DNA from: an uncultured Candidatus Saccharibacteria bacterium
Lineage (GTDB): Bacteria > Patescibacteriota > Saccharimonadia > Saccharimonadales > Saccharimonadaceae
DNA length: 46,898 nucleotides
Direction of reading: 5' to 3'
Assembly: GCA_947302125.1 (NCBI GenBank)
Contig: CAMYUL010000006.1
Location: 1 to 46,898 of the forward strand
Positions within the stretch are counted from its first letter, which is position 1, and the number at the start of each line of letters is the position of its first letter. This document shows, piece by piece, positions 1-46,898 of the stretch. A program made the position numbers and the translations under genes. Below the pieces are notes generated by a model. That model was not told the origin of the DNA. It ran no database searches and worked only from the letters and a program-made list of their open reading frames with translations.

Positions 1-65
1 CCAAGTGGTAAGGCAACGGGTTTTGGTCCCGTCATTCGCAGGTTCGATCCCTGCCGACCCAGCCA
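1..65 (+). tRNA. tRNA-Gln (UUG), 5'-truncated by the window edge
   Basis: These are the last 65 nt of the gene seen whole at 39218-39292. The anticodon arm (loop TTTTGGT, anticodon TTG), the T arm (GGTTCGATCC), the acceptor 3' strand and an encoded CCA are present. The first 10 nt, the 5' acceptor strand and the start of the D arm, lie outside the window. Confidence 0.95.
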
Positions 66-114
66 TGTTTTTTATTTAAACGGCTTGATAACCACTAACT
101 ACAAAGGAATATCT

Positions 115-891
115 ATGAACACAGTTATTGAGGCTAAAAACCTCACCAAAACTTATGGCAAAAAAGCTACTGCTTTTACTGCCCTAAAAGACATCAACTT
201 AAAAATCTACGAGGGTGAGTCCGTCGCCATCGTCGGTAAATCCGGCTCCGGCAAGTCTACCTTGATGCATCTTCTCGCCCTTCTCGACACCCCGACCAAA
301 GGTACGGTTCTCGTCGACGGCAAAGATTCCACCAAGTTATCAACCCGCGACCTAAACAAGCTCAGAAACGAGCGCTTCGGCTTCGTCTTCCAGCAGTTCT
401 TTATGAACACCAAAGACACGGTCTTAGAAAACGTCTTACTTCCGCTCAAGATCGCCAGAAAGTCCCGCAAAGAACGTAAGGTACTTGCAAACAGCGCCCT
501 AAAAATCGTCGATCTCGATTCTAAGGCCAGAAACAAAGCTACCGACCTCTCCGGCGGCCAGAAGCAGCGTGTTTGTATCGCCCGCGCCATCGTCAACAAT
601 CCTAAGATTATCTTCGCCGATGAGCCTACCGGCAACCTCGACTCTGCTACCGGCGACAAAATTACCGACTTATTGTTCGATCTCAACGAGAATCAAGGTG
701 TCACTCTTATCATTGTCACCCACGACGAAGATCTCGCTAAGCTTTGCAACCGCATCATTAGAATTTCCGATGGCAAAATCATTTCCGACCAGACCGTCAG
801 AAAAGATTCCAAGGCCAAGGCTAGCGCCCGCCACGAAGCAGAAGCTGCCCGCGTCAAAAAAGCCAACGAAAAGAAAGGAGGTAGAAAATGA
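115..891 (+). CDS. MacB/LolD-type ABC transporter ATP-binding protein
   Basis: This is the cytoplasmic ATPase of an ABC exporter of the MacB/LolD group, expected to power the permease encoded next to it. Visible motifs are Walker [10 protein letters not shown] (residues 41-49), the Q-loop near residue 90 (FVFQQ), signature LSGGQKQR (about 145-152), Walker B IIFADEP (Asp169-Glu170) and the H-loop His203. A charged Lys/Ala/Glu-rich tail follows the core, as in many Gram-positive members. I chose the ATG at 115 because AAAGGA lies 6 nt upstream. An in-frame TTG at 85 would add ten residues outside the domain and has no ribosome binding site. The stop overlaps the permease start by 4 nt (ATGA), so the pair is translationally coupled. 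No terminator separates it from the tRNA-Gln upstream. The substrate is unknown. An identical copy lies at 39342-40118. Confidence 0.93.
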
Positions 892-2198
892 AATTAACCG
901 ATATTATTGCTACAGCAAACCACAACCTATTCCGCAGCAAAACCCGCTCTATTCTAACCATCGTCGCTATCTTTATCGGTAGCTTCACTATCATTATGAG
1001 CAACGCCATTAACTCCGGCGTTAATGACTATATCGACAAGCAGGTCGAAAGCGCTGGTGGCGACGGCTACCTAGAAATGATGCCAACCGCTATCGCCGAA
1101 AACGCCATGTCTGCCATTTCCGGCAATGGCGCCGTCGAGTACAAAGAAAATTCCGTTAGTGCCGCCGACCAGCCATACATCACTGACGAGCAGCTCGCCA
1201 AAGCTCGCACTATTGACGGCCTCGAGTCGATCGATGCACTCCACACTGCTAGTGTTGACTATATTGCCAGTACTCAAACCGACAAGAAATATAAGTTATT
1301 TAATCTCAACCTAGTTCCTCGCGGCGATATCCACTTTGATCTTTCCGCTGGCCGCAAGCCAGATCCAGAAAGCTCTGCCTACGAAATCGCCCTCACCGAA
1401 GATTTCGTCTCAATCCTCGGCTTTAAAGACAACGAAGACTCCATCGGTAAGACCATCACTCTTGCTGTGCCAAATACCATCGACTGCTACACAGCAGCCA
1501 CCCATTCCGAATGCCAGAGACTAGTTGATGCTACCGTTGTCGGCGTCCAGGCTCCAGGCGTTCTTGCCTCTGGCGGTCCACGCGCTAATATCGCACTCTT
1601 TGAGAAAGTTTACGATCTCGCTTCCGACGGTATGTCCAAGGAAACTAAGAATCGCGCTTATCAGGCCACCGCTCAAGTCGATCCTAAGCGTGTCGAAGAA
1701 ATCAAGGCCAAGCTCAAAGAGATCGGTCTCACCGCTATGACCATCGATGATCAGGTTGGCATGATCCGCACTTTCTTTGATGCTATCCTCGTTGTCTTCA
1801 ATATCTTTGGTGGTATCGCCCTTCTTGCTGCCGCTATCGGCATCATCAATACACTCTTCATGTCCGTTCAAGAACGTACCCGCGAAATCGGCCTCATGAA
1901 AGCCGTCGGTATGGGCAGTGGTAAAATCTTCCTCAGCTTCTCCACTGAAGCTATCTTGCTTGGCTTCTGGGGCTCCGTTCTCGGTATTGCAGTTTCTATG
2001 CTCATCGGCTACGGCCTCAACGCCCTTGCTCACGCTACCTTCTTAGCCGAACTCCCGACTTTCAATATCGTAATTTTCGAGCCAGCTAATATGCTAGTAA
2101 TCATTCTTATCATTATGATTATCGCTTTCATCGCTGGTACCGCTCCAGCTTTGCGCGCCGCTAAGAAGAATCCAATCGACGCTTTGCGTTACGAATAA
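888..2198 (+). CDS. MacB-like ABC transporter permease (FtsX domain)
   Basis: This is the membrane subunit of the exporter whose ATPase gene overlaps it by 4 nt. The 436-aa protein has one N-terminal membrane segment (about residues 20-42), a large extracytoplasmic domain of the MacB periplasmic-core type (about 45-285), and a C-terminal FtsX domain with three further segments (roughly 300-325, 350-380, 400-425). The cytoplasmic loop QERTREIGLMKAVG is the typical ATPase contact of this family, and the C-terminus ALRAAKKNPIDALRYE is the usual MacB ending. Family members export peptides, lipoproteins or signals. The substrate cannot be read from the sequence. A good AAGGAGG ribosome binding site lies inside the end of the ATPase gene. 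An identical copy lies at 40115-41425. Confidence 0.93.
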   Translation: MKLTDIIATANHNLFRSKTRSILTIVAIFIGSFTIIMSNAINSGVNDYIDKQVESAGGDGYLEMMPTAIAENAMSAISGNGAVEYKENSVSAADQPYITDEQLAKARTIDGLESIDALHTASVDYIASTQTDKKYKLFNLNLVPRGDIHFDLSAGRKPDPESSAYEIALTEDFVSILGFKDNEDSIGKTITLAVPNTIDCYTAATHSECQRLVDATVVGVQAPGVLASGGPRANIALFEKVYDLASDGMSKETKNRAYQATAQVDPKRVEEIKAKLKEIGLTAMTIDDQVGMIRTFFDAILVVFNIFGGIALLAAAIGIINTLFMSVQERTREIGLMKAVGMGSGKIFLSFSTEAILLGFWGSVLGIAVSMLIGYGLNALAHATFLAELPTFNIVIFEPANMLVIILIIMIIAFIAGTAPALRAAKKNPIDALRYE

Positions 2199-2200
2199 TT

Positions 2201-3448
2201 ATGAAATTTATCGAAGTTTCCTCTCCAGTTAAAATCGACAAACTTGTCCCCGGTGGACAGGGAATCGGTACTTTTACTGGAGAAGACCTCGACAAGAATG
2301 ACAAATCTCCAGAAAACATGCGCCTTTTGAGCCTTATTGGCAAGAAAGGCTTTTTCTGGAACGTACTCCCAGAAGAAATTGTCACTAAGTTTACGATTAC
2401 CAAAAATAAATCCCATTATTTTGAAGCTATCGCCGAAGAGATCACAAACCCTTCTTCGCATCGCGTCACGCCAAAGGATACCTGCTTCCTTTCCACTTCT
2501 CCTTGGCAAATCATGGATTATGACTACGAACTCGAGCAAAAAGCTAATTTGCTTCAAGAAATGTTCTCGCAGGCCGGCTTATCCTTAGCGACGGGTGGCG
2601 TCGCTGTAAAAACTGACGGTAATGACTTTTATTACCGCAACAAGATGGAATACTCCCTCTACTGGGACGTCGAAAACTCAGAGATCAGACTAGCCCAGCA
2701 CGCTCGCGGTTCTCACCGCAAAGTCCCATTAGTCACTTCTAGCATCGAACGTCCAGAAATTTTCAAGAAGGCTCAAGAAATTGTCGCCGAGCTAAATGCT
2801 AATCACGAAGAAGCCAGGAAATACCAATCGCTTCTGCTTCGCTGTGACAAATCCGGCAAAGTCGAAGGTGGACTCTTTGAAAACAAAAAGCCCCACCCTA
2901 AGTTTAATAATTTAGAAGACGAAATTCTCGGCCACAAGTATTCTTACTCACCAAATGGTTTCTTCCAGATCAATCTCCCGGTTTACGAGCTAGCTCTAAC
3001 GGAGATCAAAAGCTACATAGAAACCAACAATGTGCTCGACCTTTATTCTGGCGTCGGCACCATTGGCCTCTCCGTTGCCCGCGGCAAGCACCTCACTCTA
3101 GTCGAAAGCAACCGCGCCGCCTATGAAGAATTGGAAAAGAACTGCAAAGCGATAGGACCCGCCACCCCTTGTGCTGTCCTTTCTAACTCCGAAGACGCCT
3201 TAGAGTACATCGCTCCCGACCAAACCGTCATCCTCGATCCTCCTCGCGCCGGCTGCGACAAAAAACTCATCGAAAAGCTACTGGAAATAAAACCTCAACG
3301 CATCATTTATTTGTCATGTAATCCATCAACCCAGGCCCGCGATGTCAAACTCCTCGAAGAAAAGTATCAACTCATCAAAGTCACCCCATACAATTTCTTC
3401 CCACGCACTCCACATCTAGAGAATCTCGTCGTCCTAGACTTAAGATAG
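2201..3448 (+). CDS. TrmA/RlmD-family RNA (uracil-5-)-methyltransferase
   Basis: The predicted SAM-dependent methyltransferase makes 5-methyluridine in 23S rRNA or tRNA. The 415-aa protein has an N-terminal TRAM-like OB segment (VPGGQGIGTFTGE, about residues 14-26) and a C-terminal Rossmann methyltransferase domain. SAM-binding motif DLYSGVGTIG lies near 280, DPPRAGC near 345, and the nucleophile motif SCNPST contains Cys373. The segment that in RlmD carries a Cys cluster binding 4Fe-4S (usually CGGC before LQ) reads TCFLSTSPWQ here, with a single Cys near 95, so the Fe-S site appears lost. Which uridine is modified cannot be decided. It starts 2 nt after the permease stop and so probably shares its transcript. 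Two copies of a GC-rich motif lie inside it (2587-2605, 3149-3166). An identical copy lies at 41428-42675. Confidence 0.87.
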   Translation: MKFIEVSSPVKIDKLVPGGQGIGTFTGEDLDKNDKSPENMRLLSLIGKKGFFWNVLPEEIVTKFTITKNKSHYFEAIAEEITNPSSHRVTPKDTCFLSTSPWQIMDYDYELEQKANLLQEMFSQAGLSLATGGVAVKTDGNDFYYRNKMEYSLYWDVENSEIRLAQHARGSHRKVPLVTSSIERPEIFKKAQEIVAELNANHEEARKYQSLLLRCDKSGKVEGGLFENKKPHPKFNNLEDEILGHKYSYSPNGFFQINLPVYELALTEIKSYIETNNVLDLYSGVGTIGLSVARGKHLTLVESNRAAYEELEKNCKAIGPATPCAVLSNSEDALEYIAPDQTVILDPPRAGCDKKLIEKLLEIKPQRIIYLSCNPSTQARDVKLLEEKYQLIKVTPYNFFPRTPHLENLVVLDLR

Positions 3449-3465
3449 TGCGCAATATCTTATGC

Positions 3466-3471
3466 TATAAT
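3466..3471 (+). promoter_or_regulatory. Extended -10 promoter of gpsA, leaderless geometry
   Basis: TATAAT is preceded by TGC (TATGCTATAAT) and sits 6 nt before the ATG of gpsA, so transcription should start at or next to the start codon. No convincing -35 is seen at 17 nt, and the TG extension may compensate. The repeat copy is at 42693-42698. Confidence 0.7.
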
Positions 3472-3477
3472 TAAACT

Positions 3478-4341
3478 ATGAAGATTTGTTTTTTAGGTGC
3501 AGGCGCATTCGGCAAAGCTCTTGCCAAGGTTGCTGAATATAATGGTCACGAAGTCAGCTTCTACGACCCTATCGTTTTTCCAGAAATTGAGCTAGACACT
3601 GCCACACATGGCAAGGACCTAATTGTTTATGTTGCACCATCCGACAAAGCCGCAGAGCTCTTGCCAAATCTCGACAAAGAAACTCCGCTTATTTGCGCTA
3701 GCAAAGGGTTCTTGTCATTAAAGCCGTTTGAAGGTTTCAAGAATTTTTCCGCCCTGGCTGGGGCCGCTTTTTCCGAGCAAGTCATGGACACTCTCTCTGA
3801 CGACATAGAAGATAAGCCTTCGCTCAGACTCACCGCCAGCTCCGAACTTGCCGAAACTATTTTTAGCACCGAGCAAATTACTATCGAATATACCAAAGAC
3901 ACTTTAGGCATCCTACTTTGCGGCGCCATGAAGAATATCTATGCCATCGGCGCCGGTGCTTATTACGAGAATCAACTGCAAGAAAGCTGTGGCCCGACAA
4001 CTCCAACAGACCCAACGGACCAGAACTCGAGCCTTTCCGCCATCCTGCCATATTTAGAAACCGCCGCCGCCGAAACCCAAAAAATCCTAGAAGTAAACGG
4101 CGCCGACAAAAACACTCTCAAGCTTTCTTGCGGCGTGTCAGACTTAGTCTTAACTTGTACCGACAATTCTCGTAACTTCCGCTTCGGAAGATCCCTCATT
4201 ACCGGAGCCAAGGAAGACGCCGCCACCATCGAAGGTGTCAGCGCTATCAATAATTTAGAAAATTACCAAGAGTTTAAGATCCCTGACTCCGCCACGCTCA
4301 TAAAGGATATTATAGAAAAGGTCAAAAATGCCGTTAAATGA
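3478..4341 (+). CDS. gpsA: Glycerol-3-phosphate dehydrogenase, NAD(P)-dependent
   Basis: GpsA interconverts dihydroxyacetone phosphate and sn-glycerol 3-phosphate, the backbone of membrane phospholipids, in the cytoplasm. The 287-aa protein begins with the Rossmann motif GAGAFG (residues 7-12) and has ASKGF, the catalytic-lysine segment GAMKNIYAIGAG, and the C-terminal motif GVSDLVLTCTDNSRNFRFG typical of the family. It is about 40-50 residues shorter than the usual 330-340. The shortening falls in loops and the motifs remain. The start is fixed by the -10 box 6 nt upstream and the absence of a ribosome binding site. The last 14 nt overlap the helicase gene, suggesting coupling. An identical copy lies at 42705-43568. 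Confidence 0.9.
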   Translation: MKICFLGAGAFGKALAKVAEYNGHEVSFYDPIVFPEIELDTATHGKDLIVYVAPSDKAAELLPNLDKETPLICASKGFLSLKPFEGFKNFSALAGAAFSEQVMDTLSDDIEDKPSLRLTASSELAETIFSTEQITIEYTKDTLGILLCGAMKNIYAIGAGAYYENQLQESCGPTTPTDPTDQNSSLSAILPYLETAAAETQKILEVNGADKNTLKLSCGVSDLVLTCTDNSRNFRFGRSLITGAKEDAATIEGVSAINNLENYQEFKIPDSATLIKDIIEKVKNAVK

Positions 4342-7300
4342 AAAGCAAAAAGAAGCTGTCGAATACTTAGAGGGGCCTCTTCTAGTCTTAGCTGGGCCAG
4401 GTACCGGCAAGACCCAGTTGCTCTCATCTAAGGTCGAATATATTTTAAAAAACACTGACGCCACGCCAGAGTCTATTCTGTGTCTCACCTTTACCGAGAA
4501 CGGCGCCAGAAACATGCGCGAGCGCTTAAAATCTATCGTTGGCCCCGCCGCCGGCAAAGTCAATATTCACACTTACCACGCCTTCGGCTCTGACATCTTA
4601 GCCAAATACAAAAATTACGCCACCGAGTTTGATCGCAATCTCGACAGCAACATTGATTCTGTCGCGCAGTACAAGATTATTAAGAATATCCAGGATTCCC
4701 TAGACCCAATGGATATCATGCGCCGCGACAATGTCAGGGATATTATTGATACTATCGCTTCCGCCAAATCTGCTCGTCTCACTGGTAAGGATCTCGAAAA
4801 AATCGCTAAGGATAACCTCGAAACTACCAACATCCTAAATTCCGCCATCGACCCGCTCTTAAAGAAGATCGAGCGTGGTATGAAATTCGACATCGGCGTT
4901 AGCACGGTTTATGAGCCTATCCTAAAAATCCTAGTCGAGAATTCTTCAAGTAAGCCACTCGCCGGCAACATCGAGAAGGAAGCCAACCATCTCGCCCGCG
5001 AATTAAACCACATCATCGAGTCCGAGAAGGAAAAAGATAAGCCATCCATCTCCCCGCTTACTAGTTGGAAGACTAAGCGTTTCGAGCTCGACGAGAACGG
5101 CGACTTCCGCCTCAAAAACCGCATCGCCAATAAGAAGCTAGAAAGCCTCGCCAAAATTATGCAGGCTTACGAAACCAAACTCGAAGAAACCGGACTGTTT
5201 GACTTTGCTGACATGATTGAGCAGGCCATCAAGACCCTTCGCCAGGACCAAGGCTTCAAACTTACACTAGAAGAACAATATCAATACATCTTACTCGACG
5301 AGTTTCAGGATACTAACACCGCCCAGGCCGAGCTTATTTATGAACTCACCGATTATGAGCAGCCGATTATTATGGCTGTTGGTGACGACGATCAGGCCAT
5401 CTTTGCTTTCCAGGGCGCCAACGCTTCCAACCTTCTCGAGTTCCAGAATCATTACAATGCCAAGATCGTCACTTTGACCGAGAACTACCGTTCCGGTTCA
5501 CCAATTCTCGACACTTCATTCAAAATTCGCGAGCAAATCACCGAGAGCTTTGCCAAGGCTCACAATATTATCAAGCGCCTTTCTGCGAACAAAAACGACG
5601 CTACTCAGATTTCTCGTCACGAGTTCATCGAATCTTCTGCCGAGTACCATTTCATCGCCGAAGAAATCGCCAGCCTAATTAATTCCGGAGTTAGCCAGTC
5701 CGACATCGCTATCATCACTCCTAAGCATAAATACGTCACCAATCTTCTACCATATTTAAAATCTCATGAGAACATTAATATTTCTTACGAGAAGCGCGAC
5801 AACCTTTTTGAAGAGCCACACATCCATGAGCTTCTTGCTCTCTCCAAATTTATTTACGCCCTCAGCCAGAAACAGGACCCGTCTGACAAATTGCTAGAGA
5901 TTTTGTCTTTCCCATTTTTCAATTTAGCACCAGAATCTATCATTAAGGCTATCAACAAGCGTGACAAGAAAACTACCCTCGAGTTCTTACAACAATCCGA
6001 AGACGAAAGTTTGCAAAAACTCGCTAACTTCTTCACCATCCTTGTCGAAAAAAGCTTTGATAATCCACTTGAACTTTTCTTAGACAACTTAATCGGCACT
6101 ACGGAATATGAAACTGGTCAAAAATCCCCATTTCTAGATTTTTATACTCGTGATAATTCTTATAGCACTTTTGAGCTATACGAGAACCTCCATGTCTTGC
6201 GTGAGGCTATCAAAAAACATTCCAGCGCAGAAACTTCTACCTCGCAGAAAAAGACTTTAAAAGACTTAGTAGACTTTATTAATGATTATGAGTCTGCCGG
6301 CGAGCCGTTGATGAATACTAGCCCTTATCAGGATGCTGCCGACGCCGTACAAATTCTTACCGCACATAAGAGCAAGGGGCTCGAGTTTGATTATGTTTTC
6401 TTAGTTTCCACAGACGATCGCGCTTGGGGCAACGCCAAAGGCAATAATAACCTTCTTAGTCTTCCGCAAAACTTAATCGAAATCCGTCACACCGGCATTA
6501 CTGAAGACGAACGCCTCCGCCTCTTCTTTGTCGCTATTACTCGTGCCAAGACGCATCTTATCATGACTAATTCCATCAAAGATTTTTCCGACAAAGAGCC
6601 GGCCAGGCTCGAGTATCTCGCCGAGCACGAAGACGAGAAGAAAAACATCATCTCCCCATACTTACCAGAGGGCAGTCAAATCGTTGAAAAACATTACGAT
6701 AATCTCCCGGACGACAAAAAGCGCGCCGATCTCGTAAATTCCTGGCTAGCTAATTACTTGACCTTTGATGGCAATCTCAAAAACATCTTGTTAAAACGCC
6801 TAGAGAATTATAAGCTCACCGCCACCGACCTCACCTCATTCATTGACGTAGTTCATGCTGGCCCGCAAGAATTTTATAAGAGCCACATTCTTAATGCGCC
6901 AGAAGAATCTTTCTCCGAAACTCTCACCTTCGGCAACCTCATCCACGCCACCTTTGAGCAGGTCACTAATAACCACTTAACCGATGACGAAGCTCTAGCC
7001 TATTTTGAAAAGTCCGCCAATGAGGCCACCATCCCACCGGAACAACTTGACGAGATTATTAAGAAAGGCAAGTTTAGCCTAGAGAAGTCACTCGCAGAAT
7101 TTGGCAAGCTCTTACGCCACGACTCCGCCCGTGCCGAAGTTAATCTCTACCACGAACATTTAAGCCTAGACAACATCCCCCTCACTGGCAAAATCGACCA
7201 TATCGACATCAATGAAACTGATAAGATTATCGAAGTCTATGATTTCAAAACTTCCGGGTTCAAAGATTCTAAATGGACCTCTCACGCAACTTTGTATAAG

Positions 7301-7603
7301 TATATGTTGCAGCTTGAGTTCTATAAATTATTATTGAACCTCTCCCCAACTTACAATAAATATAAAGTGACCAAGGCGCACATCTTGTTCGTAGTCCCAG
7401 ACTCTACCGACTCCAAAGTTCACGACAAAGTTTATGAATATAACAACAAAGACGAGGAAGAATTAAGAGCCTTAATTCACGCAATCTATCCATTAATAAA
7501 ATCCTTAGACTTCGTCGAAGATCTAGAATTATTTATCCCAGCCGGCAAAACTAAGGGAATCAAAGATATTAAAGACTTTGTTGCAAAAATTCTTGCAAAA
7601 TAA
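4328..7603 (+). CDS. UvrD/PcrA-type helicase fused to a RecB-like nuclease
   Basis: This 1091-aa protein is a superfamily 1A DNA helicase with a C-terminal PD-(D/E)XK nuclease, the AddA/AdnA-like layout used in double-strand break processing. Helicase motifs are Q motif NEKQKEAV, Walker A AGPGTGKT (22-29), DEXX motif LLDEFQDT (about 321-328), GDDDQAIFAFQGA (about 351), ENYRSG (about 385), TAHKSKGLEFD (about 677) and RLFFVAITRAK (about 730). The nuclease domain shows FGNLIHATFE (about 866), GKIDHID (about 952), the catalytic YDFKT (about 969) and a distal QLEFYKLLL. It overlaps gpsA by 14 nt. A partner AddB/AdnB is not in the window. An alternative is a stand-alone UvrD-nuclease of the kind common in CPR genomes. 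An identical copy lies at 43555-46830. Confidence 0.92.
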   Translation: MPLNEKQKEAVEYLEGPLLVLAGPGTGKTQLLSSKVEYILKNTDATPESILCLTFTENGARNMRERLKSIVGPAAGKVNIHTYHAFGSDILAKYKNYATEFDRNLDSNIDSVAQYKIIKNIQDSLDPMDIMRRDNVRDIIDTIASAKSARLTGKDLEKIAKDNLETTNILNSAIDPLLKKIERGMKFDIGVSTVYEPILKILVENSSSKPLAGNIEKEANHLARELNHIIESEKEKDKPSISPLTSWKTKRFELDENGDFRLKNRIANKKLESLAKIMQAYETKLEETGLFDFADMIEQAIKTLRQDQGFKLTLEEQYQYILLDEFQDTNTAQAELIYELTDYEQPIIMAVGDDDQAIFAFQGANASNLLEFQNHYNAKIVTLTENYRSGSPILDTSFKIREQITESFAKAHNIIKRLSANKNDATQISRHEFIESSAEYHFIAEEIASLINSGVSQSDIAIITPKHKYVTNLLPYLKSHENINISYEKRDNLFEEPHIHELLALSKFIYALSQKQDPSDKLLEILSFPFFNLAPESIIKAINKRDKKTTLEFLQQSEDESLQKLANFFTILVEKSFDNPLELFLDNLIGTTEYETGQKSPFLDFYTRDNSYSTFELYENLHVLREAIKKHSSAETSTSQKKTLKDLVDFINDYESAGEPLMNTSPYQDAADAVQILTAHKSKGLEFDYVFLVSTDDRAWGNAKGNNNLLSLPQNLIEIRHTGITEDERLRLFFVAITRAKTHLIMTNSIKDFSDKEPARLEYLAEHEDEKKNIISPYLPEGSQIVEKHYDNLPDDKKRADLVNSWLANYLTFDGNLKNILLKRLENYKLTATDLTSFIDVVHAGPQEFYKSHILNAPEESFSETLTFGNLIHATFEQVTNNHLTDDEALAYFEKSANEATIPPEQLDEIIKKGKFSLEKSLAEFGKLLRHDSARAEVNLYHEHLSLDNIPLTGKIDHIDINETDKIIEVYDFKTSGFKDSKWTSHATLYKYMLQLEFYKLLLNLSPTYNKYKVTKAHILFVVPDSTDSKVHDKVYEYNNKDEEELRALIHAIYPLIKSLDFVEDLELFIPAGKTKGIKDIKDFVAKILAK

Positions 7604-7622
7604 AATCCGCTCATGCTATAAT
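7593..7622 (+). promoter_or_regulatory. Promoter of the surface-protein gene (TTGCAA - 18 - TATAAT)
   Basis: TTGCAA (7593-7598), an 18-nt spacer and TATAAT (7617-7622) are preceded by TG(C). The -10 ends 7 nt before the ATG at 7630, so the mRNA is probably leaderless. The -35 lies within the end of the helicase gene. Confidence 0.75.
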
Positions 7623-7629
7623 TATAACC

Positions 7630-9756
7630 ATGAACAGTTCAAAGAAGGTCCTTGGGAGGAATTATCAGCTTTTAATGTCAACTTTCGGTGGTCTTACTGC
7701 CATCTTTGCTGCTGCCTTCATGTTCTCTAGTATTGTCCCAGCTACTACTTTTGCTGATGATCTTCCATCTGCTTCTTCTGATCTTGACGTAGCCGTATCA
7801 GTTACTCCAGTAATCTCCATTAGGACTCTAGACAGTACTGCTACTTCTCCTATCTCTTCCTTAGACTTCAACATCTTACCATCTGCCGCCGGTACCCGTA
7901 CTACTCAGACTACCGTAGTAGATGTCTCTACATCTAACGTATCAGGCTATAACCTTCTCATGCAGAGTGACTATCAGAACGGAGCAAATTATACTACAGA
8001 TCTTGTTCATGCTGATCCTACTATTGCTACTACTACTGCAGGACAGATCCCTACTGCTACTACTGCTACCGTCTCTGCTACTTCCTACTGGAACTATTCT
8101 AAGTCCTGGAATGAGACCTTAGGTCCTACTGGCAATACTTCAGACTTTTCTAGCTCTAGTATTGCTACGTCAGCTAAGGACAATCAATTAATTCCAGCTC
8201 ATGGTACTCCAGCTACCATCAGAAACGATGTAGACATTGCTACTGCTAGTAGCAAGACCAACATTGATGTTAACATCAACATCGCTACCGACAAGACTGC
8301 TGGAAGTTACAAGAACAGACTCTTGTTTACCGCCATTGCTAATCCTATTCCGGTAGACTTTACCTTAACCTTCGATAAGAATACCCAAGAAACAGTCACA
8401 AACTTACCAAATCCTATTACGGATACTAGTGTGGCTTCTAATCATACCTTTACTATTCCAAACGCCACTTCTATGAGTAGGAATGTCTATACCTTTGTTG
8501 GTTGGTCTACCTCACCAAGCGAGAGGCAGGGAAATGGTTCTGGCCCTGATGGACTCTATGTTGCTGGAGACACTATTATTGTTCCAGTTGATGGCGGCAA
8601 TGGCAACCCTGACTACAGCCAACACGGCACTGGATCTATGACACTTTATGCGGTTTGGCTGTTCCCATGCGCAGCCAATTCCATTTGCTACGCACCTAAT
8701 GGCGACGGCATTGATGGCACTATGGATAATCAGACCATTGTCTTCCATAATTCCACAGACACTGCTTATACATCAATATCAGCTGCTGACACGACAGCAT
8801 TATCCTCGTCATCTACTGAGGTTACACTTCTCGCACCTAATTTTGCCCGCCCAGGTTACGGCTTTATTGGCTGGAACACTAAAGAAGATGGCACTGGTAC
8901 GATGTATGGCCCTAATCAGACTCTAACCACTAGTGACGGTAGTTTAACCGCACAGCTGCGATCTGATCTCGGGACCAAGGGTATTGTTCTTTACTCCCAA
9001 TGGCGACCTTCTGCTGGCAATATGCAAAACTGGTCTGGCTGTAGCTCTATGAATATCGGCGACGTCACCGCCCTTACCGACAACCGTACTGATGCCGTCA
9101 ATACTAGCAAAACTTATGCCGTAGCAAAACTTCTCGACGGCAAATGCTGGATGACAGAAAACTTAAGATATACCGACAATGCAACAAATACTAGCCCTTG
9201 GCAATGGAAAGACGGAATAAAAGAATACAACTTTTCCAATATTACCGAACCAGATTCCGCTAGATCCCCAATCGATAACACCACCGCCACTGGGAGTAGG
9301 TGGCATAGCTACGGCGGATATTACACCTGGGCAGCAGCCAACGATACTACTAGCACAGATTGGGAATACGGACAAAATGCTCCAGCCCCAGGTATCTGTC
9401 CAGCTGGTTGGAGAGTACCAACGTCAGAATCAGCAGGCGGTGACCTCGCAGGACTATCAAACGCAACGACCGATGTTCCTACATTGTACCTATCTTTAAT
9501 GAACTCTGTTTCCGCGACAAGCGCGAGGACATTTGTAGTTAGTAACGCCTTTAGATCTTACCCAAATAACTTCGTACTCTCAGGAGATTGGGGTGGCGGC
9601 ACATCAGAAGTACGTGGCGGAGAAGGACGCTATTGGACATCCGCAAAGCTAAGTAGCAGTAGTTATTGTTTCTTCCTCCGAACGTCACTTGTCAATAACC
9701 CAAATTGTAGCAGTGGAAGCCACTATGGTCTAACCGTCCGCTGCGTTATCGACTAG
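7630..9756 (+). CDS. Secreted modular surface protein: InlB-type repeats plus Fib_succ_major domain
   Basis: This 708-aa protein has a signal peptide (hydrophobic stretch about 17-35, probable cleavage after TTFA near 42). A Ser/Thr-rich N-terminal region (about 45-240) resembles repetitive stalk material. Two Listeria/Bacteroides InlB-B-like repeats follow, recognised by VGWSTSP...LYAVW (about 245-345) and IGWNTKEDGTGTMY...LYSQW (about 370-460). The C-terminal domain (about 470-708) matches the Fibrobacter succinogenes paralogous domain, with LLDGKCWMTENLRY, CPAGWRVPT and a terminal LTVRCV motif. That domain has a C-type-lectin-like fold and is common in extracellular binding proteins. No membrane anchor or sortase motif is seen. 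The likely role is surface attachment or ligand binding, which is inferred. The start follows a leaderless -10. Its first 14 codons recur at the right edge of the window. Confidence 0.85.
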   Translation: MNSSKKVLGRNYQLLMSTFGGLTAIFAAAFMFSSIVPATTFADDLPSASSDLDVAVSVTPVISIRTLDSTATSPISSLDFNILPSAAGTRTTQTTVVDVSTSNVSGYNLLMQSDYQNGANYTTDLVHADPTIATTTAGQIPTATTATVSATSYWNYSKSWNETLGPTGNTSDFSSSSIATSAKDNQLIPAHGTPATIRNDVDIATASSKTNIDVNINIATDKTAGSYKNRLLFTAIANPIPVDFTLTFDKNTQETVTNLPNPITDTSVASNHTFTIPNATSMSRNVYTFVGWSTSPSERQGNGSGPDGLYVAGDTIIVPVDGGNGNPDYSQHGTGSMTLYAVWLFPCAANSICYAPNGDGIDGTMDNQTIVFHNSTDTAYTSISAADTTALSSSSTEVTLLAPNFARPGYGFIGWNTKEDGTGTMYGPNQTLTTSDGSLTAQLRSDLGTKGIVLYSQWRPSAGNMQNWSGCSSMNIGDVTALTDNRTDAVNTSKTYAVAKLLDGKCWMTENLRYTDNATNTSPWQWKDGIKEYNFSNITEPDSARSPIDNTTATGSRWHSYGGYYTWAAANDTTSTDWEYGQNAPAPGICPAGWRVPTSESAGGDLAGLSNATTDVPTLYLSLMNSVSATSARTFVVSNAFRSYPNNFVLSGDWGGGTSEVRGGEGRYWTSAKLSSSSYCFFLRTSLVNNPNCSSGSHYGLTVRCVID

Positions 9757-9774
9757 TATTATCTTAGATTTTTC

Positions 9775-9803
9775 TTGCAAAATCATTCAACCTGTGCTAC
9801 AAT
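9775..9803 (+). promoter_or_regulatory. rplJ-rplL promoter (TTGCAA - 17 - TACAAT)
   Basis: TTGCAA (9775-9780), a 17-nt spacer and TACAAT (9798-9803) with a TG extension. The predicted start is near 9810-9811, exactly where the L10 leader's first stem begins. Confidence 0.8.
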
Positions 9804-9810
9804 ATAGCAA

Positions 9811-9936
9811 GTTACCATAGACAGCGACGGGAGCGTCTAAGACAATCCTTAATCATGTCGCCGAGGCAGCCCAGGCAATGCGCCAGGGTATCTTGAAAAC
9901 AGATTGGTAACGTTGTCTTAACAATTTGGCCAATCT
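9811..9936 (+). promoter_or_regulatory. Ribosomal protein L10 leader (autoregulatory mRNA element)
   Basis: The 167-nt untranslated region before rplJ holds a structured leader of the L10-leader type, in which the L10-(L12)n complex binds its own mRNA. The closing stem is GTTACCA (9811-9817) with TGGTAAC (9905-9911), enclosing the internal segment with CCGAGGCAG. An alternative 7-bp pairing, AGATTGG (9901-9907) with CCAATCT (9930-9936), uses bases of the closing stem, so the two folds exclude each other. No U-tract follows, so control by translation or mRNA folding is more likely than termination. The assignment is from position and pattern. A covariance-model search was not possible. Confidence 0.75.
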
Positions 9937-9977
9937 ATCAGACTTACACGTCATATTAATCTAACTAAAGGAAAATT

Positions 9978-10499
9978 ATGGCTATCTCTAAAGATAAGAA
10001 ACAGACTTTAGTTGCTGATTTAACTGAGCTTCTAAATAGTTCTAAGATGACCGTTTTTGCCCGTTACCAGGGTTTGACCGTTGCTGAGCTCCAAGAGCTC
10101 AGAAAAGCTGCTCGTGAGAACGGTGTTAAGATCAAGGTCGTCAAGAACCGCCTAGTTAGAGTTGCTATGGGTGAAATCGCTGTCTACAAAGACACCGACA
10201 CTACTAACCTCACTGGCCAGCTTCTTTACGCTATCTCCGATAGCGACGAAGTTGCCCCAGCTAAGGTCCTAGCTACCTTTGCTAAGACTCACGAAGCCTT
10301 ACAAATCGCAGGCGCATTTAACGATGCTGGCAATAACCTCTCCGAGGATGAGATCAAGGCTCTTGCCTCTCTTCCATCCAAGAACGAGCTTATCGCTCAG
10401 GTCGTGGCTCAACTTCTCTCCCCAGTTACCGATTCCGTTTCCGCCCTTTCTGGCGGTCTTTCCGGTATCATTTCTGGCTTGGAAGCCCACGCCGCTTAA
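9978..10499 (+). CDS. rplJ: 50S ribosomal protein L10
   Basis: L10 forms the base of the ribosomal stalk and binds L7/L12 dimers through its C-terminal helix. The 173-aa length is normal for bacteria. The N-terminus (MAISKDKKQTLVADLTELL) and the motif KVVKNRLVRVAM are typical, and the C-terminal helical tail LLSPVTDSVSALSGGLSGIISGLEA is the stalk-dimer binding region. The ribosome binding site AAAGGA lies 6 nt before the ATG. rplL follows after 51 nt with no terminator between them, so the two form an operon behind the L10 leader. rplK and rplA are not adjacent, unlike the order in many bacteria. Confidence 0.97.
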   Translation: MAISKDKKQTLVADLTELLNSSKMTVFARYQGLTVAELQELRKAARENGVKIKVVKNRLVRVAMGEIAVYKDTDTTNLTGQLLYAISDSDEVAPAKVLATFAKTHEALQIAGAFNDAGNNLSEDEIKALASLPSKNELIAQVVAQLLSPVTDSVSALSGGLSGIISGLEAHAA

Positions 10500-10550
10500 T
10501 GCTTAATTAAATTAGCGACATTTATCAATCAATTTAAGAAAGGAGCTATT

Positions 10551-10934
10551 ATGGCTGCTGATATTAAGAAACTTGCTGAAGAGCTTACTAAACTAACCGT
10601 TCTCGAAGTTAACGAACTTAAGAACGTACTTAAAGATGAATATGGTATCGAGCCAGCTGCTGCCGCTGTTGCTGTTGCTGGTCCTGCTGCTGCCGGTGAT
10701 GCTGGCGCTGCTGCCGATGAAAAATCCGAGTACGATGTTGTCTTGAAAGACGCTGGTGCTCAGAAGATCGCTGTTATCAAGGCTGTTAAGGAAGCTACTG
10801 GCCTTGGTCTTGGCGAAGCTAAAGCTATCGTTGATGGTGCTCCTGCTACCGTCAAAGAGAAAGTTGCAAAAGACGACGCTGAAGCTCTCAAGAAAGCTCT
10901 TGAAGAAGCTGGCGCTACTGTCGAGCTTGCTTAA
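10551..10934 (+). CDS. rplL: 50S ribosomal protein L7/L12
   Basis: L7/L12 is the multicopy stalk protein that recruits and stimulates translational GTPases. The 127-aa protein has an N-terminal dimerisation helix ([21 protein letters not shown]), an Ala/Gly-rich flexible hinge (about residues 37-58) and the globular C-terminal domain with [20 protein letters not shown] and [10 protein letters not shown], the factor-binding face. The ribosome binding site AAAGGAG lies about 6 nt upstream of the ATG. It is the second gene of the rplJ operon and ends before a strong hairpin terminator at 10973-11003. Confidence 0.98.
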
Positions 10935-10972
10935 GTTAAATCATCAGATTGGTCAAATTGTTATCACACAAA

Positions 10973-11003
10973 AAATAAACCGCATTAAGCGGTTTATTTT
11001 TTT
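10973..11003. terminator. Bidirectional Rho-independent terminator after rplL
   Basis: An 11-bp perfect stem, AAATAAACCGC (10973-10983) with GCGGTTTATTT (10989-10999), encloses a 5-nt loop. T-runs flank it on the right and A-runs on the left. It can end both the rplJ-rplL transcript and the leftward membrane-protein gene that converges from 11015. Confidence 0.9.
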
Positions 11004-11014
11004 AGCTACACTCT

Positions 11015-11545
11015 TTAGAAATCGTAGCGATCAAGGCCGGATTTGATTTCAATGTGGCCATCTTTGATCTTTACAGAGCTACAGGAAGAATCCCAGGTAT
11101 CGCTTTCACAATCAGTGATATCGACATTGACGCCGTTCAACAGATTAGAATAAACATCATATAGACTTTCTCCGTTTCTCTGTGCCCAGATGCTACCAGT
11201 CACACAGCTAGCGGTAAAGATGCCGAGGCCAAGGACCAAGGTGGCAATCACTCCAGCGATAAAGCCTTTACCAGCGCGCTTACCATTGAAGAAATAGGCA
11301 AGACATTTGCCGAAAATTACAAATCCTAAGACGATAGATAGCACTACGAGTATAGCAAGCATAATCCCGGTAGCAATAAATAGCCCCTGATCTGGTGTCT
11401 CGCTAGTGAATAGCGCAGTAAGACCATAGGACAAAGTTGGAATTGCGATTATTAGTTTAATCAAATTCCAAATTAAACCAAAGATGCCAACGATTAGTAA
11501 ACTAACCTTGAGGGCTTCTTTGTTAATGTTTTCTTCTTTTGCCAT
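11015..11545 (-). CDS. Membrane protein of unknown function
   Basis: I do not recognise a family. The 176-aa product has about four hydrophobic segments: residues 12-36, roughly 55-78 (IATGIMLAILVVLSIVLGFVIF) and 92-112 (FIAGVIATLVLGLGIFTASC), with a weaker one between the first two. A C-terminal extracytoplasmic tail of about 55 residues contains three Cys that could form disulfides (DCESDTWDSSCSS). Translation starts at an ATG preceded by AAGGAG at about 7 nt. It is transcribed from one half of a perfectly symmetric divergent promoter shared with rlmH and converges on the rplL terminator. Confidence 0.75.
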   Translation of the reverse strand: MAKEENINKEALKVSLLIVGIFGLIWNLIKLIIAIPTLSYGLTALFTSETPDQGLFIATGIMLAILVVLSIVLGFVIFGKCLAYFFNGKRAGKGFIAGVIATLVLGLGIFTASCVTGSIWAQRNGESLYDVYSNLLNGVNVDITDCESDTWDSSCSSVKIKDGHIEIKSGLDRYDF

Positions 11546-11567
11546 AAAAGCTCCTTATTAGTTATCC

Positions 11568-11589
11568 TTATTATAACATGTTATAATAA
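11568..11589. promoter_or_regulatory. Perfectly palindromic divergent promoter (two TGTTATAAT boxes)
   Basis: The 22 bp are an exact palindrome (TTATTATAACA followed by its reverse complement). Each strand reads TGTTATAAT, an extended -10: plus strand at 11582-11587, minus strand at 11570-11575. The plus box is 6 nt from the rlmH ATG (leaderless). The minus box is 24 nt from the membrane-protein ATG, leaving room for a ribosome binding site. Confidence 0.75.
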
Positions 11590-11593
11590 AATT

Positions 11594-12025
11594 ATGATAA
11601 GAATTATTGCCGGTGGCAAAAAATCCAAAAATTGGATACTAGAAGGTCAAACAGAGTATGAAAAACGCTTGAAGAAGCCCTTTGATGTTCGTTTTGAGTA
11701 CCTAGAAGATGCTAAAATCGCCGGATTTGCCGCTAAATGGCCATTTAAGCCGGATGAATACGTTATCTTGCTAGATGAGCGGGGCGAGAATATTAGCTCC
11801 CCAGCGCTCTCAGAACGCCTAGAAAAAGCTTTTTTGACAGGGAAGCAACCAGTTTTCATCATTGGCGACGCTTTTGGCGTATCCGAAGGAATCAGAAAAC
11901 AAGCCGATTTCGTCTGGAGTTTCTCCAAGCTAGTCTTTCCACATGAGCTAATGCGCATTATGCTTACTGAACAAATTTATCGCGCACAAGAAATTTCAAA
12001 AGGTGGCAAATATCACCACATTTAA
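11594..12025 (+). CDS. rlmH: 23S rRNA pseudouridine-1915 N3-methyltransferase RlmH
   Basis: RlmH is a SPOUT-class enzyme that methylates pseudouridine 1915 in helix 69 of 23S rRNA on the assembled ribosome, using SAM. The 143-aa protein (usual length about 155) carries LLDERGENISSP, the knot motif FIIGDAFGVSEGI and the C-terminal signature HELMRIMLTEQIYRAQEI...YHH, which is diagnostic. The glycine-rich FIIGDAFG replaces the more common FxIGGxxG. The start is the ATG directly after the leaderless -10 box in the palindromic divergent promoter. No terminator is obvious in the AT-rich 150 nt downstream. Confidence 0.95.
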   Translation: MIRIIAGGKKSKNWILEGQTEYEKRLKKPFDVRFEYLEDAKIAGFAAKWPFKPDEYVILLDERGENISSPALSERLEKAFLTGKQPVFIIGDAFGVSEGIRKQADFVWSFSKLVFPHELMRIMLTEQIYRAQEISKGGKYHHI

Positions 12026-12107
12026 TGCTTATGTTTGTCAAAGTCATTTTTACAACGCTTTTTTATTTACCCCTGTAATGCTCGTGGAAAACTTTTTAAA
12101 ATTAATA

Positions 12108-12139
12108 TTGACAAGAATTTCTCGTTGATATAATATAAT
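12108..12139 (+). promoter_or_regulatory. Promoter of the 172-aa hypothetical gene
   Basis: TTGACA (12108-12113) is followed by two overlapping -10 candidates, TATAAT at 12129 (15-nt spacing) and TAATAT at 12131 (17-nt spacing). This predicts a 5' leader of about 30 nt. Confidence 0.65.
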
Positions 12140-12173
12140 ATTAATACTATATTTAACAGACAGGATTGCGAGG

Positions 12174-12692
12174 ATGTCTGAATTACCAGAAAAACAAATA
12201 AAAAGATTGCGCAGCCTTATCCAAGAGGCCGAGACTAATTTGGCAGCTGCGAAGGAACTTCTTATTTCCGTATTAGGCGATGGCGAGGCCATTACTGCCC
12301 CTCGTGATGTTGTATTAGATACTCCAGAAGGCAAGGTTATAGAAGGTGTCTTTGATGGTCAGATTATGATTGACCAAGAAGGCAAGAATTATCCTGTCCC
12401 TGCCAACTACGCCTCTAAGTCCAAGCTCGTCGAGGGCGACATCATGAAGCTTACTATTACTCCAGAGGGCAAATTCCTTTACAAACAGATTGGCCCAGTT
12501 GAGAGAAAGACCGTCATCGGCACTCTTTCTCATCATGACGACAAGTACTTCGTAGAGGTTTCCGGCAAAGAATACGAGGTTTTGTACGCTTCTGTCACCT
12601 ATTTCCACTTAAAGGAAGGTTCTCAGGTCGCTGTTATTATCCCCGCCAACAACGAGGACGCTACCTGGGCCGCCGTCGAAGCTGCTTTATAA
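12174..12692 (+). CDS. Conserved-looking hypothetical protein with N-terminal coiled coil
   Basis: I do not recognise a family. The 172-aa acidic protein has an N-terminal amphipathic helix likely to form a coiled coil (residues 3-34, KQIKRLRSLIQEAETNLAAA). About 135 residues of beta-rich sequence follow in two similar halves (EGVFDGQIMIDQEGKNYPVP and IGTLSHHDDKYFVEVSGKEY), resembling tandem small beta-barrels. No signal peptide or membrane segment is seen. It has a strong promoter of its own and a strong terminator, so it is a monocistronic gene just ahead of dnaX. The ATG at 12174 has only a weak GCGAGG immediately upstream. A nucleic-acid-binding role is a guess. Confidence 0.75.
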   Translation: MSELPEKQIKRLRSLIQEAETNLAAAKELLISVLGDGEAITAPRDVVLDTPEGKVIEGVFDGQIMIDQEGKNYPVPANYASKSKLVEGDIMKLTITPEGKFLYKQIGPVERKTVIGTLSHHDDKYFVEVSGKEYEVLYASVTYFHLKEGSQVAVIIPANNEDATWAAVEAAL

Positions 12693-12707
12693 TATAGATT
12701 TGTCAAC

Positions 12708-12733
12708 AAACCCGCCTTCTTAGGCGGGTTTTT
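12708..12733 (+). terminator. Rho-independent terminator before dnaX
   Basis: AAACCCGCC (12708-12716) pairs with GGCGGGTTT (12723-12731) around a 6-nt loop, followed by Ts. The dnaX promoter begins 3 nt later. Confidence 0.92.
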
Positions 12734-12735
12734 CG

Positions 12736-12744
12736 TGCTATAAT
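12736..12744 (+). promoter_or_regulatory. Extended -10 promoter of dnaX-dnaB
   Basis: TGCTATAAT directly follows the terminator. The predicted start near 12751 leaves a short leader with AGAGAG before the ATG at 12763. Confidence 0.75.
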
Positions 12745-12762
12745 GAATTAAAAGAGAGTTGT

Positions 12763-14256
12763 ATGAAGGCATTATATCGTAAATATCGTCCGACCAAACT
12801 CAGCGAAGTAATTGGTCAGGACCAGGTTGTAAAACCCCTAGAAGCCAGTCTAAAATCTGGCAAAATTTCCCATGCCTACCTCTTTACTGGCCCACGCGGC
12901 TGCGGCAAGACCTCGGTCGCCCGCATTTTTGCTCACGAAGTCAATAAGTTTAAATACGAGATTGAAGATGATTATGTAGATATTATCGAGATCGATGCCG
13001 CTTCCAACACTGGCGTAGATAATATCCGTGACCTCCGTGAAAAAGCTGCTATCGCCCCATCTAAGGGCAAATATAAGGTTTACATTATTGACGAGGTCCA
13101 TATGCTCTCTAAGTCTGCCTTTAATGCATTATTAAAAACGCTTGAGGAGCCGCCAAAGAGTGTTATCTTCATTATGGCTACTACCGATGCCTACAAGGTA
13201 CCCATCACTATTACCTCTCGCACTCAAAATTACACCTTCAACCTTGCCCCGAAGGATGTAATGTTCAAACATTTAAGCTCCATTGTCAAAAAAGAACAGA
13301 TCGATATTGATAAGGACGCCCTGGAACTCATCGTCGAAAAAGGCGGAGGTAGTTTCCGCGATACTATTTCTTTACTAGACCAGATTTCTATAGTCAAAAC
13401 CGACAAGATTACTAAAACAGACGTCATTGAGACCCTTGGCCTCCCAGAGAATGCTGTATTAGAAAAACTTTTGGCGGCCTACACTGCTGGCGATATTGAC
13501 ACTATCACTACCGAGCTAAAAACTGTCATCAATACCGGACTAAAGCCCGAGCTCCTAGCCGAAAATCTCATTAGCAAGATCCTTGAATCGCCAAAACCAG
13601 AGCTTCTACCCCTTCTAGCGGAACTTCCTAAGGTATCCAGCCCATTCCCAGAAGCCAAGCTTCTACTTGCCTTTGTCGGCCAAGCTGCCACCGCCCCAGT
13701 CTTCCATGCTAAAGCCACCAAACCAACTAGCCAGCCCAACGTAGTAACAAGTAGCGCCGCTGAAAAAAGCCCAGCTGCAAACGCAACGGGTGACGTCGCT
13801 GGAGGGAATCCAACTACAGAGGTGGCGGGTGGCGTCGCTGGGGGGACCCCCAGCGCAGGCGGCCGTCAGGCCGATGCGATGGGGGAATCTGCGACGACAG
13901 GACCCGCCACTAAGGCGACAGGACCCGCCACTAATGCGACAGGACCCGCCACCTTCAATTGGCAAACTTTCCTTACGAACGTCAAATCCGCTTCCGGCAC
14001 CGTCGGCTCCACTCTGGAAAAATGCACCCACGAGCAAAAAGGCAGTGAACTTTTCATCTATACCGAGCGCAAAATTTATAAAACGATCTTAAGATCAGCC
14101 AACAACTATAAAATTCTCCAAAAATTCTTACCAGAGGGAATTACTATAGTTATTGAAGATGGTCTAGAAAATGCCAAAAAAGACCAAAATTTAGGTCAAA
14201 TTTCTGATATAATGGGTGACATAGAGGAGGTTAATACTAATGGAGTCCCATTCTAA
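12763..14256 (+). CDS. dnaX: DNA polymerase III subunit gamma/tau
   Basis: DnaX is the ATPase core of the clamp loader, which places the sliding clamp on primed DNA. The 497-aa protein has the typical start RKYRPTKLSEVIGQD, Walker A GPRGCGKTS (43-51), Walker B IIDEVHML and sensor region ITSRTQNYTF. The four-Cys zinc module that normally follows Walker A is absent: after VARIFAHEVN the chain runs through KFKYEIEDDY to the conserved IEIDAASNTGVD. Residues about 325-395 are a Gly/Ala/Thr/Pro linker encoded by unusually GC-rich, repetitive DNA with a tandem 21-nt unit (TGPAT repeats). The C-terminal domain (about 400-497) fits the tau-type region. A G6 run followed by a 9-bp hairpin lies in the linker (13836-13855). 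dnaB overlaps the last 17 nt. Confidence 0.96.
   Translation: MKALYRKYRPTKLSEVIGQDQVVKPLEASLKSGKISHAYLFTGPRGCGKTSVARIFAHEVNKFKYEIEDDYVDIIEIDAASNTGVDNIRDLREKAAIAPSKGKYKVYIIDEVHMLSKSAFNALLKTLEEPPKSVIFIMATTDAYKVPITITSRTQNYTFNLAPKDVMFKHLSSIVKKEQIDIDKDALELIVEKGGGSFRDTISLLDQISIVKTDKITKTDVIETLGLPENAVLEKLLAAYTAGDIDTITTELKTVINTGLKPELLAENLISKILESPKPELLPLLAELPKVSSPFPEAKLLLAFVGQAATAPVFHAKATKPTSQPNVVTSSAAEKSPAANATGDVAGGNPTTEVAGGVAGGTPSAGGRQADAMGESATTGPATKATGPATNATGPATFNWQTFLTNVKSASGTVGSTLEKCTHEQKGSELFIYTERKIYKTILRSANNYKILQKFLPEGITIVIEDGLENAKKDQNLGQISDIMGDIEEVNTNGVPF
13783..13953 (+). repeat. GC-rich repeat cluster inside the dnaX linker
   Basis: Five degenerate copies of GCGAC-N(3-6)-ACCCGCCAC occur. Two are in reverse orientation (13783-13800, 13822-13840) and three forward (13891-13910, 13915-13931, 13936-13953), the last three partly as a 21-nt tandem repeat. 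A hairpin CGCTGGGGG-GA-CCCCCAGCG lies at 13836-13855. Related copies sit in the methyltransferase gene at 2587-2605 and 3149-3166, and in its repeat copy. Confidence 0.8.
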
Positions 14257-15592
14257 GGCTGGCCGTGTCACGCCGCAAGATTTAAACGCCGAGAAATCTT
14301 TGCTCGGTGCGATTTTGCTTTCCGATACTTCTTTCCCAGATGTTTTAGAACGCGTCAAGCCAGAAGACTTTTACGACGAAAACCATCGCAAAATTTACGA
14401 AGGTATGGTTTCTCTCTATAATTCCCATCGCCCGATTGACCTTCTTACCCTTACATCCGAATTAAGAAGCACCAAGAATCTGAAGACTATCGGTGGCGCC
14501 GCTTTCTTGACCGAGCTTACCAATTTTGTCCCTACTGCCGCCCATGCTACCGCCTATGCCGACATCGTTTCTGAGTGCGCCGTTCGCCGTCGTCTTATCA
14601 AGGCCGGTACTAAGATCGTAGAAAGCGCTTACGACGGCAGCACCTCTGTCGGAGAACTCCTCGGTGGCGCCGAGAAAGACCTTTTCCAAGTTTCAGACGA
14701 TACCGTCAAGTCCGATTACGCCGCTCTAGAAGATCTTCTCGTCGACGCTTACGATCGTATTGAGAATCTTCACAAGAACAAAGGTGCTCTGCGTGGCCTC
14801 AAAACCGGTTTTAAGGACCTCGACAACAAAACTGCCGGTCTCCAAAAAGGCGATCTTATTATCATCGGCGCCCGCCCAGCTATGGGTAAAACTACCTTTG
14901 CTCAAAATATTGCTTATAATGTCGCTACTATTAATAAGAGTGGCGTACTTTTCTTCTCAATGGAGATGGCCCAAAACGAAATCGTCGACCGTATGATTTC
15001 CGATGTTTCAGGTATTAACAACTGGAACCTTCGCACTGGCAACCTTTCCGACGAAGATTTTGCTAAGGTTGGTGATGCTCTCGGGGAAATGGGTGAAGCC
15101 CCAATTTACATTGACGACACCTCTTCAATGACCGTTCTAGAGCTTAGAAACAAAGCTCGCCGCGCCAAGCACGATCATGACATTGGACTCATCATCGTTG
15201 ACTATTTGCAGCTGATTCAAGGCTCAGATCGTTACGCTGGCAACCGCGTCCAAGAGGTTACCGAAATCTCCCGCGGACTCAAGCAACTCGCGCGCGAGCT
15301 AGAAGTTCCAGTTATTGCGCTTGCGCAGCTTTCCCGTTCTGTAACTGGCCGCGATGATCCACGCCCAGTTCTCTCCGATCTACGCGAGTCCGGTTCTATC
15401 GAGCAAGACGCCGACCTTGTTATGATGCTTCACCGTCCTGACTACTACCATGCTAATGAGGAAGGTTATGAAGAAACTCACATTACCGAGCTCCTCATCC
15501 AGAAACACCGCCACGGCGGCATCGGCAAGATTGATCTCTATTTCCATCCAGAGCTTCTCCGCTTTATGTCGCTAGACAAAACTCACGAGTAG
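14240..15592 (+). CDS. dnaB: Replicative DNA helicase DnaB
   Basis: DnaB is the hexameric helicase that unwinds DNA at the replication fork and recruits primase and the clamp loader. The 450-aa protein has the N-terminal domain (TPQDLNAEKSLLGAILLSD at about 11-29) and the RecA-like C-terminal domain with Walker A GARPAMGKTT (about 210-219), FSMEM, IIVDYLQLIQ (Walker B), QLSRSV and the arginine-finger region LRESGSIEQDADLVMML. The length is normal and no intein is present. It overlaps dnaX by 17 nt with a GGAGG ribosome binding site inside dnaX, so the clamp-loader and helicase subunits are translated from one message. Confidence 0.98.
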   Translation: MESHSKAGRVTPQDLNAEKSLLGAILLSDTSFPDVLERVKPEDFYDENHRKIYEGMVSLYNSHRPIDLLTLTSELRSTKNLKTIGGAAFLTELTNFVPTAAHATAYADIVSECAVRRRLIKAGTKIVESAYDGSTSVGELLGGAEKDLFQVSDDTVKSDYAALEDLLVDAYDRIENLHKNKGALRGLKTGFKDLDNKTAGLQKGDLIIIGARPAMGKTTFAQNIAYNVATINKSGVLFFSMEMAQNEIVDRMISDVSGINNWNLRTGNLSDEDFAKVGDALGEMGEAPIYIDDTSSMTVLELRNKARRAKHDHDIGLIIVDYLQLIQGSDRYAGNRVQEVTEISRGLKQLARELEVPVIALAQLSRSVTGRDDPRPVLSDLRESGSIEQDADLVMMLHRPDYYHANEEGYEETHITELLIQKHRHGGIGKIDLYFHPELLRFMSLDKTHE

Positions 15593-15596
15593 ATGC

Positions 15597-15602
15597 TATA
15601 AT
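15597..15602 (+). promoter_or_regulatory. Extended -10 promoter, leaderless GTG gene
   Basis: ATGCTATAAT ends 6 nt before a GTG start codon. The box begins 4 nt after the dnaB stop. Confidence 0.7.
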
Positions 15603-15608
15603 GGTTAT

Positions 15609-17057
15609 GTGAGAAAAATTACTATCTCGAAACTTTTTCTATACCGTCATCGCTACGGTATTGGCTATACCTTGTTATTTTTGACATTCCTGGGTCTTAT
15701 TTTCTTGATTCCAATCCTTAGCCCGGGTGGTCTATCCGAGGTAGAAATGAGCTCTACCGTCACTTCTAATAATGTCTCTATAGATTCAGTCATGCATGGC
15801 AACATCGTAGATCTCCCTTATCATTTACTGCAAAAGCTATCAATTGACTTCTTTGGCCTCAACGCCTACGCTATCAAGCTCCCTAGCATCATCTTCGGTT
15901 TCTTCCTGGGCTTCCTCTTTATTCTCCTCCTAAACCGCTGGTTCAAGAATAACGTTGCAATTATTACTTCCATTCTGGCCGTCTTATCCGCGCCGTTCCT
16001 GTATCTTACCGGCTCCGGCACACCTCTAATTATGTTGGTTTTCTGGCCAACCCTACTACTCTGGCTCGGTTCCAAGATCAATGGCAAAGCCCTAAGAAAG
16101 ACCTTCTACGCCTTTATCTTTGCGATTTGTATGTTGCTGTCCCTGTTTACTCCTTACCTTATTTACTTCGCGATTTTTATCGTCGCCTACGCACTTATGC
16201 ATCCACACCTACGTTTTATGATCAAATCCTTGCCTAAGGTACCATTTATCATTTTTACCCTAGCCATCTTAGGCTACATCGGCATAGTTGGCTTTGAGAT
16301 GATTAAGTATCCTGAGACCATGCGCGCGATCTTCTTCATGGACAACTTCTCATGGGAAGCATATTTAGAGAACATCAAGAATGGATTCTTGCCATTCTTC
16401 TCTTGGGGTGGCAACGTCGGATCCATCTTCTTATCACCTATGATTGGCCTAGCCTCTCTTGCCCTAGCAATTACTGGTCTTATTTCAACCACGCACGGCT
16501 TCTTTGCCTCCAGAAATTCTATCGCCTCAATCTTTATTGTCTTCACTGTTATTATCACCGGTTTTCGTCCAGATTGTGCGGTACTTATTATCTTGCCTTT
16601 TGCCATTCTGTCCGCCCATGGCATCCGTTATATCCTAGAAAAATGGTATGGCCTCTTTCCAGAGAACCCTTACGCTCGCGTTTTCGGGCTTATTCCGATT
16701 TCCATCTTCCTTAGCATCATGATCTTTTCCAGTCTCAACCATTACGTATTTGGTTACCGCTACAACCCTATTGTCGCTAGAGAATTCGAGAATGACCTTG
16801 CTCTCATTTACGAAAAAGTCGAGCCAGACACTACCATCCTCATTCCAGCTGGCACCTTAAACTACGACTTCTACAAGATTCTCGAAGAAAAAGGCCTTTA
16901 CAAGGTTACATCTAATACTCCTTCTACCAATGACAAAGAGAACATCAAGCATCTGGCCACCCTCGGCAAATGGCCTGCCAAGCTCCCATATGATCTTCAC
17001 CGCATAATCACCTCGCCAAAATCAGTAAATTCTGATAGAATATACTTATACGAATAA
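15609..17057 (+). CDS. GT39/ArnT-like membrane glycosyltransferase
   Basis: This 482-aa polytopic protein has around ten hydrophobic segments beginning at residue 20. The first extracytoplasmic loop carries an acidic motif (SPGGLSEVEMSS, about 38-49), followed by DLPYHLLQKLSIDFFGLNAYAIKLPSIIFG. This layout is typical of GT-C enzymes of the GT39/PMT and ArnT group, which transfer sugars from polyprenyl-phosphate donors to proteins or lipids outside the membrane. A soluble C-terminal part of about 100 residues follows the last segment. The GTG at 15609 was chosen because the -10 box ends 6 nt before it and the reading frame begins with a basic, then hydrophobic N-terminus. Donor and acceptor are unknown. 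Surface-protein or envelope glycosylation is inferred. Confidence 0.75.
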   Translation: MRKITISKLFLYRHRYGIGYTLLFLTFLGLIFLIPILSPGGLSEVEMSSTVTSNNVSIDSVMHGNIVDLPYHLLQKLSIDFFGLNAYAIKLPSIIFGFFLGFLFILLLNRWFKNNVAIITSILAVLSAPFLYLTGSGTPLIMLVFWPTLLLWLGSKINGKALRKTFYAFIFAICMLLSLFTPYLIYFAIFIVAYALMHPHLRFMIKSLPKVPFIIFTLAILGYIGIVGFEMIKYPETMRAIFFMDNFSWEAYLENIKNGFLPFFSWGGNVGSIFLSPMIGLASLALAITGLISTTHGFFASRNSIASIFIVFTVIITGFRPDCAVLIILPFAILSAHGIRYILEKWYGLFPENPYARVFGLIPISIFLSIMIFSSLNHYVFGYRYNPIVAREFENDLALIYEKVEPDTTILIPAGTLNYDFYKILEEKGLYKVTSNTPSTNDKENIKHLATLGKWPAKLPYDLHRIITSPKSVNSDRIYLYE

Positions 17058-17073
17058 TTATTAGGAGAGTATT

Positions 17074-17370
17074 ATGGGTCAGACAATGGACCAAATGAAA
17101 ATGTTGAACCAGCTTAGAAAAGCTCAAAAAGAACTTAAGAATGAAATCGTAGAAGTTGAAGCCGGCGACGGCGCAGTTGTTGTTCAGATCAACGGCGAAC
17201 TCAAGGTCAAGAAAGTCACCATCGACCCAGAGAAAGTCGATCTTGACGACATCCACGAGCTTGAGCGCTGGATCGAGAATTGTTTCCGCGACGGCTACGC
17301 CAAGGCTCAGGAAATCGCTACCGACAAGATGAAGCCACTCATGGGCGCTCTTGGCAACTTAGGAATGTAA
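17074..17370 (+). CDS. YbaB/EbfC family nucleoid-associated protein
   Basis: This small DNA-binding protein of the YbaB/EbfC family is a dimeric tweezer-like nucleoid protein usually encoded between dnaX and recR. The 98-aa length is normal. N-terminal helix MDQMKMLNQLRKAQKELKNEI is followed by VEVEAGDGAVVVQINGELKVKKVTIDPE, the family core, and a C-terminal helix. The ribosome binding site AGGAGAG lies a few nt upstream of the ATG. Its stop overlaps the recR start (TAATG). Finding it beside recR, downstream of dnaX-dnaB, preserves the widespread dnaX-ybaB-recR order with dnaB and a glycosyltransferase inserted. Confidence 0.93.
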   Translation: MGQTMDQMKMLNQLRKAQKELKNEIVEVEAGDGAVVVQINGELKVKKVTIDPEKVDLDDIHELERWIENCFRDGYAKAQEIATDKMKPLMGALGNLGM

Positions 17371-17975
17371 TGCTCCCTCAGGCTCTTCAAGACGTAATTG
17401 ATGCGCTAGGCGCACTTCCAGGGGCTGGCCCACGCACCGCCGAACGCTATGCCTATTATCTTTTTCGCGCCAACCCGGCCATCTCCGAGGCTATTTCGGA
17501 TTCTTTAAAGAACCTTCATTCCGGGGTTAAATCCTGCCCAGTCACCTTTGCCTTAATTGACGCCGAAGAAGATGTTTCTCCTCTGTATTCTGACGAAGCT
17601 CGCGACAAGTCTACTATTCTAGTGGTTGAGGAACCGCTTGATATCTACGCATTAGAAGCTACCCATGGCTACAAGGGAACTTACCATGTTCTCGGCGGCG
17701 CAATTTCCCCAATTGACGGTATCACCCCTGATCAATTACATATCAAGGAGCTCCTCCTTCGCGTTGACAAAGATGATGTCAAAGAAGTCATTATCGCCAC
17801 TAACCCATCCGTAGAAGGGGAATCAACAGCGCTATTACTTCAAAAAATGCTCTCCGAAAAATTCAAAGACCTAAAAATCACTCGCCTTGCCCGCGGGTTG
17901 CCTCTCGGCGTCGATCTTTCTTATGCTGATCAAATTACATTGTCCGCAGCATTAGAGAACCGCACGAATTTGTAG
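17370..17975 (+). CDS. recR: Recombination protein RecR with degenerate zinc finger
   Basis: RecR acts with RecF/RecO to load RecA onto gapped DNA. The 201-aa protein has the helix-hairpin-helix LGALPGAGPRTAERYAYYL (about 13-31), the Toprim domain with VVEEPLDIYALE (about 85-96) and ATNPSVEGESTA, and the C-terminal RLARGLPLGVDLSYADQITLSAALENR, all diagnostic. The zinc finger that normally carries four Cys (C-x2-C-x8-C-x2-C) keeps only Cys56, in KSCPVTFALIDAEEDVSPLYSDEARD. The site can hardly bind zinc as in the standard fold. The start is the ATG in the TAATG overlap with ybaB. An upstream GTG at 17280 would lie inside ybaB and adds an unrelated arginine-rich stretch. Confidence 0.95.
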   Translation: MLPQALQDVIDALGALPGAGPRTAERYAYYLFRANPAISEAISDSLKNLHSGVKSCPVTFALIDAEEDVSPLYSDEARDKSTILVVEEPLDIYALEATHGYKGTYHVLGGAISPIDGITPDQLHIKELLLRVDKDDVKEVIIATNPSVEGESTALLLQKMLSEKFKDLKITRLARGLPLGVDLSYADQITLSAALENRTNL

Positions 17976-17981
17976 TATAAT
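17976..17981 (+). promoter_or_regulatory. -10 box of rmuC, leaderless geometry
   Basis: TATAAT begins at the base after the recR stop codon and ends 6 nt before the rmuC ATG. Confidence 0.65.
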
Positions 17982-17987
17982 AAGGTT

Positions 17988-19187
17988 ATGGAAATTATTG
18001 CAATCATTTTAGGAGGTATCAATTTAGTATTGCTACTTGTCCTTATTCTGAAAAAACCTAAAAATTCCGGCGAAAACATCGAAAAATTTGCTGAAAGTAT
18101 CGCCGAAAATACCAAGAAGCTCGATGAGCGCATGATTAGAATTGAATCCGAGGTGGATAAGCTTACTCCGAAGATTAGTTCTGAATTCCGCGACAACCGC
18201 AAGGAGATTTCTGAGAACCTTCAGACTATTCAGAAGACTGTTGACTCTCGTGTCAAGAATCTCCAAGAAGAGAACACGAAGAAGCTCGAGGAGATGCGCG
18301 AGACCGTCGACGAGAAATTAAAGGCTAGTGTCGAGAAACGTTTCAATGAAAGTTTCAAGACTATTTCCGGCCAGCTCACCCAGGTCTATCAAGGCCTCGG
18401 CGAGATGAAGAGTCTTGCTACCGGCGTTGGCGACCTCAAGAAGGTCATGGAAGGCGTCAAAACTCGCGGTATTTATGGCGAAGTTCAGCTCGGCAGCATT
18501 ATCGAGGATATCTTAAATGCTTCTCAATATGAAGAAAACATCGCTACCAAGAAGAATTCTGCCGACCGCGTAGAGTTTGCTATCAAAATGCCTGGCAAGG
18601 ATGACGAAAGTACTATTTACTTACCAATCGATAGCAAATTCCCAGTAGAGAATTACTCCCGCCTCATTGCCGCCTATGAGACCGGCAATAAGGACGAAAT
18701 CGACAAGTTCTCTAAAGCTCTCGCCGCAGATGTCAAAGAACAGGCCAAGAAAATCTCTACTAAGTATCTCGACCCACCAGCTACTACTGATTTCGGCATT
18801 ATGTTTGTTCCAACCGAATCGCTTTATGCTGAGATTCTTCGCATCCCCGGCCTCTCCGACGAGGTCAGACAGAAGCACCACGTTTCCATCACTAGCCCCT
18901 CCACTTTGCCAGTCGCCCTAAATGGTCTTCTTATGGGCTTCAAATCCGTCGCCATCGAAAAACGCTCCTCTGAGGTCTGGCAAGTTCTTGGCGCCGTCAA
19001 GTCTCAGTTTAGCAAATTCGGCGACCTCCTAGACGCTACCCATAAGAAACTCATCGAATCCGCCAACAAGATCGAATCTGCCGCCACCACCTCTCGCCAG
19101 ATCGAACGTAAATTAAAAGACGTCGAAGCCTTACCAGAGAAGTCATCCACCAAACTCATCGGCAAAATCGACATCAACGACGACTAA
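17988..19187 (+). CDS. rmuC: RmuC family DNA recombination protein
   Basis: RmuC proteins limit recombination-dependent DNA inversions and contain a nuclease-like PD-(D/E)XK core. The biochemical role is poorly defined. The 399-aa protein starts with a membrane helix (residues 2-22, IIAIILGGINLVLLLVLIL), then a long charged coiled coil (about 30-135), then the RmuC core with RGIYGEVQLGSIIEDIL, VEFAIKMPG, YLPIDSKFPVENY and the C-terminal IMFVPTESLYAEIL. The length and order match the family. It starts directly after a -10 box without a ribosome binding site. The gene is followed by a very long hairpin that probably ends its transcript. Confidence 0.93.
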   Translation: MEIIAIILGGINLVLLLVLILKKPKNSGENIEKFAESIAENTKKLDERMIRIESEVDKLTPKISSEFRDNRKEISENLQTIQKTVDSRVKNLQEENTKKLEEMRETVDEKLKASVEKRFNESFKTISGQLTQVYQGLGEMKSLATGVGDLKKVMEGVKTRGIYGEVQLGSIIEDILNASQYEENIATKKNSADRVEFAIKMPGKDDESTIYLPIDSKFPVENYSRLIAAYETGNKDEIDKFSKALAADVKEQAKKISTKYLDPPATTDFGIMFVPTESLYAEILRIPGLSDEVRQKHHVSITSPSTLPVALNGLLMGFKSVAIEKRSSEVWQVLGAVKSQFSKFGDLLDATHKKLIESANKIESAATTSRQIERKLKDVEALPEKSSTKLIGKIDINDD

Positions 19188-19190
19188 CTG

Positions 19191-19313
19191 AATTAGCCGT
19201 TCACATAAAAATGTCAATGCAAGGTGAATTGTCAAAATGACATTTCATTGTCATTTTGACTTCAATTCAGCCTTGATATGCATTGACATTTTCATGATTC
19301 ACGGCTAATTTTT
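19191..19313. repeat. 123-nt imperfect inverted repeat (long hairpin) after rmuC
   Basis: The outer arms AATTAGCCGT...ACGGCTAATT enclose matching segments AAAATGTCAATGCA and TGCATTGACATTTT, GTGAATTG and CAATTCAG, and a perfect 12-bp inner stem GTCAAAATGACA/TGTCATTTTGAC with a 6-nt loop (19231-19260). The arms pair over nearly their whole length with a few bulges. The right arm ends in a T-run, so the element could act as a terminator for rmuC. Its length is more like a foldback element or a double-stranded RNA source. Confidence 0.85.
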
Positions 19314-19358
19314 ACCGTGTGCAAGCGCTAAGTGTTTTCTGAATATCTCTTTTCATGT

Positions 19359-19364
19359 TATAAT
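19359..19364 (+). promoter_or_regulatory. -10 box of the DHH phosphoesterase gene, leaderless geometry
   Basis: ATGTTATAAT ends 6 nt before the ATG at 19371. This argues against the in-frame upstream ATG at 19332, which lies before the promoter. Confidence 0.7.
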
Positions 19365-19370
19365 TATGTC

Positions 19371-20417
19371 ATGTACAACTCATTTTCCGACTTTTTGAAG
19401 AACAAACACAGACTTTGCATCGTCCAAGCCGAGAATCCAGATGGCGACTCTTTAGGTTCCGCTTTGGCGCTCGACTATCTTTTGAAAGATCACGAAATCT
19501 CTCTCTACTGCCCAGTAGAAATCCCTAAATATTTGAGGTACTTCGACGACTGGTCTAGAGTTTCCCTGGAATTTGATTTCAATGCTGACGGGTATATTAT
19601 TGTTGATACTGCCGCAGAAGTATTGCTTTCCAAGCTCTTAGAAGATCCAGCAATCAAGAATCGTCTTTATGTCTCCCCGGTATTTGTTTTAGATCACCAC
19701 GAGACTGAGGATAACCTTAATTTCGCTCATCAAGGCCTAGTGCAGACCCTACCAGCTTGCGCTGACCTTATCTACAAAATTGCCGTCGAGCAAGGACTCT
19801 TGTCAAAAGATTTCGCCAGCCTCTCCGAGGAAGACCAGCTTCGCGAGAAAACCGCTTGCAGATATCTCTATTACGCAATTTTATCAGACACTTTGGGGCT
19901 AGTTTCCGAGTCTACCACCGCCGATACTTTCAAGGTAATTTCCGACCTAGTATCCCGCGGCATCAGTGTGGCTGAACTCGATGAGCATCGCCGCGATTTC
20001 AGCAAAAAAACCCCTCGCATCTTGGACTACAAGGCCGACCTTATTAAGCGCGTAGAATATTACCTAGATGGCACACTTGCTACTGTCCACATCCCTTGGG
20101 ATGATATTCAGGAATACTCCGATGAGTATAACCCGAATGTTCTCATCCTAGAAGAGCTCCGCATGGTAGAAGGTGTCGAGATTGCTATCGCTATCAAGAC
20201 TTACCCAGACGGCAAAGTCACCGGCAAGATCCGCTCCTTCGGCAACAATCCATACTCTGACAAAATCGCCGAATACTTCGGCGGTGGAGGCCATCCTTAT
20301 GCTGCCGGCTTCCGTACTTACGACTTAAGCTACGAAGACACTATTCATGAGATTATTACGGCTATCACTACAATTAAAAAGGAGAACGCCAATGAAACTA
20401 TACAATCGGCTCAGTAA
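19371..20417 (+). CDS. DHH/DHHA1 phosphoesterase (NrnA-like)
   Basis: This 348-aa phosphoesterase of the NrnA type belongs to a family that degrades short oligoribonucleotides (nanoRNA), and in some cases pAp or cyclic dinucleotide products, with Mn2+. Motifs are ENPDGDSLGSALAL (metal-binding Asp24 and Asp26), IIVDTA, DHHETED (the DHH motif) and the DHHA1 nucleotide-binding GGGGHPYAAGF. The start at 19371 is set by the -10 box 6 nt upstream. The upstream in-frame ATG would add 13 residues that are not needed. The end overlaps cysS by 26 nt. The exact substrate cannot be told from sequence. Confidence 0.88.
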   Translation: MYNSFSDFLKNKHRLCIVQAENPDGDSLGSALALDYLLKDHEISLYCPVEIPKYLRYFDDWSRVSLEFDFNADGYIIVDTAAEVLLSKLLEDPAIKNRLYVSPVFVLDHHETEDNLNFAHQGLVQTLPACADLIYKIAVEQGLLSKDFASLSEEDQLREKTACRYLYYAILSDTLGLVSESTTADTFKVISDLVSRGISVAELDEHRRDFSKKTPRILDYKADLIKRVEYYLDGTLATVHIPWDDIQEYSDEYNPNVLILEELRMVEGVEIAIAIKTYPDGKVTGKIRSFGNNPYSDKIAEYFGGGGHPYAAGFRTYDLSYEDTIHEIITAITTIKKENANETIQSAQ

Positions 20418-21735
20418 GCAATTGGAAGAATTTGTCCCTATAAACCCAGATGATGTCAAAATTTACACTTGTGGCCCTACCGTGTATAGCTATGCACATA
20501 TTGGTAATTTCACCTCTTATATCTACTGGGACCTCTTGGTCCGCACCCTTATTCAGAACGGTTATCACGTCAACCGTGTCCTCAATTTGACCGATGTTGG
20601 TCATCTCGCATCCGACGCCGACGACGGCGAGGACAAGCTCGAGAAGGGCGCCAAGAGAGAAGGGAAAACCGTCTGGGAAATTGCCGACAAGTACATCGAG
20701 GCTTACATGAAAGATTTTCGCGCGCTCAATCTCTTTCCGCCAACTACTATTGCCAGAGCGACAGATTATATTGAGCAAGACATGAAAGTAGTCGACACCT
20801 TAACGGAAAAAGGCTATACTTATGAGACCTCCGATGGTATCTATTTTGATACTAGTAAGTTCAAAAACTATGCCGATTTCGCTAAGCTAAACCTCGATCA
20901 AATGCGTGCCGGCGCTAGAGTTAAATTCAACGATGAAAAGAAAAATGTCTCTGACTTCGCAGTTTGGAAATTCATCAAAGATGGCGAAGATCACGCTATG
21001 CGCTGGGACTACCTCGGCCGTCCAGGCTATCCAGGCTGGCATCTGGAGTGCTCCACCATTATCCACTCTCTACTTGGCGAACCAATTGATATCCATACTG
21101 GTGGCATTGACCACATCCCAGTTCATCACACTAACGAAATCGCTCAATCCGAAGCTGCTTTTGACAAGAAACTCGCAAATTACTGGTTACACGCCAATTT
21201 CCTCACCATCGAAGGCGAGAAAATCTCTAAATCCCTCGGCAATACTTACACCTTGTCAGACCTAGCAGAAAAAGGCTTCTCACCTCTAGACTTCAAACTC
21301 TGGATTTTACAAGGCCACTATCGCGGAGAAAGGAACTTTAGTTTCGACGACCTTGCCGCTGCCAGAACTCGCAGACTTGGTTGGAGAAACCGTATCGCCA
21401 CCTGTTATCAAACCGAAGTAGAATCTACTTTTGATAAAGAAAAAGCCTTAGAGTTAGTCTCAAACGACCTTAATTCTTCCGAAGTTCTTGCCTACATCGA
21501 TAACTCCAAGCTAAACTTAGAGGATTGGGACTTCATCGATCGCCTACTTGGCCTCAATCTAGTCTACACTACTCCAGAAATTCCAGAAAGCTTGCAACGG
21601 GAAATTTATCTCCGCGAACAAGCCAGAAAAGAAAAAGATTTCAAGAAAGCCGACGAATACCGCGACCACTTTACAGAGAATAATATTACCGTCTTAGATA
21701 CTGCTAACGGCCCAATCTGGCAATACTTGTCCTAA
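20392..21735 (+). CDS. cysS: Cysteinyl-tRNA synthetase
   Basis: CysS charges tRNA-Cys with cysteine. The 447-aa class I synthetase has the zinc ligand Cys27 in YTCGPTVY, the HIGH-like HIGN (36-39), GWHLECSTI with a further zinc Cys, the HHTNE zinc-ligand region and the KMSKS-type loop KISKSLGN. The length is near the family norm. The ATG at 20392, preceded by AAAAAGGAG, was preferred over an in-frame start at 20347, which lies inside the phosphoesterase gene and adds a basic extension. The two genes overlap by 26 nt and should be co-transcribed. The 3' end overlaps the convergent tmk by 4 nt. Confidence 0.97.
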   Translation: MKLYNRLSKQLEEFVPINPDDVKIYTCGPTVYSYAHIGNFTSYIYWDLLVRTLIQNGYHVNRVLNLTDVGHLASDADDGEDKLEKGAKREGKTVWEIADKYIEAYMKDFRALNLFPPTTIARATDYIEQDMKVVDTLTEKGYTYETSDGIYFDTSKFKNYADFAKLNLDQMRAGARVKFNDEKKNVSDFAVWKFIKDGEDHAMRWDYLGRPGYPGWHLECSTIIHSLLGEPIDIHTGGIDHIPVHHTNEIAQSEAAFDKKLANYWLHANFLTIEGEKISKSLGNTYTLSDLAEKGFSPLDFKLWILQGHYRGERNFSFDDLAAARTRRLGWRNRIATCYQTEVESTFDKEKALELVSNDLNSSEVLAYIDNSKLNLEDWDFIDRLLGLNLVYTTPEIPESLQREIYLREQARKEKDFKKADEYRDHFTENNITVLDTANGPIWQYLS

Positions 21736-22361
21736 AGTTCAAACAACTTTAGTAGGTCCTTGTGGATCTCTTCAATTGACCCCTCGGCTGACAAAGTCGG
21801 CAAGTTGAAATCCTTGATGATACGTAGATACCCAGCGTTTAATTTCTCCTGAAAGCTCATCCCTTTAGACTTCCAGACCTCATCTTTTCTGTCCCAATCA
21901 CTAGAATTTGGCTGTACACCTAGGCGTTTTGCCTGCGTTTCTGGAGAAATCGTAAAAACCACAATCTTATCTGGATGGAAATATTTTTCTGGCATCACCG
22001 CCTTATGCACCTTAGTAATCAAATTTCTAGAGACTCCACCTCCGTAGCCTTCATAAATCAATGTAGAATACCAGTTGCGCGTCGTAATCACCACATCGCC
22101 ATTTAATAATGCCGGCTCCGCGATCTTACGCCACTGCTCGTAACGATTAATTAGATAGAGCATAACCCTAGTACGATGATCAATATCCTGCTTCGAACCG
22201 TAATTTAGCTTAGAAATAGCCGAGACAAACGGGTCATTAGACCCCGTTCCGCTCTCGGAATAAGTCACCACCTTCTTACCTTGTTTTTCCAGATATTCCA
22301 CCAGCAATTTTGCCTGCGTATCTTTGCCGGTAGCATCCTGGCCTTCAATTACAATGTGCAT
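21732..22361 (-). CDS. tmk: Thymidylate kinase (dTMP kinase)
   Basis: Tmk phosphorylates dTMP to dTDP, which completes thymidine salvage together with the overlapping tdk. The 209-aa protein has the P-loop EGQDATGKDTQ (about 6-16), a conserved Arg in ISPETQAKRL, and the LID-region QPNSSDWDRKDE. The usual DRY motif reads TRNWYST here, an unusual variation at a dTMP-contacting position. The start overlaps the tdk stop by 1 nt (TAATG), so translation is probably coupled. A deoxynucleoside kinase with a related fold is a less likely alternative. Confidence 0.87.
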   Translation of the reverse strand: MHIVIEGQDATGKDTQAKLLVEYLEKQGKKVVTYSESGTGSNDPFVSAISKLNYGSKQDIDHRTRVMLYLINRYEQWRKIAEPALLNGDVVITTRNWYSTLIYEGYGGGVSRNLITKVHKAVMPEKYFHPDKIVVFTISPETQAKRLGVQPNSSDWDRKDEVWKSKGMSFQEKLNAGYLRIIKDFNLPTLSAEGSIEEIHKDLLKLFEL

Positions 22362-22951
22362 TATTTTGTCCTTTCTATCATCTTAAAATAACAATCCGAG
22401 CAAAACGCCTTATATTCCACGTTCGACTTATCACCGTCAATCACCACATCTTTACCTTCAGTCATAAACTCGCCATTTACAAACCGCAAATTCCTAGTCG
22501 CCTTCTTCCCACAATCACAGACCATTTTCAACTCTTCGATCACGTGCGCAATTTGGAGTAACCTTGTTGCGCCTTCAAATCCGCTATCGTTTTGCTTAAA
22601 ATTAAGCCTCAGGCCATAACAAAGCACCGGAATATCCAGCTTAGATGCCACCATTGCTAACTGATCAGCTTGCTCTGGAGTTAAGAACTGCGCCTCGTCA
22701 ACTAAAACACAATTTACATCACTATACTTATCGGAAATTTTCTGAAACAGGTCTTCTTTTTTAGAAAAAACAAAGTCCGTATCCCTAGATAGGCCAATCC
22801 TAGACAGTAATTTTTTGTCATTTTTTGTATCAATGGCTGGTTTAATCACGCAGACCTTCTGTCCACGTTCTTCATAGTTAAACGCCACAACAAGCAGCTG
22901 TGCTGTTTTGCCACACCCCATTGCTCCATATCTGAAATAGAGTTTAGACAT
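22361..22951 (-). CDS. tdk: Thymidine kinase (type II)
   Basis: Tdk phosphorylates thymidine (and deoxyuridine) to dTMP with ATP. The 196-aa protein has the P-loop GAMGCGKT (9-16), VDEAQFL with the catalytic Glu region, the LRLNFKQ loop and the structural zinc site with two Cys pairs (CDCG and CSDC), all as in type II thymidine kinases. It starts 6 nt after a -10 box without a ribosome binding site and overlaps tmk by 1 nt. With tmk and the upstream ung, it forms a leftward thymidylate/uracil cluster. Confidence 0.96.
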   Translation of the reverse strand: MSKLYFRYGAMGCGKTAQLLVVAFNYEERGQKVCVIKPAIDTKNDKKLLSRIGLSRDTDFVFSKKEDLFQKISDKYSDVNCVLVDEAQFLTPEQADQLAMVASKLDIPVLCYGLRLNFKQNDSGFEGATRLLQIAHVIEELKMVCDCGKKATRNLRFVNGEFMTEGKDVVIDGDKSNVEYKAFCSDCYFKMIERTK

Positions 22952-22957
22952 ACTTAG

Positions 22958-22963
22958 ATTATA
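22958..22963 (-). promoter_or_regulatory. -10 box of tdk-tmk, leaderless geometry
   Basis: On the minus strand TATAAT ends 6 nt before the tdk ATG. It lies in the 14-nt gap between ung and tdk. Confidence 0.7.
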
Positions 22964-22965
22964 GT

Positions 22966-23613
22966 TTACCAGACAATTTCTGGCAAGCTATGCTCCCTTA
23001 AAAATTCGTTGCATTTTGAAAAATGTTTACATCCAAAAAATCCAGCATACGCCGAAAGCGGAGATGGGTGTGGCGCTTCTAATACTAGGTGCTTCGACCT
23101 GTCAATTAGCGTAGCCTTGCTTCTAGCATCCCTACCCCACAGCAAGAATACTAAGTGTGGTCTAGTCTCGTTGAGGTATTTGATTGTCGCCTCCGTAAAC
23201 ATCTCCCAGCCATGCCCCCTGTGCGAACCGGCCTTATGTGCCTCAACCGTCAGTACGTTATTTAAAAGCAGCACTCCCTGATCCTGCCAAGACGTCAAAT
23301 TTCCAGTCTTATTAGCATGCTTCCCAATATCGCTATCAATCTCTTTGTAGATATTAATCAGTGACGGCGGGATTGGCTGCGTATCTGGCACCGAAAAAGC
23401 TAGCCCATGCGCCGCTCCAGGAGTATGATAAGGATCTTGCCCCAAGATCACCACCGTCACCTTATCAAGATCGGTCGTAAACGCTCTAAACACTTGCGCC
23501 TTAGGAGGGAAAATTCGCTTATTCTCATATTCTGCGTGCAAAAAATCCGACAATTCCTTAAAATACGGCTTTGCAAATTCGGAATTTAAAAACTCTTTCC
23601 AACTCTCGTGCAT
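22966..23613 (-). CDS. ung: Uracil-DNA glycosylase
   Basis: Ung removes uracil from DNA, starting base-excision repair. The 215-aa family 1 enzyme shows the water-activating motif GQDPYHTPG (Asp60), AFSVP, LLLNNVLTVE, LLWGRDARSK and the DNA-intercalation loop HPSPLSAYAGFFG (His182). All catalytic residues are present and the length is normal. It starts 6 nt after a -10 box and is divergent from the helicase gene with only 66 nt between them. Its place next to tdk-tmk and a dCMP deaminase fits control of the dUTP/dTTP balance. Confidence 0.98.
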   Translation of the reverse strand: MHESWKEFLNSEFAKPYFKELSDFLHAEYENKRIFPPKAQVFRAFTTDLDKVTVVILGQDPYHTPGAAHGLAFSVPDTQPIPPSLINIYKEIDSDIGKHANKTGNLTSWQDQGVLLLNNVLTVEAHKAGSHRGHGWEMFTEATIKYLNETRPHLVFLLWGRDARSKATLIDRSKHLVLEAPHPSPLSAYAGFFGCKHFSKCNEFLREHSLPEIVW

Positions 23614-23619
23614 ACCCTC

Positions 23620-23625
23620 ATTATA
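23620..23625 (-). promoter_or_regulatory. -10 box of ung, leaderless geometry
   Basis: Minus-strand TATAAT (plus strand ATTATA) ends 6 nt before the ung ATG. Confidence 0.7.
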
Positions 23626-23645
23626 TCAAAATCCACTGCTCATGC

Positions 23646-23673
23646 TTGCAAATTTTAGGGCCCTTTCTAGAAT
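23646..23673 (+). promoter_or_regulatory. Promoter of the helicase IV-like gene (TTGCAA - 16 - TAGAAT)
   Basis: TTGCAA (23646-23651) and TAGAAT (23668-23673) are spaced by 16 nt. The -10 ends 6 nt before the ATG. The -35 lies in a 13-mer, GCTCATGCTTGCA, that recurs before the cutinase gene at 25837-25849. Confidence 0.7.
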
Positions 23674-23679
23674 AAAAAC

Positions 23680-25278
23680 ATGAGCTCCGTAAAGGAGGTA
23701 GGGAAATGGTTCAAAGACCACATTACGGATGGCGACGGCAAAGTTTACTCCCTTGACAAACACCAGGCCGCCATCGTTTCTGATGCCCACAAGAATACGG
23801 AGGTTACCGCTCGTGCTGGCTCTGGCAAGACTAGAACTATTGTTGCCAAAATCGTTTATCTCTTGAAGCATGATCACCTTTCTCCGGACGAAATTATTGT
23901 CTTTGCCTTTAATAAGAAAGCCAAAACCGAGATTAACGAGCGCCTAGCTACTATCCGCTACGATCATCAGCCGCTCTTCAAGAAGCCACCATCCATTGCG
24001 ACAACTTTTCATGCCTTTGCTTACCAAGCTCTAGGTGGTAAGAAGCAGCTTAGTGGCAAGGTTATCTCAGAATGGACAGAGTATTATCTCTTAAAAGAAT
24101 CCGTCATTAAATATTGCCCAGACATAAAAGACCAAAAGCTTCTCCATAAATATATCGGCACCGCCAAACAATTTATCGTTCGCGCCGAGCAAAAATTCTT
24201 CAAGGATTACGATAAGCTACACCAAAAAATCAGTGCAATTACCGACGAAGACATCAAAACAGAGCTTCTTACTCTAGAGAAAATTCTTAACAGCTACCAC
24301 TGTGCTCTGGCCGAAAAAGAACTTATCAATTTCAATCAAATGGTCGCCACCGCCGCAAAGGAACTTACTAATCCGACTAATTATCGCTATATTTTTGTTG
24401 ACGAATATCAAGATTTCTCCCTATTATTCTTAGAACTAATCAAATCTCTCCGAAAAACCTGCAAAGACGCCAAGCTCCTAGCCGTTGGCGACGACTGGCA
24501 AGCTATCAACCGCTTCGCCGGATCAGATGTAGAATACTTTACTCACTTCGAAAGATATTTTAGAGAAGATTGCAAGAAATTATTCATCCCCACTAATTAT
24601 CGCTCCGGCAAGGCAATCGTAAGAAACGCAAACTTCTTTATGTCTAAGGCCTTAAAAGACTATAATGGCTGCAAATCTGGAAACAAATTAAAAGCCAGCA
24701 TCTATTTCAAAGATACAAAATATTGGGAAAAAGATGACGTGCAAGACAAGATCCCTTTGCTTATTAAAAATTATCTGGAAATTATCGTCAGCATCATTAA
24801 GGAAAATCCCGGAAAAACCATCAAAATTCTGCACCGCAATAATGATCTAAATTTTAACGATTGGTCGCTAGAAAAATTCATCAAGCTCTTAAAAAGCCTA
24901 ATAATAAAAGAAGCTATTTTGACCGAATCTGCTGCCGACGCCCTGATTAGTTATTCTACAATTCATCGTTCCAAGGGTCTAGAGTCCGATATCGTAGTAC
25001 TTTTAGAGGTAGATGCTGGAAAATTCCCCAGCAAAGATAAAACTGGTGGACTTTTTAAGATTTTCGGTGACGACGAAGCTGCCTTATTCCAAGACGAAAT
25101 CAGATTATTTTACGTAGCCCTCACTAGGCCAAAAGAGCAGCTCTACATTCTTTCAAAAACCACCAAAATCGCCAAAGACACCAAAAACTTCTTTAGTTAT
25201 TTAAACCAAGAATGGCTAGAAGAGTATCAAGCCACCCACTTAAGTAATCGCTCTTTCTCTGGGGTACCATCTTCATAG
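23680..25278 (+). CDS. UvrD/Rep-family helicase, helicase IV (HelD)-like
   Basis: This 532-aa superfamily 1 DNA helicase is shorter than UvrD (about 720 aa). Motifs are the Q motif SLDKHQAAIV, Walker A TARAGSGKT (about 43-51), FAFNKKA, TTFHAFAY, Walker B FVDEYQDFS, VGDDWQAINRFAGSD, PTNYRSG, TIHRSKGLESD and RLFYVALTRPKEQLYIL. The GDDWQAI...FAGSD form is typical of helicase IV relatives. No nuclease domain is seen. The start follows a -10 box by 6 nt. The last 52 nt overlap the convergent dCMP deaminase gene, so the two may interfere transcriptionally. Confidence 0.9.
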   Translation: MSSVKEVGKWFKDHITDGDGKVYSLDKHQAAIVSDAHKNTEVTARAGSGKTRTIVAKIVYLLKHDHLSPDEIIVFAFNKKAKTEINERLATIRYDHQPLFKKPPSIATTFHAFAYQALGGKKQLSGKVISEWTEYYLLKESVIKYCPDIKDQKLLHKYIGTAKQFIVRAEQKFFKDYDKLHQKISAITDEDIKTELLTLEKILNSYHCALAEKELINFNQMVATAAKELTNPTNYRYIFVDEYQDFSLLFLELIKSLRKTCKDAKLLAVGDDWQAINRFAGSDVEYFTHFERYFREDCKKLFIPTNYRSGKAIVRNANFFMSKALKDYNGCKSGNKLKASIYFKDTKYWEKDDVQDKIPLLIKNYLEIIVSIIKENPGKTIKILHRNNDLNFNDWSLEKFIKLLKSLIIKEAILTESAADALISYSTIHRSKGLESDIVVLLEVDAGKFPSKDKTGGLFKIFGDDEAALFQDEIRLFYVALTRPKEQLYILSKTTKIAKDTKNFFSYLNQEWLEEYQATHLSNRSFSGVPSS

Positions 25279-25781
25279 GAGTCTAGAATATCTTGAATAT
25301 AAGTTTTTCCATTAGAAATATTCAAAGTTTCAACCTGTGGCATCGAAGCAAGCAATCTAATAATCGCCTCGTCCGTGTCGACATTTGTCATTGATTTCTT
25401 TGCGTCATTTTTATGTGAATTCACCCGAAGTTCCTTATAGACAAAGCGCATAATTCCAGCCTGGAGGCAATATTTGAGACAGTTCTCACAGGTGGCCATC
25501 TTATTGTAAAGCGTACAGCCAGAAACGTCCCGATGCGCAAAGATCAAAGCGTTCATCTCGGAGTGAATCGCAAAATAATATTTCATTGGACGTTCAGTCA
25601 GAGTCATTTTACTCTCGTCTGCTCCCTGGATCATGCCATTATATCCAAATGACACTGGACGATGATTATTATCAACAATCACGCAACCGTTTTGAGAAGA
25701 AGGGTCCTTACTCCTCTTGGCAACTTCTTCAGAAATCCCCATAAAATATTCGTCCCACCCTAGTTGTTTACGCTCTGACAT
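25227..25781 (-). CDS. dCMP deaminase family protein (ComEB-like)
   Basis: This zinc-dependent deaminase is predicted to convert dCMP to dUMP, the precursor of dTMP. The 184-aa protein shows HSEMNAL (zinc ligand His73 and catalytic Glu75) and the second ligand pair in TCENCLKYC (Cys98 and Cys101). The GYNGM segment is typical of the substrate loop. The Pro of the common PCxxC motif is Thr here. The start has a strong GGAGGT ribosome binding site. It overlaps the helicase gene by 52 nt in a convergent arrangement. A thymidylate synthase is not in the window, so the route from dUMP must be completed elsewhere. Confidence 0.87.
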   Translation of the reverse strand: MSERKQLGWDEYFMGISEEVAKRSKDPSSQNGCVIVDNNHRPVSFGYNGMIQGADESKMTLTERPMKYYFAIHSEMNALIFAHRDVSGCTLYNKMATCENCLKYCLQAGIMRFVYKELRVNSHKNDAKKSMTNVDTDEAIIRLLASMPQVETLNISNGKTYIQDILDSYEDGTPEKERLLKWVA

Positions 25782-25799
25782 ATAACCTCCATTTCTTCC

Positions 25800-25805
25800 A
25801 TTTTA
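25800..25805 (-). promoter_or_regulatory. -10 box of the dCMP deaminase gene
   Basis: TAAAAT on the minus strand, preceded by TGTGG, leaves a leader of about 11-13 nt that carries GGAGGT. Confidence 0.55.
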
Positions 25806-25844
25806 CCACAGTCCTAAGATTTTTTTAAAATCAAACGCTCATGC

Positions 25845-25872
25845 TTGCATAATTTTAAGGGGTAAATATAGT
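25845..25872 (+). promoter_or_regulatory. Promoter of the cutinase-like gene (TTGCAT - 16 - TATAGT)
   Basis: TTGCAT (25845-25850), a 16-nt spacer and TATAGT (25867-25872). A leader of about 20 nt carries AGGAGG before the ATG at 25900. Confidence 0.65.
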
Positions 25873-25899
25873 AAAAAGTATACTAACAGGAGGTTTTTA

Positions 25900-27677
25900 A
25901 TGAAAAAGTTGCCTTTTTCGTCGGAGCCGTCAGTGCTGTAGCCTTCACTGCCGTCTGTCTCCCCTTAGCTACATCGTCCATCGCCACATCTTGCGATGAC
26001 GTCAACTTCATCTACGCTAGGGGATCCGGCCAAGACCTCGGCGCAGGCGAATACATTGAGCTCAAATCAGCAATCGAAAATAATCTGAAGGCCACAAATT
26101 CCAAGATATCCTATAGTTTCTACGAACTAGAATATCCCGCCGTCGGGCTTGATCTATTCTCGGTGTTTGGCGCCAAAATATCTAACGGCGAGGCCTTTGC
26201 TTTTGGGAAAAGCGTCAACGCCGGCATCGCCAAATTAAAAGCCTATTTAGCCGAGCATTCTATAAAATGCCCAAACACCAAATATGTCCTTAGCGGATAT
26301 TCCCAAGGCGCCATGGTCATTACTAGCGCTATACCAGAGCTAAATCCAGCGAATATCCTCTACGCCGCAACCTTTGGCGACCCTAAGCTGTATCTTCCAG
26401 AGGGAGAGGGGATTAATCCCGACGCTTGCAAAGGCAAGAACCTTTCGCCATATCGTAGGTATGCGCCCAATTGCCGAACTTCCGCCGGCTCCCTAGGCGC
26501 CAAAATACCTTATCAGGAATTGGGCTGGGAAGGTAAAATCGGCCTCTGGTGTAGAGATAAAGATCTCATTTGTGGAGCCGGCATCGAAATCGCCTCAAGC
26601 GGCTCGGAAGAAAGCCTTATTAGTAGCGCTATTAAGTCGCATACTTCTTACGTATCTGGTGGCCAAATTGCCGATATCGCTAGAACTATCGTCAAAAAAC
26701 TCCCGGCAGCCTACCCTACCAAACTCGACGCCATTGCCATTGAGTCGAGCGCTCTCGACAGTCTCGACGTCGTCTTTTTGGTTGATCGTTCTTATCAAAT
26801 GCTTACACCCATCAGGGACCTAAAGCCAGCCATCTTAGAAGCTGCCGAAAAAGTTGTAGCTCTGCCTAATGGTCGTACTGGCCTTTATAGCTATGCCGAC
26901 TACGTCGACAAAACTCCAGTGCAAGACCTCCTATACCTTACTAGCACCTCTGGCCTACGATACGCCATGGCCACCATTCGCTACAATGGTGAAAGCACTG
27001 ACTTTGCCAAAGAAATCTCTTTGCTCCCCGCCATTAAGCGCGCACTAAGAGAGCAACCTTGGCGAGCCGGCGCCACCAAATCGATAGTCATCATCACCAA
27101 TCGTGGCTATCGCGACCCAGATATGGACGGCACCACCCTAGAAGACATCGTTAGTCTTAGTCTTTCTATTGATCCCGTCAATATTTACGTCGTTGGGCCA
27201 GAAGAAAATCGCGAAAAATTTAGCCGCTTAATTACTAGTACAAACGGCGGCTATTATAACGAAGATGAGCTAACACAATTATCCACCATCCTAAAAAATC
27301 GTCCGTCAGTTACTTTTCCGCTCGCTAAGTACACTGGTAAGCCTGGCGAAGAATTCGATTTTCTAGCAAACGTCCAAGGGGACATCATTAAATACGAATG
27401 GGACCTCGATTTCGATGGTATATTTGAAGTCACAACCAATTCTCCAAGAATCACTACAATATATCAAGATGAGACCTCAGGCTACATTCAGTTACGAGTA
27501 GCTACTAGAGATGGTAAGATTAGTACCGGCTCAGCAGAAGTAGTGATTTCAAGAAACATACCTGAGTACTATTCCTTAAGTCAGCAAGCAATCAGCAATC
27601 TCGGCGCCATTACTGACGCTGTCTCGATATCAGCGCCTAGTCAAGAGGTACTCGTTCCAAATTGCGGTAAGTATTAG
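25900..27677 (+). pseudogene. Frameshifted gene for a secreted cutinase-VWA-PKD protein
   Basis: The ATG at 25900 has a strong AGGAGG 6 nt upstream, but its frame stops after 13 codons. The +1-shifted frame, open from 25887 to 27677, encodes a signal peptide (VAFFVGAVSAVAFTAV) followed by a complete protein. One extra A in the A5 run at 25903-25907 would join start and body into a 592-aa protein. Domains in restored numbering: an alpha/beta-hydrolase of the cutinase family (about 32-250) with YARGSG, nucleophile GYSQGA (Ser135), CRDKDLIC (Asp222) and SHTSY (His248), a complete triad. A von Willebrand A-like domain (about 285-470) follows, with the degenerate MIDAS motif DRSYQ, then a PKD-like domain (about 488-568, KYEWDLDFDG). 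The indel may be a sequencing error, phase variation or real decay. The intact body suggests it is not old decay. Confidence 0.85.
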
Positions 27678-27871
27678 TTCTTGGAAGATAAGTGCCAATG
27701 ATCCCCATATTCACATTTATAGACTGAGAGCTCCGGGGCATCATGGTCATATTGCGCCACCTTAGCTGCCACCTCTGCCTCTTCACGCGTATCATAACAA
27801 ATCTTCTGGGTATCTCCAACCCAGCATTTCTTGGGCTCGTAAGCATAATTTTTATTTAATTTATTTGACAT
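27674..27871 (-). CDS. Small 65-aa protein with a Cys/His C-terminus
   Basis: I do not recognise a named family. The 65-aa product has two Cys in KKCWVGDTQKICYDTREEAE, an amphipathic helix, and the ending YKCEYGDHWHLSS, in which one Cys and two His are near each other. Together these could form a small metal site, though that is not shown. The stop overlaps the convergent cutinase gene by 4 nt. The start is supported by a -10 box 7 nt upstream and the absence of a ribosome binding site. The reading frame lies on the opposite strand to both neighbours, and it is read divergently from nrdD. Confidence 0.7.
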   Translation of the reverse strand: MSNKLNKNYAYEPKKCWVGDTQKICYDTREEAEVAAKVAQYDHDAPELSVYKCEYGDHWHLSSKN

Positions 27872-27878
27872 ACTCTAT

Positions 27879-27884
27879 ATTATA
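27879..27884 (-). promoter_or_regulatory. -10 box of the 65-aa protein gene, leaderless geometry
   Basis: Minus-strand TATAAT ends 7 nt before the ATG at 27871. Confidence 0.6.
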
Positions 27885-27949
27885 CCCTATCAAACACTAT
27901 ATGTGGAAAAACGTTGTAAATAATACAACAAAATTAACCATATTTAGTA

Positions 27950-27978
27950 TTGACACCCCACATTTAGTGTCTTACAAT
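27950..27978 (+). promoter_or_regulatory. nrdD-nrdG promoter (TTGACA - 17 - TACAAT)
   Basis: A consensus -35 TTGACA (27950-27955) and TACAAT (27973-27978) are spaced by 17 nt. The predicted start is near 27985, leaving a leader of about 78 nt with AAGGAGGT before the ATG at 28063. Confidence 0.85.
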
Positions 27979-28003
27979 GGTAACCAGACACTAGATATAG
28001 CGT
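27955..28003 (+). promoter_or_regulatory. Tandem NrdR-box-like operators over the nrdD promoter
   Basis: ACACTAGATATAGCGT (27988-28003) matches the NrdR-box consensus ACACWATATATWGTGT at 14 of 16 positions. A weaker box (27955-27970, ending TTTAGTGT) matches 12 of 16 and lies in the -35/-10 spacer. Their centres are 33 bp apart, about three helical turns, as expected for paired NrdR sites. A third partial match, ACACTATATGTGG, starts at 27894. NrdR itself is not in the window. Confidence 0.72.
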
Positions 28004-28062
28004 CTAGCCGAATAACATACAAAAACGAACAAAACGATATCATTAAGGAGGTAATAGTTTTT

Positions 28063-30453
28063 ATGTTCAAAAAAATCAAGAAACGCGATGGCAAAATCGT
28101 GAATTTCAATCCAGAAAAAATCACCGACGCAATTGCTGCTGCCGGTACCGCTACAGAAGAATTTAAATATGATCGCGCCAAGCAGCTTTCCGAAAAAGTC
28201 TTGAAGCGCGCCGAAGAAGAGATTAAGGAGCGTACTCCTTCTGTAGAACAAGTTCAAGACTTAGTAGAACAAGTCCTCATGGAATCCAGCTTCAAAAAGA
28301 CCGCTAAGGCTTATATTACTTACCGCCAAGAACGCAACCGCACTCGTGAAGCTAAATCCAACCTCATGAACATCTATAAAACTATTTCTATCGCAGACGC
28401 TTCTGAAGACTCTGATGTTAAACGCAGCAATGCTAACGTCGACGGCAACTCCGCCATGGGCAAAATGCTCCAATTTGGCGCTGAAGGTTCCAAGGTCTTC
28501 GCAAAATCCCTCCTTATGAGACCAGAATTTGGCTATGCGCACGATAACGGCGACATTCACATCCACGATCTAGATTTCTATGCCACCGGTACTCTTACTT
28601 GCTGTCAGACTGACCCACTTAAGCTCTTCGCTAATGGTGGCTTTAACACTGGCCACGGCCATCTCCGCACTCCAAATTCCATTGGTGCTTACGCTGCACT
28701 CGCCGCTATCATCTTGCAGGCTAATCAAAACGAGCAACACGGCGGCCAGTCCATTCCTAACTTCGATTACGCTATGGCCCCAGGCGTTGATAAATCTTTC
28801 AAGAAAGCCTTGAAGAGTAATCTCGAGAAATACAACAAATACTCTGGCAAGAAAGTTGAAATCAAAATTCCAGATGACATCCAGTACGGCGACGAAAAGA
28901 CCTTGAAGCGCCTCAAAGTCCCAGATGTCGTTATTGAAACTTCTAATGAAGATGTCGAAAAACAAACTTTCCAGGCTATGGAAGGTTTCATCCATAATCT
29001 CAACACCATGCATTCCCGCGCTGGTGCCCAGGTGCCATTTACCTCTATCAACTTCGGTACTGACACTACTCCGTCTGGTCGCCTCGTTTCCAAGTACTTA
29101 CTAGAAGCTACCATGAACGGCCTCGGCAAGGGTGAGACTCCAATCTTCCCAATCTCTATCTTCAAGGTCAAGGAAGGCATCAATTACAATCCAGAAGACC
29201 CTAACTATGATCTTTTCAAGCGCAGCATGGAAGTTTCCGCCAAGCGTCTCTTCCCGAACTTCTGCTTCATCGATGCACCATTCAATCTCCAGTATTACAA
29301 GCCTGGTGATTACCGCACAGAGATCGCTACTATGGGCTGCCGCACTCGCGTCTTCGGTTCCGTCTTCCCAGAATCCGACGGTATCGTTACCGGCCGCGGC
29401 AACTGTTCGTTTACCACTATCAACCTCGTTCGTCTCGGTATCAAGCACGGTATCGCCCTCAAAGAACGCAAAGAAGCTGACTGGTCCGGCTTCTACAAGA
29501 ATCTCGATGATATGATGGATCTCGTTAAGGATCAGCTCCTCGAGCGTTTTGAGTTCCAAGCTAACCAGCACGTCAGAAACTTCCCATTCTTGATGGGCCA
29601 AGGCAACTGGTTCGGCTCCGAAAAGCTCGGCTGGAACGACAAGCTCCGCGACGTCATCAAGCACGGCACTCTCTCTATCGGCTTTATTGGCCTCGCTGAA
29701 TGTCTCAAGGCTATGGTTGGCGAGCACCACGGCGAATCCGACGAAGCTCAGGAACTCGGCCTAGACATCATCTCCCATATGCGTGAAAGATGCGATGAAT
29801 ACAGCAAGAAGTATCACTTAAACTTCTCACTTCTCGCCACCCCAGCTGAAGGTCTTGCCGGTCGCTTTACCAAGATTGACCGCAAAGAATATGGCAAAAT
29901 CAAAGGTGTTACCGATAGGGACTTCTATACCAACTCCTTCCACGTACCAGTTTATTATCCAATTTCCGCCTTCGACAAGATCGAGAAAGAAGCTCCATAC
30001 CACGCCCTCTGTAACGCTGGCCACATTAGCTACATCGAGCTCGATGGTGACCCATCCGACAATATCGAAGCTTTCGAAGCCGTCATCCGCAAGATGCACG
30101 ACTGCGGCATCGGCTACGGCTCCGTCAACCACCCAGTTGATCGCGATCCAGTCTGTGGCTTCGCCGGCATCATCAAGGGCAACCGCTGTCCATCCTGTGG
30201 CCGTATCGAAGACGACGTACTCTTTGAGCGCCTCCGCCGCATCACCGGCTATCTCGTAGGTTCCCTCGAGCGCTGGAACGATGGCAAGAAGGCTGAGGAA
30301 GCCGCTCGCGTCAAACATAATGTCAGCTGCGAAGATATCGAAGCTGAGAAAAAGCTTGCCGAGAAGCACAAGAACGGTGTATACTCTAAGGAAGAAAAAG
30401 CCGAGCGCGAAGCTAAGAAAGCTTCCGCCAAAAAAGCATTGGGAAAGGATTAA
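28063..30453 (+). CDS. nrdD: Anaerobic ribonucleoside-triphosphate reductase (class III)
   Basis: NrdD reduces ribonucleoside triphosphates to dNTPs with a glycyl radical, only without oxygen. The 796-aa protein has an N-terminal ATP-cone (about 1-92, KIKKRDGKIVNFNPEKI), the catalytic ten-stranded barrel with HIHDLDFY and conserved Cys in LTCCQTDP, MGCRTRV and GNCSFTTINL, a zinc-type Cys cluster near the end (DPVCGF...CPSCGR) and the glycyl radical motif RITGYLVGS (Gly729). A charged, Lys/Glu/Ala-rich tail of about 40 residues extends beyond the usual C-terminus. The ATG at 28063 was chosen for AAGGAGGT 10 nt upstream. An in-frame start at 27865 would lie before the promoter. nrdG follows after 3 nt. 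Confidence 0.97.
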   Translation: MFKKIKKRDGKIVNFNPEKITDAIAAAGTATEEFKYDRAKQLSEKVLKRAEEEIKERTPSVEQVQDLVEQVLMESSFKKTAKAYITYRQERNRTREAKSNLMNIYKTISIADASEDSDVKRSNANVDGNSAMGKMLQFGAEGSKVFAKSLLMRPEFGYAHDNGDIHIHDLDFYATGTLTCCQTDPLKLFANGGFNTGHGHLRTPNSIGAYAALAAIILQANQNEQHGGQSIPNFDYAMAPGVDKSFKKALKSNLEKYNKYSGKKVEIKIPDDIQYGDEKTLKRLKVPDVVIETSNEDVEKQTFQAMEGFIHNLNTMHSRAGAQVPFTSINFGTDTTPSGRLVSKYLLEATMNGLGKGETPIFPISIFKVKEGINYNPEDPNYDLFKRSMEVSAKRLFPNFCFIDAPFNLQYYKPGDYRTEIATMGCRTRVFGSVFPESDGIVTGRGNCSFTTINLVRLGIKHGIALKERKEADWSGFYKNLDDMMDLVKDQLLERFEFQANQHVRNFPFLMGQGNWFGSEKLGWNDKLRDVIKHGTLSIGFIGLAECLKAMVGEHHGESDEAQELGLDIISHMRERCDEYSKKYHLNFSLLATPAEGLAGRFTKIDRKEYGKIKGVTDRDFYTNSFHVPVYYPISAFDKIEKEAPYHALCNAGHISYIELDGDPSDNIEAFEAVIRKMHDCGIGYGSVNHPVDRDPVCGFAGIIKGNRCPSCGRIEDDVLFERLRRITGYLVGSLERWNDGKKAEEAARVKHNVSCEDIEAEKKLAEKHKNGVYSKEEKAEREAKKASAKKALGKD

Positions 30454-30456
30454 TTA

Positions 30457-30942
30457 ATGAAAATTCGCCTCTCGGGTCCAATTGAGCACGATTCTATCGT
30501 CAATGGCTATGGCCTTCGCGCCGTAGTCTGGACCCAGGGGTGTCCTATCCATTGCAAAGGCTGCCAAAACCCAGAAACCTGGGCTTTTGACGGCGGCCTA
30601 GAAGTAGATATTGAAGAAGTTAAGGATGAACTCCGCGGATTAAAGGGCCAAAGTGGCCTCACCTTCTGCGGTGGCGAACCAAGTTTCCAGGCCAAAGCCT
30701 GCACCGAAATTGCCAAGTGGGCCAAGGAAGAACTTGGCTGGAACATCTGGAGCTTCTCTGGTTACACTTATGAAGATTTAAAAGCCCAGGGCGGTGACGC
30801 CTGGGAATTCGTAAAGACATTAGATGCGCTCATCGACGGACCGTTTATTCTTGCCGAGCGCGACCTCACCCTCAAATTCCGTGGATCTAGGAATCAACGC
30901 CTGTTACATCTTAAGAACGGTGAAATTACCGATATCGAATAA
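30457..30942 (+). CDS. nrdG: Anaerobic ribonucleotide reductase-activating protein
   Basis: NrdG is the radical-SAM activase that makes the glycyl radical on NrdD using a 4Fe-4S cluster and SAM. The 161-aa protein has the cluster motif C-x3-C-x2-C (CPIHCKGC, Cys29, Cys33, Cys36) in WTQGCPIHCKGCQNPETW, and TFCGGEPSFQA, the SAM-contact GGE motif. The length is normal. It lies 3 nt after nrdD and must be co-transcribed with it under the same NrdR-type promoter. The Fe-S genes iscS-iscU follow directly on the same strand. Confidence 0.97.
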   Translation: MKIRLSGPIEHDSIVNGYGLRAVVWTQGCPIHCKGCQNPETWAFDGGLEVDIEEVKDELRGLKGQSGLTFCGGEPSFQAKACTEIAKWAKEELGWNIWSFSGYTYEDLKAQGGDAWEFVKTLDALIDGPFILAERDLTLKFRGSRNQRLLHLKNGEITDIE

Positions 30943-30993
30943 TCCGCTAGCGACCGATAATCATAATCAATTTTATTTTACAACAATCTAATC

Positions 30994-30999
30994 TATAAT
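30994..30999 (+). promoter_or_regulatory. -10 box of iscS-iscU
   Basis: TATAAT directly abuts AAGGAG, and the ATG follows 10 nt after the box. A start at the usual distance would leave only about 3 nt of leader and cut the Shine-Dalgarno sequence, so either initiation is leaderless here or another promoter is used. Confidence 0.5.
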
Positions 31000-31009
31000 A
31001 AGGAGAACC

Positions 31010-32140
31010 ATGATCTACTTGGATTATTCCGCAACTACTCCTCTTATTGAGGATGCCAAAAAAGCAATGATCTCCGCCATGGAATTACATGGCAACCCTT
31101 CCGCACTCCACACTCCTGGCCATGAGGCAATGAATGTCATCGAGGATGCCAGGGAAGAGATCGCCAAATTAATCAACGCTCAGCCAGAAGAGATTTTATT
31201 TACTTCTGGCGGATCAGAATCCAACAACACTATAACCAACATTTTTGCCGGCGAGAAAATCGCAGTTTCCGCGATCGAGCATCCGTCTGTGTTAGAATCT
31301 GCCAAATTGCGCTGCGAACCTACCATTATCCCCGTTAACGAGCAGGGTATAGTTGAAGATATTCATGATTACATACTAGGCACTAAACTAGTCAGCATTA
31401 TGCTTGCCAATAACGAAATCGGCACAATCCAGAATATCAAAGAACTCGCCAAGACAGCGCATGAGAGCGGCGCATTGTTTCACACTGACGCCACTCAGGC
31501 TCTTGGCAAAATCAAGATTGACGTCAAGGATCTAGATGTTGATTATATGACTTTGTCTAGCCACAAAATCGGCGGTCCTATCGGTATTGGCGCGTTATAC
31601 ATCAAGAAGGGGGTACCGTTCCAGCCATTTATTGTTGGCGGACATCAGGAGCATGGCAAACGCGCCGGCACTTACCAAACAGTCAACATTGCTGGATTTG
31701 GCGCTGCCGCAAAATACGCCAACAATCATCAAATTTGGGATATTTATGATCAGAAAGTACGCCCTCTGCGTAATTTACTAGCAGAACGCATCTTGAAAGA
31801 GGTTCCATTTAGTAGTATCAATAGCAATCTAGAGACAGCTCTACCGCATCTTTTAAATTGCTCATTCAAGGCGGCCGAAGGTGAGTCAATTCAGCTTTAT
31901 CTCGACGCCGAAGGTGACGTCATTGTCAGTACCGGCTCAGCCTGCGCCTCTGGTGACGGCAAACCATCGCACGTCTTAATGGCTACCAGTGGAGATGCCG
32001 AAGTAGCGCACTCGTCTATCCGCTTTTCCTTCGGCTTAGACACTACCGAAGCTGACGTTGACCACGTTATGGAATATTTACCAGGAATCGTTAAAAGATT
32101 ACAGGGAATTAGTACTATTAAAATTGAGGAGGAAGCATAA
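31010..32140 (+). CDS. iscS: Cysteine desulfurase (IscS/NifS family)
   Basis: This PLP enzyme takes sulfur from cysteine for Fe-S cluster assembly and tRNA thiolation. The 376-aa protein begins YLDYSATTP, has the HTDATQALGK segment, the PLP-binding lysine Lys186 in SSHKIGGPIG, and the active-site Cys312 in STGSACASGDGKPSH on a short loop. The length is typical of NifS-like class I desulfurases. The ribosome binding site AAGGAG lies 4-5 nt before the ATG. The stop overlaps the iscU start by 1 nt (TAATG). Its placement after nrdDG suggests supply of clusters for NrdG. Confidence 0.94.
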   Translation: MIYLDYSATTPLIEDAKKAMISAMELHGNPSALHTPGHEAMNVIEDAREEIAKLINAQPEEILFTSGGSESNNTITNIFAGEKIAVSAIEHPSVLESAKLRCEPTIIPVNEQGIVEDIHDYILGTKLVSIMLANNEIGTIQNIKELAKTAHESGALFHTDATQALGKIKIDVKDLDVDYMTLSSHKIGGPIGIGALYIKKGVPFQPFIVGGHQEHGKRAGTYQTVNIAGFGAAAKYANNHQIWDIYDQKVRPLRNLLAERILKEVPFSSINSNLETALPHLLNCSFKAAEGESIQLYLDAEGDVIVSTGSACASGDGKPSHVLMATSGDAEVAHSSIRFSFGLDTTEADVDHVMEYLPGIVKRLQGISTIKIEEEA

Positions 32141-32631
32141 TGACTACTGCAAAAGCGCCAAAAACTGCCAAAGCGACCAAAGCCACAAAAGCTACCAAGA
32201 CAAAGACTGCCGCAAACGGCTTTCTTGCCGGCACCCCATGGGTTTATACTGACATCGTCAAAGAACATTTCTTGCACCCACGCAACTTTTACATGGGCGA
32301 CGAGAGTCAGTATCAGCGCGACGGAGAGGGAATCGTAGGTAATCCTATTTGTGGTGATCAAATGCTCATGATGATCCAAGTAGATAAGGAGACTGATAAA
32401 ATCAAAGATGTAAAATGGAAAACTTACGGATGCGCCTCCGCCATCGCTAGTACTTCCGCCTTGTCAGAATTAGCCAAAGGTCGCACCCTAGACGAAGCCC
32501 TACGTATTACAGCCGAAGAGATTGAAGAATATCTTGGCGGCTTGCCAAAGCACAAGTTCCACTGCTCCGTACTAGGCCACGATGCTCTAGCCGCAGCCAT
32601 CAAAAATTACCGAGAAAAAGCCGCAAACTAA
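32140..32631 (+). CDS. iscU: Fe-S cluster scaffold protein IscU/NifU-like with Lys/Ala/Thr-rich N-terminal tail
   Basis: IscU is the scaffold on which IscS builds Fe-S clusters. The core (about 35-160) has the three cluster ligands Cys71 (GNPICGDQ, with Asp73), Cys98 (YGCASAIAS) and Cys142 (KFHCSVLG). The family's LPPVK motif reads LGGLPKHK. The first 25 residues are a repetitive basic tail (KATKATKATKTKTAA) encoded by 9-nt degenerate repeats, absent from ordinary IscU. It overlaps iscS by 1 nt and ends in a 4-nt convergent overlap with the large surface-protein gene. No isc/suf accessory genes are visible. Confidence 0.92.
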   Translation: MTTAKAPKTAKATKATKATKTKTAANGFLAGTPWVYTDIVKEHFLHPRNFYMGDESQYQRDGEGIVGNPICGDQMLMMIQVDKETDKIKDVKWKTYGCASAIASTSALSELAKGRTLDEALRITAEEIEEYLGGLPKHKFHCSVLGHDALAAAIKNYREKAAN

Positions 32632-35600
32632 GCCGCTACCGTCCGATTGCGTAGCTCATCATAGACAATCGCATAATTCATAACGGCTTTTTCCGCCTCA
32701 GCTACCACTGTCATGTCGTCATACTGGATTTCCTCTTCTTCAGTCGGGCCGAGAGGGTACTTGTCAGTTGGGTCATATTTAGCCAAGAATTCTGCATAAT
32801 CTAAGAGGTCTAATACCGCTATGACCTGTTCCTTGCTCTTGCCAGAATAACGCGCAATAATACCCTCGTAGGACTGGTCTAATGGATTCTCATTATAATA
32901 ACGCGCAATGGTCTTATACGTTGGCGTCTTACCCTTAATAAGCCCAGCGGAGTCCATCCATTCGTTCTTTTCGATAAAGTTCTGGTAATATTTTTGCTCT
33001 TCCCAGAAATTCGCGCCACCGCGAGTCGGATCCTCGAAACGCTTATAGAAATCATCTGTCACCGTACCAACGTTAACGCCATTAGTGTTACCAGAGGAAA
33101 CAGTATAAGCCGTACCACTGACCCAACGAGACATTACATCGCTATGAGCAACTGAATCTTCCATATCGTTGTTCCACTCAGGCATAGGGCCCCAATTCCA
33201 CTCGCTAATATACGGGTTTTCGCAATATTTCTCATAATCAGACGGATAGCCGTTTGACTCCCTACTAAGCTCGACGCCGGTGCCAAGATTGCATGGATGG
33301 ATACGACCTTGCGTGAAATCTGCCTTAGCAAGCCATTGAATATTTTCATTATCAGCAACACCATATTCCGAATTGCGCTGGCCATTTACAATAATATAAG
33401 TCGCCAAAGCACCATTGATATTGACTACTGGCATCTTTTGCTTATCAATCTTGAAGTCGAGCACACACTCGCCCGGCTCAGCGTTATTCTCAGCCAGCTC
33501 CTGGCCAATCGTGCCACTAGCGAGTAGATTTGGCCACCCAGATTGATATCCCATATACTCAAAGTTCGTAGGGCCCCTAGAATATTTCCACTCAATTGGC
33601 CAGTCAAAGTTATAATAAGGAACATAGTCGCCATCGTCCCTAATGCCGTTCCCATTAAGGTCATATCCAATATACCTTCTCTCGTGATACCAGTTACTTT
33701 CACAACCTTTTGGCTCGCCTTCATAAGTACCGTATTCGCCTATTATTTCTAGCTTTTCTTCGTAAATGTCTGACCAGTGATGTTCATAGTTCGCTTCTTC
33801 CTCGTTTACCGGACCATCCATATACATTGGATCAGTATCTGCAGAACGTTTCTTGATGTCAGACTTTCCACCGCCATGCGTTGCCACTCTAGATACGCTC
33901 GGCTCACCATCTTCATAGTCAAACGCATAGCCGCCAATGTATGTGCCTTCATCATCATAGCGCATACTCGCTACCGACTCAAATGCCTGGATTGGCGTCG
34001 TGCCAAAAAGCGATGGGTCTGATCCATAGTACGGATTACAAATAGCGTTCGCAACGCTTGTTGTTGAATTTTGCATCACACAGTCGCCAATGGACCCTAC
34101 CAACTCCGCGTCGGAAATTGCGCTAGAAGTCGGAAGTAAACTCGTAATCGAATTTGACAACGCACTACCCAATGTTGACATCGTAGAAGTTAACGTCAGG
34201 GAAGAAGAATTCACGGCAAGTGGCATCATGCTAGTCACGATGCTTCCAAGGAAGGTATTCTTAGAGGTAACATCGAACGGGCTCTTTGTGCGACGCTCTA
34301 ACCAGGCATTTTCTGCCACTACTTCTTCTTGTACGCGTTTAAATGCAACCGTTGCGTCAAGGCTACCGATGGTTTGTCCCTCAGATTTCGCATGTTCGCC
34401 AAAGTATCTTTCTGTAGCCGTGCCAATGCCTCCACCCTGGACATTACCATCTACATCTGTACCGAAGTATTTGCGTTCTTTCATCTGATTGAACCGAGCA
34501 ATCTGTGGGCTCAACGCTTCAACACCGGCATTAGTCATACTTTGCCCGCCAAGCGCAAGGAACGCTTTTACTTTACCCCAAGCCTTCTGAAAAATTGAAG
34601 CAATTCTAGGGATCACTCCTGCATTATCATAATCAATCGTGTTCGCCACATATTCACAAGATCTATATTCATCTTCTGTAATATCTCCACCCCAATTAAC
34701 TTCTGTGCCATTAGCCTGCGGGCTAATATTTTTTACAGCCTCACTGCCAGCCGTTAAGGTTTTTCCGCCAAATAGATCCTGCATATACTCTGACCCTGCC
34801 GCGCCAGTTTGCATCAACATAGTAGTGATCGTCGCCTGAGGCGCCTCTGTCCCATATCCAGCCAGCGTTTTATCAATCGATTCAAGATACATAGCAGTAA
34901 TTAGCATCTGTTTATACGTTTCCGAAGCGGTAGTAACTGCGGTAATTTCATTCGATGCAGCGATTGCACCACATCCAGGAAAGCTACCCTTAGAACCACT
35001 CATTATCTCCTCTACCCTCTCCTCTAATGACTGTCCCGTATCAGAACTCTCTGTATGTCCCCTCTCCTCAATAATCTTCTCTATAGCTTCATAATCTTTC
35101 TCATTGCTTCCAGATTTCTCAAAATTACGGAAAAAGTCCCTAGAAATGCCCAATCTTGCTACCATTGTATCCGCCACAGGGGTAAACCATGTTGCTACGT
35201 CTCCCCTATACGCGCTAGTAGCTATCATATACTTCTCTTTAATTGTACCGTTTTGCATAGCCTCAGAAAAACCTTCTACTACAGCTACCTCTGGAGAAAG
35301 CCCCAAATTCGCCAAAATCTCTTCTTTAACAGCCTCATAATCCACATCGCCACCATCTGTTGAGGCACCATTATCCGCAATCGCCTCACCAGTCTTAGTC
35401 ACTCCTACTCTACTATCACCGGTAATCACCACTGTTTCACCGCCGGGCAATTCATAAGATAGCGCCTTTTCTTCCTCGGAGTACTTAAAACCAGCATCTT
35501 CAAAATCCCTAATCTGTTCTTCAGATAGCGGCACATTTGCATATGCCAGATCACCATATGCTGATTCACTTTCACTTTCCCCAAGTTGAACACTGTTGAT

Positions 35601-36068
35601 CATATTGTCTGTAGTGGCAGCCGCAGAAACAGTGGTGGTATTATGTTTTTCCGTCTCTAAAGCCTTATAGCTACTCGCAAACGACCCCTGTCCCAAGAAA
35701 ATCAACACGATGAATACTATTATCAAAACAAGCACCACTACGGCAATTGGTATTATAGCCTTAGAAAGTCCACCCCCTTTAATCTTTGGCATATGGTTAT
35801 TTTTACCACCGGTGCCCACACTGCTAGCTTCACCGGTGGGACCGCCCCCGATGCCACCTCTGTTGCCTTTTTTGTCTTGCCCCTGTTCTTTTTCTTTAGC
35901 CCCCTCATAAAAGCCCCCCGTATCTGATGAGGCGGCATCTTCCGAATTTCTAAGCTTATCTCTGGCAGACTCCTCTTCGGAATCACCACCGCTCAAAAAA
36001 TCAGGGGAAAAACTCGGGCTGGTATCATATAAACCACCAGAATCCTGCTCGACCTCATCTTCTTCCAT
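32628..36068 (-). CDS. Large (1146-aa) single-span surface protein of unknown function
   Basis: I do not recognise a named family. The cytoplasmic N-terminus (about 100 residues) is acidic and Gly/Ser-rich with two GG(L/F)Y motifs (SGGLYDTSP, TGGFYEGA). One strongly hydrophobic segment follows (about 104-126). The remaining ~1000 residues should lie outside, with Thr/Ser/Asn-rich regions and Cys spaced in a way that could form disulfides. Short tails with GG(L/F)Y motifs before a single span resemble what I recall from secretion-linked surface proteins of Saccharibacteria, which is only an impression. The ATG at 36068 was preferred over an in-frame ATG at 36092, which lies inside the -10 region. 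The 3' end overlaps iscU by 4 nt. Confidence 0.78.
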   Translation of the reverse strand: MEEDEVEQDSGGLYDTSPSFSPDFLSGGDSEEESARDKLRNSEDAASSDTGGFYEGAKEKEQGQDKKGNRGGIGGGPTGEASSVGTGGKNNHMPKIKGGGLSKAIIPIAVVVLVLIIVFIVLIFLGQGSFASSYKALETEKHNTTTVSAAATTDNMINSVQLGESESESAYGDLAYANVPLSEEQIRDFEDAGFKYSEEEKALSYELPGGETVVITGDSRVGVTKTGEAIADNGASTDGGDVDYEAVKEEILANLGLSPEVAVVEGFSEAMQNGTIKEKYMIATSAYRGDVATWFTPVADTMVARLGISRDFFRNFEKSGSNEKDYEAIEKIIEERGHTESSDTGQSLEERVEEIMSGSKGSFPGCGAIAASNEITAVTTASETYKQMLITAMYLESIDKTLAGYGTEAPQATITTMLMQTGAAGSEYMQDLFGGKTLTAGSEAVKNISPQANGTEVNWGGDITEDEYRSCEYVANTIDYDNAGVIPRIASIFQKAWGKVKAFLALGGQSMTNAGVEALSPQIARFNQMKERKYFGTDVDGNVQGGGIGTATERYFGEHAKSEGQTIGSLDATVAFKRVQEEVVAENAWLERRTKSPFDVTSKNTFLGSIVTSMMPLAVNSSSLTLTSTMSTLGSALSNSITSLLPTSSAISDAELVGSIGDCVMQNSTTSVANAICNPYYGSDPSLFGTTPIQAFESVASMRYDDEGTYIGGYAFDYEDGEPSVSRVATHGGGKSDIKKRSADTDPMYMDGPVNEEEANYEHHWSDIYEEKLEIIGEYGTYEGEPKGCESNWYHERRYIGYDLNGNGIRDDGDYVPYYNFDWPIEWKYSRGPTNFEYMGYQSGWPNLLASGTIGQELAENNAEPGECVLDFKIDKQKMPVVNINGALATYIIVNGQRNSEYGVADNENIQWLAKADFTQGRIHPCNLGTGVELSRESNGYPSDYEKYCENPYISEWNWGPMPEWNNDMEDSVAHSDVMSRWVSGTAYTVSSGNTNGVNVGTVTDDFYKRFEDPTRGGANFWEEQKYYQNFIEKNEWMDSAGLIKGKTPTYKTIARYYNENPLDQSYEGIIARYSGKSKEQVIAVLDLLDYAEFLAKYDPTDKYPLGPTEEEEIQYDDMTVVAEAEKAVMNYAIVYDELRNRTVAA

Positions 36069-36078
36069 ACTGCTTATA

Positions 36079-36084
36079 ATTATA
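36079..36084 (-). promoter_or_regulatory. -10 box of the large surface-protein gene
   Basis: Minus-strand TATAAT ends 10 nt before the ATG at 36068, giving a very short or no leader. Confidence 0.55.
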
Positions 36085-36110
36085 ATATGCATAAACTTTT
36101 CTGTAAACTA

Positions 36111-36139
36111 TTGATTTTTTTGACGAAGTGTGGTATAAT
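36111..36139 (+). promoter_or_regulatory. Promoter of the lipoprotein gene (TTGATT - 17 - TATAAT)
   Basis: TTGATT (36111-36116), a 17-nt spacer and TATAAT (36134-36139) with a TG two bases upstream. It is divergent from the large surface-protein gene. The leader contains AAAGGAGGG before the ATG at 36186. Confidence 0.72.
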
Positions 36140-36185
36140 ATAGTTATAGACCTGAGAAATCCATATGAAAAAGGAGGGAATAAGT

Positions 36186-36848
36186 ATGAAAACTAGGATC
36201 TATAGTACACTAATAATGGTTATCGTAGCAATAGCGATTACAGGTTGTGGCGACAACAAAACGGTCGCAGTAAAGCCTGAAATCGAAAAGATAGAAGAAA
36301 CCACCGTTAAAGAAGCTCCAGCCTCAACTACCGTTGAAACTAAAGAAGTAGAAGAAAAAACTTCTAAGGACAGCTCTAGCTTCTACGTTGATGGAGCCTT
36401 TTATCCGAAGGCATACGCAGCACAATTTAATGGCTTTAAAGAATACGATAGTACCCCTAGCACAGACTGCTTTAGTATTACGTGTGACGGTACTGAATAT
36501 TTTATTATAAGCCAAAGAAAAATCTGCTTAGTATATTATACCGACGGAGAAAGATGCTACTGCTCTGGAATCGAAGATCCTTCAGCGAAAGAAAGTCAGG
36601 AATGCCAGATTAAAACAAGCGAGGTTATATGCGGCGATTTGAATGTATACCTCAATTCAATAACTGCTATTCTAGATCTTACCGCAAAGGGTGATGGCAA
36701 GAATATGAAAAACTGGGAATTTCCTGGAATAACATATTCGTACACAGTCTTCGATTGCGAAGCAATCTATAGAAACGATGGTTTCATTGACGCCCACAAT
36801 CTTAACAACGTCAATGACGCCGAATCTTTTATCTATCGCCAAAAATAA
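36186..36848 (+). CDS. Predicted lipoprotein, Cys-rich, function unknown
   Basis: The 220-aa product starts with a lipoprotein signal peptide (hydrophobic core about 6-19, lipobox ITGC with Cys21), so it should be anchored outside the membrane. A Glu/Lys/Thr-rich linker (about 25-65) leads to a globular part (about 70-220) with eight Cys (for example TDCFSITCDG, KICLVYY, RCYCSG, QECQ, VICGD, FDCEA), probably in disulfides. No family was recognised. The ATG at 36186 is preceded by AAAGGAGGG at 7-8 nt. An in-frame ATG at 36165 lies upstream of that ribosome binding site and is unlikely. A strong terminator follows. Confidence 0.78.
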   Translation: MKTRIYSTLIMVIVAIAITGCGDNKTVAVKPEIEKIEETTVKEAPASTTVETKEVEEKTSKDSSSFYVDGAFYPKAYAAQFNGFKEYDSTPSTDCFSITCDGTEYFIISQRKICLVYYTDGERCYCSGIEDPSAKESQECQIKTSEVICGDLNVYLNSITAILDLTAKGDGKNMKNWEFPGITYSYTVFDCEAIYRNDGFIDAHNLNNVNDAESFIYRQK

Positions 36849-36856
36849 CCATTACA

Positions 36857-36890
36857 TCAAAAACCGCCCCGAGCTATCGAGGCGGTTTTT
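36857..36890 (+). terminator. Rho-independent terminator after the lipoprotein gene
   Basis: A 12-bp stem with one mismatch (AAACCGCC-CGA paired with TCG-AGGCGGTTT, loop GCTA) is followed by a T-run at 36886-36890. Confidence 0.9.
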
Positions 36891-36950
36891 ACTTGCCCAA
36901 AAAACCGCCAGACTTAACAGCCGCGGCCCCTCGACACCTGCCCACAATTA

Positions 36951-36959
36951 TGCTATTAT
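36951..36959 (+). promoter_or_regulatory. Extended -10 promoter of the ASCH gene
   Basis: TGCTATTAT (TATTAT at 36954-36959) lies about 33 nt before the ATG at 36993. The leader carries AGAAAGGA. Confidence 0.6.
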
Positions 36960-36992
36960 ATTTCCAATCTAACCTAAACCAGAAAGGAAATC

Positions 36993-37331
36993 ATGGCAAC
37001 TCATTCTATGAACCTCCAGCCAAGGTACTTCGACTTCATCAAAGACGGCACCAAACGCATCGAGCTTAGACTTTTCGACGAAAAACGCCAAAAAATCGCC
37101 CTCGGTGACATTATCGAATTCAACAAATCTGAAACCGAAAAATTCGAAGCCAAGGTCATCGGCCTCCTGCGCTATGATTCTTTCGAAAGCCTCTTTAACG
37201 ACTTTGATGTCAGCATCCTCGCCGACGCCTCAATGACTAAAGACGAGCTCCTCGGCATCCTCGAAGAGTTCTATACCCCAGAAAAGCAAAAAGAATACGG
37301 CGTCATCGGCATCAGAATCGAGCTTCTCTAA
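36993..37331 (+). CDS. ASCH-domain protein
   Basis: This 112-aa single-domain protein has the ASCH fold, related to PUA. ASCH proteins bind or act on RNA bases, and the E. coli member YqfB hydrolyses N4-acetylcytidine. The motif is visible in KDGTKRIELRLFDEKRQKI (Lys21, Glu24, Arg26) with LGDIIEF. It starts with a good AAAGGA ribosome binding site. It converges, across a shared terminator, on a protein made of a similar ASCH domain plus an acetyltransferase. Whether it is an amidohydrolase or a binding protein is unclear. Confidence 0.82.
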   Translation: MATHSMNLQPRYFDFIKDGTKRIELRLFDEKRQKIALGDIIEFNKSETEKFEAKVIGLLRYDSFESLFNDFDVSILADASMTKDELLGILEEFYTPEKQKEYGVIGIRIELL

Positions 37332-37344
37332 TAACAAAACCTAG

Positions 37345-37375
37345 AAAAAAGGCCCCACGAAAGGGGGCCTTTTTT
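37345..37375. terminator. Bidirectional terminator between the two ASCH genes
   Basis: AAAAAAGGCCCC (37345-37356) pairs with GGGGCCTTTTTT (37364-37375) around a 7-nt loop. A-rich and T-rich ends allow function in both directions. Confidence 0.92.
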
Positions 37376-37386
37376 GAAGCGATAGG

Positions 37387-38247
37387 CTAGATCTGTCCGT
37401 TAAAGACGATCTCAGAGTACTTGTCGTTATAATAGCCGACGTCTAAGACCTGAGTCTGTTTCCAGCCATATTTTTCGATCAATCTCTTGAACTGAGATAT
37501 CTTATAATCGGCAATGGAAGCCAACGGCTTATCTGTACCCAACCAAGCAAACGATGCCTCAATCAGCTGAGTGGCGATACCCTTATTCTGGTACCTCGGA
37601 GACACATACAGAGTACAAATCTTCCTCTCCATCTCCGGTTTAGCCGCCGCCGGATCATCACCGTCCTTGGTGACAAGATCCTTCTTGAGCACGATCATTC
37701 CTGCAAAATCATCACCGTAATACATAGTGATAATCTCACGCGTTCCATCAAAGATACCCGGAACGTATTTCGTGTAAAAATGATCACAATGCTCTGGATA
37801 ATCTTCGCTGATCCAATCTGTAGCGCAATAGGAATCATACACCAGCTTAGAAAACATTTTGTTCTCGTCCGCCTTCAAAAGCTCTGACGCTACGTACTTT
37901 TTCAGCTTCGGCTTCTCATCAATCGGCTTCAACTCAAAAGCATACACACCAAGAGCCTCCCGGTCAGCAGGATAAATCTCGCGTAAAATCCTCAGCGCGC
38001 CATCCTCGGTCATTCCAGGCAAAACCTGCTCCACGCCCTCACGCGCAAGCAGCTCCTTGAAGCTGTCGTACCTTTGTACGCGCAACACTTCAAACAAATT
38101 CGGGCCATAGTTCTCAAAAGTGATAGTATCACCCTCATGCACCTTCTTAACGGCTGCATACCCAACCCGAACTTCCAGGCTCTTTTCGCCGGTATTAAGT
38201 TGACGGAAATATTCTTTTTTAATTCTCCAGACGTGCTTCTTCGTCAT
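37387..38247 (-). CDS. ASCH domain-GNAT acetyltransferase fusion protein
   Basis: The 286-aa protein joins an N-terminal ASCH domain (about 1-108, with NTGEKSLEVRVGYAAVKKV, Lys22, Glu25, Arg27) to a C-terminal GNAT domain (about 115-286). The acetyl-CoA loop appears as RYQNKGIATQLI (about 218-229), preceded by the beta strand CTLYVS. The fusion suggests acetylation linked to recognition of an RNA base or nucleotide, which is inference. The ASCH part is similar in length and motif to the neighbouring single-domain protein. It has a ribosome binding site (AAAGGAG) and its own promoter. Acetylation of a small amine or antibiotic is another possibility. Confidence 0.85.
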   Translation of the reverse strand: MTKKHVWRIKKEYFRQLNTGEKSLEVRVGYAAVKKVHEGDTITFENYGPNLFEVLRVQRYDSFKELLAREGVEQVLPGMTEDGALRILREIYPADREALGVYAFELKPIDEKPKLKKYVASELLKADENKMFSKLVYDSYCATDWISEDYPEHCDHFYTKYVPGIFDGTREIITMYYGDDFAGMIVLKKDLVTKDGDDPAAAKPEMERKICTLYVSPRYQNKGIATQLIEASFAWLGTDKPLASIADYKISQFKRLIEKYGWKQTQVLDVGYYNDKYSEIVFNGQI

Positions 38248-38297
38248 CGTTAATCAACTCCTTTCAATGTTCTTAACCGGTTTTTAGTTACTCACTA

Positions 38298-38326
38298 ATG
38301 ATACCATATAAACCGCAAAAAGTCAA
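38298..38326 (-). promoter_or_regulatory. Promoter of the ASCH-GNAT gene (TTGACT - 17 - TATCAT)
   Basis: On the minus strand TTGACT (38321-38326), a 17-nt spacer and TATCAT (38298-38303). A leader of about 40 nt carries AAAGGAG. Confidence 0.7.
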
Positions 38327-38365
38327 GATAAAACCTCACCCCTACCTTTCTCATTCGGCTTATGC

Positions 38366-38371
38366 TATAAT
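38366..38371 (+). promoter_or_regulatory. Extended -10 promoter, leaderless geometry
   Basis: TATGCTATAAT ends 6 nt before the ATG at 38378. No ribosome binding site is present. Confidence 0.7.
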
Positions 38372-38377
38372 AAAATC

Positions 38378-39193
38378 ATGAATGACGAATTTAACTTTAA
38401 ATCTGATGAAATTAAACCTGTAAACGAGTTTGGCAACAATACTAGCATCGCAGAGCCCCAGCCTCAGCCTCAACCTTTTTCATCAGCCCCAAAAACCAAA
38501 AACCCTAACACGCTGATTTACATCATCGTTGCTCTTGGTGTCGTCGCCCTTATCGCTATCACCGTCTGTATCTGGCTAATCGTCGACAAGACCAAATCAA
38601 CCACCATTGAAACTACTAACAATAAGACTTCCACGTCCACTACCGAGGAGCAGGAAATTACCGCCAAGACTCTTGGCTTCTTCCCAAAGAAGATCAAAAA
38701 TCCTGCCGACGGCGTCACTTACCGCCTCGGCGTCCACCGCGAAGACAATGATGAGAATGGCGTTTTTGGCGCTTATATCAACACCGAAAATTCCGGTGTG
38801 GAGCTCTATATCTACTGGGCGTTTATTAGCGGCTACTACGGCATTGACACCGGCGGCAGAAGCGACCGCCAGCTCGCCCACATCAACTTCGACCAGCCAA
38901 TTGCCGACATCGCCCTTGGCGAAAGCGGTCAGACCGTCGGCGGCGACGTTCTCCTCTTCCTCATGCAAGACGGCACTGTCGAGTATATGCCAATCGTCAA
39001 AGCCCTCACCGAAAACCGCCTCGAAAGCTATGGCAAGATGGGCGGGCTAACAGACATCGTCAAATTCTACCGCACCGACGCCATCGATAGTAACGGCGAC
39101 TTCTCCGGCTACATCACCACCCTCGCTCAGAAAACCAACGGTCAAATTATCGATCTTCAAGGCTTCATGCGCTCCGCTACTACCATAAACTAA
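38378..39193 (+). CDS. Membrane-anchored protein of unknown function
   Basis: I do not recognise a family. The 271-aa product has a short cytoplasmic N-terminus with a Pro/Gln repeat (EPQPQPQPF), one membrane span (about 46-69, LIYIIVALGVVALIAITVCIWLIV), a Thr/Ser/Lys linker (about 72-95) and an outer domain of about 175 residues (LGVHREDNDENGVFGAYI, LFLMQDGTVEYMPI). The layout is the same as in many Patescibacteria single-span surface proteins. It begins right after a -10 box. The tRNA-Gln gene follows after about 25 nt. Confidence 0.75.
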   Translation: MNDEFNFKSDEIKPVNEFGNNTSIAEPQPQPQPFSSAPKTKNPNTLIYIIVALGVVALIAITVCIWLIVDKTKSTTIETTNNKTSTSTTEEQEITAKTLGFFPKKIKNPADGVTYRLGVHREDNDENGVFGAYINTENSGVELYIYWAFISGYYGIDTGGRSDRQLAHINFDQPIADIALGESGQTVGGDVLLFLMQDGTVEYMPIVKALTENRLESYGKMGGLTDIVKFYRTDAIDSNGDFSGYITTLAQKTNGQIIDLQGFMRSATTIN

Positions 39194-39200
39194 CAAACTG

Positions 39201-39209
39201 TGCTAAAAT
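39201..39209 (+). promoter_or_regulatory. Extended -10 promoter of tRNA-Gln
   Basis: TGCTAAAAT (TAAAAT at 39204-39209). The expected start near 39216 is only about 2 nt before the mature 5' end of the tRNA. Confidence 0.6.
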
Positions 39210-39217
39210 AGCTTTAT

Positions 39218-39292
39218 TGGGTCGTCGCCAAGTGGTAAGGCAACGGGTTTTGGTCCCGTCATTCGCAGGTTCGATCCCTGCCGACCCAGCCA
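39218..39292 (+). tRNA. tRNA-Gln (UUG), complete
   Basis: This 75-nt cloverleaf has acceptor stem TGGGTCG/CGACCCA, a short D arm, anticodon stem ACGGG/CCCGT around TTTTGGT (anticodon TTG), T arm GCAGG-TTCGATC-CCTGC, discriminator G and an encoded CCA. The ABC exporter follows 50 nt downstream with no terminator between them. The left edge of the window repeats all but its first 10 nt. Confidence 0.97.
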
Positions 39293-39341
39293 TGTTTTTT
39301 ATTTAAACGGCTTGATAACCACTAACTACAAAGGAATATCT

Positions 39342-40118
39342 ATGAACACAGTTATTGAGGCTAAAAACCTCACCAAAACTTATGGCAAAAAAGCTACTGC
39401 TTTTACTGCCCTAAAAGACATCAACTTAAAAATCTACGAGGGTGAGTCCGTCGCCATCGTCGGTAAATCCGGCTCCGGCAAGTCTACCTTGATGCATCTT
39501 CTCGCCCTTCTCGACACCCCGACCAAAGGTACGGTTCTCGTCGACGGCAAAGATTCCACCAAGTTATCAACCCGCGACCTAAACAAGCTCAGAAACGAGC
39601 GCTTCGGCTTCGTCTTCCAGCAGTTCTTTATGAACACCAAAGACACGGTCTTAGAAAACGTCTTACTTCCGCTCAAGATCGCCAGAAAGTCCCGCAAAGA
39701 ACGTAAGGTACTTGCAAACAGCGCCCTAAAAATCGTCGATCTCGATTCTAAGGCCAGAAACAAAGCTACCGACCTCTCCGGCGGCCAGAAGCAGCGTGTT
39801 TGTATCGCCCGCGCCATCGTCAACAATCCTAAGATTATCTTCGCCGATGAGCCTACCGGCAACCTCGACTCTGCTACCGGCGACAAAATTACCGACTTAT
39901 TGTTCGATCTCAACGAGAATCAAGGTGTCACTCTTATCATTGTCACCCACGACGAAGATCTCGCTAAGCTTTGCAACCGCATCATTAGAATTTCCGATGG
40001 CAAAATCATTTCCGACCAGACCGTCAGAAAAGATTCCAAGGCCAAGGCTAGCGCCCGCCACGAAGCAGAAGCTGCCCGCGTCAAAAAAGCCAACGAAAAG
40101 AAAGGAGGTAGAAAATGA
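39342..40118 (+). CDS. MacB/LolD-type ABC transporter ATP-binding protein (repeat copy)
   Basis: The protein is identical to that of 115-891, with the same ribosome binding site, the same ATGA overlap with the permease and the same upstream tRNA-Gln, here complete. If the molecule is circular, this is the same gene as the left copy and not a second one. Confidence 0.93.
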
Positions 40119-41425
40119 AATTAACCGATATTATTGCTACAGCAAACCACAACCTATTCCGCAGCAAAACCCGCTCTATTCTAACCATCGTCGCTATCTT
40201 TATCGGTAGCTTCACTATCATTATGAGCAACGCCATTAACTCCGGCGTTAATGACTATATCGACAAGCAGGTCGAAAGCGCTGGTGGCGACGGCTACCTA
40301 GAAATGATGCCAACCGCTATCGCCGAAAACGCCATGTCTGCCATTTCCGGCAATGGCGCCGTCGAGTACAAAGAAAATTCCGTTAGTGCCGCCGACCAGC
40401 CATACATCACTGACGAGCAGCTCGCCAAAGCTCGCACTATTGACGGCCTCGAGTCGATCGATGCACTCCACACTGCTAGTGTTGACTATATTGCCAGTAC
40501 TCAAACCGACAAGAAATATAAGTTATTTAATCTCAACCTAGTTCCTCGCGGCGATATCCACTTTGATCTTTCCGCTGGCCGCAAGCCAGATCCAGAAAGC
40601 TCTGCCTACGAAATCGCCCTCACCGAAGATTTCGTCTCAATCCTCGGCTTTAAAGACAACGAAGACTCCATCGGTAAGACCATCACTCTTGCTGTGCCAA
40701 ATACCATCGACTGCTACACAGCAGCCACCCATTCCGAATGCCAGAGACTAGTTGATGCTACCGTTGTCGGCGTCCAGGCTCCAGGCGTTCTTGCCTCTGG
40801 CGGTCCACGCGCTAATATCGCACTCTTTGAGAAAGTTTACGATCTCGCTTCCGACGGTATGTCCAAGGAAACTAAGAATCGCGCTTATCAGGCCACCGCT
40901 CAAGTCGATCCTAAGCGTGTCGAAGAAATCAAGGCCAAGCTCAAAGAGATCGGTCTCACCGCTATGACCATCGATGATCAGGTTGGCATGATCCGCACTT
41001 TCTTTGATGCTATCCTCGTTGTCTTCAATATCTTTGGTGGTATCGCCCTTCTTGCTGCCGCTATCGGCATCATCAATACACTCTTCATGTCCGTTCAAGA
41101 ACGTACCCGCGAAATCGGCCTCATGAAAGCCGTCGGTATGGGCAGTGGTAAAATCTTCCTCAGCTTCTCCACTGAAGCTATCTTGCTTGGCTTCTGGGGC
41201 TCCGTTCTCGGTATTGCAGTTTCTATGCTCATCGGCTACGGCCTCAACGCCCTTGCTCACGCTACCTTCTTAGCCGAACTCCCGACTTTCAATATCGTAA
41301 TTTTCGAGCCAGCTAATATGCTAGTAATCATTCTTATCATTATGATTATCGCTTTCATCGCTGGTACCGCTCCAGCTTTGCGCGCCGCTAAGAAGAATCC
41401 AATCGACGCTTTGCGTTACGAATAA
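40115..41425 (+). CDS. MacB-like ABC transporter permease (repeat copy)
   Basis: The protein is identical to that of 888-2198: one N-terminal span, a MacB-type extracytoplasmic domain and a C-terminal FtsX domain. No substitution was seen, which fits redundancy in the assembly better than an old duplication. Confidence 0.93.
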   Translation: MKLTDIIATANHNLFRSKTRSILTIVAIFIGSFTIIMSNAINSGVNDYIDKQVESAGGDGYLEMMPTAIAENAMSAISGNGAVEYKENSVSAADQPYITDEQLAKARTIDGLESIDALHTASVDYIASTQTDKKYKLFNLNLVPRGDIHFDLSAGRKPDPESSAYEIALTEDFVSILGFKDNEDSIGKTITLAVPNTIDCYTAATHSECQRLVDATVVGVQAPGVLASGGPRANIALFEKVYDLASDGMSKETKNRAYQATAQVDPKRVEEIKAKLKEIGLTAMTIDDQVGMIRTFFDAILVVFNIFGGIALLAAAIGIINTLFMSVQERTREIGLMKAVGMGSGKIFLSFSTEAILLGFWGSVLGIAVSMLIGYGLNALAHATFLAELPTFNIVIFEPANMLVIILIIMIIAFIAGTAPALRAAKKNPIDALRYE

Positions 41426-41427
41426 TT

Positions 41428-42675
41428 ATGAAATTTATCGAAGTTTCCTCTCCAGTTAAAATCGACAAACTTGTCCCCGGTGGACAGGGAATCGGTACTT
41501 TTACTGGAGAAGACCTCGACAAGAATGACAAATCTCCAGAAAACATGCGCCTTTTGAGCCTTATTGGCAAGAAAGGCTTTTTCTGGAACGTACTCCCAGA
41601 AGAAATTGTCACTAAGTTTACGATTACCAAAAATAAATCCCATTATTTTGAAGCTATCGCCGAAGAGATCACAAACCCTTCTTCGCATCGCGTCACGCCA
41701 AAGGATACCTGCTTCCTTTCCACTTCTCCTTGGCAAATCATGGATTATGACTACGAACTCGAGCAAAAAGCTAATTTGCTTCAAGAAATGTTCTCGCAGG
41801 CCGGCTTATCCTTAGCGACGGGTGGCGTCGCTGTAAAAACTGACGGTAATGACTTTTATTACCGCAACAAGATGGAATACTCCCTCTACTGGGACGTCGA
41901 AAACTCAGAGATCAGACTAGCCCAGCACGCTCGCGGTTCTCACCGCAAAGTCCCATTAGTCACTTCTAGCATCGAACGTCCAGAAATTTTCAAGAAGGCT
42001 CAAGAAATTGTCGCCGAGCTAAATGCTAATCACGAAGAAGCCAGGAAATACCAATCGCTTCTGCTTCGCTGTGACAAATCCGGCAAAGTCGAAGGTGGAC
42101 TCTTTGAAAACAAAAAGCCCCACCCTAAGTTTAATAATTTAGAAGACGAAATTCTCGGCCACAAGTATTCTTACTCACCAAATGGTTTCTTCCAGATCAA
42201 TCTCCCGGTTTACGAGCTAGCTCTAACGGAGATCAAAAGCTACATAGAAACCAACAATGTGCTCGACCTTTATTCTGGCGTCGGCACCATTGGCCTCTCC
42301 GTTGCCCGCGGCAAGCACCTCACTCTAGTCGAAAGCAACCGCGCCGCCTATGAAGAATTGGAAAAGAACTGCAAAGCGATAGGACCCGCCACCCCTTGTG
42401 CTGTCCTTTCTAACTCCGAAGACGCCTTAGAGTACATCGCTCCCGACCAAACCGTCATCCTCGATCCTCCTCGCGCCGGCTGCGACAAAAAACTCATCGA
42501 AAAGCTACTGGAAATAAAACCTCAACGCATCATTTATTTGTCATGTAATCCATCAACCCAGGCCCGCGATGTCAAACTCCTCGAAGAAAAGTATCAACTC
42601 ATCAAAGTCACCCCATACAATTTCTTCCCACGCACTCCACATCTAGAGAATCTCGTCGTCCTAGACTTAAGATAG
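41428..42675 (+). CDS. TrmA/RlmD-family RNA methyltransferase (repeat copy)
   Basis: The protein is identical to that of 2201-3448, with the nucleophile Cys373 and the same loss of the Fe-S cysteines. The GC-rich motif copies fall at 41814-41832 and 42376-42393. Confidence 0.87.
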   Translation: MKFIEVSSPVKIDKLVPGGQGIGTFTGEDLDKNDKSPENMRLLSLIGKKGFFWNVLPEEIVTKFTITKNKSHYFEAIAEEITNPSSHRVTPKDTCFLSTSPWQIMDYDYELEQKANLLQEMFSQAGLSLATGGVAVKTDGNDFYYRNKMEYSLYWDVENSEIRLAQHARGSHRKVPLVTSSIERPEIFKKAQEIVAELNANHEEARKYQSLLLRCDKSGKVEGGLFENKKPHPKFNNLEDEILGHKYSYSPNGFFQINLPVYELALTEIKSYIETNNVLDLYSGVGTIGLSVARGKHLTLVESNRAAYEELEKNCKAIGPATPCAVLSNSEDALEYIAPDQTVILDPPRAGCDKKLIEKLLEIKPQRIIYLSCNPSTQARDVKLLEEKYQLIKVTPYNFFPRTPHLENLVVLDLR

Positions 42676-42692
42676 TGCGCAATATCTTATGC

Positions 42693-42698
42693 TATAAT
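42693..42698 (+). promoter_or_regulatory. Extended -10 promoter of gpsA (repeat copy)
   Basis: Same TATGCTATAAT as at 3466-3471, 6 nt before the ATG. Confidence 0.7.
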
Positions 42699-42704
42699 TA
42701 AACT

Positions 42705-43568
42705 ATGAAGATTTGTTTTTTAGGTGCAGGCGCATTCGGCAAAGCTCTTGCCAAGGTTGCTGAATATAATGGTCACGAAGTCAGCTTCTACGACCCTATC
42801 GTTTTTCCAGAAATTGAGCTAGACACTGCCACACATGGCAAGGACCTAATTGTTTATGTTGCACCATCCGACAAAGCCGCAGAGCTCTTGCCAAATCTCG
42901 ACAAAGAAACTCCGCTTATTTGCGCTAGCAAAGGGTTCTTGTCATTAAAGCCGTTTGAAGGTTTCAAGAATTTTTCCGCCCTGGCTGGGGCCGCTTTTTC
43001 CGAGCAAGTCATGGACACTCTCTCTGACGACATAGAAGATAAGCCTTCGCTCAGACTCACCGCCAGCTCCGAACTTGCCGAAACTATTTTTAGCACCGAG
43101 CAAATTACTATCGAATATACCAAAGACACTTTAGGCATCCTACTTTGCGGCGCCATGAAGAATATCTATGCCATCGGCGCCGGTGCTTATTACGAGAATC
43201 AACTGCAAGAAAGCTGTGGCCCGACAACTCCAACAGACCCAACGGACCAGAACTCGAGCCTTTCCGCCATCCTGCCATATTTAGAAACCGCCGCCGCCGA
43301 AACCCAAAAAATCCTAGAAGTAAACGGCGCCGACAAAAACACTCTCAAGCTTTCTTGCGGCGTGTCAGACTTAGTCTTAACTTGTACCGACAATTCTCGT
43401 AACTTCCGCTTCGGAAGATCCCTCATTACCGGAGCCAAGGAAGACGCCGCCACCATCGAAGGTGTCAGCGCTATCAATAATTTAGAAAATTACCAAGAGT
43501 TTAAGATCCCTGACTCCGCCACGCTCATAAAGGATATTATAGAAAAGGTCAAAAATGCCGTTAAATGA
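42705..43568 (+). CDS. gpsA: Glycerol-3-phosphate dehydrogenase (repeat copy)
   Basis: The protein is identical to that of 3478-4341, with the same leaderless start and the same 14-nt overlap with the helicase-nuclease gene. Confidence 0.9.
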   Translation: MKICFLGAGAFGKALAKVAEYNGHEVSFYDPIVFPEIELDTATHGKDLIVYVAPSDKAAELLPNLDKETPLICASKGFLSLKPFEGFKNFSALAGAAFSEQVMDTLSDDIEDKPSLRLTASSELAETIFSTEQITIEYTKDTLGILLCGAMKNIYAIGAGAYYENQLQESCGPTTPTDPTDQNSSLSAILPYLETAAAETQKILEVNGADKNTLKLSCGVSDLVLTCTDNSRNFRFGRSLITGAKEDAATIEGVSAINNLENYQEFKIPDSATLIKDIIEKVKNAVK

Positions 43569-46500
43569 AAAGCAAAAAGAAGCTGTCGAATACTTAGAGG
43601 GGCCTCTTCTAGTCTTAGCTGGGCCAGGTACCGGCAAGACCCAGTTGCTCTCATCTAAGGTCGAATATATTTTAAAAAACACTGACGCCACGCCAGAGTC
43701 TATTCTGTGTCTCACCTTTACCGAGAACGGCGCCAGAAACATGCGCGAGCGCTTAAAATCTATCGTTGGCCCCGCCGCCGGCAAAGTCAATATTCACACT
43801 TACCACGCCTTCGGCTCTGACATCTTAGCCAAATACAAAAATTACGCCACCGAGTTTGATCGCAATCTCGACAGCAACATTGATTCTGTCGCGCAGTACA
43901 AGATTATTAAGAATATCCAGGATTCCCTAGACCCAATGGATATCATGCGCCGCGACAATGTCAGGGATATTATTGATACTATCGCTTCCGCCAAATCTGC
44001 TCGTCTCACTGGTAAGGATCTCGAAAAAATCGCTAAGGATAACCTCGAAACTACCAACATCCTAAATTCCGCCATCGACCCGCTCTTAAAGAAGATCGAG
44101 CGTGGTATGAAATTCGACATCGGCGTTAGCACGGTTTATGAGCCTATCCTAAAAATCCTAGTCGAGAATTCTTCAAGTAAGCCACTCGCCGGCAACATCG
44201 AGAAGGAAGCCAACCATCTCGCCCGCGAATTAAACCACATCATCGAGTCCGAGAAGGAAAAAGATAAGCCATCCATCTCCCCGCTTACTAGTTGGAAGAC
44301 TAAGCGTTTCGAGCTCGACGAGAACGGCGACTTCCGCCTCAAAAACCGCATCGCCAATAAGAAGCTAGAAAGCCTCGCCAAAATTATGCAGGCTTACGAA
44401 ACCAAACTCGAAGAAACCGGACTGTTTGACTTTGCTGACATGATTGAGCAGGCCATCAAGACCCTTCGCCAGGACCAAGGCTTCAAACTTACACTAGAAG
44501 AACAATATCAATACATCTTACTCGACGAGTTTCAGGATACTAACACCGCCCAGGCCGAGCTTATTTATGAACTCACCGATTATGAGCAGCCGATTATTAT
44601 GGCTGTTGGTGACGACGATCAGGCCATCTTTGCTTTCCAGGGCGCCAACGCTTCCAACCTTCTCGAGTTCCAGAATCATTACAATGCCAAGATCGTCACT
44701 TTGACCGAGAACTACCGTTCCGGTTCACCAATTCTCGACACTTCATTCAAAATTCGCGAGCAAATCACCGAGAGCTTTGCCAAGGCTCACAATATTATCA
44801 AGCGCCTTTCTGCGAACAAAAACGACGCTACTCAGATTTCTCGTCACGAGTTCATCGAATCTTCTGCCGAGTACCATTTCATCGCCGAAGAAATCGCCAG
44901 CCTAATTAATTCCGGAGTTAGCCAGTCCGACATCGCTATCATCACTCCTAAGCATAAATACGTCACCAATCTTCTACCATATTTAAAATCTCATGAGAAC
45001 ATTAATATTTCTTACGAGAAGCGCGACAACCTTTTTGAAGAGCCACACATCCATGAGCTTCTTGCTCTCTCCAAATTTATTTACGCCCTCAGCCAGAAAC
45101 AGGACCCGTCTGACAAATTGCTAGAGATTTTGTCTTTCCCATTTTTCAATTTAGCACCAGAATCTATCATTAAGGCTATCAACAAGCGTGACAAGAAAAC
45201 TACCCTCGAGTTCTTACAACAATCCGAAGACGAAAGTTTGCAAAAACTCGCTAACTTCTTCACCATCCTTGTCGAAAAAAGCTTTGATAATCCACTTGAA
45301 CTTTTCTTAGACAACTTAATCGGCACTACGGAATATGAAACTGGTCAAAAATCCCCATTTCTAGATTTTTATACTCGTGATAATTCTTATAGCACTTTTG
45401 AGCTATACGAGAACCTCCATGTCTTGCGTGAGGCTATCAAAAAACATTCCAGCGCAGAAACTTCTACCTCGCAGAAAAAGACTTTAAAAGACTTAGTAGA
45501 CTTTATTAATGATTATGAGTCTGCCGGCGAGCCGTTGATGAATACTAGCCCTTATCAGGATGCTGCCGACGCCGTACAAATTCTTACCGCACATAAGAGC
45601 AAGGGGCTCGAGTTTGATTATGTTTTCTTAGTTTCCACAGACGATCGCGCTTGGGGCAACGCCAAAGGCAATAATAACCTTCTTAGTCTTCCGCAAAACT
45701 TAATCGAAATCCGTCACACCGGCATTACTGAAGACGAACGCCTCCGCCTCTTCTTTGTCGCTATTACTCGTGCCAAGACGCATCTTATCATGACTAATTC
45801 CATCAAAGATTTTTCCGACAAAGAGCCGGCCAGGCTCGAGTATCTCGCCGAGCACGAAGACGAGAAGAAAAACATCATCTCCCCATACTTACCAGAGGGC
45901 AGTCAAATCGTTGAAAAACATTACGATAATCTCCCGGACGACAAAAAGCGCGCCGATCTCGTAAATTCCTGGCTAGCTAATTACTTGACCTTTGATGGCA
46001 ATCTCAAAAACATCTTGTTAAAACGCCTAGAGAATTATAAGCTCACCGCCACCGACCTCACCTCATTCATTGACGTAGTTCATGCTGGCCCGCAAGAATT
46101 TTATAAGAGCCACATTCTTAATGCGCCAGAAGAATCTTTCTCCGAAACTCTCACCTTCGGCAACCTCATCCACGCCACCTTTGAGCAGGTCACTAATAAC
46201 CACTTAACCGATGACGAAGCTCTAGCCTATTTTGAAAAGTCCGCCAATGAGGCCACCATCCCACCGGAACAACTTGACGAGATTATTAAGAAAGGCAAGT
46301 TTAGCCTAGAGAAGTCACTCGCAGAATTTGGCAAGCTCTTACGCCACGACTCCGCCCGTGCCGAAGTTAATCTCTACCACGAACATTTAAGCCTAGACAA
46401 CATCCCCCTCACTGGCAAAATCGACCATATCGACATCAATGAAACTGATAAGATTATCGAAGTCTATGATTTCAAAACTTCCGGGTTCAAAGATTCTAAA

Positions 46501-46830
46501 TGGACCTCTCACGCAACTTTGTATAAGTATATGTTGCAGCTTGAGTTCTATAAATTATTATTGAACCTCTCCCCAACTTACAATAAATATAAAGTGACCA
46601 AGGCGCACATCTTGTTCGTAGTCCCAGACTCTACCGACTCCAAAGTTCACGACAAAGTTTATGAATATAACAACAAAGACGAGGAAGAATTAAGAGCCTT
46701 AATTCACGCAATCTATCCATTAATAAAATCCTTAGACTTCGTCGAAGATCTAGAATTATTTATCCCAGCCGGCAAAACTAAGGGAATCAAAGATATTAAA
46801 GACTTTGTTGCAAAAATTCTTGCAAAATAA
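43555..46830 (+). CDS. UvrD-type helicase fused to RecB-like nuclease (repeat copy)
   Basis: The 1091-aa protein is identical to that of 4328-7603, with all helicase motifs and the nuclease YDFKT motif. Confidence 0.92.
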   Translation: MPLNEKQKEAVEYLEGPLLVLAGPGTGKTQLLSSKVEYILKNTDATPESILCLTFTENGARNMRERLKSIVGPAAGKVNIHTYHAFGSDILAKYKNYATEFDRNLDSNIDSVAQYKIIKNIQDSLDPMDIMRRDNVRDIIDTIASAKSARLTGKDLEKIAKDNLETTNILNSAIDPLLKKIERGMKFDIGVSTVYEPILKILVENSSSKPLAGNIEKEANHLARELNHIIESEKEKDKPSISPLTSWKTKRFELDENGDFRLKNRIANKKLESLAKIMQAYETKLEETGLFDFADMIEQAIKTLRQDQGFKLTLEEQYQYILLDEFQDTNTAQAELIYELTDYEQPIIMAVGDDDQAIFAFQGANASNLLEFQNHYNAKIVTLTENYRSGSPILDTSFKIREQITESFAKAHNIIKRLSANKNDATQISRHEFIESSAEYHFIAEEIASLINSGVSQSDIAIITPKHKYVTNLLPYLKSHENINISYEKRDNLFEEPHIHELLALSKFIYALSQKQDPSDKLLEILSFPFFNLAPESIIKAINKRDKKTTLEFLQQSEDESLQKLANFFTILVEKSFDNPLELFLDNLIGTTEYETGQKSPFLDFYTRDNSYSTFELYENLHVLREAIKKHSSAETSTSQKKTLKDLVDFINDYESAGEPLMNTSPYQDAADAVQILTAHKSKGLEFDYVFLVSTDDRAWGNAKGNNNLLSLPQNLIEIRHTGITEDERLRLFFVAITRAKTHLIMTNSIKDFSDKEPARLEYLAEHEDEKKNIISPYLPEGSQIVEKHYDNLPDDKKRADLVNSWLANYLTFDGNLKNILLKRLENYKLTATDLTSFIDVVHAGPQEFYKSHILNAPEESFSETLTFGNLIHATFEQVTNNHLTDDEALAYFEKSANEATIPPEQLDEIIKKGKFSLEKSLAEFGKLLRHDSARAEVNLYHEHLSLDNIPLTGKIDHIDINETDKIIEVYDFKTSGFKDSKWTSHATLYKYMLQLEFYKLLLNLSPTYNKYKVTKAHILFVVPDSTDSKVHDKVYEYNNKDEEELRALIHAIYPLIKSLDFVEDLELFIPAGKTKGIKDIKDFVAKILAK

Positions 46831-46849
46831 AATCCGCTCATGCTATAAT
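46820..46849 (+). promoter_or_regulatory. Promoter of the surface-protein gene (repeat copy)
   Basis: TTGCAA, an 18-nt spacer and TATAAT, as at 7593-7622. The -10 box ends 7 nt before the ATG. Confidence 0.75.
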
Positions 46850-46856
46850 TATAACC

Positions 46857-46898
46857 ATGAACAGTTCAAAGAAGGTCCTTGGGAGGAATTATCAGCTT
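46857..46898 (+). CDS. Surface-protein gene, first 14 codons only (cut by window edge)
   Basis: It encodes MNSSKKVLGRNYQL, the start of the signal peptide of the protein at 7630-9756. The window ends here. If the sequence is circular, this is the same gene as the left copy. Confidence 0.9.
   Translation, partial: MNSSKKVLGRNYQL

Follow-up and report, generated by a model that had tools for sequence, protein, structure and literature searches.

A predicted exported cutinase-family esterase with a VWA-PKD arm in Saccharibacteria

Introduction

How Saccharibacteria, which are deficient in lipid synthesis, get membrane lipids from their host bacteria is an open question. Membrane-lipid synthesis is absent from these organisms, and TM7x raises the lipid droplets of its host (PMC10939385). 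In a 46,898-nucleotide stretch of DNA from an uncultured Candidatus Saccharibacteria bacterium (contig CAMYUL010000006.1), here called the window, the initial annotation described positions 25900-27677 as a single reading frame for a secreted protein with cutinase, VWA and PKD domains, and suggested a lipase directed at the host envelope. Here we ask whether the locus encodes such an enzyme, what it would act on, and whether this copy of the gene is intact.

The start of the gene

The length of 25900-27677 is 1778 nt, which is not a multiple of three, so the coordinates span more than one open frame and the single reading frame first described does not exist. Downstream of a perfect Shine-Dalgarno sequence, AGGAGG (25888..25893, plus strand), an ATG with five A residues directly behind it (25900..25907, plus strand) lies one base off the protein frame; this ATG at 25900 reads MKKLPFSSEPSVL and then a stop (13 codons to the stop). 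The frame that carries all of the domains, 25902-27677, is stop-free for 591 residues, and a check for alternative starts in it found no ATG, GTG or TTG 5' of the signal peptide. Its earliest start in the list of open reading frames is a GTG at 26163, inside the cutinase domain. The protein described below was read from the frame 3' of the break, with no base altered.

This frame opens with the signal peptide that had been proposed (residues 1-27 of protein P0001; 25902..25982, plus strand). It holds a hydrophobic helix at residues 2-22 and is conserved with L057, L058 and L070, and relatives carry surface and export signals as well. The signal-peptide sequence of the nearest relatives matches that of the window (VSAVAFTAVCxPLATSS or AVSAVAFTAVC) behind a normal, in-frame ATG, which means that the break in the window is recent or a sequence error.

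The break at the start may be an error in the sequence, a frameshift of recent date or a site of slippage. The start reads ATG AAA AAG, a -1 frame would continue as MKKVAFF..., and a G AAA AAG slip site sits right after the start codon; a -1 slip after AAG could join both frames and would amount to recoding. A one-base sequence error is nevertheless a simpler account than -1 slippage at the five-A run. With 124 matching open reading frames of relatives as queries we found no further frameshift in the window, in a survey that breaks at gene starts escape, and on these grounds assembly indels in general were rejected. An alternative genetic code for the window is unneeded, as the open frame is open under table 11.

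Separately, the contig ends (1-7671 and 39228-46898) form an exact 7,671-bp direct repeat at an offset of 39,227 with no mismatch, which is probably an assembly overlap, or else a true duplication. The start falls within a tRNA-Gln gene (39218-39292).

The cutinase domain and its likely chemistry

Profile, alignment and fold prediction agree on a cutinase domain at residues 28-275 (25983..26726, plus strand), which matches Cutinase PF01083 in Pfam with an E-value of 3.2e-19 and 70 bits against a curated cut-off of 25.9. In a profile alignment S134 (26301-26303), D221 (26562-26564) and H247 (26640-26642, all plus strand) and the GYSQG nucleophile elbow occur in order and match solved cutinases residue by residue. 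The full Ser-Asp-His triad claimed at the outset is therefore borne out, and it is unchanged across 31 aligned sequences. Equally invariant in these 31 are Cys31/123, 176/191 and 217/224, which probably pair as disulfides.

Folded alone, the domain gave a model with a pTM of 0.89, whose top match is Mycobacterium tuberculosis Rv3802c (Z 20.8, rmsd 3.4 over 211 residues, 18% identity), with a yeast cutinase-like enzyme at Z 20.6, acetylxylan esterases at Z 20 and Fusarium cutinase at Z 18. The structure prediction that had been proposed as a check thus returned the cutinase-type alpha/beta hydrolase fold (Z 17-21 to cutinases). The domain shares with cutinases of PF01083/CE5 (1cex, 7cc4, 4psc) the fold, the elbow, the triad and two conserved Cys pairs, but has some 50 residues more, most of them in a conserved loop that lies ahead of the catalytic Asp and holds a Cys pair of its own, and the family is joined to VWA, PKD and FN3 domains. 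In the alignment this insertion (26379..26549, plus strand; LYLPEGEG..PDAC..YRRYAPNC..GSLG..PY..GK.GLWC) spans about 57 residues 5' of the catalytic Asp, and its mean column identity of 0.68 exceeds the 0.52 of the core. Taken together, sequence and model are best read as an exported serine esterase of the cutinase family, for which ester hydrolysis is predicted.

Which ester would be cleaved is a further matter. The initial annotation argued from cutinase relatives in mycolate-bearing Actinobacteria, an argument that finds no support here, since the window protein scores 19.1 bits on the NCBI equivalog model for mycobacterial Culp6, NF050160, against a cut-off of 570 and its fold is no nearer to Rv3802c than to acetylxylan esterases and yeast cutinase-like enzymes. 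The hosts of oral Saccharibacteria, for instance Schaalia and Actinomyces for Nanosynbacter, are without mycolates. Culp6/Rv3802c, a phospholipase/thioesterase (5w95), is the best structural match to the catalytic domain of the window protein, and it is not known to have a VWA/PKD arm. Mycobacteriophage lysin B, a mycolylarabinogalactan esterase (D29 gene 12, 3hc7), shares the hydrolase fold (Z 17.8; 34% identity over 112 residues for phage LysB), but it targets mycolates at lysis, has neither adhesion arm nor surface anchor, and is less similar than true cutinases.

The main rival to a lipid substrate is a glycan. A CE5 O-deacetylase would strip acetyl groups from host wall or capsule polysaccharide and open the surface for attachment. 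Such a role is possible because CE5 includes acetylxylan esterases, which have the same fold and to which the model is equally close (Z 19.8-20.2, 23-24% identity), an acetylxylan esterase being the first of the cutinase-like Foldseek matches; the conserved insertion could serve as a rim that binds glycans. However, cutinases and a CE5 enzyme outrank acetylxylan esterases in sequence search, and the mycobacterial relatives are lipolytic, so we regard deacetylation as rather unlikely. We favor lipid hydrolysis, to which the strong conservation of the active-site insertion also lends support.

The VWA-PKD arm and the state of this copy

Behind the cutinase domain, profile and fold prediction place a VWA domain with an integrin-beta-like fold (about residues 286-468; 26757..27305, plus strand) and a PKD-like beta domain (about residues 469-552; 27306..27557, plus strand). 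The VWA domain of the initial annotation stands as a domain, with 27.5 bits (4.2e-6) on PF00092 against a cut-off of 23.8 and a predicted fold close to integrin-beta I-like domains (Z 21, rmsd 2.3 over 185 residues, 11-17% identity), but its metal site is lost in the window copy. DRSYQM (26784-26801) and ITNR, the latter instead of LTDA, depart from the DxSxS...T...D pattern, whereas nearly all aligned relatives keep DxTGSM and LTDA. Binding through this metal site holds for the family, but not clearly for the window copy. For the PKD-like domain the window protein itself reaches 19.3 bits (0.0012), under the cut-off of 23.5; a beta-sandwich is predicted, and relatives L121, L127 and L128 exceed the cut-off.

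Some structural matches to integrin beta run on into the PKD part. The integrin beta chain profile PF00362 has no match in the window and gives 16.8-17.9 bits in two relatives against a cut-off of 24.8, and in the models the resemblance of the arm to the integrin beta headpiece (I-like/VWA plus hybrid) is one of fold only, with the metal site lost in the window copy. Bacterial VWA adhesins, for example PilB of Streptococcus sanguinis (PMC8179133), share the VWA fold as well. The whole-protein model has a pTM of 0.50, at which the placement of the domains relative to one another is uncertain.

The one-base break at the start and the degraded VWA metal site bring the functionality of this particular copy into question. 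It could be a recent pseudogene in which the frameshift at the start codon stops synthesis and the VWA site has already degenerated, a reading that concerns the window copy only and is compatible with the function of the family. The start break without an alternative start codon, the degenerate site and the long branch of the window copy in the gene tree are all compatible with decay, and the lack of a second frameshift in the window indicates that the assembly is not generally indel-prone. Against decay stand a stop-free stretch of 591 codons, the invariance of the catalytic residues, a signal peptide conserved in the shifted frame, the five-A run as a usual place of sequence error or slippage, and the exact 7.67-kb terminal repeat, which is at least one assembly oddity. 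On balance we consider a pseudogene doubtful, although this particular copy may be damaged.

Distribution of the family and a homologue on an Arthrobacter plasmid

PF01083 is found in 98 of the 103 genomes of the window's genus, in many genomes of genus g11 and here and there among the families of the order, and homologues occur in 130 of 295 genomes of the family. Five near-complete genomes of the genus have no match, which implies that the gene is not essential everywhere. Outside the class no match exceeded the cut-off in the phylum sample, and two weak cutinase matches there proved on inspection to be unrelated proteins. A search for the architecture in other Patescibacteria, as had been suggested, found it across the order Saccharimonadales, many of whose members carry cutinase-VWA-PKD(-FN3). 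In several of these the cutinase, VWA-like, PKD and FN3-like regions (some VWA and FN3 assigned by eye) lead into a linker and then a membrane helix at the C-terminus. The VWA domain has disappeared from much of g11, which retains cutinase-PKD-PxTG-helix-KK, while class members of family f35 have another architecture, with the cutinase C-terminal behind a different domain. A scan of genome contigs gave PKD-level matches only. The family is thus widespread, and it is usually single-copy and typical of this Saccharibacteria genus. The domain order had been called undescribed; we found no paper on a Saccharibacteria cutinase or on this architecture in the open-access literature, but the order itself recurs in many Saccharimonadales and on a plasmid of Arthrobacter.

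In the g11 homologues (L037-L054) in-frame TGA codons fall mostly where relatives have Trp, which suggests that some members of that genus use TGA as a Trp codon.

Over residues 31-554 the window protein is 31% identical to a full-length homologue on the plasmid of Arthrobacter sp. zg-Y1110, read from a frame that holds WP_231711996.1, annotated as 'PKD domain-containing protein'. This homologue shares with the window protein the cutinase-VWA-PKD order and the inserted loop, but unlike it has an intact DSTGSM, an FN3-like and Pro-rich region and an LASTG sortase anchor with a membrane helix. Its GC content of 61% is near that of its plasmid. In the tree it joins the Saccharibacteria genera g58 and g31 at 100/100, and this position, nested within Saccharibacteria, implies transfer between phyla. 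Judging by this one actinobacterial sequence, the protein has passed between the phylum of the parasite and that of the host, in one direction or the other.

The C-terminal tail and surface anchoring

The window protein ends in VPNCGKY and a stop with no transmembrane helix (27654..27677, plus strand), the counterpart of the P-x-(T/S/A/C)-G tail of its relatives. Copies in the window's genus end in a conserved PNTGKR-stop, also without a membrane helix, and in 24 of 29 sampled proteins, mostly from this genus, a P-x-(T/S/A/C)-G lies no more than 20 residues from the C-terminus and is followed by no helix. The window protein does not have the combination expected of a sortase substrate (LPxTG, membrane helix and basic tail), all three elements of which are present in L060 and the Arthrobacter protein. 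Genus g11 likewise has an LPxTG-like signal with membrane helix and basic tail, and other families have a C-terminal helix; sortases are present. No other protein with such a helix-less tail occurs in 320 kb of genome G163, where the cutinase alone carries it, and a genome-wide sorting tag was rejected, as the PNxG(K/R) pattern matched the present gene in three genomes and, besides it, a single site in G222. The helix-less PxTG tail may mean an unrecognised way to hold proteins at the surface.

A second protein of G163 (L096-L111, contig C4; 124112-124735 of the joined stretch) ends in TPDTG, a membrane helix and a basic tail, a regular anchor of the sortase-like kind within this genus.

Locus and inheritance

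The conserved neighbours are a gene for a dCMP-deaminase/ComEB-like protein (25227..25781, minus strand; named from sequence motifs) and, on the 3' side, nrdD and nrdG (27865..30942, plus strand; named from sequence, nrdG matching Fer4_12/Radical SAM). Many members of the genus have the gene between a dCMP-deaminase/ung/tdk/tmk cluster and nrdD-nrdG-iscS, and in g11 ung is near the cutinase gene. The gene tree groups the sample of genus g1 (95/95) and that of g11 (97/98), so that synteny and tree agree, consistent with an old gene inherited mostly vertically. A mobile or phage origin was rejected, as the neighbours are housekeeping genes with conserved synteny; the only phage matches are to mycobacteriophage LysB, at 19% coverage.

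This setting bears on whether the enzyme is directed at the host at all. It might instead remodel lipids or glycolipids in the envelope of the parasite itself, a role like that of Culp6/Rv3802c in mycolate metabolism. Rv3802c gives the highest structural match, and the conserved gene sits on the chromosome among housekeeping genes. The long VWA-PKD-FN3 arms and the sortase-like anchors point outward, however, and we judge this role improbable.

Elsewhere in the window, what may be a small ORF (about 63 residues; 27680-27871, minus strand), seen by eye, faces the end of the cutinase gene. Positions 7630-9756 encode a 708-aa protein with Listeria-Bacteroides repeat and Fib_succ_major domains, likely a further surface protein judging by these domains, and a relative of it lies near the cutinase gene in L070.

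Proposed function and implications

From the computed domains, triad, fold, export signal, anchors in relatives, conservation and distribution we infer an activity, a substrate, a host target and a binding role for the arm. The signal peptide would export the protein, which in many relatives would be retained at the surface by an LPxTG-like signal and helix or by a C-terminal helix, and in the window's genus would end in the short PxTG tail. The VWA-PKD(-FN3) arm, resembling integrin beta I-like and hybrid domains, would most likely bind a surface ligand and place the hydrolase at the actinobacterial host's envelope. There the cutinase would cleave acyl esters, most likely of phospholipids or glycolipids, which might release fatty acids or lysolipids for a parasite unable to make them, or loosen the envelope at the site of contact. 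Action on host acyl lipids is suggested by the lipase and phospholipase activities of the cutinase family, the missing lipid synthesis of Saccharibacteria and the way in which host lipids respond. The cutinases of mycobacteria act as lipases or phospholipases and are no true cutinases (PMC3699616), and a further report likewise describes lipase and phospholipase activities in the family (PMC2625445). We give an even chance to the proposal as a whole, an exported cutinase-family serine esterase that is held by its arm to the host surface and hydrolyses acyl esters of the host envelope.

Tentatively, the protein could be a dedicated lipid-harvesting machine at the cell surface. In this view an integrin-headpiece-like arm would hold on to the host envelope and bring into position a cutinase that has its own lid-like insertion; the machine, encoded by one chromosomal copy in nearly every sampled species of the genus, would have been shared horizontally with the phylum of the host and in that genus would carry a new helix-less PxTG tag. 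Genetic tools exist for cultured Saccharibacteria (PMC10633639, PMC12206443). An esterase that is conserved, exported and usually single-copy, and that has an adhesion arm, offers a concrete and testable candidate for how these bacteria acquire lipids.

Follow-up and report, generated by a model that had tools for sequence, protein, structure and literature searches.

Two ASCH genes face each other across a short gap in the very small genome of a gut bacterium, and one of them is fused to a GNAT acetyltransferase; do they form a working pair, and if so, on what would it act? The genes lie in a 46,898-nt contig from an uncultured Candidatus Saccharibacteria bacterium, and this whole stretch of analysed DNA is referred to here as the window. 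The first-pass annotation had proposed a paired writer and eraser of N4-acetylcytidine (ac4C), or a sensor. The features concerned are the following:

36993–37331, plus strand: free ASCH protein (ASCH1), 112 aa; Pfam ASCH match of 46.4 bits; PDB relatives 2z0t, 1s04 and 1xne
37387–38247, minus strand: ASCH-GNAT fusion protein, 286 aa; Pfam ASCH (27.1 bits) and Acetyltransf_1 (33.4 bits)
37924–38229, minus strand: ASCH domain of the fusion (ASCH2), residues 7–108; Pfam match, and fold match to 2z0t (Z 18.8)
37393–37911, minus strand: GNAT domain of the fusion, residues about 113–285; Pfam and fold matches; loop Q220-x-x-G223-x-A225
37345–37375, no single strand: bidirectional terminator common to both genes; stem with T runs on both strands
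36931–36959, plus strand: promoter-like site 5' of ASCH1; 10 of 12 consensus letters, weak
38298–38326, minus strand: promoter-like site 5' of the fusion gene; 10 of 12 consensus letters, weak

Both open reading frames were found where they had been annotated, converging on each other, and their domains are ASCH and ASCH plus GNAT by Pfam scores above the cut-offs. ASCH1 (46.4 bits) and residues 7–108 of the fusion (27.1 bits) both exceed the curated ASCH cut-off (PF04266, 21.2 bits), and residues 144–236 of the fusion (33.4 bits) exceed that of Acetyltransf_1 (20.7 bits), which places the proteins in the ASCH and GNAT superfamilies. The closest PDB relative of ASCH1 is 2z0t (E 7.5e-16), with 1s04 and 1xne also found. 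Both ASCH domains of the window carry the motif GxKxxxxR, described as that of the ASCH superfamily in an excerpt of PMC5615036. NCBIfam gave no match for ASCH1 and none over the cut-off for the fusion, Pfam gave no EVE domain in either protein at E 1, and no DNA-binding domain was among the Pfam matches of ASCH1. The two genes are the sole PF04266 matches in their own genome (G000; 673 kb, 88.6% complete).

The AlphaFold2 model of the fusion has two domains (mean pLDDT 90.3), with a pTM of 0.64, so their relative placing is less sure. Residues 3–110 of the model match the archaeal protein PH0355 (2z0t) with Z 18.8 and an rmsd of 1.2 over 107 residues, as expected for the PUA-like barrel of the ASCH superfamily. 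The solved structures nearest to both ASCH domains (PH0355, PF0455 and PF0469) come from structural genomics and are titled hypothetical; they are free single-domain proteins whose entries name no function, unlike the fused ASCH2. Residues of about 113–285 match GNAT enzymes, best 7mx2 (NatC; Z 15.9, rmsd 2.5, 146 residues). The loop Q220-x-x-G223-x-A225, which we take to be the acetyl-CoA loop of GNATs (motif Q/R-x-x-G-x-G/A), is invariant in 5/5 aligned fusions, and its retention argues that the GNAT is probably active. The earlier reading of the fusion as an acetyl-transferring enzyme coupled to ASCH, a PUA-like domain, is sound.

Most of the best fold matches of the GNAT part are protein N-terminal acetyltransferases, with NatC, Ard1 and RimI at Z 14–16. 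This would suit an RNA- or ribosome-tethered protein acetyltransferase, in which ASCH2 docks the GNAT and a protein N-terminus or lysine is acetylated in the manner of RimI or NatA. However, GNAT folds are alike and a fold reveals no acceptor, so the likeness of the modelled domain to N-terminal acetyltransferases does not settle what is acetylated, and a patchy, horizontally moving distribution (see below) is unlike that of a housekeeping enzyme. We regard such a tethered enzyme as unlikely.

The literature searches turned up no characterised ASCH-GNAT fusion, although Iyer 2005 (on ASCH) and Iyer 2013 could already mention ASCH-GNAT fusions. Full-length homologues of the fusion in other saccharibacteria are 55–65% identical to it and occur in 5 of 99 relatives (own genome included) and in 7 of the 392 genomes of the class. 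Counting the window, 14 distinct saccharibacterial loci carry intact fusions, and an assembly error as the origin of the fusion is therefore rejected. The 12 named loci all belong to Candidatus Saccharibacteria, one of them to Candidatus Nanosyncoccus alces, and the host animals named are all ruminants (roe deer, sheep, dairy cattle, goat). A scan of viral contigs, which like the genome-contig scan started from short peptide patterns and thus reaches close relatives best, gave no relative of the fusion; none of the plasmid or phage records contained a match spanning 80% of it.

A convergent ASCH1 gene lies 41–98 bp from the fusion in 13 of the 14 loci. One of these ASCH1 genes runs off its contig after 93 residues, and at the fourteenth locus (L066) the contig stops 11 bp beyond the fusion. 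The check for co-occurrence in other genomes thus bore out the pairing: because the same convergent ASCH gene is present in 13/14 loci and the remaining contig ends there, comparison of the loci confirms the neighbourhood as a conserved pair and not chance. Both genes are under purifying selection. The median dN/dS was 0.02 for ASCH1 (7 genes; 4/21 pairs), 0.10 for the fused ASCH domain (8 fusions; 11/28 pairs) and 0.07 for the GNAT domain (8 fusions; 6/28 pairs), each median covering the pairs with finite dS, as dS was saturated in the remaining ones.

The single terminator claimed between the facing genes was also confirmed, as a stem with T runs on each strand lies in the 55 bp between them (37345–37375; -21.0 and -20.1 kcal/mol, z -3.8 and -4.1). 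A consensus scan of 36700–38500 gave 3 terminator-like sites where 2.5 are expected, so the claim rests on position and strength and not on count. A stem-loop was predicted in 9/9 folded intergenic gaps of homologous pairs, with differing sequences. The promoter-like sites must be considered weak, since five were found in the scanned stretch and 2.9 are expected.

Could the pair write and erase ac4C? In the excerpt of PMC6972931 on the ac4C amidohydrolase YqfB, Lys21, Thr24 and Arg26 are essential and Glu74 is strongly needed, and the enzyme acts on free nucleosides and bases. The ASCH domains of the window type share the fold with YqfB-type enzymes, and among 37 tabulated ASCH homologues Lys21 is retained in 36 and Arg26 and Tyr89 in all 37. 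In contrast, the position of the nucleophile Thr24 is Glu in 37/37, His70 is retained in 0/37, and Glu74, around which the alignment is loose, is mostly lost (retained in 5/24 free and 0/13 fused domains). By alignment, these domains carry a Lys-Glu-Arg signature and are not YqfB-type amidohydrolases; a deacylase with another mechanism than that of YqfB is possible.

The writer side was examined through PF13718, the GNAT domain of TmcA, which writes ac4C, and through PF05636, the TmcAL family. Neither was found in 13 pair-carrying genomes (for PF13718 including G000, which is 88.6% complete), while the control genomes matched. PF13718 is also absent from the Pfam matches of the fusion, whose GNAT matches are of a general kind; TmcA (2zpa) does appear among its Foldseek matches, at rank 34 (E 2.7e-5). 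The replacement of Thr24 by Glu in all 37 homologues and the failure to find TmcA and TmcAL in the 13 genomes lead us to reject a writer and eraser working in the YqfB/TmcA manner. Of the first-pass proposal, then, the conserved pair stands (13/14 loci) and the ac4C chemistry is probably wrong. That the fusion writes ac4C and ASCH1 erases it we consider highly improbable, the shared fold and the retained Lys21, Arg26 and Tyr89 notwithstanding.

Comparison with rpoB bears on how the pair spreads. The cassette was compared over ASCH1 plus the 3'-terminal 369 bases of the fusion gene. Its DNA identity is 95–98% among G005, G036, G144 and G229, against 74–80% for rpoB, and 86–98% among G029, G291 and G398, against 79–82%; 10 of 66 genome pairs exceed a margin of 8 points. 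This comparison does not include G000, in which rpoB had no match. The 95–98% versus 74–80% identities show that the cassette moves horizontally between species. Neighbourhoods differ among many fusion loci, though not all: an arginyl-tRNA synthetase gene belongs to a three-gene cluster common to G001, G029 and G291, and on the opposite flank G398 and L066 have genes in common with G001.

In several relatives the cassette adjoins copies of a 110–300 bp repeat, and in G144 and L061 it sits between copies. The repeat combines the 3' end of a gene for a membrane-type protein of 270 aa (full gene in L212, 2479–3291) with DNA lying downstream of it. Its coded tail has 13 matches in G009; in G000 a 44-residue query from the repeat gave no match. 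Copies also recur between small genes in L044 (4166–4423, 5573–5876, 11137–11440 and 13815–13974) and in L047, L099 and L061. The repeat resembles an array of cassettes or a set of recurring attachment sites. Contigs C5 and C11 of G009 (L044, L045) hold a near-identical stretch with an additional ASCH1 copy and small genes, which is either a repeated mobile element or a duplicated assembly.

Such repeats next to the cassette could move neighbours together, and the two genes might accordingly be cargo that rides on mobile DNA with no joint action. We find this very unlikely, as both genes are under purifying selection and ASCH1 adjoins a GNAT in two further layouts, namely a tandem arrangement with a GNAT-ASCH protein and a divergent one with a lone GNAT on phage contigs.

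Close to the pair of the window is a gene cluster whose G019 homologues adjoin an ASCH1 gene without a fusion. The cluster (27865–32631) is otherwise collinear with G019, and a 1154-aa gene next to it (32628–36092) is inverted relative to its 36–37% identical G019 homologue (L049, 3624–7073). The window ends, 1–7671 and 39228–46898, are identical over 7671 bases, the second copy starting inside a tRNA-Gln gene (39218–39292); this means either that a circle of 39,227 bp was read on beyond its starting point, or that there is a duplication or an overlap from the assembly.

The tandem layout was found in other genera of the family, where, in 7/7 genomes with a full-length copy, the gene after an ASCH1 homologue (40–46% identity in the six loci compared) runs in the same direction and encodes a GNAT-ASCH protein. 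The spacing is 99–133 bp by matched stretches. This protein of ~447 aa has a clear GNAT at about 61–146 and a clear ASCH domain at about 341–444; its middle stretch is GNAT-like only on the strength of one member's weak match (E 0.13) and of a resemblance to a two-GNAT protein of Rhodococcus. The GNATs of the two architectures match each other at the general GNAT level only. No GNAT-ASCH-type relatives were found in viral contigs with the short peptide patterns. Domain order and gene orientation both differ between the two layouts, with the partnership itself retained.

In a tree of 39 ASCH domains the 19 free ASCH1 proteins group as a clade (99/98), and a second clade (97/95) unites the fused ASCH2 domains from the two architectures. 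The seven other ASCH domains fall outside both clades, some on long branches. The simplest history is an old ASCH1-ASCH2 partnership with later exchange of the joined GNAT: an ASCH2 clade common to both architectures, together with GNATs that match only at the general level, indicates that the acetyltransferase role was kept and the enzyme exchanged.

ASCH1 (E <= 1e-20) was present in 45 of the 392 genomes of the class sample (a hand count from tables), and in 14/14 of those with a full-length partner against 31/378 others (Fisher 9e-15, a value that ignores relatedness). ASCH1 thus often stands alone, whereas a full-length partner lacking ASCH1 was never seen in the class sample. G005 has an intact ASCH1 beside a truncated fusion. 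Both this case and the lone ASCH1 genes are as expected if an effector is lost first. There are also lone forms with no ASCH1 match: a lone GNAT that also has no ASCH2 match in G253 (intact) and G353 (broken), a lone GNAT of the other GNAT family in G260 and G418, and ASCH2 alone in G321.

Relatives of the GNAT outside Saccharibacteria were inspected at 17 loci (5 plasmids, 5 phage genomes and 7 viral contigs; counted by hand). An ASCH gene lies within about 2 kb in nine of them; in the other eight, including all 5 INPHARED phages, blastp found none. Two of the nine are related phage contigs in which a lone GNAT (41–42% identity to that of the window) is divergent from an ASCH1 homologue (46%), the pair adjoining a terminase gene. 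This terminase gene (L069, 3014–5410) has an intein-like and LAGLIDADG-like stretch inside.

The remaining seven loci are of the PDC-M11 kind, an assignment made by PADLOC models for L118 and L119 and by blastp to those two for the other five. All seven have the ASCH protein M11B, six have M11A (L138 is cut) and four an AAA_17-type gene. M11A is classed as a GNAT-EVE protein from weak Pfam matches (GNAT in 4/6 members, EVE in 2/6, best E 0.002) and from the operon in the excerpt of Bell et al. (PMC7641849). According to that excerpt, GNAT-EVE operons nearly always include an ASCH protein, their modules have predicted toxin-antitoxin or modified-base roles, and none of these had been characterised. 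We found no paper mentioning PDC-M11 in the literature search.

The lone GNAT in seven PDC-M11-type loci adjoins a protein of about 330–455 aa (L118, 2860–3855; L122, 3913–4974; L124, 3737–4780; L119, 4410–5708; L137–L139). This family had no Pfam match in three scanned members and a hydrophobic C-terminus in the three sequences viewed, and it is possibly a further part of the PDC-M11 candidate system.

The nearest known kind of locus is thus GNAT-EVE + ASCH (PDC-M11), in its parts and not in membership. The (PIN)-GNAT-EVE + ASCH + AAA_17 operons in the excerpted PMC7641849, which are PDC-M11 in PADLOC, combine like our pair a GNAT, a PUA-like domain and a separate ASCH protein; the AAA_17 kinase-like neighbour is frequent, not invariable. 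They too are found in mobile or phage contexts, and copies on plasmids and viral contigs have a lone relative of the window's GNAT inside or next to them. The pair of the window differs in having ASCH in place of EVE, a convergent two-gene layout and no M11A/M11B score. PADLOC gave 0 families for the fusion at E 0.1, and for ASCH1 gave PDC-M11B at E 0.031, compared with 1.8e-50 for a Pseudomonas plasmid protein. With these scores plain membership of PDC-M11 is ruled out. The GNAT-ASCH protein L107 matches PDC-M11A at E 4e-5, over its GNAT only.

ASCH and GNAT domains were also seen in other company, 4/12 ASCH-type and 5/5 GNAT-type plasmid matches having been inspected in context. In two saccharibacterial genomes (G149, and G319 with the same layout) an ASCH1-type domain, 60–61% identical, forms the C-terminus of a histidine phosphatase (L116, 5164–6051; L115, 2384–3271; Pfam was run on L116). 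On actinobacterial plasmids an ASCH domain is in frame with an annotated 'tRNA synthetase', and in Streptomyces phage Picard it lies beside one (L121, 2873–4309; L131, 2867–4357; L133, 1889–3360); the Picard protein had no Pfam match, so its annotation is unconfirmed. The Rhodococcus plasmid protein (L129, 4007–5353) combines a GNAT pair with a MazG-like end (26.7 bits, cut-off 27), is 29% identical to the GNAT part of GNAT-ASCH and has a nucleoside 2-deoxyribosyltransferase gene nearby.

The main rival reading is small-molecule detoxification or house-cleaning, in which ASCH would bind nucleosides, nucleotides or nucleoside antibiotics and the GNAT would N-acetylate them, resistance driving the spread in a competitor-rich gut. 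It draws on the histidine phosphatase joined to a related ASCH domain, on ASCH with a HAD hydrolase on a Mycoplasmopsis plasmid and with a NUDIX protein on a Streptomyces plasmid (both by annotation only), on the MazG-like end of the Rhodococcus protein, just below the Pfam cut-off, and on the free nucleosides and bases that YqfB works on in the excerpt of PMC6972931. As it leaves unexplained both the second, separate ASCH gene beside the fusion and the PDC-M11 setting of the GNAT relatives, we consider it possible but unlikely.

The reading that we prefer, tentatively and with a probability of about 0.38, is a horizontally moving module of the conflict type: the GNAT, guided by ASCH, would acetylate an RNA-linked target under the control of the free ASCH protein. 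Two ASCH lineages are kept as neighbours, ASCH2 is joined to a GNAT with an acetyl-CoA loop, and the cassette moves. ASCH2 would bind RNA or an RNA-derived ligand and so position the GNAT at an amine of that ligand or close by, our first guesses being aminoacyl-tRNA or a modified base; RNA is suggested as ligand by the general nature of ASCH domains only. Acetylation would then block or mark the target. ASCH1, made from a separate transcription unit, might bind a like ligand or the fusion itself and limit or direct the enzyme. Together the two genes would form a defence or toxin-antitoxin-like module, working like PDC-M11 loci without being one.

This reading is favoured because the pairing holds in 13/14 loci and the second layout in 7/7 genomes, because ASCH1 accompanies every full-length partner in the class sample, because the GNAT was apparently exchanged with its role kept and the cassette transferred horizontally, and because an ASCH gene lies near 9 of the 17 outside GNAT relatives, seven of them of the PDC-M11 kind. 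Type II GNAT toxins, which acetylate charged tRNA (excerpt of PMC7641849), are likewise a GNAT with a small partner, patchy and horizontally moving. Against it stand the convergent genes, which are not one operon as for those toxins, and an ASCH partner in place of a DNA-binding antitoxin, unlike usual toxin-antitoxin pairs; the PADLOC scores; the lone forms in G253, G353, G260, G418 and G321; the eight outside loci with no ASCH gene by blastp; and the nearness of the GNAT fold to N-terminal protein acetyltransferases.

A two-reader acetylation switch may also be envisaged, although we think it quite unlikely. This would be a mobile module of saccharibacteria and phages in which ASCH, joined to varied GNATs, aims acetylation at an RNA-linked target, the product being read or removed by the separate ASCH protein through a Lys-Glu pair in the position of YqfB's Lys-Thr.

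For ASCH, a widespread domain, few functions are known; here it is repeatedly tied, in several layouts, to an acetyltransferase and a second ASCH protein. If the conflict-type module is true, very small bacterial genomes would hold a defence or addiction system of about 400 residues, and the pair would help to explain the GNAT-EVE + ASCH loci found elsewhere in bacteria.
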